From: Symbiodinium sp. CCMP2592
Lineage: Eukaryota > Sar > Dinophyceae > Suessiales > Symbiodiniaceae
DNA: 64,000 nt
Assembly: GCA_905221615.1 (NCBI GenBank)
Contig: CAJNDT010003424.1
Coordinates: 391,001-455,000, forward strand
Direction: 5' to 3'
Under the pieces are notes generated by a model, which saw only the letters and a program-made list of their open reading frames with translations, searched no databases and was not told the DNA's origin. The stretch's first letter is position 1; each line of letters begins with the position of its first letter. The position numbers were made by a program, and so were the translations under genes. Below are positions 1-64,000 of the stretch, one piece after another.

Positions 1-2
1 AA

Positions 3-783
3 TCTCCATGCGGACGAAACCGGGGGGGATGGGCGCCTGGGCAGCGGGGCCGGTGGAAGCCGGCTGTGCCGGGGCCCCCGCCGCGATCTCTGCTGCAATC
101 TGGTTCTGCAGCGCCGTCATCTCCGCTGAGTTGGGGGCCGGCGTCTTCGCCACCGGAGCCGGCTTCGCCGGCGGGAAGGATGACTGCTTCGCGGAAGCCG
201 CCGCCCAAACTCCGCCGCGGAGACAAAGTAGTTCAGCTCCCGGGCCTGCCGGGCATCCGCCTCCGAGTTGAAGCCCTCGGACTGCCACAAGGCCACCGGC
301 GGCCCCTTGGGCATGGGCTTAGCCGGGATTGCCGCCGCCTTGGGCTGCTGCTGGCCATCAGCCTGACCCGCCGGCGCAGGTGGAGGCCGCTTTTGCAGCG
401 GTGGCACCGGCCAGCCGGGTGGCCCTGTACCTGCGCCGCCGCCGGCGGCTCCGGGTTAGGCTCCGGGACGGTGGGCCCTGCCGCACTGGACGCCGCCACA
501 TCGTTGGAACCAGAGGCACCACTGCCGCCGGGGGCTGCATCATTTGACCCGGAGGCGCCACCAGAGCCGGGGGCAGCTGCCGGCTGCTTTGCCTTAGGCA
601 TTGCCGGGTTCGCATTCCCCGCCGTCCGGCCTGGCAAGGACGCCTGCAGCATCAGCATCAAAGCTCGCCGGGGACCCGGCGGGCACTGCTGGAGGTAGGG
701 ACCCAAGTCCTCCCCCTCCTCCAGCGCCGCCAGGATCACCACGAAGGCCGCCTCGATGTCTGCCGGCGAGAAGGATTTGGCTC
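3..783 (-). CDS. Exon block of an unidentified Pro/Ala/Gly-rich protein
   Basis: Read on the minus strand, a coding-like stretch starts after an AG acceptor near 783. It begins with a helical part (ADIEAAFVVILAALEEGEDL), continues as a Gly/Ser/Pro/Ala linker with two GGSGASGSND-like repeats, then a Pro/Gln-rich part containing ALWQSEGFNSEADARQARE, and ends at the window edge with NSAEMTALQNQIAAEIAAG and a Pro/Ala tail. The frame has to change twice, near 400 and near 200, to keep this composition. That means unseen small introns, assembly indels in very GC-rich DNA, or decay. It carries no cysteine module, so it may be the 3' end of the module gene or the next gene on this strand. No family was recognised. 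Confidence 0.45.
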
Positions 784-942
784 AGCCGGGAGGATGCTAC
801 AAAACACAAAACGCCTGGTCACCGAAAAAGCGACGTCGAGCCGGAGCAGCTGCCGGCACGACGAGTCGCTAATGTCCATGCGCACACACGTGTGCTACAC
901 AACACGGCTAACGGAACCTGTGCAGACCACAACATCCGGCCG

Positions 943-1545
943 GGACTCACTCGCAAGTTGCCTAAAGTTCCCAGACCCGCTGCTTAGCACGCCAGCGGTC
1001 GCATTGCCACAGTCGTCGTCGTAGGAAACAAGGGCCACGGCATCCTTCCAGCGTATTGGATGTTGGGAAACACCAGAAACGTCCAAGAAGCTTTGCCTCA
1101 CATCTACCATCTACATACCTCGGGGCATCTGTGCGCAAAAAAGGATCGAACCTCGATCCCTGGAGCCCGCCTGTGTGCTGCGACCCTCTGCCGTGAAGCC
1201 GGCACTGGGCACAGAACAGGCAAGCCCAGCTCGACAAGTGGAGTCCTGGCAGCACTACGGACTTCTGTCAGGTAATTCTTGTTGTCGTCACGAGGCCTTC
1301 GTGCAATTCGACTACTTGCATGCAGCTTGCATGACCGTACTCTCCTCACACCTTGGTTCCCCCAGTGCTCACCAAAGCCTTCCTACGGAAGCCAGATGGA
1401 GGACACCCCGCACGGCTCGACTCGCTCTCTGCTGGATTCATGGGCTCATTCCCAAAGACACCTGTGCACCGGTCGGGCCATGCACCGTAAGCAGCCCAGC
1501 ATCTGCAGCGAAGTCCTGCAGGGAAGCCGAAGAACCGATGTGAGG
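943..1545 (-). CDS. Module-gene exons: segments B/C and A
   Basis: Two pieces. At 943-1052 DAVALVSYDDDCG is the end of segment B running into the CG of segment C. At 1438-1545 DFAADAGLLTVHGP is a full segment A. These are the most 3' modules seen, so they would be near the C-terminus. Confidence 0.55.
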
Positions 1546-4500
1546 AAGAAGGCAAAGCAAGCAGTGAAGCACAGCACCCCGCCACCACTTGTAGCTGGGT
1601 AACACCTTGTTTCTCAGCCAAGGGACGCCAAGGGAGTCACAAGATTCGAAGTCCTTGGTTTGGTGCCGACTCGTGCCATGTTCACACCAAAGACTACCAG
1701 CAAGATTAAGGAATCTCGGGAAACATGCGAAACACGCTATGAGAAGCCGTGGCCAAAGGCTTCTGCCAAGCCGCTGCGCAGTAACAAACTCTGAAGGTTC
1801 CTCCGACCGGAAGGTCGGCAGCCGAAAGCGACACGTTGCCAAACGCATCCACCTCACAGCGACGAGCGGTTCCGACCCATCACGCAGCAAGGCACCAAAA
1901 GAGATTTAAAAAAAAAAAGCAGCTCGTTTTTCGCATCCTTTTGCAAGCAGCACAACAAGGATCAAGGACAACACGCAGGGACTGCTGCCTGCCGATACAT
2001 GTCCCGAGCGAGCGAGCGACTCCGCTCATCTGCACCACAGGACCTCGGTGGCTCAGCAGCACGTCGGCACAGGAAGCCCAAGCATAATGATGTACTCAGC
2101 AAGTCGATAGATGCATATTGGGTAGGTAGAGCCCGAGCAAGCGCTCTCTGTTTGCAATGCATGCGGCCCGGCAGATGGCACGAGCGCGACGCGGTCCTCC
2201 GACATTTCCAGTGACGCACATTCCGGCTTCTGCACATCCCTAGCAGGCCAGCTTCGGGTCCTCGGCTGCGAGCTCCGTGCCGTTGATGTCCAGGACGCAG
2301 TTGACGCCGGCAACCTCTCTCCGATCAACTGCTGGCAGCGGTACATCACCCCCTAACTGACATTGAATCAAGCTCTAAACTGCTGCTCGGCGCTTTTACG
2401 CGGCCCTGCTTTGCTGCTGCCTGTAACCGACTCCAAGTCCTGCATGATCCAACAGGTGACGGGTTTTGGTTACTACTTCAGACCCAGGCACGCACAGAAA
2501 GGACTGCGACGGACTGGGACCGCGCACCACGAGAATCCCAGCCAGTACCTGGTCTGGGTGACGCACAGTGACATCCCCCACCGGTTGCTCATGGTTGCTC
2601 TGCAAGTGCAGTGTGGGCAAGTGTGAAAAGCCTTTCAAAGCGGAGCATCTCCTGAATTGCAGACGAACCACTCCGAAATCGGCATTACCGTTGTCACCAC
2701 AGGCTGCGCCACCAGAGTCATCAGGACAGTAGCACATCTTCCACCTGTCCAGATTGTCAGGGGAATATCCGGCTGTCAATGACTCTGGCCCTCCGCACCT
2801 TAAAGCCTCGAAACAGCCAAAAACTGCCCGGCCTCCCTCCCTGAGGAAGGGCGGAGCCTGCCAAACTCAGAGTCTGGTCCGAAAGTGCCAGGAAGCCTCC
2901 TGCCAAGGCAACTCCAACATCAACAGAGCTGATGCGTTGTTCTACCTTTCTGTGCGCTCCACGAAATGTGCCGACGTTTGGGGCAGTTCTTCTTGCGGCA
3001 TCTTGCGGCACGCCGGCTCTTTTGCACTTCTCTCGTGCTGCATTCAACCAGTAGTTTATCACGTCGCAGCCGCCAGGCAACGCTTAGCATGTAGCCAACA
3101 GCGAGGAAGATGCTACGTCACTACGTCGACCCCTTCTAGAAAAATCGGCACAGCCGCCAAGCTCCGTTATTGTTCGACCAATCCTGTCCTACGCGCACGG
3201 CTGTATTTTGTGGAGAACATCGTACAGGTTGACCCTTGAAGCCTTGAAAGCCCCACGCGGAGAACCTATGCACCCAGTCGATCCCAGCCGCCTGATGCCA
3301 CTGTCGCATCCGGGGCCGTCGACCCGCAGCTGCCGCCCTCGAGCTCTGATTTGTCAGAGCATGTCGCATATGTTCGAAAAGAATTTGAGACATTTCGAGG
3401 CTGGGAGTTTTGCCGTAGCTTTGCTAGAGGCACATTGTGACCTAAGCTCGGGTGGCTCTGCTTTATCTTTGTTCCGCGTGTGAGCCTCTGCCACCAGTGC
3501 CAAGTGGTCGAAGCTGGTGAGCCGCTGCCCGGCGAAGCGAAGCGTGCAGGCCTCCAGAACAGGAACAGAGGTGATGTCCACAGAAATGAAATGATGCGGC
3601 ACTGACATCGATGTGTCTGTGTGTGCGCATATGCAGCGCGCAGCTCCCTACGAGGCTCCAGGTCTCCGGGGCTCCCAGGCCTGGCCGGCGGTGCAGCGCT
3701 GGTCCTTCGGGGGAACTTTCCTAGAGATTCTCAGCTCGGCTCCTGCTCCTCTTGGCCTTCGGGCTTTTCGGGGGGAAGTTTGTAACTGCAGCTTCCGTGG
3801 AGAGCCCGCAGCGCAGCATGGCTCCAAGCAGAAGTCTTATGACAGGTCCTGGTTGGACAAAGGACCGTAGAGAGTGAGGATGCCTGCGCGGGTTGTGTAG
3901 TCACCCGCCGCATTGCAGCCCGCGCCATCAGCTGAAGAGCAGTAGCAGATGTGCCACGTCCCTCCTCGCTCCGTGGCTCCACCTGAGCCCACATCTCCCG
4001 CAGGCAAGGTCGCATCCCAGGTCGAAGTCCCCGAGGAATAAAGTAGCGGGTGGTATGCATCTCCCGCGACCGAGGGATCTCGGGCATCGACGCCGCAATC
4101 GTTGGACATGAAACCTATCCAGTCCCCCACCGAGATGTAGCCAACGAGCTGGATCGTGCACGCCTGCCCCGCAGTGCACACAACCTGTAGGCCGTTGGTG
4201 TTGGGCCCGTGCACGGTGAGAAACCCCAGCTTCGCACCAAACTCGTCATCATCATCACCTGAGCACAGATGCCCCTTCAAGGACAATTGTCATTCAGCGC
4301 CGTCGTCTTCCCCACTCCATCATCGCAAACATCACATCAGCCAAGGCACACCCACCGACAAAACTTGCACAGTAGCAGAGCTTCCAGTGGCCGCCCTGTG
4401 CACAGACAGAGAACTTACAGAATGCTTATACGGCATACTTCAGCGGGCAGCTGGCCGAAAAAAACTCTGCTGGCGGCCGCGAGACTGCAGGCAGCTGCGC

Positions 4501-7500
4501 GGAGGACAGCATCAACTGTGCGAGGCCGGAAGACTGATCGAAGCTCAGCTCCTTGTCCTGATGCCCAGGCATGGAAGGCCGAAAGCAAACCAAGAACTTC
4601 CACTCCTCTCCCCGGAAGATCACCGCAGCGGCCGCAGCTCCGCACGAGGAAGTGTTTGCCTCAGCTGTACCAGCGGCAAAGTTGCCGACTGCCTTCCGGT
4701 GCTTGCGGTCGGAGAACCACAGCTCGGAGCCGGTCCAGCGAGGAGAGCCCTTGGCCTACGGCAGTGAGGTTGCCTGGGCTGAGCCAAAGCCACACGAAAA
4801 CTTTTGCAGGGTGACTGGAGTTCCCGGAAGAATCGAAAACTGAGTTCAATCCTCGCTGCAAGGTCGGCCAGCCACGCATGACCTGCGAAGGACCATGCAA
4901 AGCGACACTTGAACGGGCACCTACAAGTAGCTTGACATTAAGATGGCAACTTGATGAAATGGACGTCTAGTAATTATAAAGAAGCTCGCCGGACTGCCCT
5001 CAATCCGTTGCCCCTAAGGGCCTGTCTTGCGAGATTGATGAAGGGCCATTCACGGAGAGCACCCCCACCAATGCAGAAAAAAAGACGTCGTCCGCACAGC
5101 TTCCGGATAGGGTAACGCAGTAACCTTGGTGAAAGAACCAGAAAACCCACAGAGCACAGAGATCCAAGCCACGCAGCATCGTGCTCATGCTGCCTTCGTG
5201 CCGGCTCTCTCGACATATTATGCTGGCATGAGCTATTGAGCTGTTGCATGCCAGGAAAAGCCCTAGACCTGCAAGAGCACTCCAGCAGCGTCCCCATGTA
5301 CCCTGAATTCGAGCGGCATATCAACCACTGCCCACCGACGGGCAAGTCCGAAGCCGACAGCTCAAGGACCTCAAGGCACAGATCGACTAGCGACCGTGAG
5401 CTGCTCTACGTACTCTTTATGCTCACGCTCGGACCGCCCCCTACATCTCCGAAGCCGAGTGACGCCCCCGCTCTGGACGGAGACAGTGCCGCCGCCCAGC
5501 ATCGCTGCATCCCGGCTACTTCCACAAGCACCTGTCGACAGGCATGCACTGGTGCTTGAAGCTCCTCCCGAACTGCCGTGGAAGCATGACAACCGATGGT
5601 GCCGCTGGTCTGAGCCACGCAACTTGACACTGGCACCAGGATCGCTGCATCAGTGGCTGCCTCAGCCAGGAGTCAGAGTGGGATGCAGCCAAAACCGCTA
5701 GCCAAAGTCGTTGCCTGCCTGCAGACTCTCGCCGGCCACATGGATGCTGCAAGCGAAACCGGCAGTGCACATCTGGTCCTACAAAGAGGACCGATTGCAC
5801 TCGATTTCATATTTCAATTGCAACTGTCATTCCAGCTTTCGGCATGTCCTGCGTGTTGGAAGTGGGCCCATTCACTTGCAGGTAGCCAGCAAAAGCTCCG
5901 AAGTGAGTAACGTCGGTACAGTGGCCTGCCAGTACCCTCTGCCGCAACAGATGCTGGTGAGAGGGGAAGGCAGGGAGAACACACAAAACAGGAAGAGACA
6001 GAAAGACAAGATTTCCAATCCGGTGATGCCTGCGCCTAAAGATCCCGCGGCACAGTAGCACACGTTCCAGCGGCCACCCTTGTCGAGAACACCTGCAAGA
6101 ACCGTGCAACAGCACGTAGATGTATACATCATGCAATTAAGGTGTCGCTGAAAGTCGAGACTCGACTGGCAACACCCGAGATTGTATACCGCTCTTGTCC
6201 ATGCGGAATCCGTGCCTGCTGAGAGGTTGTGGATGTAGCTGGAGCCATCAAGGCCTCGTTCACAATGCCAATGCCACTGACATGCCAATGACTGTCAGCC
6301 GTTCTGGCAAGCAAAACGACCGCGAAAGCTAAACAGCGGGCTGCCACATTCCTACGATTAACATGCATTTTGCAGTCCGTCTCCCGCCCCGTTTGCAAAT
6401 CTTAAGCCTTAGCCAGGTCTCTAAGTGCGAGGTAGCCTGCACCAAACTGGTCCACATCGTGGTCTGAGTAGCCACAAGTTCCTGAGGCGATTCAAGTTCG
6501 AGGAAGCTCCAGCTCTCGGATGCTTTCTGCTGCTTTCTGCTGCGGTCCTCCGAAGGGTGTCAGTGCGAGCTTATCGTTCGCCGACAAGCCCTGGCCGACG
6601 AATCCACCGCCGAGACTGCCTCCGAGAACGCAGTCGGAGCCGGCCACGCAGATCCGATCCTGCACCTCAGAGGAGCGCCATCAGAGCGCCTGTGACACAG
6701 ATCCAAACTCAGCTGCATTCCTCTGAGGCACAAAGGGGCCCAGCACTGTCAGGATCCCGGCCGTGACGGTGAATTCCTGCAGGGCCGAGGGCCGAAGGGG
6801 AAGCTAAGCTTGGCCCTCAGCCAGGGCCGCGATGGCGGGCCTCTGTCGAGCTGCACGCCTCTCCGTCGGCATCTGCACCGTCGTACGTGGGACATAAGCA
6901 CAACCTGAGCTGGCTGCTGACAATGCGCATCAACCGAATCGAGGCGAAGAACACCTCATGAAAATCCACCCAGCTGCTGCCACTGGCCTCCGTACGGAAC
7001 ATCGGCCTGCATAAAACCCGAGAATGCCAATACTGCCGACCTACAACCATGCAACAAGGGTGGTTGGGTGCCTGTGTCAGCTCCAGCATGCCCCCAGAGC
7101 CCACAGCCTTGGACACGGCCTGTGCCACTCTTGGCGAAGCCTGGACCCGCCGACGGCACACCAGACTCAGCATCTCTGCCGGGGCCCCGCCTGGCCAGCA
7201 GCATCCCGGGCATCCGCCGTCTCAGCAGCGATTTGGATTCTTCTTCAATTGCAAGGTATGGTTCAACTCGGGCTCCCGTAAAACATGGTTCTGCAGTGCG
7301 TGTATGTGTGGATATGTGTGTATGTACGTTTACTTGTAAGCTCGATGGAGAGATAGATACATAGACACACAAATAGATAGGCACATGGAAAGAAAGAAAG
7401 ATATATGTGGTCGTATAAACAACTTCTAGGTGCAAGCCAAGAAACCGAGTCCAATGCAACATTGCTGCATCCTGTTCCCAAGTTACCACAAACACACCCC

Positions 7501-10500
7501 TTGGACATAGTCAACGTCTGTGCATGATGACAAAATGCTAGAGTACCCTTCCAGAGTGGCTTCTGGCCTGTGCCGCTTGTGTCTGCGATGAAGATCACGC
7601 GTTGGCTGGAGCGGAAACCCGTCCAAGGGCCGAGGCTGCAGCCCTGGCCTGCGAGGCATTCCAAAGCTCCCAGTGAAGTCACCTGAACAGATTGCACCGT
7701 GAGCAGGAGCAGGAGCTTTCGCAGTGCCGCAGTGCTTGTTATTGCTATCTGCTAGCATAGTCTGCTAGCATGTCCAATGAGTAGCCAAGCAACCCCTTCC
7801 ACATCGAGCTGCCCTGCTTCGTTGGTGAACTCATCCGCGCTGCTACATGCCGTGGAGTCCACATCAGCGCCATCGACACTGGGGCAGTGGCAGACCTTGT
7901 ACGTGCCGGACACAAGCTTGCCCACAGCGAAAGTCAGCGCCGGTGGGGAGCCCGTCGCAGTGTAGGACATTCCTCCTACGGCAGCATCCACACCGCAGGT
8001 CCCAGTGGAAGCGATGAGGTGGATGACGTCACTTCCTGTCCGCACTGAACAATGCATCCCATGCAGCTGTCAAGGACGAACAACCGCCCGTCACGCCCAA
8101 AAGCATCTAAAACACCACCAGATCCTGGCACCATGGAAAAAGGTGATATGTGACTTCAGATCTCCTAGCACACGGACGCTCAATCTAAGCCAGTGTCGCA
8201 TTTCATGTAGGATGCGGTCTGCTGTCGGCATTTAAAGACTTTATCGACGTTCCTTGGGTTGGCCGCTGTCTGTTGCCACAGCAACTGGAAGTATTGAGGT
8301 TTGCCGAAGGTATAGACAACGAAACCCTCTCTGTGTCACACGGACTCAGTCACCTGTCAGTGCTATAGAGCCTAACTCTCCAACATGTCTCGAGCTTGCC
8401 CCTCGTTCCACTACCTGATCAGAGTCGGAAACATCTGTCTCGCGTACAGAATCCAAATCTCGAGTCACATAAATTCTACGTCGTCAACAACATGTGCTCA
8501 AAAATCATCGGTGGGAAAGCAGCACAAACAGAAAAACCTGAAACACCAGAGCCTCCGCCCGAGGCCCTAGCTCTACATTGTATAGTCCTTGCAATCCACC
8601 CGAGGCCCGCAGAATCAAGCTGCAGTCCACACCGGCGTGACAAGCAAACACCTGGGCTCCCGAAACAAGCCCGGCGCGATGCCCGTCTCGAAACGCACAG
8701 ACTGGCACAGTGGGAGTTGCGAGATCTCCTAAGCACAACGAATGACCTTTGTTAAGGCACGCCCCCACCCGGCGTGGCTGGCACGTTGATCACAGTCAAT
8801 ATGCCAAGAGCCACCTCGGAAATGGTCTCTCAAAGTGAGGTATCCGCGCACGTGAATCTATGGACAGAGATAAATGCGGACCAAGCCACACCAAAGCCAC
8901 TGCTGGCAGCACAGCTGCCTGCAGCACTGGCACAGAAGCAGAGGTTGTAGGTGCCCGCAGTCACCACCTTCGAAGCTTCAGCGACACCGATGCAACCACT
9001 TTGAGACATGGTCTAGGACCGATCAGCCGAGACCCTGACGGTGAAGCTGACGCCCAGGTCTGCGTCTATCATCAGCGAATCAACCTGAGATGGATGATGG
9101 CCGAAAAATAACCCAGAAACGGGAACTGGACCATTCCTGTCAACTGCTAGCTTCGCTGCAGCTAGCCATCGCTTGCGCACCTATGTTTCATCCAAGAACA
9201 ACGTTTGCATTCGTTGACTGGTGCAACCTGGAGGCGCCACAGACATCGGAGATGCTAGAGAGCACAGCAAGCTTGTCAGCTGCCAACCTCATGAAACGTG
9301 GGCCGTCCATTCCAACAGCCATGTGGATATGAGCCCCTTGCAGTCATGCCAGATGAGAGTTCGCCTGTGCGGCATGAACTACTCGCCGAGTAGCAGCCCG
9401 ACTCCTAGGACGGACACTGAGCAAGTCTCCCCCGCATAGCACGTCTTGTCCTGGCAGCGTTGGCCAAAGGTCCAAGCGGTGCCTTTTCTTCACACACATT
9501 TCCCGTCTCCTGCTGCAAAGGTGTCGGGCCCGAGACCTGCAGAAGCAGCCATCGATGAGAATACCTCATCGCCTAGCCGCCTAGCGCAGCTGCTCGGTGG
9601 CCTCGAGGCGTCCTGCAGTTGCACTGTAGTCCTGGTAGCCGCTGCACGACCCGGAGCTGTCTGCAGCAGGGCAGTAGCAAATCCTTGGCGAGAAGGTGCG
9701 GGCCAAGGGCAACCCCTGCTTCCGCAAACACAAACCCAAAGCATATTACATGTCTTACGTGTGACCCACACCGTCTTCAGCATAAGATTACCGAGAGCAA
9801 CGGTAGAGCCGCAGAAGCGCGAAGTCCAAAAAAACGCTTCACATGTTTCTTTCCACAATGCCATGTCGAATTGAGAGAACCCCGCCTCCAACGACCTCCA
9901 CGATCAAAGGACTGGACAGTGCCTGCAATCACCCCCCGGCTTCCGTCCTTGGCTTCGCACCCCAACAAAGCATTTACCGTGGAAGCTGCCAGCCCTCCAA
10001 AGATGCTGCATTTTGTGCGATGCTTTCATGACAGCGTGCACCGGTCTGTTAGTTCTGGCTTTGACGAAGTCCCATACCCAGTAAATACATCATCGGCTGC
10101 GAGGCCCGGACCATAGAAAGGTCAGGGTCACCATCGCTGCTGCCGCAAGTGCTGCCATCAGCAATCAGCAGCACCTGCAGCCATGCTTTCCGGTCCGGCG
10201 CAAACATCTTAGCAAGCTTTGCGCTGTTTGCACGCAAGGATAGCAGCTACTCTCTGCAGAAGGCCTCGTCTGCAGCTGTCACTCCAGATCCAGTGTAGGT
10301 TCCAAGGCTGCAGGTACTGGCCGCCGTGCTCGACACAGTGCACGCGTAGTCCTGGTTTGAAGTTGCTTGGCACCTCTCCGCCAACTACGGTGCGGACTCT
10401 ACGCTTGGGCTCTGGGACGCGGACGTCCTGCAAATGACATCGTTGAGGGACACCAAAAGTCAATGCCGAAGCTAGCCGTGCTTAAGTGACGACCCGATGG

Positions 10501-13500
10501 CATACAAGCACGAGGTCATGCATGGCGGCTACTTTTCAGATTCGCCGCATGTAAGAAGACATTTCATACATCTGTGACTGTTCGGTGTGCTGCCTTGCGT
10601 CTTCTTGTTCAGTTCTCTGTATATCTACTGCATCTTCATATGCTGGCTTCGGCACGCCTCTCCGTTGCGCACTGGATTATGTGTACATGAATAAGCAGCT
10701 ACTTCATGCTTCGGCCTGCACTGGGGTGGGGCCGCTGGCTGTCAACAACATAGCTGAAGCACCGAAGTCGGAAGCCTCGTCGCCTTGAATGTCTTGTGAG
10801 GGTTTCCGGCTCCGCATCTTGGGGATGGCTTCGGGCGTGGGGGCGCACGGAAATTTCTGACAGCGTTTCTTTCCGGGGTTCTTGGAGCAGGGAAAGTCTC
10901 GCAGCTGGAACGGGCTTAGCTGCTCTGCAATTCGGGACCCTCAGTGCAGTTCAGAGTGCTTCTGGCACGTCGTGGAAGGAATGCGACAAAACACGTCACC
11001 CAGGCAACGACATATCTAGCAACCCAGCACTGGACTCTCCAGCTTCACGGACAAAGCCTTCCATTTACCTTATTGCTTGGGGTCAGGATGAGCGGCAGGA
11101 GCTGCGGCTTGCGGCGCAGTAGCAAAGCTCCCAGTCTCCTGACACAGCAAATCTCTCCAATAAAACATCAAACTGTTCACTAGTGTATTGTCTGACAACA
11201 TCTGCACAAACAGAAACCTCGCAATAGCTCTGAGCCATGAGAATCCCTGGATCAAGACATCTCAAATAACGTCGCAATGGCGGATGCCCGCTCTGTAAGT
11301 CGCCCGCAAGCTCCCTGACCTGTCTCAAGTGCTGTCAAGGCACCACCCGTCGGCAGATCGAAGCTGGACAGCATCCTGTGGCCGTGGCGAGTTGAAAGCT
11401 TCCAGCGATCCTTCAAAGCCCAGGCTAAGGACGACCCAGATCACCTAGCTTCCCGAAAGCACACCTAGGACCTAGCCCTTGCAGCCATGCTTCACTGCCC
11501 CCGTAGCATTGAGGCGCTTGGCGCTGCCTGCGTGCTGTTCGTCGGGCTCAACGAGCCGGCTACCACCACGCTGAAAGACAATAATGATTACAATGCGCTG
11601 GCACAGTCGAGTCTAGGTCGGGTTCCTCAGAAGAGATCAACCAAGAAAATCAGAAAGAAGCCCCTCGCTGCCCTGGCTGAACGTAATGATCGGGAATTGA
11701 TCTCGGGATGCCTGCCCCCACTGCGGCAGATGCCAGTGTTGCACCGCAGCTTCCCACCGCTGCAAGCAAGACCTGTCCACCAACCGAAGCCCGCAGGGAT
11801 TCTTTGCACGAGAGCCTTGTCTGCATCAATGCTGACGATGCAAGCCGGCCAAATGTCACATGTCACAACACGCCCAGGCGTGAATTCGTCCGGTGCCTGG
11901 TCTCCTTTGACCATGCCCTGGCCCGCCAGGCTCGGGAGGGTGCAGCTGGTGCCCGCCGCGCAGGAGTGTGAAAGCACCGACGATGGGCCGAGGACCTGAC
12001 GCTTTTGCTCCCTACAGGGCTGGCTCACTCTCTCTCAACAGCAAAAAACAGCAGCAGAGTCCCCAAAGCTGAGGAGCCTCCAGCAGGCCAAACGCGGAGA
12101 CGGCGACCGCCCCGGAGCACGTCCCCCCCATGCAGTGACACACGGCATATTGGCCTGGAGAGCAGGCCGGTCTGCAAACTACTAACCTGCAGACATCTTT
12201 CGGCCGAGGTTGTGACACTACATCAGTAGAAACAGGAGCCAGGCTTCGCAGAGTCGTGTGCCTCCAGGAAGGACTTGAGATGCAGAGATCTGCACGTATG
12301 CAGCATTGGATGTTACCTCAGGTCTTGAGGTTGAAGTGGCTGGGACACCCTGCTCCAAGTTCACACCGGAGCACCTGGATCTGCTGGAGGCGATCGCCGC
12401 CAGGAAACCTTGCGGCAGTGCCATGGGGCTCTGGGTCGCCGGGAGAATTGATTGATGTCAAGCTGCTCATGGCGAAAGCTTGCGGAAGGACTTTGCATCC
12501 GTCTGAAGTTCTGTGGTGGATGGTCCCGCAACCCATCCATGGTCGTGCAAAACCCGCCCCGAAACTTCACATCAAGATGCCTCCGCGGAGCCACATGACC
12601 AAACCATACCCCAGCGAAAAAACCATCAATCAAGCGAACCACAAATGGCTCCAGGGCACGACGACCAAACATAGGAGCTGCAGCAGGTGTCCACAATCTG
12701 ACCAGGGTCTGGTGTACAGTCGATGATCCCCACCTCTGAGCAGACCGTGCGAAAGTCCTCCCTCTTCAATTCTGAGCTGGTGCTCTGGCTCAAAGGCTCT
12801 GTGCCGGCAAGCCGCATAATCTGCACCGGTGATCCCGAAGCCACTGTACTCTCCCAGGGTGCAGGCCACGCCGGTCACGCAGATCCTGGTGGCAAGGTTT
12901 TCGAGGCTACAGGCTACCGCTGTAGCCGGAACGGGAACTGACAGTGTCTTCAGATGACGAGACAAGTGTCTGTGTTTGAGTGGTCGGAGCTGGCCCGAGA
13001 ACACTCAGCACCCCGACCATGCCTGTGAAGTCCAGGTCCTGGCGGTGAAGCTGGCAACATAAGTCACGGGAACCAATTGCGGCAACAGGAGATGCAGAGC
13101 TTCAACGTTATTTGTTCACCTCAGAACAGCCCCAGCTGAGCGGAAGCTACTCGACAACGTGCAGCCCCGGAGACATGCATGCACAATGCACTCATGGGCA
13201 GTCACCCCACGGAAGCACGCATGCTCTGCAATGCTCTCCATGCACTTGACTAGCCATGTCATGGGGAATGACGTGGCATGACATGGTTGACACGAACTTG
13301 GAAAGCGCTTCGCAATCTTTACATCCAACCAGGCGATTGCAAGATATCACAAGCGTACTCTTCACCTCTACAGGCGCTCCGGGTCGTTATGCCTTCACCC
13401 AGAGTGCAAACACATCGGCTAAAATTGAGAATGATTGTCCTGAAAGCATGTTGTGCTCGATGAGCAGTAGCACATCAGCCACTGGCCACCCTGGGACAGA

Positions 13501-16500
13501 TCAGATGCCGTCACCTGCACTTGGGATGAGGCACCCTCCCGGCTCCCGGGCCGATTGACGAATACAAGCTCGCAAGAATGCCCATGGCATCTTGTCTGGC
13601 ATGTCGCTGTCTTGCATAGACTGAAGCACAAGGCACCGACACCGTCCCATCGGCGGCAATGGTCACTGCGCTCCCTGAGTTCAGGCCAATCCGCACCGAC
13701 CGGAGGTAAGAAACTCTGAGCACGAAAAGTTCGGGCAAGCAGCCCTGCCAAATAGAAGTGTCAGCAGCACTGGTGCCGCAGCTGCCCCCCTGAGGCGGAA
13801 CAGAGTTTTGCTACGGTTATCCACAACTTCCTTGCTGTTTCCGTTTTCGTTCCTGATGGCCTTCCCCACTGCGATGACTTGGTCAGAAGCTGCAATGCCC
13901 TCTCCAAGCACCGAAAAGCTGCAGGCTGCCCCTGCATGGCAGGTCGCATGGCCTTGCTGCGGATACTTCGGACGTGCGTTAAAGCCGCGGCTGCAAATAC
14001 GTGCTCCTCTTGCAAGCTCATATCTGGCAAGCATCTGGTTCCATTTGGCCCGATAACGGTCAGCATGCCAATTGCGGCGGTGAAGTCCTCACACAGCAAA
14101 AGACAAGCGATGCCCAATTACTGACCAAAGTGATTTAGATTCGCCGGCACGATCATGTGGGAGCCCTGGAATTTTCAAGCCAAGAAGCACCCACAGAAGC
14201 ACAGCTGCCAGAGCTCGCAATGCAGTGGCAGATCTGCCATTCAGGTCAATGTGGCTTCGCCGAAAGCGTTAACCGTCATATCGTGCAAGGTCAGCTTCAA
14301 ACACAATGCCATTCCGTCCACGACGAGCCTGCCAAGTGCCACCAGTCAGCTCCGCCAAACGCCAGGTTTCTGTGGCCAGGCGCAGGGAGGGCGCCAGGCC
14401 TTGGAAGCACCCGTCGAAAGCCGCTAACTGCACTACCTACTCGCTTTCCAGACGACTGCTGCCGAAGTCGAAAACGATGCCCGGCATGAGGGGATGACTG
14501 ACTGATGTGAGCCGCTTCGCTTCACCAAAACCAGCAGCAGCATCCTGACTCGACTAGAACACGGAGGTATGCACATGCGGATGACCCATGACCAACGTTG
14601 CGGCAACACCTCACCAATGCACACGAGATGCCGCGCTCCCACTGCCGCACGACCCGGAGACAAACAGTACCTGCAGCGCAGATGTTGGAAACTTGGGAAG
14701 CATTTGGGTTTTCTGGCTTTTGACGGAAAGATGTGGCTTGCTTCGGTACAGTAGCCGGCGTCGACGATTGAAGACCACCCTGCCTTGTCGTCTGTGGACA
14801 AACCTTGGCCCTGGATGCTGGCCTGGATGCATCATCGTCTCATGCACGAATGCGATTGACGAATGACGTCCCGCGTGTCACCCTGCTCCTGGTTAGATAC
14901 TGTCGGCAGTAGGAACACCGTAATCAGCTTGCAACAAGAGGCTGCACCAACCAAATCGCAGGTGCTGCCGCCGAAACACAGGGCATCCTTGCACCGATGT
15001 GTTCAGTCGATCTGGCCTAAACCTCAGACCTGATCCATGCGTCCATCGGTAGGCGTTGGATTTCTAACTCGTTTCCGGGAAAGGGTACGTCACCACGGAG
15101 GAGTTGACTTTGTGGGCAACTGCTCAGACATGGATCCCGATTCCCTGCACGGTTGCAAGTTGCCAGCGGGGCCTGGTCGTTCGGCGAGGGCCCAAGCACC
15201 TTCACAGGTCGGATGCAGGCACCAAGACTGTACAGTAGACAGGAGCGACCGCTGCGGGCAGATACTGCGAGGGTGTCAAAAAGCGTGCCAGGCTGACCGT
15301 GAGCAGCCCCAGGCGAGCTCCAAAGTCAGCAATGGCTGTGCATCCGCCAGAGCCGCCGCCGGTGCAATAGCACCTGGCGCGGACACTGTGACGAAGCAAC
15401 TCATGACCGCGCGCCAAATCTTCACCAAGGACCAGCCTATAGCCTGACCCCGAGCCACCAATAACTCAGTGCTGGGTAACTGGCAGCCGGTCCGTGCCGA
15501 GGCGCATCTTCCAGACTCCCCCGCGAGGGAGCTGCGCAGCCGTCAGGTTGACCAGGAGGCCTCGGATAAGAAAACTCTGACCGACCAGCGGGATATCTCC
15601 GTACCTGAAGCTGGAGCTGGCCTCACTTGGACTGAAAGAGGGTCCTTGAGCCAAGCTGCCAGCATCGAGCTGCACGAAAGAGCCAAAGGTTGCATCGAAG
15701 ATGGTCCTGGACCGAACATCTCGAAACAAATTCGTTTCTTCAAGGCTCTGCCCGAGGCACCGACCCGGCATCACCACAGATTCCCACCGCTTGATGGACT
15801 CCTGCGGCTGGAAAGTGGCCAGACACCGTCACCTCGGCCGCAGCAGTGCGATGCTTCAGCACTCTCTCGGAGCCTTGCTTTGTGGCTGAGCCCTCCACGA
15901 AGGCCACGAGGTCCTGGTCCGAGAGGCCTTGACCCTCGATGGGTCCAAAGCCTTGCTGTCTTTGCATCCGATAGGCAGGAAGCCCCCTCTCAGCTGCTTC
16001 TGCCAAGGAGCTGCAAGCTAGCCCGGCCGTACACGTGGCGTGCTGGTCCCGGCTAGGCCCCAGGATGGTCAGGTAGCCCAGGCGAGCCGTGAAGAACCCG
16101 TCCTCTCAAGGTTCAGAAAGGGCCGCAAAGACAAAACAGCCCATCGACTTCCATCGACACCTCCGTGCAGCCGAAGTAGTCGGCACAGTAGCCTCAAGCC
16201 CCGGTGCAAGAAGTCTTGTGTGGAAAACTATGCTCTCTAAACCCATGCTCACCCATGCATTCACAAGTCATAATCCTTTCCGTCACACTCTCCAATGTCA
16301 TAGCACAGGCGCACATCTTCCAAACGCCGCCCCGGCGAGTAAACCCTGTTTCGCCACCAGTGGCAGGCAAGGAGAGACTCGCATCAAGTGCCTGGAGCAG
16401 AGGGTTGGGAGCAGGAGGGTGTTCATCTGTGCCAACAACACAAACCACTCAACCACTGCAGCAAGAGGACACAACGCCACTACAGTACAGACCGATCAAT

Positions 16501-19500
16501 GCAGGTTCTCGTGGCATTGCTCACGTTCGACCCAAACGAAAACCAAGTCATCTTCGCTGAGGACTGCCGTCGTAGGCCTGCCAGACGCCGCCCATTATGG
16601 GCGAAGGGCCCGTGTCCTGCACAAGCAGTCTGCACCCAGTTTCCTCAGCGAGACTCTGCGACAAGGACATCGCTGCGTTTGGATCCTGAAGCTGCGACAT
16701 ATCCAATCCTGAAATCCAACCTATCCAAGAATGAATTGCAAACGTTGCTGACGTCGCTGTCTCTCCCAACTATTCCGCATGAGTCCTGAGCGGTCACTCC
16801 GCAGGAGGAGATCGGGAGTGGGAAGGAAACCTGATCAAGGAGCGAGTCAGCGAGTGGGAGCTGCGGCCCCCCGAGAAGGCTTTGCTGCCACAAGTTGGAG
16901 CTCGTGTCCGGTCTAGGCTGGAGTACCCTTTCACGCGAAACCTTCGCAAATCGAACCACCGGCCGTTCATCATGTCGACACCAGACCAACTAGAGGTTCT
17001 GCAACATCTCATTAAAAAGACAATGGCGACATGTTTCGGTATCGATCGGATGCAGAACATGTTCAGATTCAATCAGGACGACTTCTGATGGAAGTTGAAC
17101 TTTAGACTCGTGATGCGCCTCCCCCCCATGGCAGATCCACACATCCTTGATTAACTCCCGCACTTCCCGAACTTAGGAAGCATCCGAGGCTCATTTCCGA
17201 CCCGACTGCAAAGTATCGTGTGAAAGGGTTGGTGCCAAACGGCTTGCTACAAAGCTGGAAGACCTCAGGAGCAACTACCTCCAGCAAGTGGTCGGGGCGA
17301 ACTCTGGAGTTTCGTCTCGGTTTCACACTGACATGCAAGTGCGCCTGATCTCCAGTCGCCAGGCCCTCTCCAGCGAAGGGTCCGAGTGTACAGCTCTGGC
17401 CCGCCGTGCAGCTCTGGTTTTGGTCATTGGAGGAGGGGCCTTGCAGAAATACGTTGCTGCACCGGCATGCCTTGCCATGCCTCCATCGCGCTGCTACTTC
17501 AGCAATCCGGCCTTTCACCGTCAAAATCCCTGCCATGTTCACGAAGTCAGATGGATCGCCGCAAGAGTTCTGATCGCCCACACAAAAGCAGAGCTTCCAC
17601 TGTCCACCGAGTGGAAGATCGCCAGTCTCTCCACCTCGGTTTTTGATCATGATCATTATCATGCCTTGAAGGCCCTGAGCAATCGGGCCAAGCTCCCCAA
17701 CAACACTCCATAGCTGACCCATAACACCCCCAACATGCCCAATAGCTTCGAAGCTGCTTGCCAGTGGAACCACCCATGCGGAGTCGACTGCACGATGGAC
17801 CCCGGACAGGAGCCGTGTATCGGGGCTGTCCTGCCCACCTGCTTCAGAGCAGGGTGCACTCTTTCATCTGGCATCTGCCTGAGAGCCTCTTTCCACGAAA
17901 TGAAACATGGGTGCTGGTGCGAACCCTTCGCAGCTCATGCCATGCAGTCCACAAGAAAAGGGAGTTCTTAGCTGGCCACAGATGTTTGGGTCGCCAGCAC
18001 TGCTTAGCATCAGTCGATCGCCGGCTGCAATACCTTCAACGTCATGCGAACCAACAATCTGCACAGCTTGCTGATTCAAACATCCTGTTCTCAAAGAATC
18101 TGTTGTCATGCTCGCAAGTTGCCCTCGCCATAGAGACGATCCGTGGGTCCTGGCAAAAACATCCAGACGAGCTGGAAGAATTCCCAAGGCTATGCTGATC
18201 CTTGGGATTCTACGATTACTTTAGGCTCCAAATTGGGCTGTAAACGGGTCAGCCACCCCCCCCTTTAGCTCCCTATGATGCTGCAAAGGTCCTGCAATCG
18301 TCACGCCCCAGTTGCTGGGGGCGGTCGTTGCAACATAGCTGCTGCTGCCGCCAACATTTGCCGACACACTGTCAGTGCCACCTATCCTTGGCTACAAAAA
18401 GAAAGAGAGGAAACTTGATTCCTCAATCTCTTTCTTTCGTCAGGGTTATGATGTTTTACCCAGTCTCTCGCTCGCTCGCTCGCTCGCAACAGGGGCAAGG
18501 TCCGAAGACCCGGGCCGAGGCCCCCCCCTCCCCGTCTGGTCTGTGGGAGAGGGCTTTGGGGTCGAGAGCGCGGGGTTGTTTTCCCCCCGGTCGGTTCAGC
18601 TGGTAGAGATCGCCCGGTGTTGAAACCTCCCTAACCCCGAACTTTATCCTGCGTCCCGGCCTCATCCCCGCGCCCTCTACGGCTACGTCCTTAGTTCCTA
18701 CACCAGGCGATTTCCCCCCGTGAGGTTTATGCTCAGTGGCAGCTCCCCTGTTTACAAGTGTGCAAAGCAACAACTGAGGATCGTGCCATACAAGATCACA
18801 GGACCATGGTTCACATATCATTTTGGGTGAGCTGCTTTGGGAACTCCCCCCTTGGTCTGTAGAAGCAACAAAAGGACCGCAAAGCAATGCAGTAACGAAT
18901 ACAGGGAGGAGTCCCATCATACTAGTGGCGAGGTTAGGCTCAGTTCCCTTCAGGTACCCCCCTACTCCAACATGCGACTTGAAGGCCACGTCGGGTCACC
19001 TGAGTACATGGTCTGGGACCTTTGCCTTCCTCTTCCCCCATCACTTCAGATGGGACCATGTCGGTCGAAGAAGGCCGCGTGCATGCGGCGTCTACGGTGT
19101 GAGGCGGGGCTGGAATCAGGGGAGTCCCCGTCTTCCTCATAGCTGGATCGTGTAGCTGGAGGTCTCGTTGCTTCCCCCCCGTCTCCCCATGGCACTGTTT
19201 CGGCATCTGCAGAGTCCACGTCTGGGGCCGTTGGTAGCGGAAGCGTCGGCATTGCTTCGATTTCCCCCAGGTCCGCCAGGAAGCTATCTGTCTCTAGGGC
19301 TGCCACTTCCTCTTCTGTGACTCCGTGGAGTCCAAGCCATTTACGCTTGGTTCCCGTTGTCTTGGGTGGTTCCCCCATGTCGACGTCCATGTCGGCGTCC
19401 ACGTGGGCCTTTTCGTTCTTTTCCCCCTTCTCGTCGGTCTGGGTCTCGTCGTGCACTGCGTGCGTTCCCCCAAAGTAGGCTTGCTGCCACGCATCGAGGG

Positions 19501-22500
19501 CCGTGAGTGCATGAATCGCCGCTCCGATGGTGTCCGCCCCCAGCAGTGGGACCACATCTCTCAAACGGCTCGCTGCCGTCATAAGCCGTGCGGCTGCCCC
19601 ATGTATCTGGCTAGTTCTCGCTGTCCATTCTTTTGTGCCAGGTTCTTCCAGCGCCACTACATCGGCCGGATGAGCTGCGTGTTCCCCCGCATTTGGTGTG
19701 CGGTCTCTGCAGCGCTGGTTCCTCTCCCCCATGGCTGTCGCTGGTAGCACTGTCTCCTGTAGCTGGGTCCACCATTGGAGCGTGTTCCAAGAGCGGTCTC
19801 CCCCCAGTGCTGGTAGTATGGCCTTGTCCAGCATGGCATACGCGGCTTTGGCCCCCTCTATGGCTTGTTGTCGGCCTTCCCCCGGTACTGCCTCAGGTGT
19901 GGCCTCACGAAGCTCCTCTGCTCCCATTCCACACAGGTTGCGGACGGAGCTGAGGTCGGTCGCGAACTCCTCGTTGGTGAGGCCTTCCCCCCTTCTCACT
20001 CGCATGCTCGTGATCTGGTTGAAGGCTTCGCGTAGTGCCCCACAGTCTGCTTCATGAGGTAGTTCTCCTCGTTGGGGCATTCCCCCCATTGCTGCACTTG
20101 GTTGAGCCAGCATAGCCAAGGCAATGGAACATATATTGGCAACTATCTGCCCTTCAGGTTCTCTCATCGTCTCTGTGATTTCTTGTATCAGTTGGAGTTG
20201 TGCTGTTGCTGCTGCTAGTGCCCCTCTCAAGCTTGCAATCGTGCTGGTGGCAGCTGGTGGTGGTGCGTTGGAGCTGCTGGCTGCATCTGTGTGTCTGGGC
20301 TTGTTTGTTCCTCCCCTCCTTCTTCCCCCTCCTACTGGGGTCCTTCTGCGCCTCCGGATCAAGCCGAAGTTTTCCTCATCTGTTGCCGTTCCGTTGAGGT
20401 AGTCTTCGTCCTCCCCTGGGTAGTTGCATTCTTGTGGTGTTGTGGTAGTAGTGCTTGTAGTGCTTGTGGTTGTTGCAGTCCCCTGTGGTAGTTGCCAGAG
20501 CTCCGTGTGATCGTGGTCCCGTGGGTCTTGCGCTGGTCTGTGGCCGCTTCTTGGCTGCTGTGGGTCTCCTCTGCCGATCTGCCTGCTGTCGCGGATGACG
20601 GTGAAGAAGTGGGGTTGCTGTTGTTGTGGTGGTTGTTGTGGTTGTGGTGGTGCTTGCGGCTGTGGGTTGCCCCCTGCTTGTTCTCTTGGGTTTCGGGGCG
20701 GCTGTTGCTGTCCTCTCAAGGGTCGGGCGTCTCTGAAGTCGGGTGCGCGTGGCTGCGGCTGCTGCTGGCGTGGGTGTTGTTGTTGTGGTTGTTCTTCTGC
20801 GTGGTCCTCCTGCACTGGCCTTGGCTGCGTCGGCACGGTGGCCGCGCCGCTGCTGCTTGCTGCTCCCGTGGTTCCCCCGCCGGTTCGGTGGTGGCAGTGT
20901 GGCGGTATGCCTCGCCAGGGTTGGTGGAGTCCCCCACCGCGCGTCCTTGGCCTCTTGGTGGAGGCTGGTACTTTTTCCTGGGTGGTCCATGGCGTGGCCC
21001 CCCTGCGGGTCTGAGCATCCAGGTGCCGTGTATCTCTTCGGCAAAATACGCCTTCCCCACCTCTGTTGCAAGTGTGCCCCCCTCCTGGCGGTGTTCTGCC
21101 GGAAGTGCTATGACCGTGAGCATGTACACCAGTCCGACAGTCGTCTCGATTTCTATGATGCTCCCCTCCGGGAATCCAGGCGCGGTCCACATTTCCTGCC
21201 CTGTTTCCAGCAGGCTGCGTTGTGGCACCCCCTTCTCCCCCCTATTGCTTGGTGCGGAGGGGGCTCCTGGCGGAGCTTCCACTCGGGCAACCCATTTGCC
21301 TTTCCCGACCGACACGTAGAGGATTTGCGTCCTGCTGGTATGTGGGAGCTGTGGGGGTCCTCTCCTCTTGATGTGGTTCTCCTTGTTTGCCTGCGCATCT
21401 CGGTCCTGGAAGTAGGCCTCCGGCTCCCCCATAGGAGTGGCGTTGCGCTGCTCCCCCCATTCCTGTTCTGGGTGTCCGTGGGTTGCGGCTGGTCTTGTCG
21501 GCGGTTCGCCGCGGTCTGCTGCTTCTGTGCCTTCTCTGTGCTGTAAGTACGGGTTTTGTTGTCGTCTTGCTTTGTGATCGGCCGCGGCTTGCGTGCTGGC
21601 CTTGTCTGTATTGGCACGTGGTGCTTGCTGCGCCCCCCCTGTCTGCGATGTTGGTTGCCACTGGTTGTCGGCTGTGCTCCTTTTGTCGTGTGCTTCTCTC
21701 GCGGCTGTGGCTTGCTTGCTTGTGGTCCAGCTCTCGTAGTAGCTGTGGGCTTGGGTGGGAGGTTGTGGCTGTGGTTGCGCTGGGTCGACTGTTGGTTGGT
21801 CGGTGGTGTCGGTTGGCCTTGTCTGGGGGTCTCCCCCGCTGCTGCTTTGTGCTTGTTGTGGTGTGGTTGCCGTATGTGGTGTGGCTGGTGCGGGCCATGG
21901 GCGGAGGTGACGGTTGAGCAGATCCGCCCAATCGGTAGTGTTGGTGGTTGGTGCTGTGGGTCGTTGTGCTGTTCGCTGTGGTGTATTGCTAGTGTGTTGC
22001 CGTTGTGGTTGTCGGGTGGGTCGTGTGCCTCGTCGGCCAGTGTGGTTGTTGCTCCATCCCCACGTGTAGTGGTTCCTGCGGAGCCAGGCCTTGAGTTGTG
22101 CTTTTTCGCGTTTGTTACGCGTTCTTTGTTCTCCCCCACCTTCATGCTTGTTTTGTGACGCGGTTGGTGGGGTGCGTCGCCGCTGCTGGTGCCCCCCTTC
22201 TCCTGCTGTGGCCTCTTCTTCACTGCTGCTGCTTTCCTCTTGGGTCCTGGTATGTATGTCGTCTGGGAGCTGTCCCGTGGTTGCGAAGGTGTAGGCTTCC
22301 CGGACGGTGAGTCCAGGCGGTGGGGAGATGCCTCTTCCTCGGGCATCCGTGGTGTCTGCTGGCACGTCGTCCCAAGGTGGCGGTGTGATGGAGCTGTTCG
22401 ATGTGGTGTTTTCTTGTGGTACTGGTGGTGGTTTGGCTTTCGGCTTCGGTGTGTTTGTCTGCGGCACAGTGGGGGTGGTGGGGTTTGTGTTTCCCCTTTG

Positions 22501-25500
22501 TGGTGCGTCGTGGTTGGGTGGGGTGGCTCTCTGGTCTGCTGCTGCTGTGGCGGCTCCTCTGGGTTCTTGGCTTCTTTCCCCCGCTGCTGCTTGTGCTTGT
22601 TGTTGCTCTTGGTGCAGGTTGCTTGGTGTTTGGTGGTGCGAGTGGCTGCTGGCTTGGGCGTCTCTCCTCACTTCTGCTGTTGCTTGGCCTCTGGGCGCTG
22701 TGCTGCTTTCGCCCGCTGCCGGTTGCGTCGGTATTGTGGGTCGGTCTCCCCCTTGCGGGGCCTGGTGGTGTGGTGTGGCCGCTGCTGCTGTTGCCTCCTG
22801 TCGGGCTTTTTGGCGTTTGGCCCTCTGCTCTTCCTCCCATCTGTTGGGTCTTGACGGTAAGTGGCTTGCCGCTTGCTGTTGCGTCTGCTTTGGTGGGTCG
22901 TCGTGGTGTGGTGGTTGTTGGCGTGGGTGTTGTTGCCCCCTGGCTGGGTGGCTGCCTTGCGCGGTCGTGTGACCGGCGTGTGGCTGTGCTTGTTGTGATT
23001 GAGCGCGGTCTTCCTGCATGTGGTTGTGGGTTGACGTGTGGTGGGCTGCCGGGTGTGTTTGCTGAGGCGGCAGGTTGAGTCGGGGAACGGGTTTGCCGGG
23101 ATACCTCGGCTCCGTTTCTTCTGGAGCGAGCTCCCCTCTTTCATGCCACGGGTCAGTTTCCTCATTCCAGGGTGGGGCATACCCTTTTTGGAATCCGTGG
23201 CTGCTTCCCCCTCTGCTTGCCGCTGCCCCTGCCGTTGTTTGTGGTTGTGGTGGTGGTCGAATGTCTGCTGGGCTGCTCTCGTCGGTCTCCCATGGATCGT
23301 GGGGCGTGGTGAGTGGTCTCCTCTGTTGCTGTGGCTGTTGCGGTTGTTGTCCCCCCGTGTGGGAGCTTGCTTGGTGTGGTGTGGGGTGTCCCCCTGGTTG
23401 GTTGGAGCCAGAGGCCCACTGTGGTGTTGTGTGCGGCGGTGGCTCTTGGCCTTGTGTTGATTGGTGTTGGGCTGTGGCTGTCGGTGTCGTTGGCAGCTGT
23501 GGGTTGTGGTGTGTTGCCTGCTCCACTGAGCTGGTGGCTGTGGCTGCTGGTTGTTGGCCGTGTTCGGCTGCAATGTTGCCTCTCCCCCCTTGGGGTCTGC
23601 GTTGGTGAGCTTCGGTGTCTTCCTGCCTTGGCGTTCTGCCTGCTCCCTCTTCGTCTTGTTCTGCTCGGCGGGGCGGCAACGGGCCTGCTCCGCTCATCGA
23701 ATTTGTGTCTTCGCTGGCGACAGAGTGGCTGTTGCTCAGCCTCGTCCCCCGTCCTGTGCCTTGCATCGACGCGGGTGGCGGTCCTTGGCCGCCTCTCGTG
23801 GTTGCCCATAAGGCCACCGGGATCCCCCAGCACATGGCTGTTAGGATCTTGAGCACCAGACTCGCCATGATGGCTAGCGTGGTGCGGTACTGGCTTGGTG
23901 TGCTCGGGCAAGAGTGCTGCAAACGGCAGCCGTTCCCCCGACATGTAGTGAATTCTCAACACAAGCTCACGTGACTGTCATGTTGCTGGCAAGAAAGCAC
24001 TGCACTGAAAAACTGATGTGTACGACTGTGTCTCTCTTCTGTTCCCTCACTCAGCTTCTGCTCTCCCCCCTCACGGTTGTGGTAGGGTCATTCGCGGTCG
24101 CTGCGTGTCAACTTGGATGGCTGTATTGTGGTGTCGGCGTGTTGCTGGCAGTGCTCTGTGACGTGTGTTGTTGCGTGCGGTTCTCCCCGGTGCCAGGTTG
24201 GTGAGCTGTGGTTGCTTGCCGCTGGCCCAGGGGGGGTCGTAGCGTTCGACGAAGGCTTGCTCGAGTTGGTGCCACCGCTGTCTGTCTAGCGCTACTTGCG
24301 GCCATTGTTCCCCTGCGATTGCTGCGATCTGCCTCTCTGTGTCCATCTGGCTGCAGAACCTTGCTGCGTGTCTTGCTCCCTGTGTGGGGTGTTTGCGTTG
24401 CTCGGTCCTCCAAAAGGCCAGCCCCCGCCACAGAAGCATGTCTCGTGTCACTCCCCCGCCTCTGACTGCATGTCCCCACAGGCGCCAGATCATGCGCAAA
24501 ATGTATGTGGACCACCTTTCCCCCTTGGTTCGGTGGAGCAGCCCCCTGGTCTGTCTGAGGGTTCTTGTGTTCCATTCGTGCCACTGTTCGCCTGGACGCC
24601 GTCCCCCACCTGTCATGTTGCGGAGCTGGCTGAGTTGTTGGGTGTTGGCTGCTCGGAGTAGGGTGTCGTGTGGCTGCCACGTTTCACAGCCGTAGAGTGC
24701 TGTTTGTCTGACCAAGGTCTCGTGTAGCTGCAGCCTTGGTGTGGGTGGCGTGGGCGCCGTTAGGACTTTCCGGTTCTGGGCGAAAGCTGCTCTTGCTCGG
24801 CTGCCCATTTCCGCTGCCAGTTGCGGTGTGCTGCCTCTGAAGCTGACCGGTGAGCCCAGCACTCTGAGTGGGGTGTCCCCTGAATCCGGTGTGACTGTTT
24901 CTCCCCCCACGGTGAATGTGATTGTGCTTTTGGGGTTGTTGCTGATGATGTGTGTCTTCTTGGGGTTGATCCTCAGTCCATGCTGTAGCAAGAGACGCTC
25001 GAGGTGGTTGAGGGTAAGTTGCAAGTGGGCTGGATTTTCCCCCCATAGGTATGTGTCGTCCATGAAGGAGCCGCCATGGTGGGGAGGGGGGGGAAGGAAA
25101 GGCAAGGTTCCCCCCCTGGGTTCGGTCTGGGTGGTGGATAGCGTGCGCTCCAACAGTTCCCCCACTCGGGCCGAGAACAACACCGGGGAGTCCGGGCTTC
25201 CTTGGCGAACGCCGTTGGTTTGGTCCACCTCCACTTCTCTCCCCCCTATCGCGACATGGATGCGGCGGGCGTCAAGGAGTGAAAGCCACAACCGCGCCTC
25301 CCATGGCATGGTTCCCCCCACTTCGGTAGCCACAAGTTCGGCTAGACTGTCCTGGGCTACAGAGTCGAACGCCTTTTGTAGGTCCAGTTTGATGATCCAA
25401 AAATCGCCGCCCCAGTCCGCCCCCATCCTGGCGATTTTCCTGAGCACGAGGATCAGTTCGACTCCTTGTCTGCGTGGTGCCGCCCATTGGTAGGTGTTGA

Positions 25501-28500
25501 GGTGCTGCAGGCACGGCGTCCCCCTGAGGAGGAGTAGCTGGGCGATGGTTTTAAGTACAGCACTGCTGAGCGTGATCGGTCTGGTGTCGCTCCACCCCGT
25601 TGGGCACCCCCCTTTGGGAAGGAGAATGGTGAGCCCGCGTTCGACTAGGGCAGGTAGTTTGCCAACGTAGAGCGCCTCATTGAGCATTGCCAGGACTCTT
25701 TCCCCCCAAATGGGGTGCAAAATGAGCAGTTGCAAGGCTTCGTGGGCTATGTTGTCAACCCCTGTGCTTTTGTGTTTCCCCCATCTGCTGCTCACGATAA
25801 GGAGCTCTTGTCGGGTGAAGGGTCGCCAGGCTGTGTGCTTGCAGGCTGTGGTGAGTTGGTGGTGCATTCGCTTGAATGCTGTTGCTTTCGCGTCCCCGTC
25901 GGCTTTGGCAAAGATGGCGGAGAAATGGTCCAGGAGCGCAGATTGCCAGTCATGCGCATCTAGCAACAGGGCTATCCAGTCCCCTTTGCTGGTGTGTCGT
26001 TGTTGCGCTCGGTATGCCGGCCAGTCTTTGGTGCTAGCGAGTTTCACTAGCTGTTGGAGGTACAGCTTTCTCTCCCCTTTGAGTTGTTGCTGTACTGCCT
26101 TCCATGCTGCTCTGCGTTCCGCCCCCGGTGGTGTTTGTTGTGCCTGGCGCCTGAGTGTGCGCAGCGTGCTGCTTTCGCAGAAGGGTCGGGTGTCCCCCCT
26201 TCCGGGCTTGGTGATCGCTTGGCACACCGTGGCAATCTGGTGGTGGCGGTCTGCCGGTGCTGTGGCCGCTTGCTCGTCCAGGTAGTCTGGGATGCTGGTC
26301 CCCGGTGGCGGGTGTAGGTGGCGCACTCCCCCTTGGCGGACAGTCTTGGCTAGTTTCTTCACTTTGGCACGGAGTTGGGCTAGGATTGGCTCGTGGTCCG
26401 AGCTGGCCATGTCTCTGGCTGGGATGGGCCCTGCTTGTAAGCAGTAGCCTTTTCGTATCATGATGTAGTCCAGTCGGCTGGGGTCGTGGCGTGTGTTGTA
26501 GGGGTAATAGCTGGGCTGGTTCATAGCTTGTGGCGGTAGTCGGAAACCATGGTGTGTGCTCCAGTTGAGCACGGTCTCCCCTCTGCCTGTGTGTGCTTGT
26601 GTGGTGGTCGGCGTGATTCGGCTTTCTGCAAACTGCTCGTTGGCGTCCGTCCCGATTGCTGCTTTGGGGGTTCTTAGGGCGGGCTGGTCTCCCCAGTGAT
26701 GTAGCATGGTGTCCACTTCCGGGATGGTGGCGTGGTGTGGGATATGTCCACTCAACAGTCCCCACTTCTCACTTGTGTGCAGACGCAAGACTGTACTCAC
26801 TGCTCCTGAGGTGACTGTCGACTGAGTGTGCGACGCCACGTCTGTTCTGAACGCGATGGCCTCTCCTCTGAACTCTCCTTCTTGCTTCCCATAAACCATC
26901 TTCCATCCCCACTTCTCTTTAAAACACTTACCAGCATTGGTGATGATCTCCTGCAACATGATCACGTGCAACATGCAAAGGTGTTTCGCTCCCCCGAACG
27001 TGCGCAGCAGGTCAAGCGTGCCATCGGCAGTAAGGCCGCCCACGTTCCAGGTTGCCAGGTGAAAACAGTCCACCCCCTTGAGGGGTACGAAAGTGCTCTG
27101 TGGCTCTGGCGACGGATCTTCCCGGTCGCTGCCTTCTGTGCTCCCCGTGGGTTCTTCTCCTCAGCGAAGAGCTTGTTTCAGCTCCCCCCATGCGTCTTGC
27201 ACCGAGGCCAGTGACTGTCCCAGGCCGGCGGCAATGGCGTGAAGGTCGACCCATCCAGCCCCCGCTTGCTCGGCATGAGGTCCCAGTGTTGTGGTGGCCG
27301 TGCACACCCTCGTTGCGTTCCACCAAACGGTGCCCGTAGGCCACTCGACTTCAAGGCCATGGACTGGTCCCCCTGCAGCTGAGAGGATGAGGCGTTTCAC
27401 CTTGCCTGCTAGGTGTGCTCGGCGGCGACGCTCTGGAGACTGGGACATCTGCATCCAAAGGTACTTGTTGCTCCCGTCGTCTTTGCGGGCCATGGCAATG
27501 TTGGCCGTTCTGACGCGGCGCAGGGCTTGCTGCAGTCTGTCGCGTAGCTCCCCCCCCGTTTCATTGGGTCTGGCCTTGTACGGGATGATGACGTATCCCC
27601 TGCGGATGCCAGGGCAGAAGGCTGCCTCCATGTCAAGATCTACCCGCAGCTGCTTCATCATATCTTTGGCCTTCTCCAATGTTTCTGAGGCCGGAGAATC
27701 ATCCGGCCATCCCCCCAGTATGAGGGCGGGTTGCTTCATTCCCCCTTCGGTGTCCGCTGTGGAACTGCCTCCATGGAGCTGTAGCTGGTGAACCTTTTGC
27801 TCGAGCTGTGCCAGCCTTCCCCCTGTGTCCTTCTGCTCCGCCTGGACTGCGGCGATGGCCCGGCCTTGTTCTGCTTGCGTGTCGGTCATGGCTGCCAGCT
27901 TCTCCAGAGTACGTTCCAGTTGCTTCCCCACTTTTTCTTCCACTGTGTCCATTCGCCTGTTGACGGACTGGGAGATCTCCTGCTTGAGGTTGAGGGTGTT
28001 TAGGGAAAGTTCCCCCTTGATGACCTCACGAATCGCATCGAGGCTGAGGCCTTCTCCTCCTTCCGGCGCACCTCGCTTTTTGGTTCCCCCTGAACTCTCC
28101 GCATCCATTGGCGTAGTCATGGATATTATTCTTGATCGGGACCAAAGTCACGGACTCTGGGTTCACGTAGGCGGCGTTTGAGGTACCCCCCCCGGTGAAT
28201 CGGCTTGTGGAAGGTGGTCTTGAGTAGGCTCGCCGAGGCCGTACCGGTTGCTGATGTCACTCTCCCCCGCTCGCCTCAGCGCCGGTCCCCTCGTGCACCG
28301 ATCCCCACGAGGTCGCGCGGTGGAGCGATGAGCTGGGAGACGCGTAGTTCTGCACACTGGTAGGTGTGCTCGAATGGCAGCGCCGTCCGACCTTAGCAAC
28401 CTGTGGCCGGGATTTCACACCTACTGAGAGCCCCCCTACTTCTGTGGTTGAGGTGCCTGGTCACGGGGCGGCACCTTTGAGCACTCGCGGCTTGAGCCAA

Positions 28501-28511
28501 AATGGCTACGG

Positions 28512-28563
<52 letters not shown>

Positions 28564-31500
28564 GCTCTCGAGGTTCAGGCAGCATCCAGCTACAAGCAGA
28601 TTCCTCGGTAGATGGAAACATCTCGAAGGCCGCCGCATCAACAAGCAAAGAAGGAAGAATGGCTGTGGCGGCAGAACATGGGCACTCAAGCCTGCTCCGC
28701 TGCCCTGAGTTCATGCTCCCGAATTCTAAGTCTTAAGATGTGCGGCTACTGTCTGAACATCAGGGGCCCAAGGGCATCCGAGGCACGAGCAGGGGGCACC
28801 AGCCACACACGCGAAATCCTGCGGCGAGCTGGTTCGCTAGGCAGCACTGGGCATACATTTGCTTAACCATACCGGTAACAGCCCTGGCCATAAGTGATCG
28901 AAGATTTTCCATCTGCAGAAACTCCCCACTGCCGGTTCGCGTCGTTGCCAGACTGCACTTCAACTGTGCCTTTGCCCATGACCAGAGATGACCAACATAG
29001 CAGTAACATAGCTGAACCTTGAACGTTGTGACTTTCCAGCTCCTGGGCGAAGAGCCCCGCCACTGCCAAGGTCCCAGCACGGGCGGCGAAGTCTGCTGGG
29101 TCGTCGCCTCGACAAACAGAGTCATGGTGTTAGTTGCAGGTGGTACAAGTGTGCCGCGGTCAAGGGGCAGTTCCCATGGTTGGCAGTGCAGTAGCAGATG
29201 TGCCATGATCCTCCCTGGGGCAGGTCCGCAGGAGTCAAGGATACCTGCAAGGCATCCGAAAGTGCTCCTCGGCCACACGACTTCACGCCTGCTTACACCA
29301 TCCAGCCTGGACTTGCGCAAAAAGCTGCGTGCTCAGTTGCACAGGCTGGTACTGCCCATTGCCTCATGTGGTGCAAAGTTTCGGGCTTCAAGCCCAGGGT
29401 GTCGTGAGTTGTGAGCAAGAGCCCACGATGCTCAAGAGCTGCTCTTATCAGTTCCTCAAAGTTCCCCAAGCGGCAGATGATGGGGCGCTGGTTGGCAGCG
29501 TATTCATTCCCAGTCAAGCGCGTGTCCTCGGCTGCGTGGTCGGCTGCCCGACTTCACACGCCGCTCTTTCGCTGCTTCTAGAGCTTCCAGAAGGGAAATA
29601 AATTTACGGCACAGGGAATCCCACAAGAAACTATGCAAAAGAGTCAGCCGCATAGCGTTTGAAATGTCTCGCCGCGCCTACTCTTGTAAGCAGACAGCGT
29701 GCGGCTTGTTGCTTGTTCAGGGGGCTGTTGCATGCGGTTGCTCATCAAGAACTCTCATTCATATTCTGGCAGTCTATGTCTTCTCCAACATGCCATCAAG
29801 CTTCCCTGTCGGTGACACCACACTCGCCGCCAGACGGAATAAACGCAACCTGCGGCGCCCGGTGCAAACGGGAGCCCTGACCCGCTCTTTGCTTTACTTC
29901 GAGGCATAGAGAAGGGACAGCTTTATTCTATTTTCAATCCTCACTCCCTCTCTCCTCGTTCCACGGCACAACGGACACACTTTGATGCTGCGATCTGCCG
30001 CGCCTGATCCGACGACCCGAGACCTTGGCCCTGAAAGGTGACGTTGCAGGCCCTGCCGGCGTAGCAAAGCTGGTCCTCCATCCAAACTCCCAAGTACACA
30101 GTCGCACACCAGCTGGCTGACTGATGTTTGACGGTCCTGCGTGCTGGGAGTCGGACCCAGAACCTGAGATGAGTTGAAGCCACTCTCTCGGAAAAGCCGC
30201 AAATCGAGCTCGCGCATCGGCTCTACAAACACCGTTGGAGCATCCACGCACGTCTCACCTCTGCGAGGCCTCTGGATGGCAGGTCCGTTGAACTGGCTGT
30301 TCTGCTGAGCAACCGTCAGCATGCCGGCCAGCGATGTGAAATGTTGCGGCAAAAGGCAGCCTTTCAGGTCACGGTGGCACGGTACAGTAGCCCTGTGACG
30401 CCGTGGCACCGTCCGAGCCAGTCCCGACGCCTTCGTAGCCGGCGCAGTAGCACATCAGCCACTGACCACCCACCTGCACAAAAATAGAAGCGTGCATTTT
30501 TGGAGTGAAACTGGGTCTAAAGATGCCACATCGGCTCTCGCGAATGATGAAGGGCTCGTCAAACTCCGGAAATGTTTAGACTCGCATCACCACATGCAGC
30601 TTCAACATCAAAGGCCCTGCCGGAAGATCGCTTCGAGAGCCGCCAGCAAAAAGCAGCTGCCCGCGGCCATCTGCCAACTTAAGGATGAGCTGACAAGGAC
30701 ACGGTTAAGATTCGTTTGACTTGCTGTGGCAAGAACAGTTTAGCGGCTGCCGGCCGAAATTCTGACTTGCTAAACCAAGAACTTCCAGTCTAAGGCCTGA
30801 GATTCCACACAGGACGCCAGCCTGAGAGAAGGGTCACCGTCTTGGGACCATCTCGCGCAATCCGATAGTCGGTTGCTGACACTCCACAGTCGGCCGAGAC
30901 GCCGTTCCTTAAACAGTCCCAGCATTCGAGTCACAGGAATCAGTCCTCGCAGTAAGAGGCACCAACACATCTTGGTGCACTTGACCAGTGGATGCTGGAC
31001 GCTTCTGCTGAAGAGGCGCTCAACAAAAATCACGCGGTCCAGGGAAGACAGGGACTCGCCCGTTATCCTTGGTCAGCTGACGAGCTGCATCCACCGTGGA
31101 GTCCCTAAGCAGGCAAGACTCGTCACGGTGCAACTGGTGCCTGCTGTGCATGTCGCATCCTGGCCAAGACATCGTGTTTGCAGAAGCGTTGCAGAGCCCA
31201 CAGAGCCTAGCATACGAAAGCACAAGGGCCTGGTCGTTGGGTGAGGGCCCTCGAACAGTCAGCCGGCCAGCAATGCTATGAAACTCCGCAGCAGAGTCGC
31301 ACGCACCGGCAGAACTCCTGGCCGAACTGTGGCTTCTGCTCACCTCGGACTGCGACCTGTGCACAAGAAGCAGGCACCCATCCTCGTCGCAACGGCCGTC
31401 AAGTCGTAGTCTGCACAGTAACACATGCTCCACCTTGCGTCCACAAAAAAGCGTTCAACTTTGCCCTCCTTCCATAGCGGGGTAACCAAATCACAGGCCG

Positions 31501-34500
31501 AGCATCTTCATCTGAATCTTGGCAGCTGAAGCTGCACTTGTGTCTGCAAGATTCCACTCATGTTTGTTACAATAACACATCCACATATGAGTGTACGTAT
31601 GCATGTATCTACGGATGGATGTACGCATGGAATCCAGCCTCGAGTCTGCTAAAATCTCGTTGATTGTGTCTTGGCTTACGTACATACGTACATACATATT
31701 TACTTACTGACATACATACACACTTACATACTTACATACTTACCTACTTTCTTACATATGTATATATATATGTATATATACACCCATCCCTCCCCTCCCT
31801 CGATGCCACGTACTACAGGTCCCAGGCCTAAATCTCGAACTGCATCCCACCACAGGACAAGGGAGGAGAGTCGCCAACCATTGGGGGTGAAGTCAACTTT
31901 CAAGGGACATGAAGATCATTTGATTACTACGAAACCTGAAGGAAATATGCGGCACGAAAAGGGGTTATGCTCCCTTCCTTCCGGAGCTACAGATGAAGAA
32001 GTAGGAGCCACCCAATACGGTTTGAAAACCGACGAAAATCGACATGCTGCAAGACATCCTACAAATTGAGGTTTGGAAGCACTTGATATCATTGATCAGT
32101 TAATATAATGCACTTACGATTGCCGCTACAATACCAGAGCGGCTATACCGCGGAGAGCGAACTTGCACACGTACACAATAAGTATATATACACACACACC
32201 ATACACCTATAAGGACTTTGCCAACGACTACTGGATCGAGTTTCACATGACTTGGACTAGCTAGGAAAATAGCGCAAGGGCACAAGAACGCAGGTGCTTC
32301 TCAATGAGTGCATGCCACTGGCCGCCCCGAGGGAGGTCTGACTTGGACAAGAGGACGACCATGCCGGCTGTCACGTTCACATACCTGCAGAGGCGGGGCT
32401 GAAACGCGCAGAAGCTTGAATGAAGTCACTGTCAGCATTTCAGAGCTTGGCAGGTCGCTAAAAGTATGAAAGGCTGCTCCGTCTTGTGTGGTTCGCAGAA
32501 CACTGGAGCAAATACAAAACAAGAAAGCGTGTTGCAAAAAGTCGGCCGTTGGTGCAAGCACGTTGTTTTTTCAGAGGACGACCAAAGAACGGGACGAAGC
32601 CATGACTTGATCCGAGGCATTTCGGTTTCGGCTCGCAACGGTCTGGCCAGGCAGCGGTAGGGCATCGCAAAACAGCAGGACCAAGTCTTAACCCCCAACC
32701 GAAACAAAGACAATGAACACAGCGCAAGCCGCAAACTAGCATCCTTTCGTTCTTTGCATGTCACTGTGCATCCAGTACCCCGACCACATCTCAACCCCAG
32801 AGAGAAGCCAGGATGCTGCCCCTGTGCCACCGTGTAGGCCGCCAGGCTGCGGCTGTCGAGCGTCGCCCCCGTGTAACTCGCCCCATTACCTTGTTCCTGG
32901 GCTTATGAAGCTGAAGCCGGGAATAATGCTTGCAGTTGCCCTGGAAACCCTCTCCCAAATCGAAATTCGAGCTGCATCATCCCTCCCCTGCGTCTGGCAG
33001 TTGCCCCGGCTGTCCATGGCGACCTCCACGAGGCCAGCAGAACCATAGATCCTAGGCCGTGGAGTATCCGACCAGAAAAACCACATGACTAAAACCCCAA
33101 AGCCTCCGGCCTGTCAAGATTGCTGCCCAAGCGGCTGCCGGAGGACGAAAGCAATGCGGTTGCCAACGGCCAGGCCCTTTTCACACGAAGTTTAATCTGA
33201 ATCTTGCATGGGCGTGCTATGCTTTCGGAACTTCGACCTCCCGGCCTGACCATGGAAGGTACCGAGGACACAGGGAACTCCCGCCGTGCAGACCTGGTCC
33301 TCGCCACCCATGGGACCTGTGTGGCGACATGTAGCACTCATACAAAACTGTTCTTGATGTCTCGCGAATTGCAGACCGTGTGGTGTAGTATTACCCGTAA
33401 CGTCGGTGCAAGGCCTGCCTCGCACAGCCACAGTGCCGGCAGCATGGGAAAACTCCGCATCCTGGGTACAGAAGGTCGCCGCATCCGCGTGCGCTCCGGC
33501 AGCAGCGCTGTAGTCAGCGCAATAGCAAACCACATAGCGGCCGGCCTCCCAGTGTGCAAACTCGGGGCCCAAGCGCGCAAACAGACAAACCTGCTTCGCG
33601 AGCCATGGCTTTTCATCGTCCGCCTCAGTGGCCTCCGCCAAATCGAAGGTGCGATAGCTGGAGTTTCCGCCGGCGGCCACAGCACGGCTCGCGCCAAAGT
33701 CCGTAGCAACAACACTGAAGCCGCAAAGCCCAGATGAACGCACCATCTGCACACGGCTGTCGCCTTGGCAATCTCACAGCACCCTGCAACTTATGAAGCC
33801 GTGCTTGACAGCAGCAACTCGCGTCATCCAACTGTTTCGAGAACACAAACGACAGGACAGCAGTAGTAACTAGGTACCAGTACCAGTAGCAAGAATAACT
33901 TCGCGGAGGGGTGCATGCTGTCTAACATCGAGAGCCGAAAGCTTTGAGCATTGTGCAGGCTGGAGGTTTCTCCTTGTGTCAAATCTTCCTTCGAAAGGTA
34001 TTGCATGACCTCCATCCTCCATCTGGCCACTGTACGTGAAACGAACGCAGCCCGTGTTTGCAAAAAACACGGTAGCGGGCGCGTGTCCAGCACATGCGGG
34101 CAAGGTATGTCTCGCTGAACCTTCAAGGATGCGAGCCGTGGGAGACATCGAAAGGAACAAGAACAGAGTGACGAGAGCGACCACGTGAAGCAAAGCGTGT
34201 GAAAACGAAAAGCTGCTGCCAGTTTTTCTCACTCGAAAGGTCTTGCACTGCTGTCTACTGTTGCTAGTCCGCGGCCGATGTGCGGCGTCAATCCTACCTC
34301 CATGCAGCCGCGATGTTGCTGTGATCGTCTGTCGCCAGGGCAGTCGCCCGAGAAGTGTGCTTATGCAGTCGCTCGCAAGATGTCCCTGTGCAGCAAAACA
34401 AGGCACAGCAACCTGCATGTATGGCAATACCAATGCTGCTGATCCGTGGTCCGCAGTGTTGGATCGTCCGATGCTCAACAGGACACGCTGTGCGCTTAAG

Positions 34501-36599
34501 GATTGACAATGCAGGACACACTTGCCTGAAGGCGTAAATGTGCACATGCTGCGTGCAGCAGATAGTTGTCCTGGCTGGCAATGGCAGCAGCTACCTCGTA
34601 GGACACTCATGGGCAAGTGCTGTGCAGTGCCGAGATTGGTGGCGGCCTGGTTGCAGCCAGTTGCAGCAAGCAGACACCGCGCACACTCGTTCGTGCAACT
34701 ATAGCCGGAGTGCAAGCATTGCCTTTCAAACGAGTTCGTCGGCCGCCGAACGTTGGGCTCTGCGGCTTAGGCCCAGGCCGTCCAGTGAGAAGCCCAGCCT
34801 TGGAAGCTTTGCATCTCACTCAAAAGGTCAGCTGGGATGTGGCATGAAGCTAACTGTTTGGCAAGGGTCGCATCGACGGAGCAATTCACGTCCTGCAAAC
34901 TGCGGCTCTGTGGCGAGGTTGCTGCAGCCATCCATTTGTGAATTGACGGAGGGCATCTTCTGCTCGAAATTCCGTGACTTGAACCTGCCTCACACACCCT
35001 GACACCTCATACCGGTGAATGGTGATCCCTGCCATCTATACAGATGGCTGACGAAGAATACCAATCCGAAGGAGCGGTGCCCCAAGTGCCAGGGCTTCTG
35101 CAGTCCTTGACGCAAGCATAGCTCTGTGCGCCGAAAGCCCCACGCACTTCGAGGGAGCCAGCCTGGCACAGCTCCGCAGTGGCTCTGGCCATGTGTCGAT
35201 GTGGCACGATGCCAACCTGCCCAATTTACCCGCCTCGTGTGTAAAGTCGGAGTCCGATGAGCAACTCAAGAGATCTTCATCGGGGCCATCATACGATGCG
35301 CAATAACCTCGGGAAAGCGCAGCTTCAAAGCAGCTCCTGTGCTGCACTCAGGAAAGCCTGAGCTGCCGGCAGACGGTGAAGAGCATTGGCGTAGTGAAAG
35401 CAAAGCCAAGTGAAAATGCACGTGCGACGTCAGACCCTGAGCCAGCCGTTGAGGGAAAGTCTGCCACCGCACCGGCAGATCCGCAGGCAGCCCCATAGGA
35501 GATGACCCTCACACGATCCTCAGGTAAAGGCACTGGACTCCGATCTCAGGTCTTCGCTCCAAAACAGCTCTCTCCCTCACACCGAGCTTCAGCTTGGCGG
35601 AGGAATGTCCCAGCGACTGTGACCTCGCATGGACTGCCCCGGTGGCACCGGTACGTTTCGCCACCGGCGGCGCCCGGTACCGTCAAAGTTGCGGCTTCAT
35701 GTGAGAAGTCCCGGTCCGTGCACTCATGCTGCAGGTCGAACCTGAGCTGCGACCAAACCCGCCCAAACCCTCGCGGCAAACACGCAAGAAGTGCGACCGG
35801 GAGTCTTTGCGCAATAGCACAGCGTGTAGACCCCCTCAATCAAGACACGACCCAGCTCGAATGACCGCGACAGGCCAAAGCCCGCCGACGACCGTGGCCG
35901 AACTTCCTTCGGTATTGTAAGTATCTCGGGCCCTATCTCAGGGGAACGGGAGGATGATGGTTTCGTCTTCAAACCTGCCTCCGCTGCTCCTGTGAATGAG
36001 GCAGTGCCAAGTGCACAGGCGCTGCCGTCGGCACTATAGCTGATCAACGAAACCTGCCAAAGGGGATCTCAAGCACTGGGCATGTGCGGAAGATTCCTTG
36101 ACATCAGACACCCCTTCATGTCGCCACCTCGTCGTCCCCGTGTAAGCCAAAGCCAGAGAGCGTGAAGCTGCAGAGTGTGTTCTTCACGCATTCGAAGGCC
36201 TCACCCCCAGCAGCACCATGTACCTGCAAACGTGCACAACATCACGCTCCAGATATTGGCCCCAGTGGGCCGGGACACTCGAAGGCCCAAAACCCGATGC
36301 CAGGTTGCAATTAGTGCACCCGCGCTGTGCGTGAATTCTGCGTCGCTGTCGCAGGCAGTATAGGCGCCAGATGCTGCGTCGTAGCTGTTCGTCCTGTGAG
36401 GAGCTTCTGACCAAACTTCACAGCTCTTGGAAGTTCCAAGATCTGCGACCTCTGCGACAGCCACAGCTGAACAGCTGAGCAGAAAGCAGGGTGGAGACCT
36501 TTTGGGCCGGGTCCTTTCTGATGTGTCGTAGCTTGCACAATAGCAGATTTCATAGCGACCGCCGCTGTTGGCAATGCCGAAACTGAAAGCCTGAACCAT
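943..36599 (-). CDS. Giant multi-exon gene for a cysteine-rich tandem-module protein (overall extent)
   Basis: Scattered over about 36 kb of the minus strand are short open pieces of one recurring module of roughly 100-120 residues. I name four segments: A, AGxLTVxGPxxxxQ; B, CxAGxxCxL....GxGLxxxDxV; C, a middle piece ending in CG or SCG; D, LPxGGxWxxCYC followed by C and a D/E-F pair that leads into the next A. At least 30 A or D segments can be read, each with its own sequence, so this is an old, diverged array. The regular cysteines and lack of Lys-rich or catalytic motifs suggest an extracellular or lumenal structural protein, which is inference. The segments lie in different frames separated by short gaps, typical of a dinoflagellate gene with many small introns; AG|G acceptors are visible, for example at 6100. 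A LINE interrupts one intron. Neither the start codon nor a signal peptide was identified. It could be more than one gene of the same family. Confidence 0.7.
2134..2758 (-). CDS. Module-gene exons: D, A and B
   Basis: In sense order: RWKMCYCPDD (segment D, 2666-2758), AGILVVRGPSPSQ (segment A, about 2480-2610), and two B-like pieces at 2134-2345, one reading NCVLDINGTELAAEDPKL and the other SLEMSEDRVALVPSAG. The order D-A-B is that of the module. Confidence 0.6.
2820..3578 (-). CDS. Module-gene exons: B, C, D, B
   Basis: In sense order: CTLRFAGQRLTSFDHLALV (segment B, 3393-3578), GGSCGSTAPDATVASGGW (segment C, 3283-3365), GAWRLC (short, degenerate segment D, about 3136-3180) and FLALSDQTLSLAG (segment B end, 2820-2930). 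The last two are weaker. Confidence 0.5.
3840..4262 (-). CDS. Long module-gene exon holding one whole module
   Basis: One of the best-preserved exons: about 140 codons without a break. It reads segment A (GFLTVHGPNTNG), B (CTAGQACTIQLVGYISVGDW), C (NDCGVDARDPSVAG), a 35-residue linker, D (ERGGTWHICYCSSADGAGC) and the next A (AGILTLYGPLSNQD). It therefore defines the order and length of the module. Confidence 0.75.
4310..4890 (-). CDS. Module-gene exons: B, B, D, D
   Basis: In sense order: SCVAGRPCSED (4838-4890), GLSSLDRLRAVVL (4690-4800), GEEWKFLVCFRPS (4565-4640, a segment D in which CYC has become VCF) and GGHWKLCYCASFVGGC (4310-4403). An open piece at 4430-4560 ending in GQLPAEVCRI may be another diverged D. 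Confidence 0.55.
5003..5128 (-). CDS. Module-gene exon: D end plus A
   Basis: The piece GYCVTLSGSCADDVFF followed directly by GVLSVNGPSSISQD gives the usual passage from segment D (second half) into segment A. The GGxW part must lie in an upstream exon. Confidence 0.55.
5560..6092 (-). CDS. Module-gene exons: D, A, B, C
   Basis: In sense order: GGRWNVCYCAAG (6001-6092, preceded by a clear TTGCAG acceptor), FAGYLQVNGPTSNTQ (5825-5920), CTAGFACSIHVAGESLQAGN (5703-5784) and ILVPVSSCVAQTSGTIGC (5560-5665). Together they form one complete module spread over four exons. Confidence 0.65.
6489..6773 (-). CDS. Module-gene exons: A and B
   Basis: TAGILTVLGPFVPQR (6680-6773, after a CTGCAG acceptor) is followed by CVAGSDCVL and GQGLSANDKLAL (6489-6668), a textbook segment A then B pair with the conserved Asp. 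Confidence 0.65.
6830..7020 (-). CDS. Module-gene exons: two segment D pieces
   Basis: PYGGQWQQLGGF (6956-7020) carries the GGxW half of segment D. LRLCLCPTYDGADADGEAC (6830-6920) carries the CxC half in another frame, so segment D seems to be split by an intron here. Confidence 0.5.
7548..7690 (-). CDS. Module-gene exon: segment B
   Basis: CLAGQGCSLGPWTGF followed by SQRVIFIADTSG gives the CxAGxxC and the hydrophobic strand of segment B. Conserved Asp is replaced by Gln in the SQRV position. Confidence 0.55.
7780..8057 (-). CDS. Module-gene exon: C, D and A
   Basis: About 90 uninterrupted codons: VIHLIASTGTCGVDAAVGG (segment C), a linker, LVSGTYKVCHCPSVDGADVD (segment D with Tyr in place of Trp), ACSSADEFTNEAGQLDVEG (end of D and a degenerate A). 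Confidence 0.65.
8058..8594. other. Probable intron, nothing recognised
   Basis: No module segment, long open frame or repeat was seen in either strand here. It lies between two exon groups of the module gene. Confidence 0.35.
8595..8981 (-). CDS. Module-gene exons: D, A, B
   Basis: In sense order: AGTYNLCFCASAAGSC (8883-8981), ALGILTVIN (8762-8828) and CHAGVDCSLIL (8595-8670). The three lie within 390 bp in module order. Confidence 0.6.
9193..9686 (-). CDS. Module-gene exons: D/A, B, B/C
   Basis: In sense order: RICYCPAADSSGSC and ATAGRLEAT (9583-9686), CYAGETCSVSVLGVGLLLGE (9383-9466) and AADKLAVLSSISDVCGAS (9193-9330). After the Glu of the second exon the next bases are GTAGTT, a clean GT donor exactly where the frame would otherwise stop. 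Confidence 0.65.
9860..10375 (-). CDS. Module-gene exons: B, C and a probable D
   Basis: In sense order: NQDYACTVSS and STCSLGTYTGSGVTAADEA (10250-10375), VLLIADGSTCGSSDGDPD (10094-10189) and FDRGGRWRRGSLNS (9860-9968, only the GGRW part is convincing). Confidence 0.5.
10704..10788 (-). CDS. Module-gene exon: segment A
   Basis: DFGASAMLLTASGPTPVQAE is a segment A in which AG is replaced by SA. The frame closes with TGA straight after. The 290 bp between this exon and 11086 hold no clear module; one Cys/Pro-rich open piece near 10900 is undecided. Confidence 0.45.
11086..11157 (-). CDS. Module-gene exon: segment D
   Basis: VSGDWELCYCAASRSSC is a compact segment D. The sequence upstream to about 11690 shows no further module. 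Confidence 0.55.
11698..12001 (-). CDS. Module-gene exons: A/B and C
   Basis: GPSSVLSHSCAAGTSCTLPS then LAGQGMVKGDQA (11879-12001) gives segments A and B with the conserved Asp. VLLAAVGSCGATLA (11698-11781), in another frame, gives segment C. Confidence 0.65.
12075..12409 (-). CDS. Module-gene exons: linker and segment D
   Basis: At 12254-12409 an open piece with PEVTSNAAYVQISASQVLPG reads as the linker before segment D and ends in PGGT. At 12075-12167 PGQYAVCHCMGGTCSGAVAV is the segment D itself. Confidence 0.55.
12750..13042 (-). CDS. Module-gene exons: A and B
   Basis: DLDFTGMVGVLSVLGPAP (about 12950-13042) is segment A. CVTGVACTLGEYSGFGITGA followed by Asp (12750-12944) is segment B. 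The two open frames overlap near 12940, so the exon limit is uncertain. A weak D-like end (DFRTVCSEVGIIDC) lies at 12700-12760. Confidence 0.6.
13422..13708 (-). CDS. Module-gene exons: C and D
   Basis: VRIGLNSGSAVTIAADGTV (13607-13708) fits segment C without its cysteine. ASDLSQGGQWLMCYCSSSTT then C (13422-13574) is a well-kept segment D. Confidence 0.6.
13807..14102 (-). CDS. Module-gene exons: A and B
   Basis: DFTAAIGMLTVIGPNGT (13998-14102) is segment A; CHAGAACSFSVLGEGIAASD followed by QVIAVGKAI (13807-13965) is segment B. Both motifs are nearly ideal. Confidence 0.65.
14170..14425 (-). CDS. Module-gene exons: linker/D pieces
   Basis: One open piece (14277-14425) reads LAPSLRLATETWRLAELTGG then TWQARR, with the LTGGTW of segment D but no CYC. 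A second piece (14170-14222) reads ELWQLCFCG. Confidence 0.45.
14614..14783 (-). CDS. Module-gene exons: D-like and C
   Basis: AGWSSIVDAGYCTEASH (14733-14783) resembles the second half of segment D. VLFVSGSCGSGSAASRV (14614-14682) matches segment C of other modules such as the one at 10094. Confidence 0.45.
15128..15387 (-). CDS. Module-gene exons: D/A and A/B
   Basis: RARCYCTGGGSGGC then DFGARLGLLTVSLARF (15268-15387) is segment D with its following A. KVLGPSPNDQAPLATCNRAG (15128-15210) is segment A running into B. Confidence 0.6.
15484..15700 (-). CDS. Module-gene exon: C, linker, D
   Basis: About 70 codons without break: FVQLDAGSLAQGPSFSPSEA, a linker, LLVNLTAAQLPRGGVWKM. Segment D lacks the CYC (the residues after WKM are RLG), so either the rest is in the next exon or this module is degenerate. 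Confidence 0.55.
15815..16101 (-). CDS. Module-gene exon: A and B in one exon
   Basis: Continuous frame: FTARLGYLTILGPSRDQ, then CTAGLACSSLAEAAERG, then GQGLSDQDLVAFVEGSA and a linker ending EVTVSGHFPAAG. This is one of the few exons that carry more than two segments without interruption. Confidence 0.65.
16130..16397 (-). CDS. Module-gene exons: two D pieces
   Basis: SLPATGGETGFTRRGGVWKM followed by CACAM (16278-16397) is a segment D. GYCADYFGCTEVSMEVDG (16130-16200) is the second half of another. Confidence 0.5.
16555..16830 (-). CDS. Possible module-gene exons
   Basis: ISSCGVTAQDSCGIVGRDSD (16740-16830) fits segment C, and an open piece at 16555-16715 ends in PSPIMGGVWQAYDG, which resembles the GGxW of segment D. 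Neither is decisive. The stretch 16831-17323 shows no module and is probably intron. Confidence 0.35.
17324..17632 (-). CDS. Module-gene exons: D/A and A/B
   Basis: LPLGGQWKLCFCVGDQNSC then DFVNMAGILTVKG (17489-17632) is segment D plus A. GPSSNDQNQSCTAGQSC then LGPFAGEGLATGDQA (17324-17443) is the A/B junction. These are close to the consensus. Confidence 0.7.
17954..18091 (-). CDS. Module-gene exon: B and C
   Basis: VGSHDVEGIAAGDRLMLSSA followed by GDPNICGQ gives segment B end and the CG of segment C. It is the last exon before the LINE on the low-coordinate side. Confidence 0.6.
18092..18462. other. Intron sequence left of the LINE, with an inverted repeat
   Basis: No module is visible. 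AAAGAAAGAGA (18398-18408) and TCTCTTTCTTT (18427-18437) form an 11-bp perfect inverted repeat around an 18-nt loop in which GGAA and TTCC can also pair. It lies about 25 bp outside the inferred LINE end. Confidence 0.5.
18463..18469. repeat. LINE target-site duplication, copy at the 3' end of the element
   Basis: GTCTCTC here is repeated at 28513-28519, directly outside the DinoSL end. Both copies are 7 bp. The right copy continues into a CT microsatellite, so a few bases of slack are possible. Confidence 0.6.
18470..18487 (-). repeat. (GAGC)n 3' tail of the LINE
   Basis: On the sense strand the element ends in four to five GAGC/GCGA units. Short tandem tails in place of poly(A) are known for several LINE clades. 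Confidence 0.6.
18488..19045 (-). other. LINE 3' UTR
   Basis: Non-coding sequence between the stop of ORF4 and the (GAGC)n tail. It is rich in G runs on the sense strand. No further gene was seen. Confidence 0.5.
19046..20880 (-). CDS. LINE ORF4: C-terminal continuation of ORF3 in another frame
   Basis: The frame is open from 21190, where it has only a GTG, so an independent start is unlikely. Meaningful sequence begins near 20880, where the ORF3 frame loses its character. Its first part is Gln/Pro/Arg/His-rich with PQPQAPPQPQQPPQQQQ. The second part (about 20330 to 19050) is a mixed, mostly helical region (EGLTNEEFATDLSSVRNLCG, YAMLDKAILPALGG) ending in an acidic tail. I infer that ORF3 and ORF4 are one protein joined by a frameshift, either programmed or an indel in this copy. 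No catalytic motif is visible; a Gag-like RNA-binding role is conceivable. Confidence 0.55.
20716..23868 (-). CDS. LINE ORF3: 1050-codon Gln/Pro/His/Thr-rich protein
   Basis: The open frame extends to 23922 but the first ATG is at 23868 (MASLVLKILTAMCWGIPVAL), which gives a hydrophobic N-terminal segment of about 20 residues, perhaps a membrane anchor. The rest is low-complexity: long runs of Gln, Pro, His, Thr and charged residues, with one folded-looking island near 21000-21350 (ILYVSVGKGKWVARVEAPPG, IIEIETTVGLVYMLTVIAL). It begins 200 nt downstream of the ORF2 stop in a different frame. A protein of this size 3' of the reverse transcriptase is not usual for a LINE. It overlaps ORF4 by about 470 nt. 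Confidence 0.6.
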   Translation of the reverse strand: MASLVLKILTAMCWGIPVALWATTRGGQGPPPASMQGTGRGTRLSNSHSVASEDTNSMSGAGPLPPRRAEQDEEGAGRTPRQEDTEAHQRRPQGGRGNIAAEHGQQPAATATSSVEQATHHNPQLPTTPTATAQHQSTQGQEPPPHTTPQWASGSNQPGGHPTPHQASSHTGGQQPQQPQQQRRPLTTPHDPWETDESSPADIRPPPQPQTTAGAAASRGGSSHGFQKGYAPPWNEETDPWHERGELAPEETEPRYPGKPVPRLNLPPQQTHPAAHHTSTHNHMQEDRAQSQQAQPHAGHTTAQGSHPARGQQHPRQQPPHHDDPPKQTQQQAASHLPSRPNRWEEEQRAKRQKARQEATAAAATPHHQAPQGGDRPTIPTQPAAGESSTAPRGQATAEVRRDAQASSHSHHQTPSNLHQEQQQAQAAAGERSQEPRGAATAAADQRATPPNHDAPQRGNTNPTTPTVPQTNTPKPKAKPPPVPQENTTSNSSITPPPWDDVPADTTDARGRGISPPPGLTVREAYTFATTGQLPDDIHTRTQEESSSSEEEATAGEGGHQQRRRTPPTASQNKHEGGGEQRTRNKREKAQLKAWLRRNHYTWGWSNNHTGRRGTRPTRQPQRQHTSNTPQRTAQRPTAPTTNTTDWADLLNRHLRPWPAPATPHTATTPQQAQSSSGGDPQTRPTDTTDQPTVDPAQPQPQPPTQAHSYYESWTTSKQATAAREAHDKRSTADNQWQPTSQTGGAQQAPRANTDKASTQAAADHKARRQQNPYLQHREGTEAADRGEPPTRPAATHGHPEQEWGEQRNATPMGEPEAYFQDRDAQANKENHIKRRGPPQLPHTSRTQILYVSVGKGKWVARVEAPPGAPSAPSNRGEKGVPQRSLLETGQEMWTAPGFPEGSIIEIETTVGLVYMLTVIALPAEHRQEGGTLATEVGKAYFAEEIHGTWMLRPAGGPRHGPPRKKYQPPPRGQGRAVGDSTNPGEAYRHTATTEPAGEPREQQAAAARPPCRRSQGQCRRTTQKNNHNNNTHASSSRSHAHPTSETPDP
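24071..27160 (-). CDS. LINE ORF2: APE endonuclease and reverse transcriptase
   Basis: The frame is open from directly after the ORF1 UGA (27161-27163) to 24071. The endonuclease comes first: CFHLATWNVGG (catalytic Asn), MLQEI (Glu), GTDANE, and ASSDHEPI (the Ser-Asp-His motif). The reverse transcriptase follows with KLDLQKAFDSV, NGVRQGSPDSPVLF and the catalytic FMDDTYLWG. The C-terminus has YGCETW and a Trp/Arg-rich stretch typical of the region after the RT in many LINEs. It nicks target DNA and copies the element RNA there. No in-frame ATG precedes the endonuclease (the first codons after the UGA read GEEPTGSTEGSDRED), so translation depends on readthrough, reinitiation or a non-AUG start. 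Confidence 0.85.
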   Translation of the reverse strand, partial: GEEPTGSTEGSDREDPSPEPQSTFVPLKGVDCFHLATWNVGGLTADGTLDLLRTFGGAKHLCMLHVIMLQEIITNAGKCFKEKWGWKMVYGKQEGEFRGEAIAFRTDVASHTQSTVTSGAVSTVLRLHTSEKWGLLSGHIPHHATIPEVDTMLHHWGDQPALRTPKAAIGTDANEQFAESRITPTTTQAHTGRGETVLNWSTHHGFRLPPQAMNQPSYYPYNTRHDPSRLDYIMIRKGYCLQAGPIPARDMASSDHEPILAQLRAKVKKLAKTVRQGGVRHLHPPPGTSIPDYLDEQAATAPADRHHQIATVCQAITKPGRGDTRPFCESSTLRTLRRQAQQTPPGAERRAAWKAVQQQLKGERKLYLQQLVKLASTKDWPAYRAQQRHTSKGDWIALLLDAHDWQSALLDHFSAIFAKADGDAKATAFKRMHHQLTTACKHTAWRPFTRQELLIVSSRWGKHKSTGVDNIAHEALQLLILHPIWGERVLAMLNEALYVGKLPALVERGLTILLPKGGCPTGWSDTRPITLSSAVLKTIAQLLLLRGTPCLQHLNTYQWAAPRRQGVELILVLRKIARMGADWGGDFWIIKLDLQKAFDSVAQDSLAELVATEVGGTMPWEARLWLSLLDARRIHVAIGGREVEVDQTNGVRQGSPDSPVLFSARVGELLERTLSTTQTEPRGGTLPFLPPPPHHGGSFMDDTYLWGENPAHLQLTLNHLERLLLQHGLRINPKKTHIISNNPKSTITFTVGGETVTPDSGDTPLRVLGSPVSFRGSTPQLAAEMGSRARAAFAQNRKVLTAPTPPTPRLQLHETLVRQTALYGCETWQPHDTLLRAANTQQLSQLRNMTGGGRRPGEQWHEWNTRTLRQTRGLLHRTKGERWSTYILRMIWRLWGHAVRGGGVTRDMLLWRGLAFWRTEQRKHPTQGARHAARFCSQMDTERQIAAIAGEQWPQVALDRQRWHQLEQAFVERYDPPWASGKQPQLTNLAPGRTARNNTRHRALPATRRHHNTAIQVDTQRPRMTLPQP
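27161..28120 (-). CDS. LINE ORF1: coiled-coil RNA-binding-type protein
   Basis: 319 codons from an ATG at 28120. Residues 45-115 form an amphipathic coiled coil with heptads (SQSVNRRMDTVEEKVGKQLE, AEQKDTGGRLAQLEQKVHQL). Residues 130-230 look like a small alpha/beta fold (PALILGGWPDD, GIRRGYVIIPYKA, RTANIAMARKDD), as in the RRM-like part of many LINE ORF1 proteins. A Trp-rich C-terminus follows. It probably binds element RNA as a trimer or similar. It ends with TGA in frame with ORF2. Confidence 0.7.
   Translation of the reverse strand: MTTPMDAESSGGTKKRGAPEGGEGLSLDAIREVIKGELSLNTLNLKQEISQSVNRRMDTVEEKVGKQLERTLEKLAAMTDTQAEQGRAIAAVQAEQKDTGGRLAQLEQKVHQLQLHGGSSTADTEGGMKQPALILGGWPDDSPASETLEKAKDMMKQLRVDLDMEAAFCPGIRRGYVIIPYKARPNETGGELRDRLQQALRRVRTANIAMARKDDGSNKYLWMQMSQSPERRRRAHLAGKVKRLILSAAGGPVHGLEVEWPTGTVWWNATRVCTATTTLGPHAEQAGAGWVDLHAIAAGLGQSLASVQDAWGELKQALR
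28121..28490 (-). other. LINE 5' leader downstream of the DinoSL
   Basis: 370 nt between the spliced leader and the ORF1 ATG. It is GC-rich with several G runs and no long open frame. If the DinoSL came by trans-splicing, the base after it (28490) is the original 3' splice-acceptor junction. Confidence 0.55.
28491..28512 (-). other. Dinoflagellate spliced leader (DinoSL) sequence in the genome
   Basis: On the minus strand these 22 bases match the conserved dinoflagellate leader at every position (starts TCCGTAGCC, ends TTTTGGCTCAAG). It forms the exact sense 5' terminus of the LINE, next to the target-site repeat. It is not an SL RNA gene: no donor GT or Sm-type sequence follows; the LINE leader follows instead. 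Confidence 0.95.
28513..28519. repeat. LINE target-site duplication, copy at the 5' end of the element
   Basis: GTCTCTC, identical to 18463-18469, directly outside the DinoSL. Confidence 0.6.
28520..28558. repeat. (CT)n microsatellite at the LINE insertion site
   Basis: About 20 CT units, in host sequence. Confidence 0.9.
28559..29027. other. Intron sequence right of the LINE
   Basis: No module segment was recognised. A weak open piece on the minus strand (28868-29000, VEVQSGNDANRQWGVSADGK) could be a diverged segment but has none of the key cysteines. Confidence 0.35.
29028..29248 (-). CDS. Module-gene exons: D and A
   Basis: LTPADLPQGGSWHICYCTAN followed by HGNC (29133-29248) is an ideal segment D. 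DPADFAARAGTLAVAGLFAQ (29028-29114) is segment A. They show that the module array continues on the far side of the LINE. Confidence 0.65.
29249..29958. other. Probable intron, one doubtful exon
   Basis: An open piece at 29293-29400 (minus) reads LGLKPETLHHMRQWAVPAC with two further cysteines, but does not fit any segment. Nothing else was seen. Confidence 0.3.
29959..30472 (-). CDS. Module-gene exons: D, A, B
   Basis: In sense order: GGQWLMCYCAGYEG (30372-30472), HFTSLAGMLTVA (30260-30376), QVLGPTPSTQDRQ (30140-30184) and CYAGRACNVTFQGQGLGSSD (29959-30087). Confidence 0.65.
30788..30900 (-). CDS. Module-gene exon: segment C
   Basis: VSADCGVSATDYRIARDGPK followed by TVTLLSG carries the DCG of segment C. 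The 300 bp between this exon and 30473 hold no clear module. Confidence 0.45.
31078..31445 (-). CDS. Module-gene exons: D, A, B
   Basis: In sense order: ARWSMCYCADYD (31375-31445), CDSAAEFHSIAGRLTVRGPS then PNDQ (31182-31313), and DATCTAGTSCTVTSLA (31078-31170). Confidence 0.65.
31446..32295. other. Large intron with TACA/TATG microsatellite
   Basis: 31580-31790 is a degenerate repeat of TACA, TACT and TATG units ending in a (TA)n run. The rest shows no module and no long frame. Confidence 0.55.
32296..33086 (-). CDS. Module-gene exons, partly uncertain
   Basis: TAGMVVLLSKSDLPRGGQW followed by HALIEK (32296-32390) has the DLPRGGQW of segment D without CYC. At 32760-32850 AAYTVAQGQHPGFSLGLRC is a possible exon, and at 32886-33086 GLVEVAMDSRGNCQTQG fits segment C loosely. 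Confidence 0.4.
33237..33752 (-). CDS. Module-gene exons: C, D, A and B
   Basis: A 117-codon exon (33402-33752) reads LCGFSVVATDFGASRA, a linker, EAGRYVVCYCADYSAAAGAH, FCTQDAEFSHAAGTVAVRG: segments C, D and A in order. A second exon (33237-33320) reads EDQVCTAGVPCVLGTFHG, segment B. Confidence 0.7.
33870..34997 (-). other. Region of undecided coding potential
   Basis: A frame of 281 codons is open at 33870-34715 on the minus strand, and QDVNCSVDATLAKQLASCH lies at about 34830-34900. Cysteines are frequent, but no segment of the module can be aligned with confidence and no known domain was recognised. It may be intron plus one or two diverged exons. Confidence 0.3.
35100..35320 (-). CDS. Module-gene exons: D/A and A/B
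   Basis: SRGYCASYDGPDEDLLSCSS then DSDFTHEAGKLG (35219-35320) is the second half of D with A. AGSLEVRGAFGAQSYACVKD (35100-35174) is another A/B junction, in a different frame. Confidence 0.6.
35390..36047 (-). CDS. Module-gene exons: C/D, A/B, C
   Basis: A long exon (35780-36047) reads ISYSADGSACALGTASF, a linker, then EGVYTLCYCAKTPG. Next come ECTDRDFSHEAATLTVPGAA with YRCHRGSPCEVTVAGTFL (35576-35734) and EDRVRVISYGAACGSAGAV (35390-35524). Together they are one full module in sense order plus the start of the next. Confidence 0.65.
36117..36599 (-). CDS. Module-gene exons: D, A, B
   Basis: AFSFGIANSGGRYEICYCAS (36510-36599), CDSDAEFTHSAGALIATW (36300-36371) and GGEAFECVKNTLCSFTLSGF (36117-36222). 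These are the most 5' clear modules of the window. Confidence 0.65.
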
Positions 36600-36619
36600 C
36601 CGGTCATACGATTCTGCAT

Positions 36620-36922
36620 CTGGCTAGCATGGGTTTCTTGAAGGTTGCAACCACATGTTCTGAGACAGTCGAGCCAGCACCTGCTCATCCGACCACACGT
36701 CCGCGTTGCCAGCTGCCTCCCGGACACTACGCATGTCTTATGGCAGGGCATGCCCTCGGCACCGCTGAATTCACACCAGCCTACGATGCCAGAAACGGGG
36801 CGGGGCCCTTGAAACAAGCTGTTAGCTTTAGCAGCACTCCATGACCAGTTCGCTGGAAGCTTCGCTAGCTGGGGTCTACTGACATCGGAACAGTCAGTCA
36901 GTTCTTCGGGATAGCTTGACAA
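36620..36922 (-). CDS. Possible further exon(s) at the 5' side
   Basis: An open piece with many cysteines (VGWCEFSGAEGMPCHKTCVV, CGRMSRCWLDCLRTCGC) does not fit the module segments. It could be a different cysteine-rich domain near the N-terminus or chance. Confidence 0.3.
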
Positions 36923-37064
36923 CGGGGTGGAGACTTTTTTTGGGCCCTTTTATTTTTTTCTTTTGGGCCTTTTTTTTTCTTGTTGGTGCTTTCCTTGGGC
37001 TTCTAGGGAAAACCCTGGGAAAACCCTCTTTTTTCGGTTTTCCTAGGGAAAACTATTTTCCTTG
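36923..37064. repeat. T-rich low-complexity tract with GGGAAAACC repeats
   Basis: Runs of T interrupted by GGGCC, followed by three or four imperfect copies of AGGGAAAACCCT and GGTTTTCC, which are partly inverted to each other. No gene. Confidence 0.6.
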
Positions 37065-37212
37065 CCTATATATATATATATATATATTATAGTATATATT
37101 ATAGTATATATATATATATATTACAGTATATATATATATATATATATTATATACAGTATATATAGTATATATAGTATACATAATAAATATAGTATAAATA
37201 ATAATATATATA
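37065..37212. repeat. (TA)n microsatellite, left target of the copia element
   Basis: TA units interrupted by ACAG, AGTA and ATTA. It continues on the other side of the element at 56903, so the element inserted into it. Confidence 0.9.
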
Positions 37213-37644
37213 TGCGTGGGGGATTGATCTCGACTTGGTTGCTGCTCTCCCCACCAGAGCTGTAATGAATGTAGGTGTGGCTGGCTAGCACTCTCCACAG
37301 ACTGGACCCTGTCTCTCCCTCTTACTTCCACACGTGCGATCCTATGCAGGCAGAACCGGCGGCCGTTCCTTTTGCACTCACTGCCGGCGGCGGTTCGTCT
37401 GTGCAACGGGATAGCTCTGATTGCTCAGGATAGAAGACACATATAGCACTTAGCTATGGGCATTGACTTGAGCCAAACGTTGCGTTGGCGGTCACATAGA
37501 AAGGTAAAGATGAGGGATGCGTAGCATGCCCCCTAGAGTCGAGGGACGCGTAGCGTGCCCCCTTCTCTTGCACTTTACACGGTCTTGCTCACAGCTCTTA
37601 TAGTGACACCTTAGAACTTGACAAGGCATCGCAGTCCGTTCGCA
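37213..37644 (-). repeat. 3' LTR of copia copy 1
   Basis: 432 bp, begins TGCGTGG and ends CCGTTCGCA on the plus strand. It is identical to 56471-56902 except for five substitutions. It contains TTTGGCTCAAG (sense; 37467-37477), the last 11 nt of the DinoSL. Confidence 0.92.
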
Positions 37645-37650
37645 CCCCCC
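37645..37650 (-). promoter_or_regulatory. Polypurine tract
   Basis: On the sense strand GGGGGG lies immediately before the TGCGAACGG start of the 3' LTR, the expected place for the primer of plus-strand DNA synthesis. It is short for a PPT. Confidence 0.7.
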
Positions 37651-37908
37651 ATGAGTTGCGTCTCCGACGCTGCTCACCCGGAAGATGGCACGATAGGACA
37701 ACAGAAAATGTTCCGCCGCAACGTTGACATTGAAAATCAGAGCTTTGCATCCCAATTAGAAACGTTGTGACACTCATCTACGTCAGTAACGATCCCCTGA
37801 AATGGCAAACGAATCAGGCGTCACCGAAGAAAGAAGCATTCGCGATGGCATTCCATGGGCGAAGCTCAGAGGTCACGAACTGATAGGCGAGGAAGACCAA
37901 GCGTTGAT
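37651..37908 (-). other. Element 3' untranslated region
   Basis: 258 bp between the ORF3 stop and the polypurine tract; nothing else recognised. Confidence 0.6.
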
Positions 37909-40900
37909 TCATCTCCATCTTCGCGTGGTCGCAGGATCGCGGTCCCAGGGCCGGAGGTTTTCCTCTGGATACTGTTCCCGATGCTTTCCCTTGTCCTTGC
38001 CTTTGTTTCGGCCTTTGCCGGCGGTGTAGTCGTAGTAGGAGTTGGAGTTCCAGCCTCCATGCTGCTCACCTCCGGTTCTCCCACGCCCTTTTGAAGGTCC
38101 CTTGGCCGAAGAAGCGCTTTCACGTTCCTCCGTAGTGACAGGCGTGTCCAGGATGGAAGTACCACCTGGAGGGAGATAGTCAGCGGCCGAAATGTGGTGT
38201 AGGGCTTCAGTACGCTTGGTCGTCGGGTTTTGCTGTCTCTCAGCCTTGGATCTGTTCAATCTGTCCATGAAATGCGCAGGCATTTGCACACTGTGGTCCA
38301 CCAGCAAGCCGATGGTCTGGACTGACTGATCAGAATGAGTCAGCAGAATACCGACGGGGTCGATGTACAAGAAGTCCACTGGTCCAGTTGGCGTTGGTCG
38401 TAGCACTGAGAATTGTTGGTGTCCCGTCACCATTGGAATCACCTCGCACAGGACGTTCAGGCAACAAAAGTGCATAGCCTTCACATCTTCATCCCTTTCG
38501 CTCTTCAAGTAAGTAGTAGGGTTGAAGTTGTCCCTGCCAATTCCCATCATGTTGGCTCCCCGTGTAAGTAAAGAAAGCATCTGGTTCGTCCGGAAGCGCT
38601 TCAAGGTGTAAGTCCCGTTGGGATCATACTGTTTGAGGTTCTCAGGTTCCTTGGCAAAGCGAATGATCTCCTCATCAGTCACATCCTTGCTCACACCCGT
38701 TTCCCTATCCACTGCCGCCAAAGATCCCCACTTTCCAAGCACATCATAGCGTTGGCCAAGTGCGAAACTTTCCCTCATCTGAAACAACGGCATAGTCGCC
38801 CACTTTGCGAATCCTGACCAAGCCTTGTAGATGGATCTGCATACCACGTATGCCATGTACGAAAGAGCGGTCATGTTCGCGTCAATGCAATGGGCATTTC
38901 GCTTTCCAGAATAGTAGGATGGCTGCATGGCGGTACGTGCAAGTTGTAGCTCAGGATCGATGTTCAAAGACTGGCCGGTAACGAAGACGGGACGACGTTC
39001 CTGTGCAATTGCTTCTGGTACTGCGTCATCAAAGTCCTCTCCTGGCTCTATGTCCATTTCTTCATCAGGTTCCTGTTCTGGATCGTCCTCCGCGATGACA
39101 GATGGTTCTGGGATTTCTTCAGGTTCCGCAACGGTCTCTACCTCCATGGCTTCCTGCTCCTCTTCGGGCGCCTCAGGCACTGCGGCTGCTGCGGCTTCCA
39201 TTGTCTGAGCAATGAAGTCACTGGGGATCTCCGTAGGAGTCTCCCGTTGTGGAGAACCTTGGTAATATCCGCTCGAAATGAACTGTGACCAGCAAGACGT
39301 GCATCGGGAGAAACATGCTGGAACGATGTTGTAGCATGCCGGGCATACCCTCATTCTCCGTCCATCCTCGTCTCTGCGTAGGTCTTCGGGTCGCCAATTC
39401 TTGATGACAAACTTGATTCCTTTGTCCATGTAGTGATGCCGAACCGTGTTCTCCCTGTGGGACTCCAGGACAGTCGTGAGGTCTCGAATGATCTGCTCCT
39501 TGCTTGTGTCGTGGGGTCCAGGAGGCATCTCGCAAAGCAATTCCATGATCTTGCTTGGCGTTCGGTATCTCTCGAACTCAGGAAGCAACGGTGATGCATT
39601 GTAGTCCAACACCAGCTCTTTCTCCAACCGTTCATCGTAGATCTTTTCCACCAGAGCGAAAGAGTGTGTATCTCGAGGATCCGGGACGCAAAACCATACC
39701 TCCTTGACGAAATGGAAAGGTATCGTTCGACCAACGATCATGATGCCGCTGTCTGTGATACGTCCATCCTCTCGTGCAAGGTCCTGCGATGGGACATGAA
39801 GGACCGCCAATGGCATGTGCTTGGCGTCTCGTCCATGTACTCGCATCTTGGTCGTTGCGTTCCGGTGATCGAACGGCGCAAACACCCCCCAATAGCTGTG
39901 GAGTCTGCCACCTTGGTTGCCTCGGAATTGGCGCCTATGGTCGAAGTCCCCGTCGGGGTCCTCCGAACCAGGCATGATGCCTTGCGTGACAATGGAATCC
40001 AAGTTGCGGCATGCCGTAGCGTGGAACGCACCTCCAAGACGTTGCAAGAGGGTCATAGATGGAGATATTGCGAACCTGTTCTTGTCCAACTGAAGCAAGT
40101 TGTTCTGGGGATCTGAGTGCGCAGAGTGACCACTCGTAGCCCGAACTGCCCATGGCTTCACCCAGCCGTTGCATATGTTCAGGTACCTCTGGCCATGCCG
40201 GCAATGATCGTTGTTCTGGATCTCCGTGATCTGGTCCTGAACCGATACCAACCTGTTCGAACCTGCTGATCCAAGAACTTCCGTGCCGGGGTCCTTCACT
40301 CTCACACCCAGGAACTGCAACCGAATCTTGGCCTTGTTGCGTTTCGTGGCTGCAATCATGTTCCCTTGGAACAATAGCTGAAGTCTTTCATTGTACACTC
40401 TCTTCTTCTGTTGCTCATCGGTCCTTGAGACCGCTTCGGTGATGCGTCTGCTTTCATGGGTCCATAGTGGCTCATGCCTCACCAAGTCTTCGATCATCAC
40501 CCACCCTCCTTCATCACATTTGATGACACTGTTGAATGCCACCTGGCACCTGTTGTCAAGCCATTCCGAGCCTGGGCGCCTGGCGATTCTGTGGCGCAAG
40601 TCAGATTGGATGCATGATAGCGCCCAATCCGCGTTCAGTCTGCGCTGACGGGTGATGTTGCGAAGGACAACTTCGTTCACGAGGTCCCACCGATTGTTGA
40701 TGAAGCTTGCACCCTTGGTTGGGATCAGGTCGAGAATCCCGCACCGGATTGGCCTTCCGCCGCCGATGGATTCATAGCCTGCATTGGTGTAGCTATGAGT
40801 GTTTTCATCGTAAGCAAAGCTAGGACGGTCTCCTCGTTGAGGTAGGCGTCGGTCGCGATGGTCCGAAAGCTGCTCAATGATGTCCACCACTCGCTGGCTA

Positions 40901-43900
40901 TTCTCTGGTCCCGATTCCTGCAGTGGTACGCCACAAGCATCATGTAGGCCCCGACGGTTCTCCACATCCGTGCAGAGATTGTGTTTGTTCTCATAACGGA
41001 TCAAGACCACATCACCCCGTACGGCTTCGCCTCCGCGTCGCGGTCGGGCTTTGGCCTTGGGTCGTCGGTCCGAGGATGCAACACTCACATGATCTGTGGT
41101 GTCAACGTCCATTGGCTCAGCCTCTTGTGGAGGTACTCGACGTGGATATCGAAGAAGGCTTTCCTTGATAATCTGGACGCCTCGAAGTACCAGATCCCGG
41201 GTTGCAGCATTTTCTGTGCAATTGGACAGAGTGTGTAGATCACTGCCACAAGCGACACAGAACGTGATGCGGTCGCTTCCGACTGACATTTCGCCCTGAG
41301 CGAGTACGCCCACATAGTCCTGAAGCTGCGCGACAAATCCTTCACGAATTGCATGCCTGGGATCAGGGCCTTCTGCACCTTGTTCTTCTTCGGGTTGCGC
41401 ATCCACATCTACATCCTGTGCAGGTATTGGTGGAGCAACTGAGAACCCTGGATCGTCCGTGACGTTGTCAGCGGCCTGTGTCTCGTCGGTTCTCGCAATC
41501 TCTACAGGGTAGATATCACCATCGACGATCACTGTGAAATCAATCACGAGGTCAGCGGACATGTTGTTGACGATCTCAGCGACTGCTTCATTCTTCTTGG
41601 GCGGTGTCCTTTTGCGCGGGGAGTCAACCGTGATCAGCTCGATAGCTTCGGCCGACGCGTAGCGGAAGAATGATCTTTCGATTCCCCTCGCGCACGCATT
41701 TGCTCCCTCAAGGCCACCCCAATTCGGAAAATGACTTGGATGTCTCATTGCAATTGTAAGAAGCCCGAGCGCCAGCTCCACTGTGTCACCCAGGAGCTCT
41801 TCCTTGGGCAAGACTGACCCTCTGTAGCATTCTTGGCGCTCTTCCGGAGTCAAAAGCATCCTCATGAAACCAGCATAAGCGCAGTTCCCGGCGTCGTAGT
41901 AGCAGATGTAGCATGTCTTGCCTTCGGAGTCGTACCCTCTGTCCCATGCCAACTGTTTGGCCTTTCCCCATGCCGCGTACTCGATGGCCTGACTGGCTGT
42001 GATTCGGAGACCACCGTAGTGAGAAACCGTCTTGCCGATGTCTTCATAGACCATCTCTGCACAAACTTTGAGGAACTCCTTGATGTCCACGCGAGGATCC
42101 ACGAATTGAAGCCTCAGGTCATAAAGGTGCTTTGCGCAAGCCAAGGTGTACTTCTGGGACGTGATCAAGTCATTGAAGGAGCCGATTTGATGCTGCATCT
42201 TCAAGGCTGAAGTATGCGCGCACCCAATGCAGTGTCCAGGATACCCGTTTCCGGTCGGCTTGAAGAAGGCTTGTGCGTAGCACTCAGCCAACTTCATTGC
42301 TTCACATCCAGGGCAATAGAACGTTCTCCCTTTGACATAACCAGTGTTCAGGGTCGCATAGGTGTCGATCCTGAACCAGTAGTGCCTGTTGTCGTAGTAG
42401 GCTTCGGGAACGGTCATGGCGATGTCAAAATCCTGCCAGGTGACTGTGGACGATTCAGCGACCGTGTCACCCTGGGCACCCGACCTGATCTGTTGCTGCT
42501 GTTCCCCCGTAAACCATGTCTGCGAAATCTTGGTGGACGTCTTGACTTCACTCTTGTCCTCCCAAATCTCGACAAGCGACGGGTGAGCGACTGAGTCGGT
42601 TCGGACAGTTTCGTCCCATGAGCGAACTTTCGATGCCTCAACAAAGCACGTGGATACCATCTTCTCGCAGAACAGCTGCTTCTCGTAGATAGCGAGGCCC
42701 AATTTGAACCTGACCCGATTGTCCGGTGGTGGCACCTTTTCGACTGACAGTGTATGCACGCCTGACGACGCATGTTTCGCCTGGCTATACATTCTTGACC
42801 AAAACGAAGATCCATGAATCACCACGCATGCTCGGGCCCGCAACTCCAGTTCAATATACATTCCCAGCGCGTGGAAGCCGTTGAACATAGAAGCTTTCTG
42901 TCGAAGGTAATTGCTGGCTGCTCCTACGAACCGTAAGTCATGATTGATGTTGACAATTGGAGGGCGCGTGGTACGCTTCCCTGCCGCAATGATAGGGTCA
43001 ACGTACGTGACCTTGAGCTGTCGCTGCAAGTCAGCACGAATTGCTGCTCCGTCTCCGACCTCACTCATCGGAAATGATATGTTCTCGATGAGGATCGCCT
43101 GGAGAGACAGATGGTAATGCAACGTGACGGTTGCAAGCTGCTCTTCAGTCAAGCCATCCAATGTCGCATTCACAGATTCCAACGATCCCTTTGTGACTTG
43201 GAAGTTGTAGTTGGCACCTGCGGTGATCGACGGGCTCACAATGTAGATCTCACTCCATCCATGCATGACGAGATTTTCTCTCACTGTATGCGTTGATCCT
43301 CTGGTCCTTGCGACCATGTCAAAGTCTTGGACGAGGATTGTGCATTGAGAGCGCATAGTCGCGGCATCAGGCTTGCCACCCATACCCAAACTATTGCGAA
43401 ATCCGTTCAGCGTGTTCATGGTGTTGATCCTTGCTTCTGCCGGAATTTCATCGTTGTCGACAAGATCGCTGTCTGCCTCGATCATCACTGCCGAGGTAAG
43501 CATTGGAGGAGAAGGAAGATGCACGCACGACACCAATGCCAATGCATGGTACAGCCGCGAATACATCCGTAACCACATCTTCGTGCTCAGCTTCACGTAG
43601 ACCTTCAGGTTGAGACCCTTGTCGTCACTTTGAGAGACGGAACGAATCCTTGCCAAGTAGGTCACCAGTCTTCTGACGTAATGCTGAATCGGTGTGGTCC
43701 CCACGTCGTGGTTGGCCACGAACTTTGGCGTCTCATCAATGGTAGGTGGGTACTCGTCTTGATCACGGGTCGTCGCCAGCAAGCTCGAGCGACAGCCCTT
43801 TTCATCGATGTTGACATAATGGTACCAACTTTCCTGAGCGCCAGCGGGGATTGGAGCTTCCTCCCATGTCGGTTGCGATGGTTCCTCTTCCGGTTGCGAA

Positions 43901-45399
43901 GTCGATGGTTGTGGAGGAGGTGCCGCGGAAGATGATGACGCCGATGCCGTTGCCTCGTCCGTCCTTGCCCTCTTTGGTCCGTGGCTAGGGGTGGCTCGAG
44001 GCTCAGCAGCGGATCCTTGCGATTGTCCCGGCGTTCTTCCATGCTCAGGGTGCACGATTCCTTCCGGTTCGAGGTTGCTTGCCGTAGGCATCGCAACTCT
44101 CCCCGTTGAGTATACCCAGCTAGGATGCCGTTGAAGATTGGGCGGAAATAGGCCATCATCTTGCATAAGCGGACTTGGTGCCCCCATCTGTTGGAATTCT
44201 GCTTCCCATATGCTCAACGTGGCGCGTTTGGTAGAGCAGTCGACCACATACCCAGATTCAACTCCGCACTGATTCCAGGTGTAGCTACGGAACGCATCCG
44301 GCAATTGGAAGCCGTTCCTGTCCTGATCTGCACATACAGCATCCACATGGTGCTTGAGGAAAGAATACGTGGTGTAGTCGGAATCAGGGAGCACATCGTT
44401 GGACCATCTGTAATGCGGGTGTCCAGTTTCTGGATCAACCCATGATACGTAGGAATGAAGCACGTGGAGACAGACACTGAACGCCTGGAGCGAGTTCATC
44501 GCAAAGGCGAGCGGATGTCCCATGCCTTGAGGCATTGTGCGCATCATCAAAGCCAGCTGGTGAACGTTGAGTGGCGTAGCGCCATCGTTGCTCGCTGCAC
44601 ATTCCTGGTTGTAGGTCCGTAGTCCATACCCAGTGTGTTTTGCGAACATGTACATCAGCTTGCACACCCTACATAACGTAGGCTCCGCCAACAGGTCTGA
44701 TTGGTCAGGTGCTCTACCCGACATAGGCAACTTGTGGTAGTAGTCCTGATTCACCGTATACCATTGTTGAATTCTCGTATCTGTCACAGTCTGGTAGGGC
44801 GTCTCCACGGAGTTGATGAGAACGGCGAGGTTGTAGTACCCGTCCGCACTGACGATGTTCCTTGTTGCAGTGTTCAAGTCGAACCGAACTTGTTTTCGTT
44901 CTTGTTCCAGTTCAACTACAGCCAATTTTGCATCATCGCGGATCACTTCCTCATCCACCATAAACCTGGTGATGGCATTGAACTTCCCCTCGTAGTCAGC
45001 AACAATGTGTTTGAGACCTCCACCAAACTTGATGACCATGGCGAGTATCTCCCCATAGGGTTTGTCCATGTACTCCTCAGGGGCAGCAAATAAGCAAGCT
45101 TTGAGGATTTCTCGGACTCGAATGGAAAGATCCCCTCCTGGCGACAGATTTGCACACGTGAACAGCAAGACCAACGGAGGTGCTTTGAACGCTGCCCATG
45201 TGCGAATGAGATCATTGTCGACCACTTTGTCTTTCGTAATCTTCGGCGGGAGCGAAACGCTCTGCGACGGATCCCCAGAATACATCTCCAGGAACTTGTG
45301 GAACTTCAGAAACGTTCGCATCATCCCACCAGACGGGAAAACTTCTTCGTGGTCCACTCCTTCGAAGGCCAGCTCGTAGGCATTGTAGCTTTCAGCCAT
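37909..45399 (-). CDS. ORF3 of the copia element: 2496-residue protein with a Tpt1/KptA-like domain
   Basis: Starts at an ATG (45399), separate from Pol. No recognisable domain in the first 900 residues except an Arg-rich Ser/Pro linker near 490-560. Around 1026-1060 CPGC...HCIGC could be a zinc ribbon. Near 1380 CVACGSDLHTLSNC has exact CX2CX4HX4C zinc-knuckle spacing. From about 1600 to 1880 the order of motifs resembles Tpt1/KptA RNA 2'-phosphotransferases: DLRHRIA, GGWVMIEDL, VRATSGHS (family: IRANQGHS), FHATACRNLDSIVTQGIMPG (family: HGT...W..I...G) and GGRLHSYWGVF. This family removes a 2'-phosphate from RNA using NAD. A CPAC...CTSC pair follows near 2025, then an acidic stretch and a Gly/Lys-rich tail. 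The frame is intact here. The catalytic call is inference from motif order. Confidence 0.75.
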   Translation of the reverse strand: MAESYNAYELAFEGVDHEEVFPSGGMMRTFLKFHKFLEMYSGDPSQSVSLPPKITKDKVVDNDLIRTWAAFKAPPLVLLFTCANLSPGGDLSIRVREILKACLFAAPEEYMDKPYGEILAMVIKFGGGLKHIVADYEGKFNAITRFMVDEEVIRDDAKLAVVELEQERKQVRFDLNTATRNIVSADGYYNLAVLINSVETPYQTVTDTRIQQWYTVNQDYYHKLPMSGRAPDQSDLLAEPTLCRVCKLMYMFAKHTGYGLRTYNQECAASNDGATPLNVHQLALMMRTMPQGMGHPLAFAMNSLQAFSVCLHVLHSYVSWVDPETGHPHYRWSNDVLPDSDYTTYSFLKHHVDAVCADQDRNGFQLPDAFRSYTWNQCGVESGYVVDCSTKRATLSIWEAEFQQMGAPSPLMQDDGLFPPNLQRHPSWVYSTGRVAMPTASNLEPEGIVHPEHGRTPGQSQGSAAEPRATPSHGPKRARTDEATASASSSSAAPPPQPSTSQPEEEPSQPTWEEAPIPAGAQESWYHYVNIDEKGCRSSLLATTRDQDEYPPTIDETPKFVANHDVGTTPIQHYVRRLVTYLARIRSVSQSDDKGLNLKVYVKLSTKMWLRMYSRLYHALALVSCVHLPSPPMLTSAVMIEADSDLVDNDEIPAEARINTMNTLNGFRNSLGMGGKPDAATMRSQCTILVQDFDMVARTRGSTHTVRENLVMHGWSEIYIVSPSITAGANYNFQVTKGSLESVNATLDGLTEEQLATVTLHYHLSLQAILIENISFPMSEVGDGAAIRADLQRQLKVTYVDPIIAAGKRTTRPPIVNINHDLRFVGAASNYLRQKASMFNGFHALGMYIELELRARACVVIHGSSFWSRMYSQAKHASSGVHTLSVEKVPPPDNRVRFKLGLAIYEKQLFCEKMVSTCFVEASKVRSWDETVRTDSVAHPSLVEIWEDKSEVKTSTKISQTWFTGEQQQQIRSGAQGDTVAESSTVTWQDFDIAMTVPEAYYDNRHYWFRIDTYATLNTGYVKGRTFYCPGCEAMKLAECYAQAFFKPTGNGYPGHCIGCAHTSALKMQHQIGSFNDLITSQKYTLACAKHLYDLRLQFVDPRVDIKEFLKVCAEMVYEDIGKTVSHYGGLRITASQAIEYAAWGKAKQLAWDRGYDSEGKTCYICYYDAGNCAYAGFMRMLLTPEERQECYRGSVLPKEELLGDTVELALGLLTIAMRHPSHFPNWGGLEGANACARGIERSFFRYASAEAIELITVDSPRKRTPPKKNEAVAEIVNNMSADLVIDFTVIVDGDIYPVEIARTDETQAADNVTDDPGFSVAPPIPAQDVDVDAQPEEEQGAEGPDPRHAIREGFVAQLQDYVGVLAQGEMSVGSDRITFCVACGSDLHTLSNCTENAATRDLVLRGVQIIKESLLRYPRRVPPQEAEPMDVDTTDHVSVASSDRRPKAKARPRRGGEAVRGDVVLIRYENKHNLCTDVENRRGLHDACGVPLQESGPENSQRVVDIIEQLSDHRDRRLPQRGDRPSFAYDENTHSYTNAGYESIGGGRPIRCGILDLIPTKGASFINNRWDLVNEVVLRNITRQRRLNADWALSCIQSDLRHRIARRPGSEWLDNRCQVAFNSVIKCDEGGWVMIEDLVRHEPLWTHESRRITEAVSRTDEQQKKRVYNERLQLLFQGNMIAATKRNKAKIRLQFLGVRVKDPGTEVLGSAGSNRLVSVQDQITEIQNNDHCRHGQRYLNICNGWVKPWAVRATSGHSAHSDPQNNLLQLDKNRFAISPSMTLLQRLGGAFHATACRNLDSIVTQGIMPGSEDPDGDFDHRRQFRGNQGGRLHSYWGVFAPFDHRNATTKMRVHGRDAKHMPLAVLHVPSQDLAREDGRITDSGIMIVGRTIPFHFVKEVWFCVPDPRDTHSFALVEKIYDERLEKELVLDYNASPLLPEFERYRTPSKIMELLCEMPPGPHDTSKEQIIRDLTTVLESHRENTVRHHYMDKGIKFVIKNWRPEDLRRDEDGRRMRVCPACYNIVPACFSRCTSCWSQFISSGYYQGSPQRETPTEIPSDFIAQTMEAAAAAVPEAPEEEQEAMEVETVAEPEEIPEPSVIAEDDPEQEPDEEMDIEPGEDFDDAVPEAIAQERRPVFVTGQSLNIDPELQLARTAMQPSYYSGKRNAHCIDANMTALSYMAYVVCRSIYKAWSGFAKWATMPLFQMRESFALGQRYDVLGKWGSLAAVDRETGVSKDVTDEEIIRFAKEPENLKQYDPNGTYTLKRFRTNQMLSLLTRGANMMGIGRDNFNPTTYLKSERDEDVKAMHFCCLNVLCEVIPMVTGHQQFSVLRPTPTGPVDFLYIDPVGILLTHSDQSVQTIGLLVDHSVQMPAHFMDRLNRSKAERQQNPTTKRTEALHHISAADYLPPGGTSILDTPVTTEERESASSAKGPSKGRGRTGGEQHGGWNSNSYYDYTAGKGRNKGKDKGKHREQYPEENLRPWDRDPATTRRWR

Positions 45400-45558
45400 G
45401 GCTCGGGTTTCGGTCCTTCCTCCGTAGGAGGGAAGTCCCTACACCCTACTCGACTTCACGGTTCCGGGTTCTCCGTAAGAGGCACCCTTCCCCGATCCGT
45501 CTGGTCAGACCTTAGTTGTTCCTTAGTTGGGGCTGTCTAATAGCCCCTTCATCAGCGT
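45400..45558 (-). promoter_or_regulatory. Structured spacer between Pol and ORF3
   Basis: 159 nt, nearly unchanged in copy 2. Sense strand: GGGGCT-ATTAGAC-AGCCCC can form a hairpin just after the Pol stop. TTCCCTCC-TAC-GGAGGAA, 20-30 nt before the ORF3 ATG, can form another. ACTAAGG is repeated twice. A role in reinitiation, internal entry or splicing is possible but unproven. Confidence 0.45.
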
Positions 45559-47062
45559 CTACACACTGATGTTCATGCAATGTGCCTCAGATTCATGTGC
45601 AACATGACTGACACTGACATGAGCTCGAACAAGGCTGCGAACATTCCTCGCAATTGACCGCCATGAGACATCAATGCGCTGCGACAAACTGCTCTTCGAA
45701 TCATGGTCCAAGCAATCATCCGGTCTCATCACCAAACGATCCGCTTCAGGCATGTTAGAGAACATGATCCTGCGTCCACCACCATCGCCATCAGCACCAA
45801 CATGATCATCAACCTTAACCTTCGTCACCTTGCCACTTGAAACAAGAGCATGCAACTCTGGCCAAGACCAACATGAACATGAAGAAGGCATGTCAAGCGA
45901 AAAATAGACGTCGGAAAATTCCGCACACTTCTTCAGCAGGCGTTTGAGAGATTTCAAGACACTTCTGAAAACCTTGTACTTCCCACCAGAACGTTTCTCA
46001 CCCCCCACGCAAGCCCCTTCACTACTTCCAGGACCAGCACCTGATCGCAAAAGCGATGCCACGAATAGCACAGGTGTGCGCAGGTCGTTCTGGCACGCAT
46101 CCTTCATCGTACCGATAAGGTTGTCCTCATCGGCTTTGGAGCTGATCAGCTCCTTGCAAGTTATGCGAGAGCAACCCTTAGTGGACTTAGGCACGGCGTA
46201 GCCATTACCCAAGCCACAGAGGTCAACAATCATGCGGTCTGGCTTTCGTCCACCAGCCTTCGACGGCATGGCTACCAATCTCCCATCGCCAGTTGCCTGA
46301 AATTTCAAGGCTTTAAGCAATCTTCTGGAGATTTGGCTAGTCAACTCGCATTTATCAGATCGATCCTTAGCGTCCGAATCAGTCATGTGCAAATGTTTGG
46401 ACGAGCACACATCAGACGACTTAGGATGCAACGCGACGTTTGCGGCAATGTACTCCCATTCATCCTTGCAGTAGCCGAGCTCAACGGCGGTTCCGGGAGA
46501 TACAGGATCCCGAAAGGTATAACGTTGCCCGTGAGTGCATCCTTGGATCTTGATGCTCTTCCACATGGCATCTTCCTGAAGTCCCTTGTACTGCTTGGTT
46601 TCCTGGACTGGTACTCGAGGAGGCACTTCGATGATGATTTGGAACCCCCATGATGCCGCTCTGCGCGCAATTCTTTGGACGACCTCCCCCCATGGGTAGT
46701 CTGTCCGCAATTTGGCCCTTTCAGGGTTGTCAGCGATTTTCCGACTCAGCCACGAATTCTTGCCCAACACCCCTGCACCAATGAAGATTACGGAGTTAGG
46801 GTTGTCTTTCCTTGCTCCCACCACATCGAAGATGTAGGCGCACATGGCGTCGTCAACTTCTCGCCCCATACTCAGAACATTTACTTGCAGCCCAGGGTCG
46901 TAGTGAGAATCGGGAGCATGCTGGGCGATGCAATCCTTGCCTGGAGCATACTCATTCCACCAGTTCTCCTCATCGACTCCTATCAATGTCCATACCGTCA
47001 CTGCCTTTGGAGCATCTTTGATAGTGATACGGTACTTCCACCGGCTGTAAGGATTCTTGTAA
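45559..47062 (-). CDS. Pol C-terminal region downstream of RNase H (frame-shifted in copy 1)
   Basis: About 500 codons that in copy 2 are fused to Pol. Here one extra base near 47063 puts them in another frame. It begins YKNPYSRWKYRITIKDAPKA and contains SVIFIGAGVLGKNSWLSRKI, WGFQIIIEVPPRVP and a Cys/Trp patch (SLDMPSSCSCWSWPELHAL). No family can be named; the alternation of hydrophobic strands with short helices suggests a folded alpha/beta domain. The last residues differ from copy 2 because of a further one-base change near 45591 and a TAG. Confidence 0.7.
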
Positions 47063-50000
47063 GGCATGGACCAACCTTCCATCGTGGTCGAGGAATTGGA
47101 TCACCAGACCCTCCTTGGGCTTGTTTTCGGCGAAATTGACCACGTGAGGCACAATTGCTCCATCATATCCTTGATATTCCCTTTTCTGTTCCGCCGCATC
47201 ATGCCACACATCTTCGTACACCGACGACCATTGGTCATAACCAAATTGAGAGGCTTGACTTTTGGACTGGCCGTTGAAACAAAATCCCTGGTGCAATGTA
47301 AAGCCCTGGTACCCCCCATGGATGGCACGCGCCAGTGTGACAACCACCGCTCGCCATTTGGCGGGCAGGGCGCGCACATAAGACTGGCCTAGAGGCGGTT
47401 CAGGAGGAGGCAAAAACGGCGGCGCAAGGACGTCCGCAATGGCGGCGGGGCGCAAATGCCCCCGTACCGGATGGTACTGAAACACAGCACGCTCCACATA
47501 GCGGTCGAACTTGCCCGGTTGATCAAGGATAGCAGCACGGTCCTCCATCTGGTGCCACTGCCCTTCACGAAGAATCCAAGTCGACCGAAGGTAACGACCA
47601 GGCGGCAACGCGGAAGGCGGCCCCCGCAACATGCGCGGGAACTTGACAACCAGGATGGGGTCCACACTGTCATGTTCTTGCAAGCCTTCCTTACTCGACA
47701 ATCCAGCGCGATACAACACCTGAGGGAGGATCGGCGTCTGCGTGTAAGGAAAACAAGGCACCTCGCTCTTGAACGAGTAGTGCTGCTGACCCTTCTCATC
47801 CGTGCTTTGGGTATGAGTAGGCCGCATCAGATCCATAATCTCTTGGGAGCCGATGAGATCCGGCGGAAAGATGTTGATGAGCTGACACGCATGTGTCCAG
47901 GACACGGAATCCTTGAACGACTTGGTGTGTATGTCCGCTGACATCTTGGCAGTGACCTCATAGGCAAGAGAAACGTAACCCTCCTGAAAGATAGAATGCA
48001 TCCATCCAATGCAGATACCGTGGGTACGTTCCAAGTGACGCATAGTCGGATTCTTGCCCGTGCGAATCACCCCGATCATGGTCTGGTTGTCGTCGTAGAA
48101 GACGAAGTTGGGGTCTTGCCCCCCAAGCTGCTGCCACAACGTGATAGCAGGCAATCCAAGACGTGACATGGCAAAGTCGGCCGCGACAATCTCGGCCTCA
48201 GGTGTGGAATGACTCAAGCATCCCTGCCTTTTGCTAAGTCCCGCCAAGGGAAATCGTGTGTGAGAACCTTGAATGTGCAAGTGAGCACCGGAGGTAGATT
48301 TCAAACTTTCTCCACAACCTGCATAGTCCGCATCTGCAAACAGCCCGATGGACGAGTCCTCCAAGGAGTTCCCGACCCATCCAATCATCATGTGATGTTT
48401 GGACTGGTGCACATAGGCCATGAGATGATGAAGAAGAGCATCCTCCTTCTTGGTCCATTTCGTGATCTTGCGTGCGAGATTGTTGATACTGCGCAGAAGA
48501 TCAAAGCGGCAAATGCGCGCGGCATAAAGCAATTTCATGAGAATGCTGGCTGCCTGCGGAGCAAGTGCACCGCGATTAGCCTCGTTGATTTCCTCTTCCT
48601 CGGGCGCCTTGGGAATAGGTGGAGGCGGAACGAGCCGACCATCCTTATCAACAGGCATGGTGTGTCCACACCACGTGCATCGATGGCTTTTACCTGACTG
48701 TGCCGGAGCGCGAGCTGGGTGATTCTTAGTCTCCTCAGCCGGACTCGGCGATGGTACCGTCTTGAATTTTGTCGGATCGAACCCAGTCACGTCGCAGTAC
48801 TTCTTGACTGTCATGTCCAGGTACGTCTCCATGTCGTAGGTAACGGTCTGCACCTTCGTTTTGTCATGCAACGTTGCCTCGCCCTTGGAGATGCGACAAC
48901 CCAGATACAAGCCCAGCGGCGTTTCTTCTTCCAATCGAAGTTCCTGGCGCAGCATGTCCCAACCCTTGGGTAGATTCTCTTTGGGTCCTGCCATCTTGAG
49001 ATCATCCACGTAGATGACAAGTAAGAGCTTCATTTGCGGGTGGAAATACAATGATGGCCATTCATCGCCAATCGGCTTGAATCCTACTTTCTGTACCGCG
49101 GTGTGGCAATGTTGTTCCCACATGGTTCCTGCGTCAGGATGTCCATATAGAGCTTTGATCAGGCGGCATACCGGCCTACGGAATTTGTGCCGTTTCGCAG
49201 ATGGATGCCAGGCTTCATCAGGCAGTTCAACCCAACATGGAGTGCCCGATAGTCTCGCCTGAATGTATGCTTGGATAGCATCCGCCATCTGGACATCGTT
49301 GCCAGGAAGGCATCCGTAGTAATCTGCCCACCGTGAGGCGTCAAACGTAGCCGGGGAATTCCCCAAATCCTGAAACAATGCGGCTTCCATATTCTGGTCT
49401 TTGACCTGATCACCGAGTAGTACACCTCGCCCTTTGAACTTCCTGGCAGGATCGTCCTCTTTGAGCTGATAGTTCTTCTCGTATATCAGTCCATGTACTC
49501 GCGCCATGTGTACTTTCTCACCTTTCTTCTTTGCCTCAGCGACGACGTCGTCATATTCACGCGTAGTTGAGAAGTCAAACACCTCTTGGTCCCACAATCC
49601 CTTCCATTCTTTCATGAAAGCTTCCATGGCCTTGGGATTGTTGATCATCTCCTTGCGTGTGACGGGTCGAGTGACCATGGCATTGAAGCACGATCCTCCT
49701 GCATGATTCTTTTCCCGATGTACGTTTCTGTGAGAAGTCGTACACGGCATAGAAGGAATCCAGTTATCATCCATGACCATATGCGCCGGAACAGCCGGCA
49801 CGACATCTGCCAAGAATTGTTCCTGTGTGTATTGATCCACATAGGATTGTGCCCATGACCAACCATCGTCGTCATCAACGGACACGTTGAGTTGCAGATC
49901 AATTTCTTCACATGGGACAATCTTGGGAAAGATCATGTTGTCCAAAATCTTGGTGACTATCTTCTTTCCTATCACAGCCTTCTTCCGGTCTTTCTTGGCA

Positions 50001-53000
50001 ACTCGAGCTTTGTCTCGCTTTTCTTTCTTGTATGCTGCCTTCTTCTCCGTTTCGCTCATCTTCTTCCATGCTTCCGGAGAATAAGAATGGATAGGTCGCC
50101 GTGTAGGAAGAGTTCGTCGACCGTCACTTCGGATCTTATACGGAACTCCCCTTTTGTCGATCTTGCAGGCTTCACCGTCATCGGTGAGATATACAATGCC
50201 GTCCCCTTTCTTCCCCGTACTCCAATGTTCAATCTCCTCGGGAGCCAACTTCTTTTCTTTCAAGATCTTGATAATCTCTCCAGGTTCTTCGATGTCTCCT
50301 TCGGGGATGAGTCTACCGGTTGGACCGACTTCGCGGGGCGATCGTCGATCTTTCCCAGTGACCTTTGGTTCAGAAGGAGGCGGTGCTGCACGTAGACCCA
50401 GCTCTTCGTCTAGTTCTTCGAGTCTTTTGTCTCCTATGGCATCAATAGCTTCATGTTCTGCTGACTTGAAGACTTCGCCGGGCGGCTCCGTCTCTATGTC
50501 AGATGGATCTATGTCCTGTAGGTCAGGATCTTCTCCGGGATCCGGTGGAGGAAGAAGTCCATTTGGATCATCGTCATCCCCGTCGCCACCATTTCCTCCG
50601 GGCGGACCGTCATCACCGTCATCGACGTCTTTTATCTCCTTGCCAGCGAGGTCAACGTTGTCCCTGAGTCCCTCAATGGTTGAATTCATCCTTTCGTACT
50701 CGGCTTTCAGGGGAAACGTTATCTCCTCTGGGAAGTAGATAACTTCTGTCTCGTACGGTCTCATCAACTTCCTGGGAACAGATGCGTCCATCGACAAGTT
50801 CGCGTTGGCAAATTCCTTCATATCCCAAACGCGATACTTCTTGGACCATCCTTGACCAGCAGTGATGATGTATCCGGCAAAAATGCCTGGAATCCCCTTT
50901 GGATCGAATTTGTTGCCATATGTCTTCGGCCTTGTGTCCGTCGGCTTGAAGAAGACTTTGGCCCCAAAGGGTATGGCTTTTCCCTCGAAGTCCTTTCCAG
51001 TCATTCGCTTCCATGCTGAATCACCATCGCCCTCCACGTCTTCAACGTTGAGGTTCTGCATCACGCAATTAAGCGCAAAGGACCAGTATTGAGCGGGCAA
51101 TCCGGCGTGTAGCATGGATGCTGCGACTGTGTTGATCACTTCTTGATTTGATCGTTCAGCGAGTGAATTGTTACTGGGTTTCCCTGGAAGGGAATGATCT
51201 ATCACGATCTTCAACTGCGCCATAGCTGAATCGAACTCTGGTGCTTCATCACTATACGCCATATGAATCTTGCGTCTTCCCATAAGGCGTCTGATGGCCA
51301 TGACGACTTCGTCAGTGCTCCTTGAAGCCGTGGGAATCGCTGCGATCATTTTGGTGGCGATGTCTCTGATGACTAGAACTTCACGTGCTCCGTCATCGAG
51401 TCCGATGCCTGCTTCGGCGGCCTTGCGCATATCAAGGAAGTCGAACGTCACAAGATCTCCCCAGTGTTTGATCACACGTTGAAACGCACCTCGTTGTGTT
51501 CGCAAGTGCTTCATCTTCGCGCGTATGCACGATTCGCAATATGGATTGCGGTAGCGATGAGTACACAGATGTGCCAACGTCTTAGCTTCGGCTTTCAGTG
51601 TTCCGACTCTGGCCTTACGGCTCGGCGCACCGTCGCCTTCTACATCAATGATCACCTCATCGTCACCATCCAATGGAATTTCACCCACTCCTTTTCCTTC
51701 GTCGTCGTCCGGAGGTCGTCCGGCCTCGGACTCTGGTACTTCTTCTATAGGAGGTTCTTGGGGTTCAGGATCAGGAGGTCGTTCATGATCGTCACCTTCT
51801 TCTTCTGCTTCAATCTCGCTCGGTGCAGCTTCAGCGGCAGCTGCGACGCTGACGTCAACATTGCCCGCTGTTAGCGCACCCTTGAAGATTTCGGTGATCG
51901 CTTTGGCCTCCGGATCATCATGAACCAATGACTTGGAACTCCCGGCACGAACGTACGGGATGTCACCGTTCACGAACAGAGATATTCTCTTGCCCTGCGG
52001 GTTGATCATGAATGGTTCCCTTCCGGGTGGCCACACAAACCCGTAGTTGAAGTTCATACATCTCTTGCCTATGGAAAGCACCGACGGTGTGTCATCCAAC
52101 ACATAAGCGTTGATCGGTTCCTCGAACGACTCAGTCTGGAAATTCGACACGAGATCGGTATCGGTGATTCCATTGGCTGTCTGAAATGATATGGGCTCTG
52201 GAGTCACGAGTGTTTCGAGACTGTGCTTCTCGATCTTCTTCTGAGATATGAGGTCATGACCACACCCAGTGTCCATGAGAAACTTGATCTTCTTCTTGAG
52301 GATGACTGGTTGAACCATGCATTTGAATACGCCTTGATTGATGATCCGTTTGCTGTGTGCAGCATCGAGTTCGCGCTCAACGATGGAATCCTCACCGTCG
52401 TAGAAAGAAACTTCTTCCACTCGAGACGTTCCTGGGATTCGTACGAATGAAACTCGATCTCCGCATTGATCATCATCGTCGTCAACCATGTCTCTCATGA
52501 TCTGTGCCCTCAATCTCGCTTTGTGCTTGGCGAATTCCAAGCTCACGGCGCGATCCTCATCATTGATAAACGCTTCCATGTCGACGTACTTCACCTTCCG
52601 CTCTTTGTCTTTCTTCGATCTTCTAGGACACGAAGAAATGAACTTCACGTCGTTGGCAAATGTCACATTGCGCTTTATCACTTTTCGGGTCGACGTAGTC
52701 GTTCCCGAGGATTCGTCATCTGTTGAACAATCCGAATCAGCGTCGCTGTCAACGGATGGACAATCTGACTCCTCCTCATCTTGTCTTGAAGATCGCTTCC
52801 ATATAGCCGGAGCTGATGGATTCCACCTTCGACACAATCTGATGGCGGGTGCCGCAGGGAGTGCCTTGGCCTTGGCATTCGGCTTCGCTGGAGCTGCCTT
52901 CGCTTCGGATTTAGCTTTAGCTTTTGCCTTTGGTTCCGGAGCTGGGGTAGCTGCTGCCTCATGCTTGAAAGGACAATTCTCTCTTGAGCACGAGCCTGTG

Positions 53001-55999
53001 TTCTTGAACGAGTAGCATATCCTGTTTCCTCCTCCTCCAGATGGACTTGGAGTTCTCGTCCTCGGCGTGAAGGGTCGCTCTGGAGTCTTCTTCGAGTGAC
53101 TGAATGGACACTTATCGCCATTTCGACACCCTGCATCTGTGAAATGGAACTTGCAGCGGATTTGCTTCTTGCTTTTGTCACCTCTGTTGTCCGCTGACTC
53201 ACTCCTCGTCTTCTTCTTGGGCTTTGGCTTGGTCTTCGCATGACTCTTCGCTTTGCTTTGAGGTAGTACAGGCGCTGCTTTATCCGGCTTGGTCGGCGAA
53301 ACCTTGACCTTTGCGGATGGAGCTGCGTTAGGCGTAGGTTTCTCGGGTACCTTGGCCGGTGCAGCAAGCAAATCCTTGCCCTCAAGCATCTGGCGCAAGC
53401 CAATTTGGGTCTGAGTGAGATTTGACTGTTCTCGTCTCCGCATGATAGTACGATCAATGATCTTCATCAGGTTGTCGTACGATCGGTCTTCATGATTGTA
53501 GGGCAAGTGTTCGTAATGCATGCCCAACTCCATCTTCATTGCGGGCGAGTCCTTGATCTTGCTGTACAAGCAATCACGGAGAGCTGTTTTGGATGGAATG
53601 TCCTCTGGTCTCATCCGTCCCAGAACTTCCAGCCACGTCTGCTTGAACGTATGAAGCTTGTTGTCGCCTTGGTACTGGAGCTTCACCAAATACTCAAGAG
53701 TGATGATCATGTCAAGACGATCATGCGTTCGAAAACTTTCATACATCATCGCAATGACTTGTCGTCCTTTGATGATCTTCACGTCAGGCCTACTGATGTA
53801 ATCGTTAGCCTTCCGGTTCACCTCAAGGTACAGGTCAGCTGATTTGTCACCACCGGCACGTAGCATTGCGACCATGGCGATCCCCAATTTGACGTCTATG
53901 CTCTTGAACTTCTTGTGTCCTGAATCATTCAATGCTTCGCCATCAGGGAATGGGTTGAACGCTGGTGCCAGCCATAACATCCAGTCCTCATGATGTGGGT
54001 CGGCTGATGCCCCTAAGACATTGGCCGTGCACACGGATCGCCAGTTGTTGAGATGAGTGAGAGTAGGCCATGGAGGAACGGTCACTTTGTCGGCTTCCCT
54101 CCTGGAAATTCTCACCTCTGTGACTTCAGGATCCGCGTCTCCATCAGGAGCACGCGCATGCGAGCCAGGATCCGATTCAGGTTTGCCTCCACCGCTTTTC
54201 TTCTTATCATCATCATCGTCAGGCGGGTCAGGAGGGTCATACCCCGTGCCGGTTCCTTCATCGTGCTCTCCATCTTCGTTCTCGTCGCCACCCTCGTCAC
54301 CGTCACCGTCTCCATTATCCTCCTGAATCGTTTCAGCGAATAACTTCCATTCATCACGATCAGCTCTGAGACGTTGCTCGGCTTTCTGGGCCTTGAGTAC
54401 TTCGCTTCGCAGATCGGCAATCTTCTCCTCGTACCGTTCTGCGACCTCTTTCTCGATCTGACGTCTTCTTGTTTCATGAATGGAATCGTCATAGGCAATA
54501 GGGGGACCGATGAGGTCGTTGCCCTTCGTAGATGCGGTAACACCGTCGATACCAACAGGTCTTGAGGAGCTGGCCGATGCTGTGGACTTCGATCCCAACA
54601 TCCCGCGATCCCCCAAGAGTTCGCGTAGCTGTCGATCACGCACGGCTGCCGCATCACTTTTCCCATGAAATCCGCTTGGTATGCCGAACAAGGTGGCTGC
54701 ACTAGGCGTGGAACGCGCAAGTGCTGGGCTGCTAATACCTGGCACGTAGTGCTCGGGCATTGCATCCGCCACGATTGGCATTGAACTGCGGCCAGTGAAG
54801 AAGTTTCCACCGGTGAATGGAATTCCATCCATAACAAGGTTCTTGTCCTTGTCCGATTCCGAGAATGCGAACTTCTCTTTGGCGACTGGACTAACTTGAC
54901 TTGGGGACCGTATTTCAGGGGATCGTACCTCATCTCCTACGGAAAATGCAGGCAGTACTTCCTTTCCTACGTGCTCCCAGCCAGACTCAGTAGTCCTCGA
55001 AGACATGGGCATGCTCGAAGGTCGTGTCGCTCCTCCGTGATTGGAGTTTCGCGCTGCCTCCAATTCGCTGCGTGTCCTCGCTTGAAGATCTTCTTGTGCT
55101 TTGAGCGTTTTCCTGAGTTCACTCAGCTCGTCGTGCAAAGTAGGCAATGATCGCCTTGCATGATCTTCATTCTGATGAAGTCGGTCCTCTGCTTCTTGCA
55201 TCCTCTTCACAGCCATTTTGCGGTACTCTTCCTCTTCACCAAGACGTTCGCGAAGCCGAAAACGTTCTTGATCAATGGCTGCGCTGTTCCCAGCTAACCC
55301 TTGGATCTCGTTCACAGCCCGCAACTCCTGGTTCTTGACCAAGTGGAATCGTTCCTGCATTGCTTGTAAGGCTTGTTCCGAACTCGCTGTATTTGACCGG
55401 AGGACCAAGTTCTCTCTGGCATGTTCATGAAGTTCATGAGTCAGACGCTCATACTCACGTGCCATAAGCTCACCATCGCCTTGCGCTCTTGCCTCCAACT
55501 GCACAAAGTTGGTGGCTGCCTCCGTGCGGAACACGTGTAGTTGTTGAGCTAACTCCTCGGCAACGGCATGTGCTTGACGTTGTTGAGCAGAGTTCTGTTC
55601 ATCCATGCGAAACAAAGCTGTTTCATAGTCTCGCTTCATCTCCTGATTGACATTGTTGATGTGCTTCATGGCTAAGCATGCATGGTCACGTTGTCGTTCC
55701 AATTCTTCAATGCGAATTCCAGATCCTTCATCTTCTTGTTGCATCTCCTTGATCTTGTCCATCAGGGTCTGGACGATTCCTTCGTATTCTTGCACCTGAC
55801 TGCGATAGTACATCTGCTGTGCAATGTTCGATGCTTCGAACTGTTGCGAAATCGTCAGTTCCTGGTAGGCATTCGGACCATCAGCTATGGCAGGCGTAGC
55901 TACGGACGACGCATCACCACGTGCAGGAATCGTATCCAGAGTCATGTCCAGATCGTCAGCATCGCGTGGTTGATTGGTAACCATCCGATTCCAAGTCAT
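46970..55999 (-). CDS. Gag-Pol polyprotein of the copia element, copy 1
   Basis: The frame is open from about 56310 to 46970; the first in-frame ATG is at 55999. Gag: coiled coil (residues about 30-330), a conserved helical region (54000-53450), then two CCCH fingers, CKFHFTDAGCRNGDKCPFSH at about 53100 and CYSFKNTGSCSRENCPFKH at about 52975. Protease: FLMDTGCG at about 52270. Integrase: HLCTHRYRNPYCESC (51520-51565), LVTFDFLD, SDEAPEF and NNSLAERSNQE, giving Asp, Asp, Glu. Reverse transcriptase (49500-48850): VIYVDDLKMAG at about 49010. RNase H: FADADYAG at about 48335, HSTPEAEIVAA, YDDNQT, SADIHTKSF. The order integrase before RT marks it as Ty1/copia. CCCH fingers instead of the usual CCHC knuckle are unusual. 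Confidence 0.9.
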   Translation of the reverse strand: MTWNRMVTNQPRDADDLDMTLDTIPARGDASSVATPAIADGPNAYQELTISQQFEASNIAQQMYYRSQVQEYEGIVQTLMDKIKEMQQEDEGSGIRIEELERQRDHACLAMKHINNVNQEMKRDYETALFRMDEQNSAQQRQAHAVAEELAQQLHVFRTEAATNFVQLEARAQGDGELMAREYERLTHELHEHARENLVLRSNTASSEQALQAMQERFHLVKNQELRAVNEIQGLAGNSAAIDQERFRLRERLGEEEEYRKMAVKRMQEAEDRLHQNEDHARRSLPTLHDELSELRKTLKAQEDLQARTRSELEAARNSNHGGATRPSSMPMSSRTTESGWEHVGKEVLPAFSVGDEVRSPEIRSPSQVSPVAKEKFAFSESDKDKNLVMDGIPFTGGNFFTGRSSMPIVADAMPEHYVPGISSPALARSTPSAATLFGIPSGFHGKSDAAAVRDRQLRELLGDRGMLGSKSTASASSSRPVGIDGVTASTKGNDLIGPPIAYDDSIHETRRRQIEKEVAERYEEKIADLRSEVLKAQKAEQRLRADRDEWKLFAETIQEDNGDGDGDEGGDENEDGEHDEGTGTGYDPPDPPDDDDDKKKSGGGKPESDPGSHARAPDGDADPEVTEVRISRREADKVTVPPWPTLTHLNNWRSVCTANVLGASADPHHEDWMLWLAPAFNPFPDGEALNDSGHKKFKSIDVKLGIAMVAMLRAGGDKSADLYLEVNRKANDYISRPDVKIIKGRQVIAMMYESFRTHDRLDMIITLEYLVKLQYQGDNKLHTFKQTWLEVLGRMRPEDIPSKTALRDCLYSKIKDSPAMKMELGMHYEHLPYNHEDRSYDNLMKIIDRTIMRRREQSNLTQTQIGLRQMLEGKDLLAAPAKVPEKPTPNAAPSAKVKVSPTKPDKAAPVLPQSKAKSHAKTKPKPKKKTRSESADNRGDKSKKQIRCKFHFTDAGCRNGDKCPFSHSKKTPERPFTPRTRTPSPSGGGGNRICYSFKNTGSCSRENCPFKHEAAATPAPEPKAKAKAKSEAKAAPAKPNAKAKALPAAPAIRLCRRWNPSAPAIWKRSSRQDEEESDCPSVDSDADSDCSTDDESSGTTTSTRKVIKRNVTFANDVKFISSCPRRSKKDKERKVKYVDMEAFINDEDRAVSLEFAKHKARLRAQIMRDMVDDDDDQCGDRVSFVRIPGTSRVEEVSFYDGEDSIVERELDAAHSKRIINQGVFKCMVQPVILKKKIKFLMDTGCGHDLISQKKIEKHSLETLVTPEPISFQTANGITDTDLVSNFQTESFEEPINAYVLDDTPSVLSIGKRCMNFNYGFVWPPGREPFMINPQGKRISLFVNGDIPYVRAGSSKSLVHDDPEAKAITEIFKGALTAGNVDVSVAAAAEAAPSEIEAEEEGDDHERPPDPEPQEPPIEEVPESEAGRPPDDDEGKGVGEIPLDGDDEVIIDVEGDGAPSRKARVGTLKAEAKTLAHLCTHRYRNPYCESCIRAKMKHLRTQRGAFQRVIKHWGDLVTFDFLDMRKAAEAGIGLDDGAREVLVIRDIATKMIAAIPTASRSTDEVVMAIRRLMGRRKIHMAYSDEAPEFDSAMAQLKIVIDHSLPGKPSNNSLAERSNQEVINTVAASMLHAGLPAQYWSFALNCVMQNLNVEDVEGDGDSAWKRMTGKDFEGKAIPFGAKVFFKPTDTRPKTYGNKFDPKGIPGIFAGYIITAGQGWSKKYRVWDMKEFANANLSMDASVPRKLMRPYETEVIYFPEEITFPLKAEYERMNSTIEGLRDNVDLAGKEIKDVDDGDDGPPGGNGGDGDDDDPNGLLPPPDPGEDPDLQDIDPSDIETEPPGEVFKSAEHEAIDAIGDKRLEELDEELGLRAAPPPSEPKVTGKDRRSPREVGPTGRLIPEGDIEEPGEIIKILKEKKLAPEEIEHWSTGKKGDGIVYLTDDGEACKIDKRGVPYKIRSDGRRTLPTRRPIHSYSPEAWKKMSETEKKAAYKKEKRDKARVAKKDRKKAVIGKKIVTKILDNMIFPKIVPCEEIDLQLNVSVDDDDGWSWAQSYVDQYTQEQFLADVVPAVPAHMVMDDNWIPSMPCTTSHRNVHREKNHAGGSCFNAMVTRPVTRKEMINNPKAMEAFMKEWKGLWDQEVFDFSTTREYDDVVAEAKKKGEKVHMARVHGLIYEKNYQLKEDDPARKFKGRGVLLGDQVKDQNMEAALFQDLGNSPATFDASRWADYYGCLPGNDVQMADAIQAYIQARLSGTPCWVELPDEAWHPSAKRHKFRRPVCRLIKALYGHPDAGTMWEQHCHTAVQKVGFKPIGDEWPSLYFHPQMKLLLVIYVDDLKMAGPKENLPKGWDMLRQELRLEEETPLGLYLGCRISKGEATLHDKTKVQTVTYDMETYLDMTVKKYCDVTGFDPTKFKTVPSPSPAEETKNHPARAPAQSGKSHRCTWCGHTMPVDKDGRLVPPPPIPKAPEEEEINEANRGALAPQAASILMKLLYAARICRFDLLRSINNLARKITKWTKKEDALLHHLMAYVHQSKHHMMIGWVGNSLEDSSIGLFADADYAGCGESLKSTSGAHLHIQGSHTRFPLAGLSKRQGCLSHSTPEAEIVAADFAMSRLGLPAITLWQQLGGQDPNFVFYDDNQTMIGVIRTGKNPTMRHLERTHGICIGWMHSIFQEGYVSLAYEVTAKMSADIHTKSFKDSVSWTHACQLINIFPPDLIGSQEIMDLMRPTHTQSTDEKGQQHYSFKSEVPCFPYTQTPILPQVLYRAGLSSKEGLQEHDSVDPILVVKFPRMLRGPPSALPPGRYLRSTWILREGQWHQMEDRAAILDQPGKFDRYVERAVFQYHPVRGHLRPAAIADVLAPPFLPPPEPPLGQSYVRALPAKWRAVVVTLARAIHGGYQGFTLHQGFCFNGQSKSQASQFGYDQWSSVYEDVWHDAAEQKREYQGYDGAIVPHVVNFAENKPKEGLVIQFLDHDGRLVHALQESLQPVEVPYHYQRCSKGSDGMDIDRSR

Positions 56000-56406
56000 G
56001 GACTTGTCACGCCCACGAGTAGCCGAAGTCCTCGATCGTGCTGAAGAGCTTCTCGAAGCTGATGGTCTTGACTTCTTTTCCAAGGTCTTGACTCCTTTGT
56101 CCTTGGCCCTGGACGTAGTCCGAGGTGCCTGAAAACCAGACGCTTCGGCCCGTCGTTCTGAAGCCTTGCCCGTCCTCGAACCTGTGGATGTCGGACGCGA
56201 AGGCGTAGATGCTCTTGGTAGACTCTTTGCTTTCCCCTTGGGAACTGCCTTTGCAATGGCAAGCGCAGAAGATTGACCTTTGTCATCTTCCGTGGAGCTA
56301 TCAACGATTGCACCACTGTGTCATCAGCTGTTGACTCACCAACGGCTGGCGCTGCCACATCGGCACCGAAAGTCATTGTCGTATCTTGGCTTGATCCTGA
56401 GTTCAT
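56000..56406 (-). CDS. Probable true N-terminus of Gag, in two frames
   Basis: An ATG at 56406 opens MNSGSSQDTTMTFGADVAAP in one frame. From about 56300 the Gag frame (one base off) reads STEDDKGQSSALAIAKAVPK and a basic Ser/Arg-rich stretch that joins the main Gag frame without stop. A single frameshift near 56300 would unite them. It may be a mutation, an assembly error or programmed. If not used, Gag starts at 55999. Confidence 0.5.
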
Positions 56407-56452
56407 TGTGGTCGTAGTAGATCAAGTAGTCGTTGCTGTAGAAAGGCAGAGC

Positions 56453-56470
56453 CGCGTACGGCTGATAACC
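56453..56470 (-). promoter_or_regulatory. Candidate primer-binding site
   Basis: The sense bases directly after the 5' LTR are GGTTATCAGCCGTACGCG. GGTTATCAG is close to TGGTATCAG, the initiator-Met tRNA site of many copia elements (7 of 9 identical), but it does not start with TGG. Weak. Confidence 0.35.
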
Positions 56471-56902
56471 TGCGTGGTGGATTGATCTCGACTTGGTTGC
56501 TGCTCTCCCCACCAGAGCTGTAATGAATGTAGGTGTGGCTGGCTAGCACTCTCCACAGACTGGACCCTGTCTCTCCCTCTTACTTCCACACGTGCAATCC
56601 TATGCAGGCAGAACCGGCGGCCGTTCCTTTTGCACTCACTGCCGGCGGCGGTTCGTCGGTGCAACGGGATAGCTCTGATTGCTCAGGATAGAAGACACAT
56701 ATAGCACTTAGCTATGGGCATTGACTTGAGCCAAACGTTGCGTTGGCGGTCACATAGAAAGGTAAAGACGAGGGATGCGTAGCATGCCCCCTAGAGTCGA
56801 GGGACGCGGAGCGTGCCCCCTTCTCTTGCACTTTACACGGTCTTGCTCACAGCTCTTATAGTGACACCTTAGAACTTGACAAGGCATCGCAGTCCGTTCG
56901 CA
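56471..56902 (-). repeat. 5' LTR of copia copy 1
   Basis: 432 bp, TG...CA. Sense features: a TATA-like CTATAAGAG (about 56855) and TTTGGCTCAAG (56725-56735), about 120 nt further downstream. Right-hand flank is TA microsatellite. Confidence 0.92.
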
Positions 56903-57519
56903 ATATATATATATATATATATAGTATATATAGTATATATAGTATGTATATGTATATATATATATATTATAACGTATATATAGTGTGTATATATATATAG
57001 TATATATATATATAGTATATATATATATATATACTGTATATGTGTGGTATATATATATATACAGTATATAAATATATAAACATATATATACATATATACT
57101 ACATATAGTATATATATATAGCCTATATATATATAGTACATACAATATATATATATTACTATATGTAATTATATGTAATGTTTATATATATATATATACA
57201 TATATATTACACTATATATATATATACTATATATATATACACTATATATACTATATATACTATATATACTATCTATACTATATATACTATATATACTATA
57301 TATACTATATATACTATATATACTATATATACTATATATACTATATATACTATTATATATATACAGTGTTTATAGTATATATAGTATATATAGTACATAT
57401 AGTTGATATAGTACATATATTAAATGTAATAGATAGAGTATATAGTATATGTATATAATATTTATAGAATATATATAGTATATATATATATAGATATTAT
57501 ATATAGCATATATATAGAA
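56903..57519. repeat. AT microsatellite with a 9-bp tandem array
   Basis: About 620 bp of TA-rich repeat. Between about 57230 and 57350 the 9-mer CTATATATA is repeated some 12 times with one variant (CTATCTATA). Open frames in it (Tyr/Ile repeats) are not genes. Confidence 0.95.
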
Positions 57520-57568
57520 AGAGAGAGAGAGAGAGAGAAAAAGAGAGAGAGAGAGAGAGAGAGAGAGT
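57520..57568. repeat. (GA)n microsatellite next to the gap
   Basis: GA units with one AAAA interruption, cut by the N run. It has no counterpart inside copy 1, so it is probably host DNA. Confidence 0.85.
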
Positions 57569-57668
57569 NNNNNNNNNNNNNNNNNNNNNNNNNNNNNNNN
57601 NNNNNNNNNNNNNNNNNNNNNNNNNNNNNNNNNNNNNNNNNNNNNNNNNNNNNNNNNNNNNNNNNNNN
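57569..57668. other. Assembly gap, exactly 100 N
   Basis: 100 N is a common placeholder for a gap of unknown size. The sequences on both sides need not be neighbours at this distance. Confidence 0.98.
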
Positions 57669-59980
57669 ATGAGGATCGCCTGGAGAGACAGATGGTAGTG
57701 CAACGTGACGGTTGCAAGCTGCTCTTCAGTCAAGCCATCCAATGTCTCATTCACAGATTCCAACGATCCCTTTGTGACTTGGAAGTTGTAGTTGGCACAT
57801 GCGGTGATCGACGGGCTCACAATGTAGATCTCACTCCATCCATGCATGACGAGATTCTCTCTCACTGTATGCGATGACCCTCTGGTCCTTGCGACCATGT
57901 CAAAGTCTTGGCCGAGGATTGTGCATTGAGAGCGCATAGTCGCGGCATCAGGCTTGCCACCCATACCCAAACTATTGCGAAATCCGTTCAGCGTGTTCAT
58001 GGTGTTGATCCTTGCTTCTGCCGGAATTTCATCGTTGTCGACAAGATCGCCGTCTGCCTCGATCATCACAGCCGAGGTAAGCATTGGAGGAGAGGGAAGA
58101 TGCACGCACGACACTAATGCCAACGCATGGTATAGCCGCGAATACATCCGTAACCACATCTTCGTGCTCAGCTTCACGTAGACCTTCAGGTTGAGACCCT
58201 TGTCGTCACTTTGAGAGACGGAACGAATCCTTGCCAAGTAGGTCACCAGTCTTCTGACGTAATGCTGAATCGGTGTCGTCCCCACGTCGTGGTTGGCCAC
58301 GAACTTTGGCGTCTCATCAATGGTAGGTGGGTACTCGTCTTGATCACGGGTCGTCGCCAGCAAGCTCGAGCGACAGCCCTTTTCATCGATGTTGGCGTAA
58401 TGGTACCAACTTTCCTGAGCGCCAGCGGGGATTGGAGCTTCCTCCCATGTCGGTTGCGATGGTTCCTCTTCCGGTTGCGAAGACGATTGTTGTGGAGGAG
58501 GTGCCGCAGAAGATGACGACGCCGATGCCGTTGCCTCGTCCGTCCTTGCCCTCTTTGGTCCGTGGCTAGGGGTGGCTCGAGGCTCAGCAGCGGATCCTTG
58601 CGATTGTCCCGGCGTTCTTCCATGCTCAGTGTGCACGATTCCTTCCGGTTCGAGGTTGCTTGCCGTAGGCATCGCAACTCTCCCCGTTGAGTATACCCAG
58701 CTAGGATGCCGTTGAAGATTGGGCGGAAATAGGCCATCATCTTGCATAAGCGGACTTGGTGCCCCCATCTGTTGGAATTCTGCTTCCCATATGCTCAACG
58801 GGGCGCGTTTGGTAGAGCAGTCGACCACATACCCAGATTCAACTCCGCACTGATTCCAGGTGTAGCTACGGAACGCATCCGGCAATTGGAAGCCGTTCCT
58901 GTCCTGATCTGCACATACAGCATCCACATGGTGCTTGAGGAAAGAATACGTGGTGTAGTCGGAATCAGGGAGCACATCGTTGGACCATCTGTAATGCGGG
59001 TGTCAAGTTTCTGGATCAACCCATGATACGTAGGAATGAAGCACGTGGAGACAGACACTGAACGCCTGGAGCGAGTTCATCGCAAAGGCGAGCGGATGTC
59101 CCATGCCTTGAGGCATTGTGCGCATCATCAAAGCCAGCTGGTGAACGTTGAGTGGCGTAGCGCCATCGTTGTTCGCTGCACATGCTTGGTTGTAGGTCCG
59201 TAGTCCATACCCAGTGTGTTTTGCGAACATGTACATCAGCTTGCACACCCTACATAACGTAGGCTCCGCCAACAGGTCTGATTTGTCAGGTGCTCTACCC
59301 GACATAGGCAACTTGTGGTAGTAGTCCTGATTCACCGTATACCATTGTTGAATTCTCGTGTCTGTCACAGTCTGGTAGGGCGTCTCCACGGAGTTGATGA
59401 GAACGGCGAGGTTGTAGTACCCGTCCGCACTGACGATGCTCCTTGTTGCAGTGTTCAAGTCGAACCGAACTTGTTTTCGTTCTTGTTCCAGTTCAACTAC
59501 AGCCAATTTTGCATCATCGCGGATCACTTCCTCATCCACCATAAACCTGGTGATGGCATTGAACTTCCCCTCGTAGTCAGCAACAATGTGTTTGAGACCT
59601 CCACCAAACTTGATGACCATGGCGAGTATCTCCCCATAGGGTTTGTCCATGTACTCCTCAGGGGCAGCAAATAAGCCAGCTTTGAGGATTTCTCGGACTC
59701 GAATGGAAAGATCCCCTCCTGGCGACAGATTTGCACACGTGAACAGCAAGACCAACGGAGGTGCTTTGAACGCTGCCCATGTGCGAATGAGATCATTGTC
59801 GACCACTTTGTCTTTCGTAATCTTCGGCGGGAGCGAGACGCTCTGCGACGAATCCCCAGAAGACATCTCCAGGAACTTGTGGAACTTCAGAAACGTTCGC
59901 ATCATCCCACCAGACGGGAAAACTTCTTCGTGGTCCACTCCTTCGAAGGCCAGCTCGTAGGCATTGTAGCTTTCAGCCAT
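57669..59980 (-). pseudogene. Copy 2 ORF3, N-terminal third, with a nonsense mutation
   Basis: Starts at an ATG (59980) with the same N-terminus as copy 1. A C-to-A change on the plus strand gives TGA at 59003-59005, after WVDPET, about 326 codons in. The frame stays open beyond it to the gap, so the stop is probably recent. The Tpt1-like region is not reached. Confidence 0.8.
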
Positions 59981-60092
59981 GGCTCGGGTTTCGGTCCTTC
60001 CTCCGTAGGAGGGAAGCCCCTACACCCTACTCGACTTCACGGTTCCGGGTTCTCCGTAAGAGGCACCCTTCCCCGATCCGTCTGGTCAGACC
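59981..60092 (-). promoter_or_regulatory. Copy 2 Pol/ORF3 spacer
   Basis: Same sequence as the copy 1 spacer with one or two changes. In copy 2 the Pol frame runs through the first hairpin (GGGGCT...AGCCCC) and stops just after it. Confidence 0.45.
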
Positions 60093-63000
60093 TTAGTTGT
60101 TCCTTAGTTGGGGCTGTCTAATAGCCCCTTCATCAGCGTCCACACACTGATGTTGCTGCCATGCAATGTCCTCAGATTCATGTGCAACATGACTGACACT
60201 GACATGAGCTCGAACAAGGCTGCGAACATTCCTCGCAATTGACCGCCATGAAACATCAATGCGCTGCGACAAACTGCTCTTCGAATCATGGTCCAAGCAA
60301 TCATCCGGTCTCATCACCAAACGATCCGCTTCAGGCATGTTAGAGAACATGATCCTGCGTCCACCACCATCGCCATCAGCACCAACATGATCATCAACCT
60401 TAACCTTCGTCACCGTGCCACTTGAAACAAGAGCATGCAACTCTGGCCAAGACCAACATGAGCATGAAGAAGGCATGTCAAGCGAAAAATAGACGTCGGA
60501 AAATTCCGCACACTTCTTCAGCAGGCGTTTGAGAGATTTCAAGACACTTCTGAAAACCTTGTACTTCCCACCAGAACGTTTTTCACCCCACACGCAAGCC
60601 CCTTCACTACTTCCAGGACCAGCACCTGATCGCAAAAGCGATGCCACGAATAGCACAGGTGTGCGCAGGTCGTTCCGGCACGCATCCTTCATCGTCCCGA
60701 TAAGGTTGTCCTCATCGGCTTTGGAGCTGATCAGCTCCTTGCAAGTTATGCGAGAGCAACCCTTAGTGGACTTAGGCACGGCGTAGCCATTACCCAAGCC
60801 ACAGAGGTCAACAATCATGCGGTCTGGCTTTCGTCCACCAGCCTTCGACGGCATGGCTACCAATCTCCCATCGCCCGTTGCCTGAAATTTCAAGGCTTTA
60901 AGCAATCTCCTGGAGATTTGGCTAGTCACCTCGCATTTATCAGATCGATCCTTAGCGTCCGAATCGGTCATGTGCAAATGTTTGGACGAGCACACGTCAG
61001 ACGACTTAGGATGCAACGCGACGTTTGCGGCAATGTACTCCCATTCATCCTGGCAGTAGCCGAGCTCAACGGCGGTTCCGGGAGATACAGGATCCCGAAA
61101 GGTATAACGTTGCCCGTGAGTGCATCCTTGGATCTTGATGCTCTTCCACATGGCATCTTCCTGAAGTCCCTTGTACTGCTTGGTTTCTTGGACTGGTACT
61201 CGAGGAGGCACTTCGATGATGATTTGGAACCCCCATGATGCCGCTCTGCGCGCAATTCTTTGGACGACCTCCCCCCCTGGGTAGTCTGTCCGCAATTTGG
61301 CCCTTTCAGGGTTGTCAGCGATTTTCCGACTCAGCCACGAATTCTTGCCCAACACCCCTGCACCAATGAAGATTACGGAGTTAGGGTTGTCTTTCCTTGC
61401 TCCCACCACATCGAAGATGTAGGCGCACATGGCGTCGTCAACTTCTCGCCCCATACTCAGAACATTTACTTGCAGCCCAGGGTCGTAGTGAGAATCGGGA
61501 GCATGCTGGGCGATGCAATCCTTGCCTGGAGCATACTCATTCCACCAGTTCTCCTCATCGACTCCTATCAATGTCCACACCGTCACTGCCTTTGGAGCAT
61601 CTTTGATAGTGATACGGTACTTCCACCGGCTGTAAGGATTCTTGTAAGTATGGACCAACCTTCCATCGTGGTCGAGGAATTGGATCACCAGACCCTCCTT
61701 GGGCTTGTTTTCGGCGAAATTGACCACGTGAGGCACAATTGCTCCATCATATCCTTGATATTCCCTTTTCTGTTCCGCCGCATCATGCCATACATCTTCG
61801 TACACCGACGACCATTGGTCATAACCAAATTGCGAGGCTTGACTTTTGGACTGGCCGTTGAAACAAAATCCCTGGTGCAATGTAAAGCCCTGGTACCCCC
61901 CATGGATGGCACGCGCCAGTGTGACAACCACCGCTCGCCATTTGGCGGGCAGGGCGCGCACATAAGACTGGCCTAGAGGCGGTTCAGGAGGAGGCAAAAA
62001 CGGCGGCGCAAGGACGTCCGCAATGGCGGCGGGGCGCAAATGCCCTCGTACCGGATGGTACTGAAACACAGCACGCTCCACGTAGCGGTCGAACTTGCCC
62101 GGTGTGTCAAGGATAGCAGCACGATCCTCCATCTGGTGCCACTGCCCTTCACGAAGAATCCAAGTCGACCGAAGGTAACGACCAGGCGGCAACGCGGAAG
62201 GCGGCCCCCGCAACATGCGCGGGAACTTGACAACCAGGATGGGGTCCACACTGTCATGTTCTTGCAAGCCTTCCTTACTCGACAATCCAGCGCGATACAA
62301 CACCTGAGGGAGGATCGGCGTCTGCGTGTAAGGAAAACAAGGCACCTCGCTCTTGAACGAGTAGTGCTGCTGACCCTTCTCATCCGTGCTTTGGGTATGA
62401 GTAGGCCGCATCAGATCCATAATCTCTTGGGAGCCGATGAGATCCGGCGGAAAGATGTTGATGAGCTGACACGCATGTGTCCAGGACACGGAATCCTTGA
62501 ACGACTTGGTGTGTATGTCCGCTGACATCTTGGCAGTGACCTCATAGGCAAGAGAAACGTAACCTTCCTGAAAGATAGAATGCATCCATCCAATGCAGAT
62601 ACCGTGGGTACGTTCCAAGTGACGCATAGTCGGATTCTTGCCCGTGCGAATCACCCCGATCATGGTCTGGTTGTCGTCGTAGAAGACGAAGTTGGGGTCT
62701 TGCCCCCCAAGCTGCTGCCACAACGTGATAGCAGGCAATCCAAGACGTGACATGGCAAAGTCGGCCGCGACAATCTCGGCCTCAGGTGTGGAATGACTCA
62801 AGCATCCCTGCCTTTTGCTAAGTCCCGCCAAGGGAAATCGTGTGTGAGAACCTTGAATGTGCAAGTGAGCACCGGAGGTAGATTTCAAACTTTCTCCACA
62901 ACCTGCATAGTCCGCATCTGCAAACAGCCCGATGGACGAGTCCTCCAAGGAGTTCCCGACCCATCCAATCATCATGTGATGTTTGGACTGGTGCACATAG

Positions 63001-64000
63001 GCCATGAGATGATGAAGAAGAGCATCCTCCTTCTTGGTCCATTTCGTGATCTTGCGTGCGAGATTGTTGATACTGCGCAGAAGATCAAAGCGGCAAATGC
63101 GCGCGGCATAAAGCAATTTCATGAGAATGCTGGCTGCCTGCGGAGCCAGTGCACCGCGATTAGCCTCGTTGATTTCCTCTTCCTCGGGCGCCTTGGGAAT
63201 AGGTGGAGGCGGAACGAGCCGACCATCCTTATCAACAGGCATGGTGTGTCCACACCACGTGCATCGATGGCTTTTACCTGACTGTGCCGGAGCGCGAGCT
63301 GGGTGATTCTTAGTCTCCTCAGCCGGACTCGGCGATGGTACCGTCTTGAATTTTGTCGGATCGAACCCAGTCACGTCGCAGTACTTCTTGACTGTCATGT
63401 CCAGGTACGTCTCCATGTCGTAGGTAACGGTCTGCACCTTCGTTTTGTCATGCAACGTTGCCTCGCCCTTGGAGATGCGACAACCCAGATACAAGCCCAG
63501 CGGCGTTTCTTCTTCCAATCGAAGTTCTTGGCGCAGCATGTCCCAACCCTTGGGTAGATTCTCTTTGGGTCCTGCCATCTTGAGATCATCCACGTAGATG
63601 ACAAGTAAGAGCTTCATTTGCGGGTGGAAATACAATGATGGCCATTCGTCGCCAATCGGCTTGAATCCTACTTTCTGTACCGCGGTGTGGCAATGTTGTT
63701 CCCACATGGTTCCTGCGTCAGGATGTCCATATAGAGCTTTGATCAGGCGGCATACCGGCCTACGGAATTTGTGCCGTTTCGCAGATGGATGCCAGGCTTC
63801 ATCAGGCAGTTCAACCCAACATGGAGTGCCCGATAGTCTCGCCTGAATGTATGCTTGGATAGCATCCGCCATCTGGACATCGTTGCCAGGAAGGCATCCG
63901 TAGTAATCTGCCCACCGTGAGGCGTCGAACGTAGCCGGGGAATTCCCCAAATCCTGAAACAATGCGGCTTCCATATTCTGGTCTTTGACCTGATCACCGA
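60093..64000 (-). CDS. Copy 2 Pol: RT, RNase H and fused C-terminal region (5' end outside the window)
   Basis: An unbroken frame from the window edge to the TAA at 60093. It holds the RT (YVDDLKMAG near 63590), RNase H (FADADYAG near 62920) and, without frameshift, the post-RNase H region starting YKNPYSRWKYRITIKDAPKA near 61640. This shows that the separate frame of copy 1 is a lesion and that the C-terminal region belongs to Pol. The C-terminus (DIAWQQHQCVDADEGAIRQP) differs from copy 1. Confidence 0.88.
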   Translation of the reverse strand, partial: GDQVKDQNMEAALFQDLGNSPATFDASRWADYYGCLPGNDVQMADAIQAYIQARLSGTPCWVELPDEAWHPSAKRHKFRRPVCRLIKALYGHPDAGTMWEQHCHTAVQKVGFKPIGDEWPSLYFHPQMKLLLVIYVDDLKMAGPKENLPKGWDMLRQELRLEEETPLGLYLGCRISKGEATLHDKTKVQTVTYDMETYLDMTVKKYCDVTGFDPTKFKTVPSPSPAEETKNHPARAPAQSGKSHRCTWCGHTMPVDKDGRLVPPPPIPKAPEEEEINEANRGALAPQAASILMKLLYAARICRFDLLRSINNLARKITKWTKKEDALLHHLMAYVHQSKHHMMIGWVGNSLEDSSIGLFADADYAGCGESLKSTSGAHLHIQGSHTRFPLAGLSKRQGCLSHSTPEAEIVAADFAMSRLGLPAITLWQQLGGQDPNFVFYDDNQTMIGVIRTGKNPTMRHLERTHGICIGWMHSIFQEGYVSLAYEVTAKMSADIHTKSFKDSVSWTHACQLINIFPPDLIGSQEIMDLMRPTHTQSTDEKGQQHYSFKSEVPCFPYTQTPILPQVLYRAGLSSKEGLQEHDSVDPILVVKFPRMLRGPPSALPPGRYLRSTWILREGQWHQMEDRAAILDTPGKFDRYVERAVFQYHPVRGHLRPAAIADVLAPPFLPPPEPPLGQSYVRALPAKWRAVVVTLARAIHGGYQGFTLHQGFCFNGQSKSQASQFGYDQWSSVYEDVWHDAAEQKREYQGYDGAIVPHVVNFAENKPKEGLVIQFLDHDGRLVHTYKNPYSRWKYRITIKDAPKAVTVWTLIGVDEENWWNEYAPGKDCIAQHAPDSHYDPGLQVNVLSMGREVDDAMCAYIFDVVGARKDNPNSVIFIGAGVLGKNSWLSRKIADNPERAKLRTDYPGGEVVQRIARRAASWGFQIIIEVPPRVPVQETKQYKGLQEDAMWKSIKIQGCTHGQRYTFRDPVSPGTAVELGYCQDEWEYIAANVALHPKSSDVCSSKHLHMTDSDAKDRSDKCEVTSQISRRLLKALKFQATGDGRLVAMPSKAGGRKPDRMIVDLCGLGNGYAVPKSTKGCSRITCKELISSKADEDNLIGTMKDACRNDLRTPVLFVASLLRSGAGPGSSEGACVWGEKRSGGKYKVFRSVLKSLKRLLKKCAEFSDVYFSLDMPSSCSCWSWPELHALVSSGTVTKVKVDDHVGADGDGGGRRIMFSNMPEADRLVMRPDDCLDHDSKSSLSQRIDVSWRSIARNVRSLVRAHVSVSHVAHESEDIAWQQHQCVDADEGAIRQPQLRNN

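Follow-up and report, generated by a model that had tools for sequence, protein, structure and literature searches.

The enzymes of the Tpt1/KptA family (PF01885; TRPT1 and the E. coli and archaeal KptA proteins) catalyze a reaction in which the 2'-phosphate of an RNA attacks NAD+ and is then released as ADP-ribose cyclic phosphate, so that the RNA is left with a 2'-OH (PMC6333775). The same report describes Tpt1 as essential in fungi for tRNA splicing, with its role open in organisms that lack a fungal-type ligase. KptA is known from phages, a mimivirus, sawfly nucleopolyhedroviruses and a few RNA virus polyproteins (PMC9503650). Three of the carriers described there, Beihai picorna-like virus, Botrylloides leachii nidovirus and Bodo saltans virus, resemble the case reported here in that a KptA-type domain is carried by a selfish element, and in the two RNA viruses it is likewise embedded in a larger protein, the viral polyprotein. 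These carriers are, however, RNA or DNA viruses and not LTR retrotransposons, and the words retrotransposon and retroelement are absent from the main text of that paper (PMC9503650).

Retroelements with enzyme cargo are already known. Symbiodinium LINE and DIRS elements carry DNA methyltransferases with conserved key residues, so that dinoflagellate retroelements bearing a modifying enzyme have a precedent, but these are other element classes with another enzyme, and the Copia elements in that account are without a DNMT domain (PMC5890265). Oversized LTR retrotransposons such as Ogre and Burro are, like the present element, far over 10 kb, and LTR retrotransposons with additional ORFs beyond pol have been described (PMC6431247); Burro is gypsy-like, unlike the copia element described here, and the accessible text of that paper mentions no Tpt1 domain. 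Among open-licence PMC papers, judged by their titles and the beginnings of their abstracts, no report of KptA, Tpt1 or PF01885 as cargo of a retrotransposon was found, in agreement with an initial annotation of this DNA, whose author knew of no LTR element with such cargo. As far as could be searched, Tpt1-type cargo is therefore new. Here we show that a Tpt1/KptA-like domain lies within an LTR-bounded copia element of Symbiodinium sp. CCMP2592, that it combines a PF01885 match with a predicted two-lobe Tpt1 fold, the catalytic tetrad and the NAD-site His/Thr, and that it is retained in diverged relatives.

Architecture of the element

The stretch of DNA analyzed (64,000 nucleotides, hereafter the window) contains on its minus strand an LTR-bounded, copia-type element of about 19.7 kb in all. 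The 5' LTR (56471..56902, minus strand; 432 bp) has TG...CA termini and a (TA)n microsatellite on its outer flank, and the 3' LTR (37213..37644, minus strand) is a 432-bp direct repeat with the same ends; the pair differs by 5 mismatches (98.8% identical). Because the outer flanks of both LTRs are (TA)n repeats, a target-site duplication is not readable. The single Rfam match at E<=5, over an LTR and TA repeat, was far below cut-off and was taken as chance, and no tRNA genes were found within the window.

ORF1 (46970..56083, minus strand) is a copia-type gag-pol frame with CCCH fingers and RVT_2 above the Pfam cut-offs; its listed start is TTG, and the first ATG is at codon 29. RVT_2 covers residues 2302-2400 (E 4.7e-8, 33.4 bits against a cut-off of 31.6). 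It is preceded, all below the curated Pfam cut-offs, by matches to an aspartyl protease (residues 1263-1330), an integrase-like domain (residues 1523-1654, IS481 model, E 2e-4) and SH3 (residues 1706-1756, E 0.015). The order of protease, integrase-like domain, SH3 and reverse transcriptase is that of copia, the first three matches being sub-cut-off, and together with the two TG...CA LTRs and the RVT_2-type reverse transcriptase it places the element among the copia elements. The CCCH-type zinc fingers lie in the gag part of ORF1, at residues about 973-998 and nearby (Pfam); many LTR elements have CCHC knuckles in gag.

ORF2 (45559..47082, minus strand; 507 aa) is without a Pfam match at E<=0.1, and ORF3 (37909..45399, minus strand; 2496 aa) is one uninterrupted frame that carries the Tpt1-like domain. 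The spacer between them (45400..45558, minus strand), taken with adjoining ORF2 sequence, folds better than shuffled sequence: for 45397-45600 (minus strand), which spans the ORF2 end and the spacer, the z-score of fold stability is -3.5 and 0 of 200 shuffles were as good. This fold is perhaps a signal for ORF3 translation. Rfam gave no match at the ORF2 end and spacer (45397-45600), and thus no support for the hammerhead-like look of the spacer.

A second, partial copy of the element occupies 57669..64000 on the minus strand and is 98.9% identical to 43088-49416 over 6.3 kb; it breaks off at an assembly gap (57569-57668) short of the Tpt1 region. A premature stop (59003-59005, minus strand) ends its ORF3 after residue 325. 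ORF1 and ORF2, which are separate, overlapping frames in the first copy (overlap 46970-47082), form a single continuous frame in the second (60093-64000), and in the database relatives P0005 and P0006, too, ORF2 shares a reading frame with the pol region. The two copies differ by one base in length near the ORF1/ORF2 boundary, which represents either a frameshift or an assembly error.

A Tpt1/KptA-like domain in ORF3

The initial annotation placed a Tpt1/KptA-like domain inside a copia LTR element on the basis of five ordered motifs, and this reading is supported by the PF01885 match, the predicted two-lobed fold, the LTRs and RVT_2. All five motifs lie in order in ORF3, in a single minus-strand frame (LRH at residues 1601-1603, CDEGGWV at 1628-1634, RATSGHS at 1753-1759, FHAT at 1792-1795 and GGRLH at 1830-1834), within a domain that spans residues 1585-1915 (39655..40647, minus strand) and is delimited by the PF01885 match, the predicted model and its fold matches. 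When the whole of ORF3 was compared with Pfam at E<=10, PF01885 was the sole family found (E 1.8e-5, 25.3 bits against a cut-off of 26), and the excised domain scored above that 26-bit cut-off (31.4 bits, E 2.3e-7, model positions 21-122 of 177), so that the HMM check proposed with the annotation returned a match both ways. Trimmed to the domain, the window and six relatives (two of these cut short) matched PF01885 at E<=0.1 in 7/7 cases; at full length, two of five relatives matched at E<=1 and three were without a match.

Comparison of the single window region with PDB sequences by phmmer gave no match at E<=10, and profiles run against the sequences of solved structures found Pyrococcus Tpt1 weakly (best E 0.005 and 0.014), so the fold would not be settled by comparing sequences with solved structures alone. 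For profile-profile comparison we used nine KptA reference sequences, i.e. E. coli kptA and eight relatives found by tblastn, three from prokaryote contigs and five from phages (four of them annotated as phage). The relatives' profiles matched this set with probabilities of 93.7% (A1), 96.7% (A2) and 97.4% (A3), aligned mainly over the NAD lobe, and E. coli KptA alone with 44% (A2) and 52% (A3). An E. coli KptA scan of the genome contig collection gave six loci.

A structure prediction had also been proposed, and the predicted model has the claimed Tpt1 fold over both lobes, with a winged-helix lobe and an NAD lobe. This model was obtained from 41 sequences; one built from 7 sequences was unusable (pLDDT 42). 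Structural alignments with Tpt1/KptA structures show about 14-20% identity, and the top fold matches include KptA structures with DNA, one of them with ADP-ribosylated DNA. The best viral fold match is a Bodo saltans virus protein (E 3.7e-4), and the match to nidovirus KptA is weak (E 0.33). On the PF01885 matches of all seven trimmed sequences and the structural fold match, a chance match of motifs was rejected.

The domain shares with Tpt1/KptA the two-lobed fold, the LRH and K-x-R motifs, the R-x-x-x-GHS segment, the H-x-T of the NAD site and the fourth Arg. It differs in being part of a 2,496-aa retroelement protein and in being longer, with an insert between KIRLQF and RATSGHS and a poorly predicted stretch before GGRLH; in addition, the equivalent of the NAD-clamp Arg139 is not clearly kept.

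Assignment of the active-site residues

In the Clostridium (Cth) enzyme the tetrad consists of Arg18, His19, Arg68 and Arg121, with Lys66 two residues before Arg68; His101 and Thr103 hold the adenosine ribose of NAD, and the positions of Arg139-Arg140, an Arg/His pair, clamp the NAD phosphates (PMC6333775). The alanine mutant of Runella Tpt1 that matches Arg139 is reported there to lose all activity at 0.1 mM NAD. All nine KptA sequences carry LRH, K-x-R, GHS, HGT and the later Arg without exception, but two of them have Lys in place of the Arg before GHS. From motif and profile comparison rather than a superposition of individual residues, the predicted tetrad in ORF3 is R1602, H1603, R1693 and R1832. 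The third member is assigned to R1693, within K1691-I-R1693, because the Arg of K-x-R is invariant and that before GHS is not; the Arg of RATSGHS (R1753), kept in 84 of the 85 covering rows, was rejected as the third catalytic residue on account of the same Lys substitutions. The Arg-His-Arg-Arg set for which the initial annotation had named candidates is thus present, but its third Arg (R1693 of KIRLQF, 40321-40323) lies outside the motifs first listed.

Conservation was counted in an alignment in which profile A1 matched 177 of the 179 sequences of the set, the window included, and only rows covering each position were counted; these rows are related copies, partly found with the same profile, and the counts are therefore not independent. 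R1602-H1603 of LRH (40591..40596, minus strand) is kept as Arg in 60/64 and as His in 58/64 rows, K1691-I-R1693 (40321..40329, minus strand) as Arg in 73/76 and as Lys in 67/75, and R1832 of GGRLH (39904..39906, minus strand) in 76/78. H1793-A-T1795 (40015..40023, minus strand), the counterpart of the His-Gly-Thr that holds the NAD ribose (PMC6333775), has His in 77/84 and Thr in 85/89. Of the 18 rows that cover all four positions (the window plus 17 relatives), 16 have the full tetrad and two, P0008 and P0030, deviate from it. The tetrad and the NAD-site His/Thr are among the best-kept residues of the domain. The equivalent of Arg139-Arg140 appears variable, although the profile alignment is unreliable at these positions, and this is the main point against an ordinary NAD site.

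Conservation in relatives and selection

A search of 5.8 billion sequences with the region gave six long matching proteins; profile A1 gave 90 matches, 12 of them with a precomputed PF01885 label, and profile A3 gave 132 (120 of these listed). Residues 1-2495 of ORF3 align colinearly with P0002, with 75% identity. P0005 and P0006 are each a single predicted protein in which copia pol is followed by an ORF2-like and then an ORF3-like part, their pol regions being 70% and 79% identical to the window, respectively; P0005 lacks parts of ORF3 but has the domain as far as residue 1897 or so, and P0006 is cut within the Tpt1 domain. The same domain in these three relatives excludes its confinement to this one copy. 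Among the relatives with organism names, P0006 is from Symbiodinium sp. KB8 and P0089 from Symbiodinium microadriaticum. No domain relative was found in the viral and prokaryote contig collections, from which records near the window's genome may be left out.

The tetrad is kept in relatives that are 36-56% identical over the domain. In a more distant group (P0070, P0073, P0074, P0076, P0079, P0081, P0085, P0088 and P0090; A2) the domain is present at 28-33% identity to the window. In the distant RPWC[IV]R group (34 sequences, many of them fragments) VLRH, KSRF and GNRLA occur together in only 6, and the distant relative P0098 is without the Arg of LRH. Downstream of the domain, a CxxC...CxxC cysteine motif (39292..39345, minus strand) is found also in P0070, P0105, P0120 and P0167 of the distant subfamily.

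Neutral evolution, which the initial annotation had named as an outcome that would count against its reading, is contradicted at the protein level only, by residue conservation and by the comparison with P0002. About 629 replacements separate ORF3 from P0002, with a neutral expectation of about 36 stops, about 4 of them in the domain; none is seen. This is no more than suggestive, since ORF3 was selected for being open and P0002 comes from gene prediction. Between the two copies in the window, dN/dS was counted codon by codon, without correction and on small counts, over a part of the element that leaves the Tpt1 region outside. The ORF1 part gave 0.10 (11 silent, 4 replacement), ORF2 gave 0.23 (10 silent, 8 replacement, one of the latter concerning a stop) and the first ~770 codons of ORF3 gave 0.35 (15 silent, 18 replacement, again with one concerning a stop).

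Proposed function

Taken as a whole, these data are best explained if the ORF3 domain is a genuine member of the Tpt1/KptA fold, probably catalytic, that would remove 2'-phosphates from RNA, a reading drawn from sequence and a predicted model. That relatives keep the domain suggests that a retrotransposon may own an RNA-repair step. By analogy with the family, the domain would use NAD+ to ADP-ribosylate an RNA phosphate and release ADP-ribose cyclic phosphate, the net effect being to take 2'-phosphates off the element's RNA. With less assurance, its job might be the healing of RNA inside the element's own particle. Sealing by a fungal- or plant-type ligase leaves a 2'-phosphate, which would hinder reverse transcription; nicks in the ~19-kb genomic RNA that are sealed by a host ligase would thus yield internal 2'-phosphates. 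Reverse transcription would stall at these, or at phosphates of a cleaved tRNA primer, unless the domain cleared them. In some copia elements the primer is a tRNA half produced by cleavage, the end of which might also need healing. Counting against this reading, Pfam detected neither an RNA ligase nor a 2H or macro domain in any of the three ORFs. Also on the negative side are the apparent variability of the NAD-clamp Arg, the rows P0008 and P0030 that break the tetrad, the absence of the LRH Arg from P0098, the concentration of profile matches on the NAD lobe, the weak or missing sequence matches to solved structures and the early ORF3 stop of the second copy. We propose, tentatively, that a widespread giant dinoflagellate copia lineage may encode an NAD+-dependent RNA-healing enzyme as a regular component of its replication machinery and that reverse transcription of its long RNA, or its use of a tRNA primer, could depend on 2'-phosphate removal.

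A selfish element that keeps the domain and its active site through wide divergence offers a setting in which the selected function of Tpt1 might be found. It would tie retrotransposition to NAD+ metabolism and to RNA repair, and would add a new type of enzyme to the cargo of dinoflagellate retroelements, beside the DNA methyltransferases.

The same fold and tetrad could instead serve an end ADP-ribosyltransferase, which would cap the 5'-phosphate ends of the element's RNA or cDNA and hide them from host nucleases or sensors, with no removal of 2'-phosphate. In vitro ADP-ribosylation of RNA has been reported for TRPT1 (PMC9458441), and the highest-ranking fold matches include DNA-bound KptA structures, in one of which the DNA is ADP-ribosylated, consistent with such an activity. 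However, the sequence does not favor ends over internal 2'-phosphates, and the tetrad that reads 2'- and 3'-phosphates is kept, so that we consider end capping rather unlikely.

Phage and viral KptA have been interpreted as agents of counter-defense (PMC9503650), and the domain might by the same logic restore tRNAs or other RNAs of the host or the element after attack by anti-transposon ribonucleases that leave 2',3'-cyclic phosphates. Pfam shows neither a ligase nor a cyclic phosphodiesterase beside the domain, however, and the host would have to supply both. We know of no such anti-transposon ribonuclease defense in this alga, and regard this role as unlikely.

It is quite unlikely that the Tpt1 fold is a mere RNA-binding module of a structural, non-catalytic ORF3 protein: the NAD-clamp Arg does appear variable and ORF3 holds no other Pfam family, but the strong conservation of the tetrad and of the NAD-site His/Thr argues for catalysis. 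That a host Tpt1 gene was captured once and is now decaying as a passenger is very improbable, for although the LTRs are young, leaving little time for decay in the window copy, and the second copy has a stop in ORF3, relatives that share just 70-79% identity in pol carry this domain in the same arrangement, and the tetrad persists in relatives at 36-56% identity over the domain.

Other features of ORF3 and the window

Outside the Tpt1 region, the most conserved stretch of ORF3 is residues 1101-1250 (41650-42099), which is without a Pfam match. Compared with six relatives in blocks of 50 residues, it retains 44-88% identity, apart from a single block value of 14%; it is possibly another enzyme or binding domain. 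A CxxC...CxxC motif at residues 1029-1060 lies before it. Elsewhere in the window, a LINE-like element at 24071-28120 (minus strand) has an RVT_1 ORF of 1000 aa with a weak endonuclease match and a 319-aa ORF upstream.
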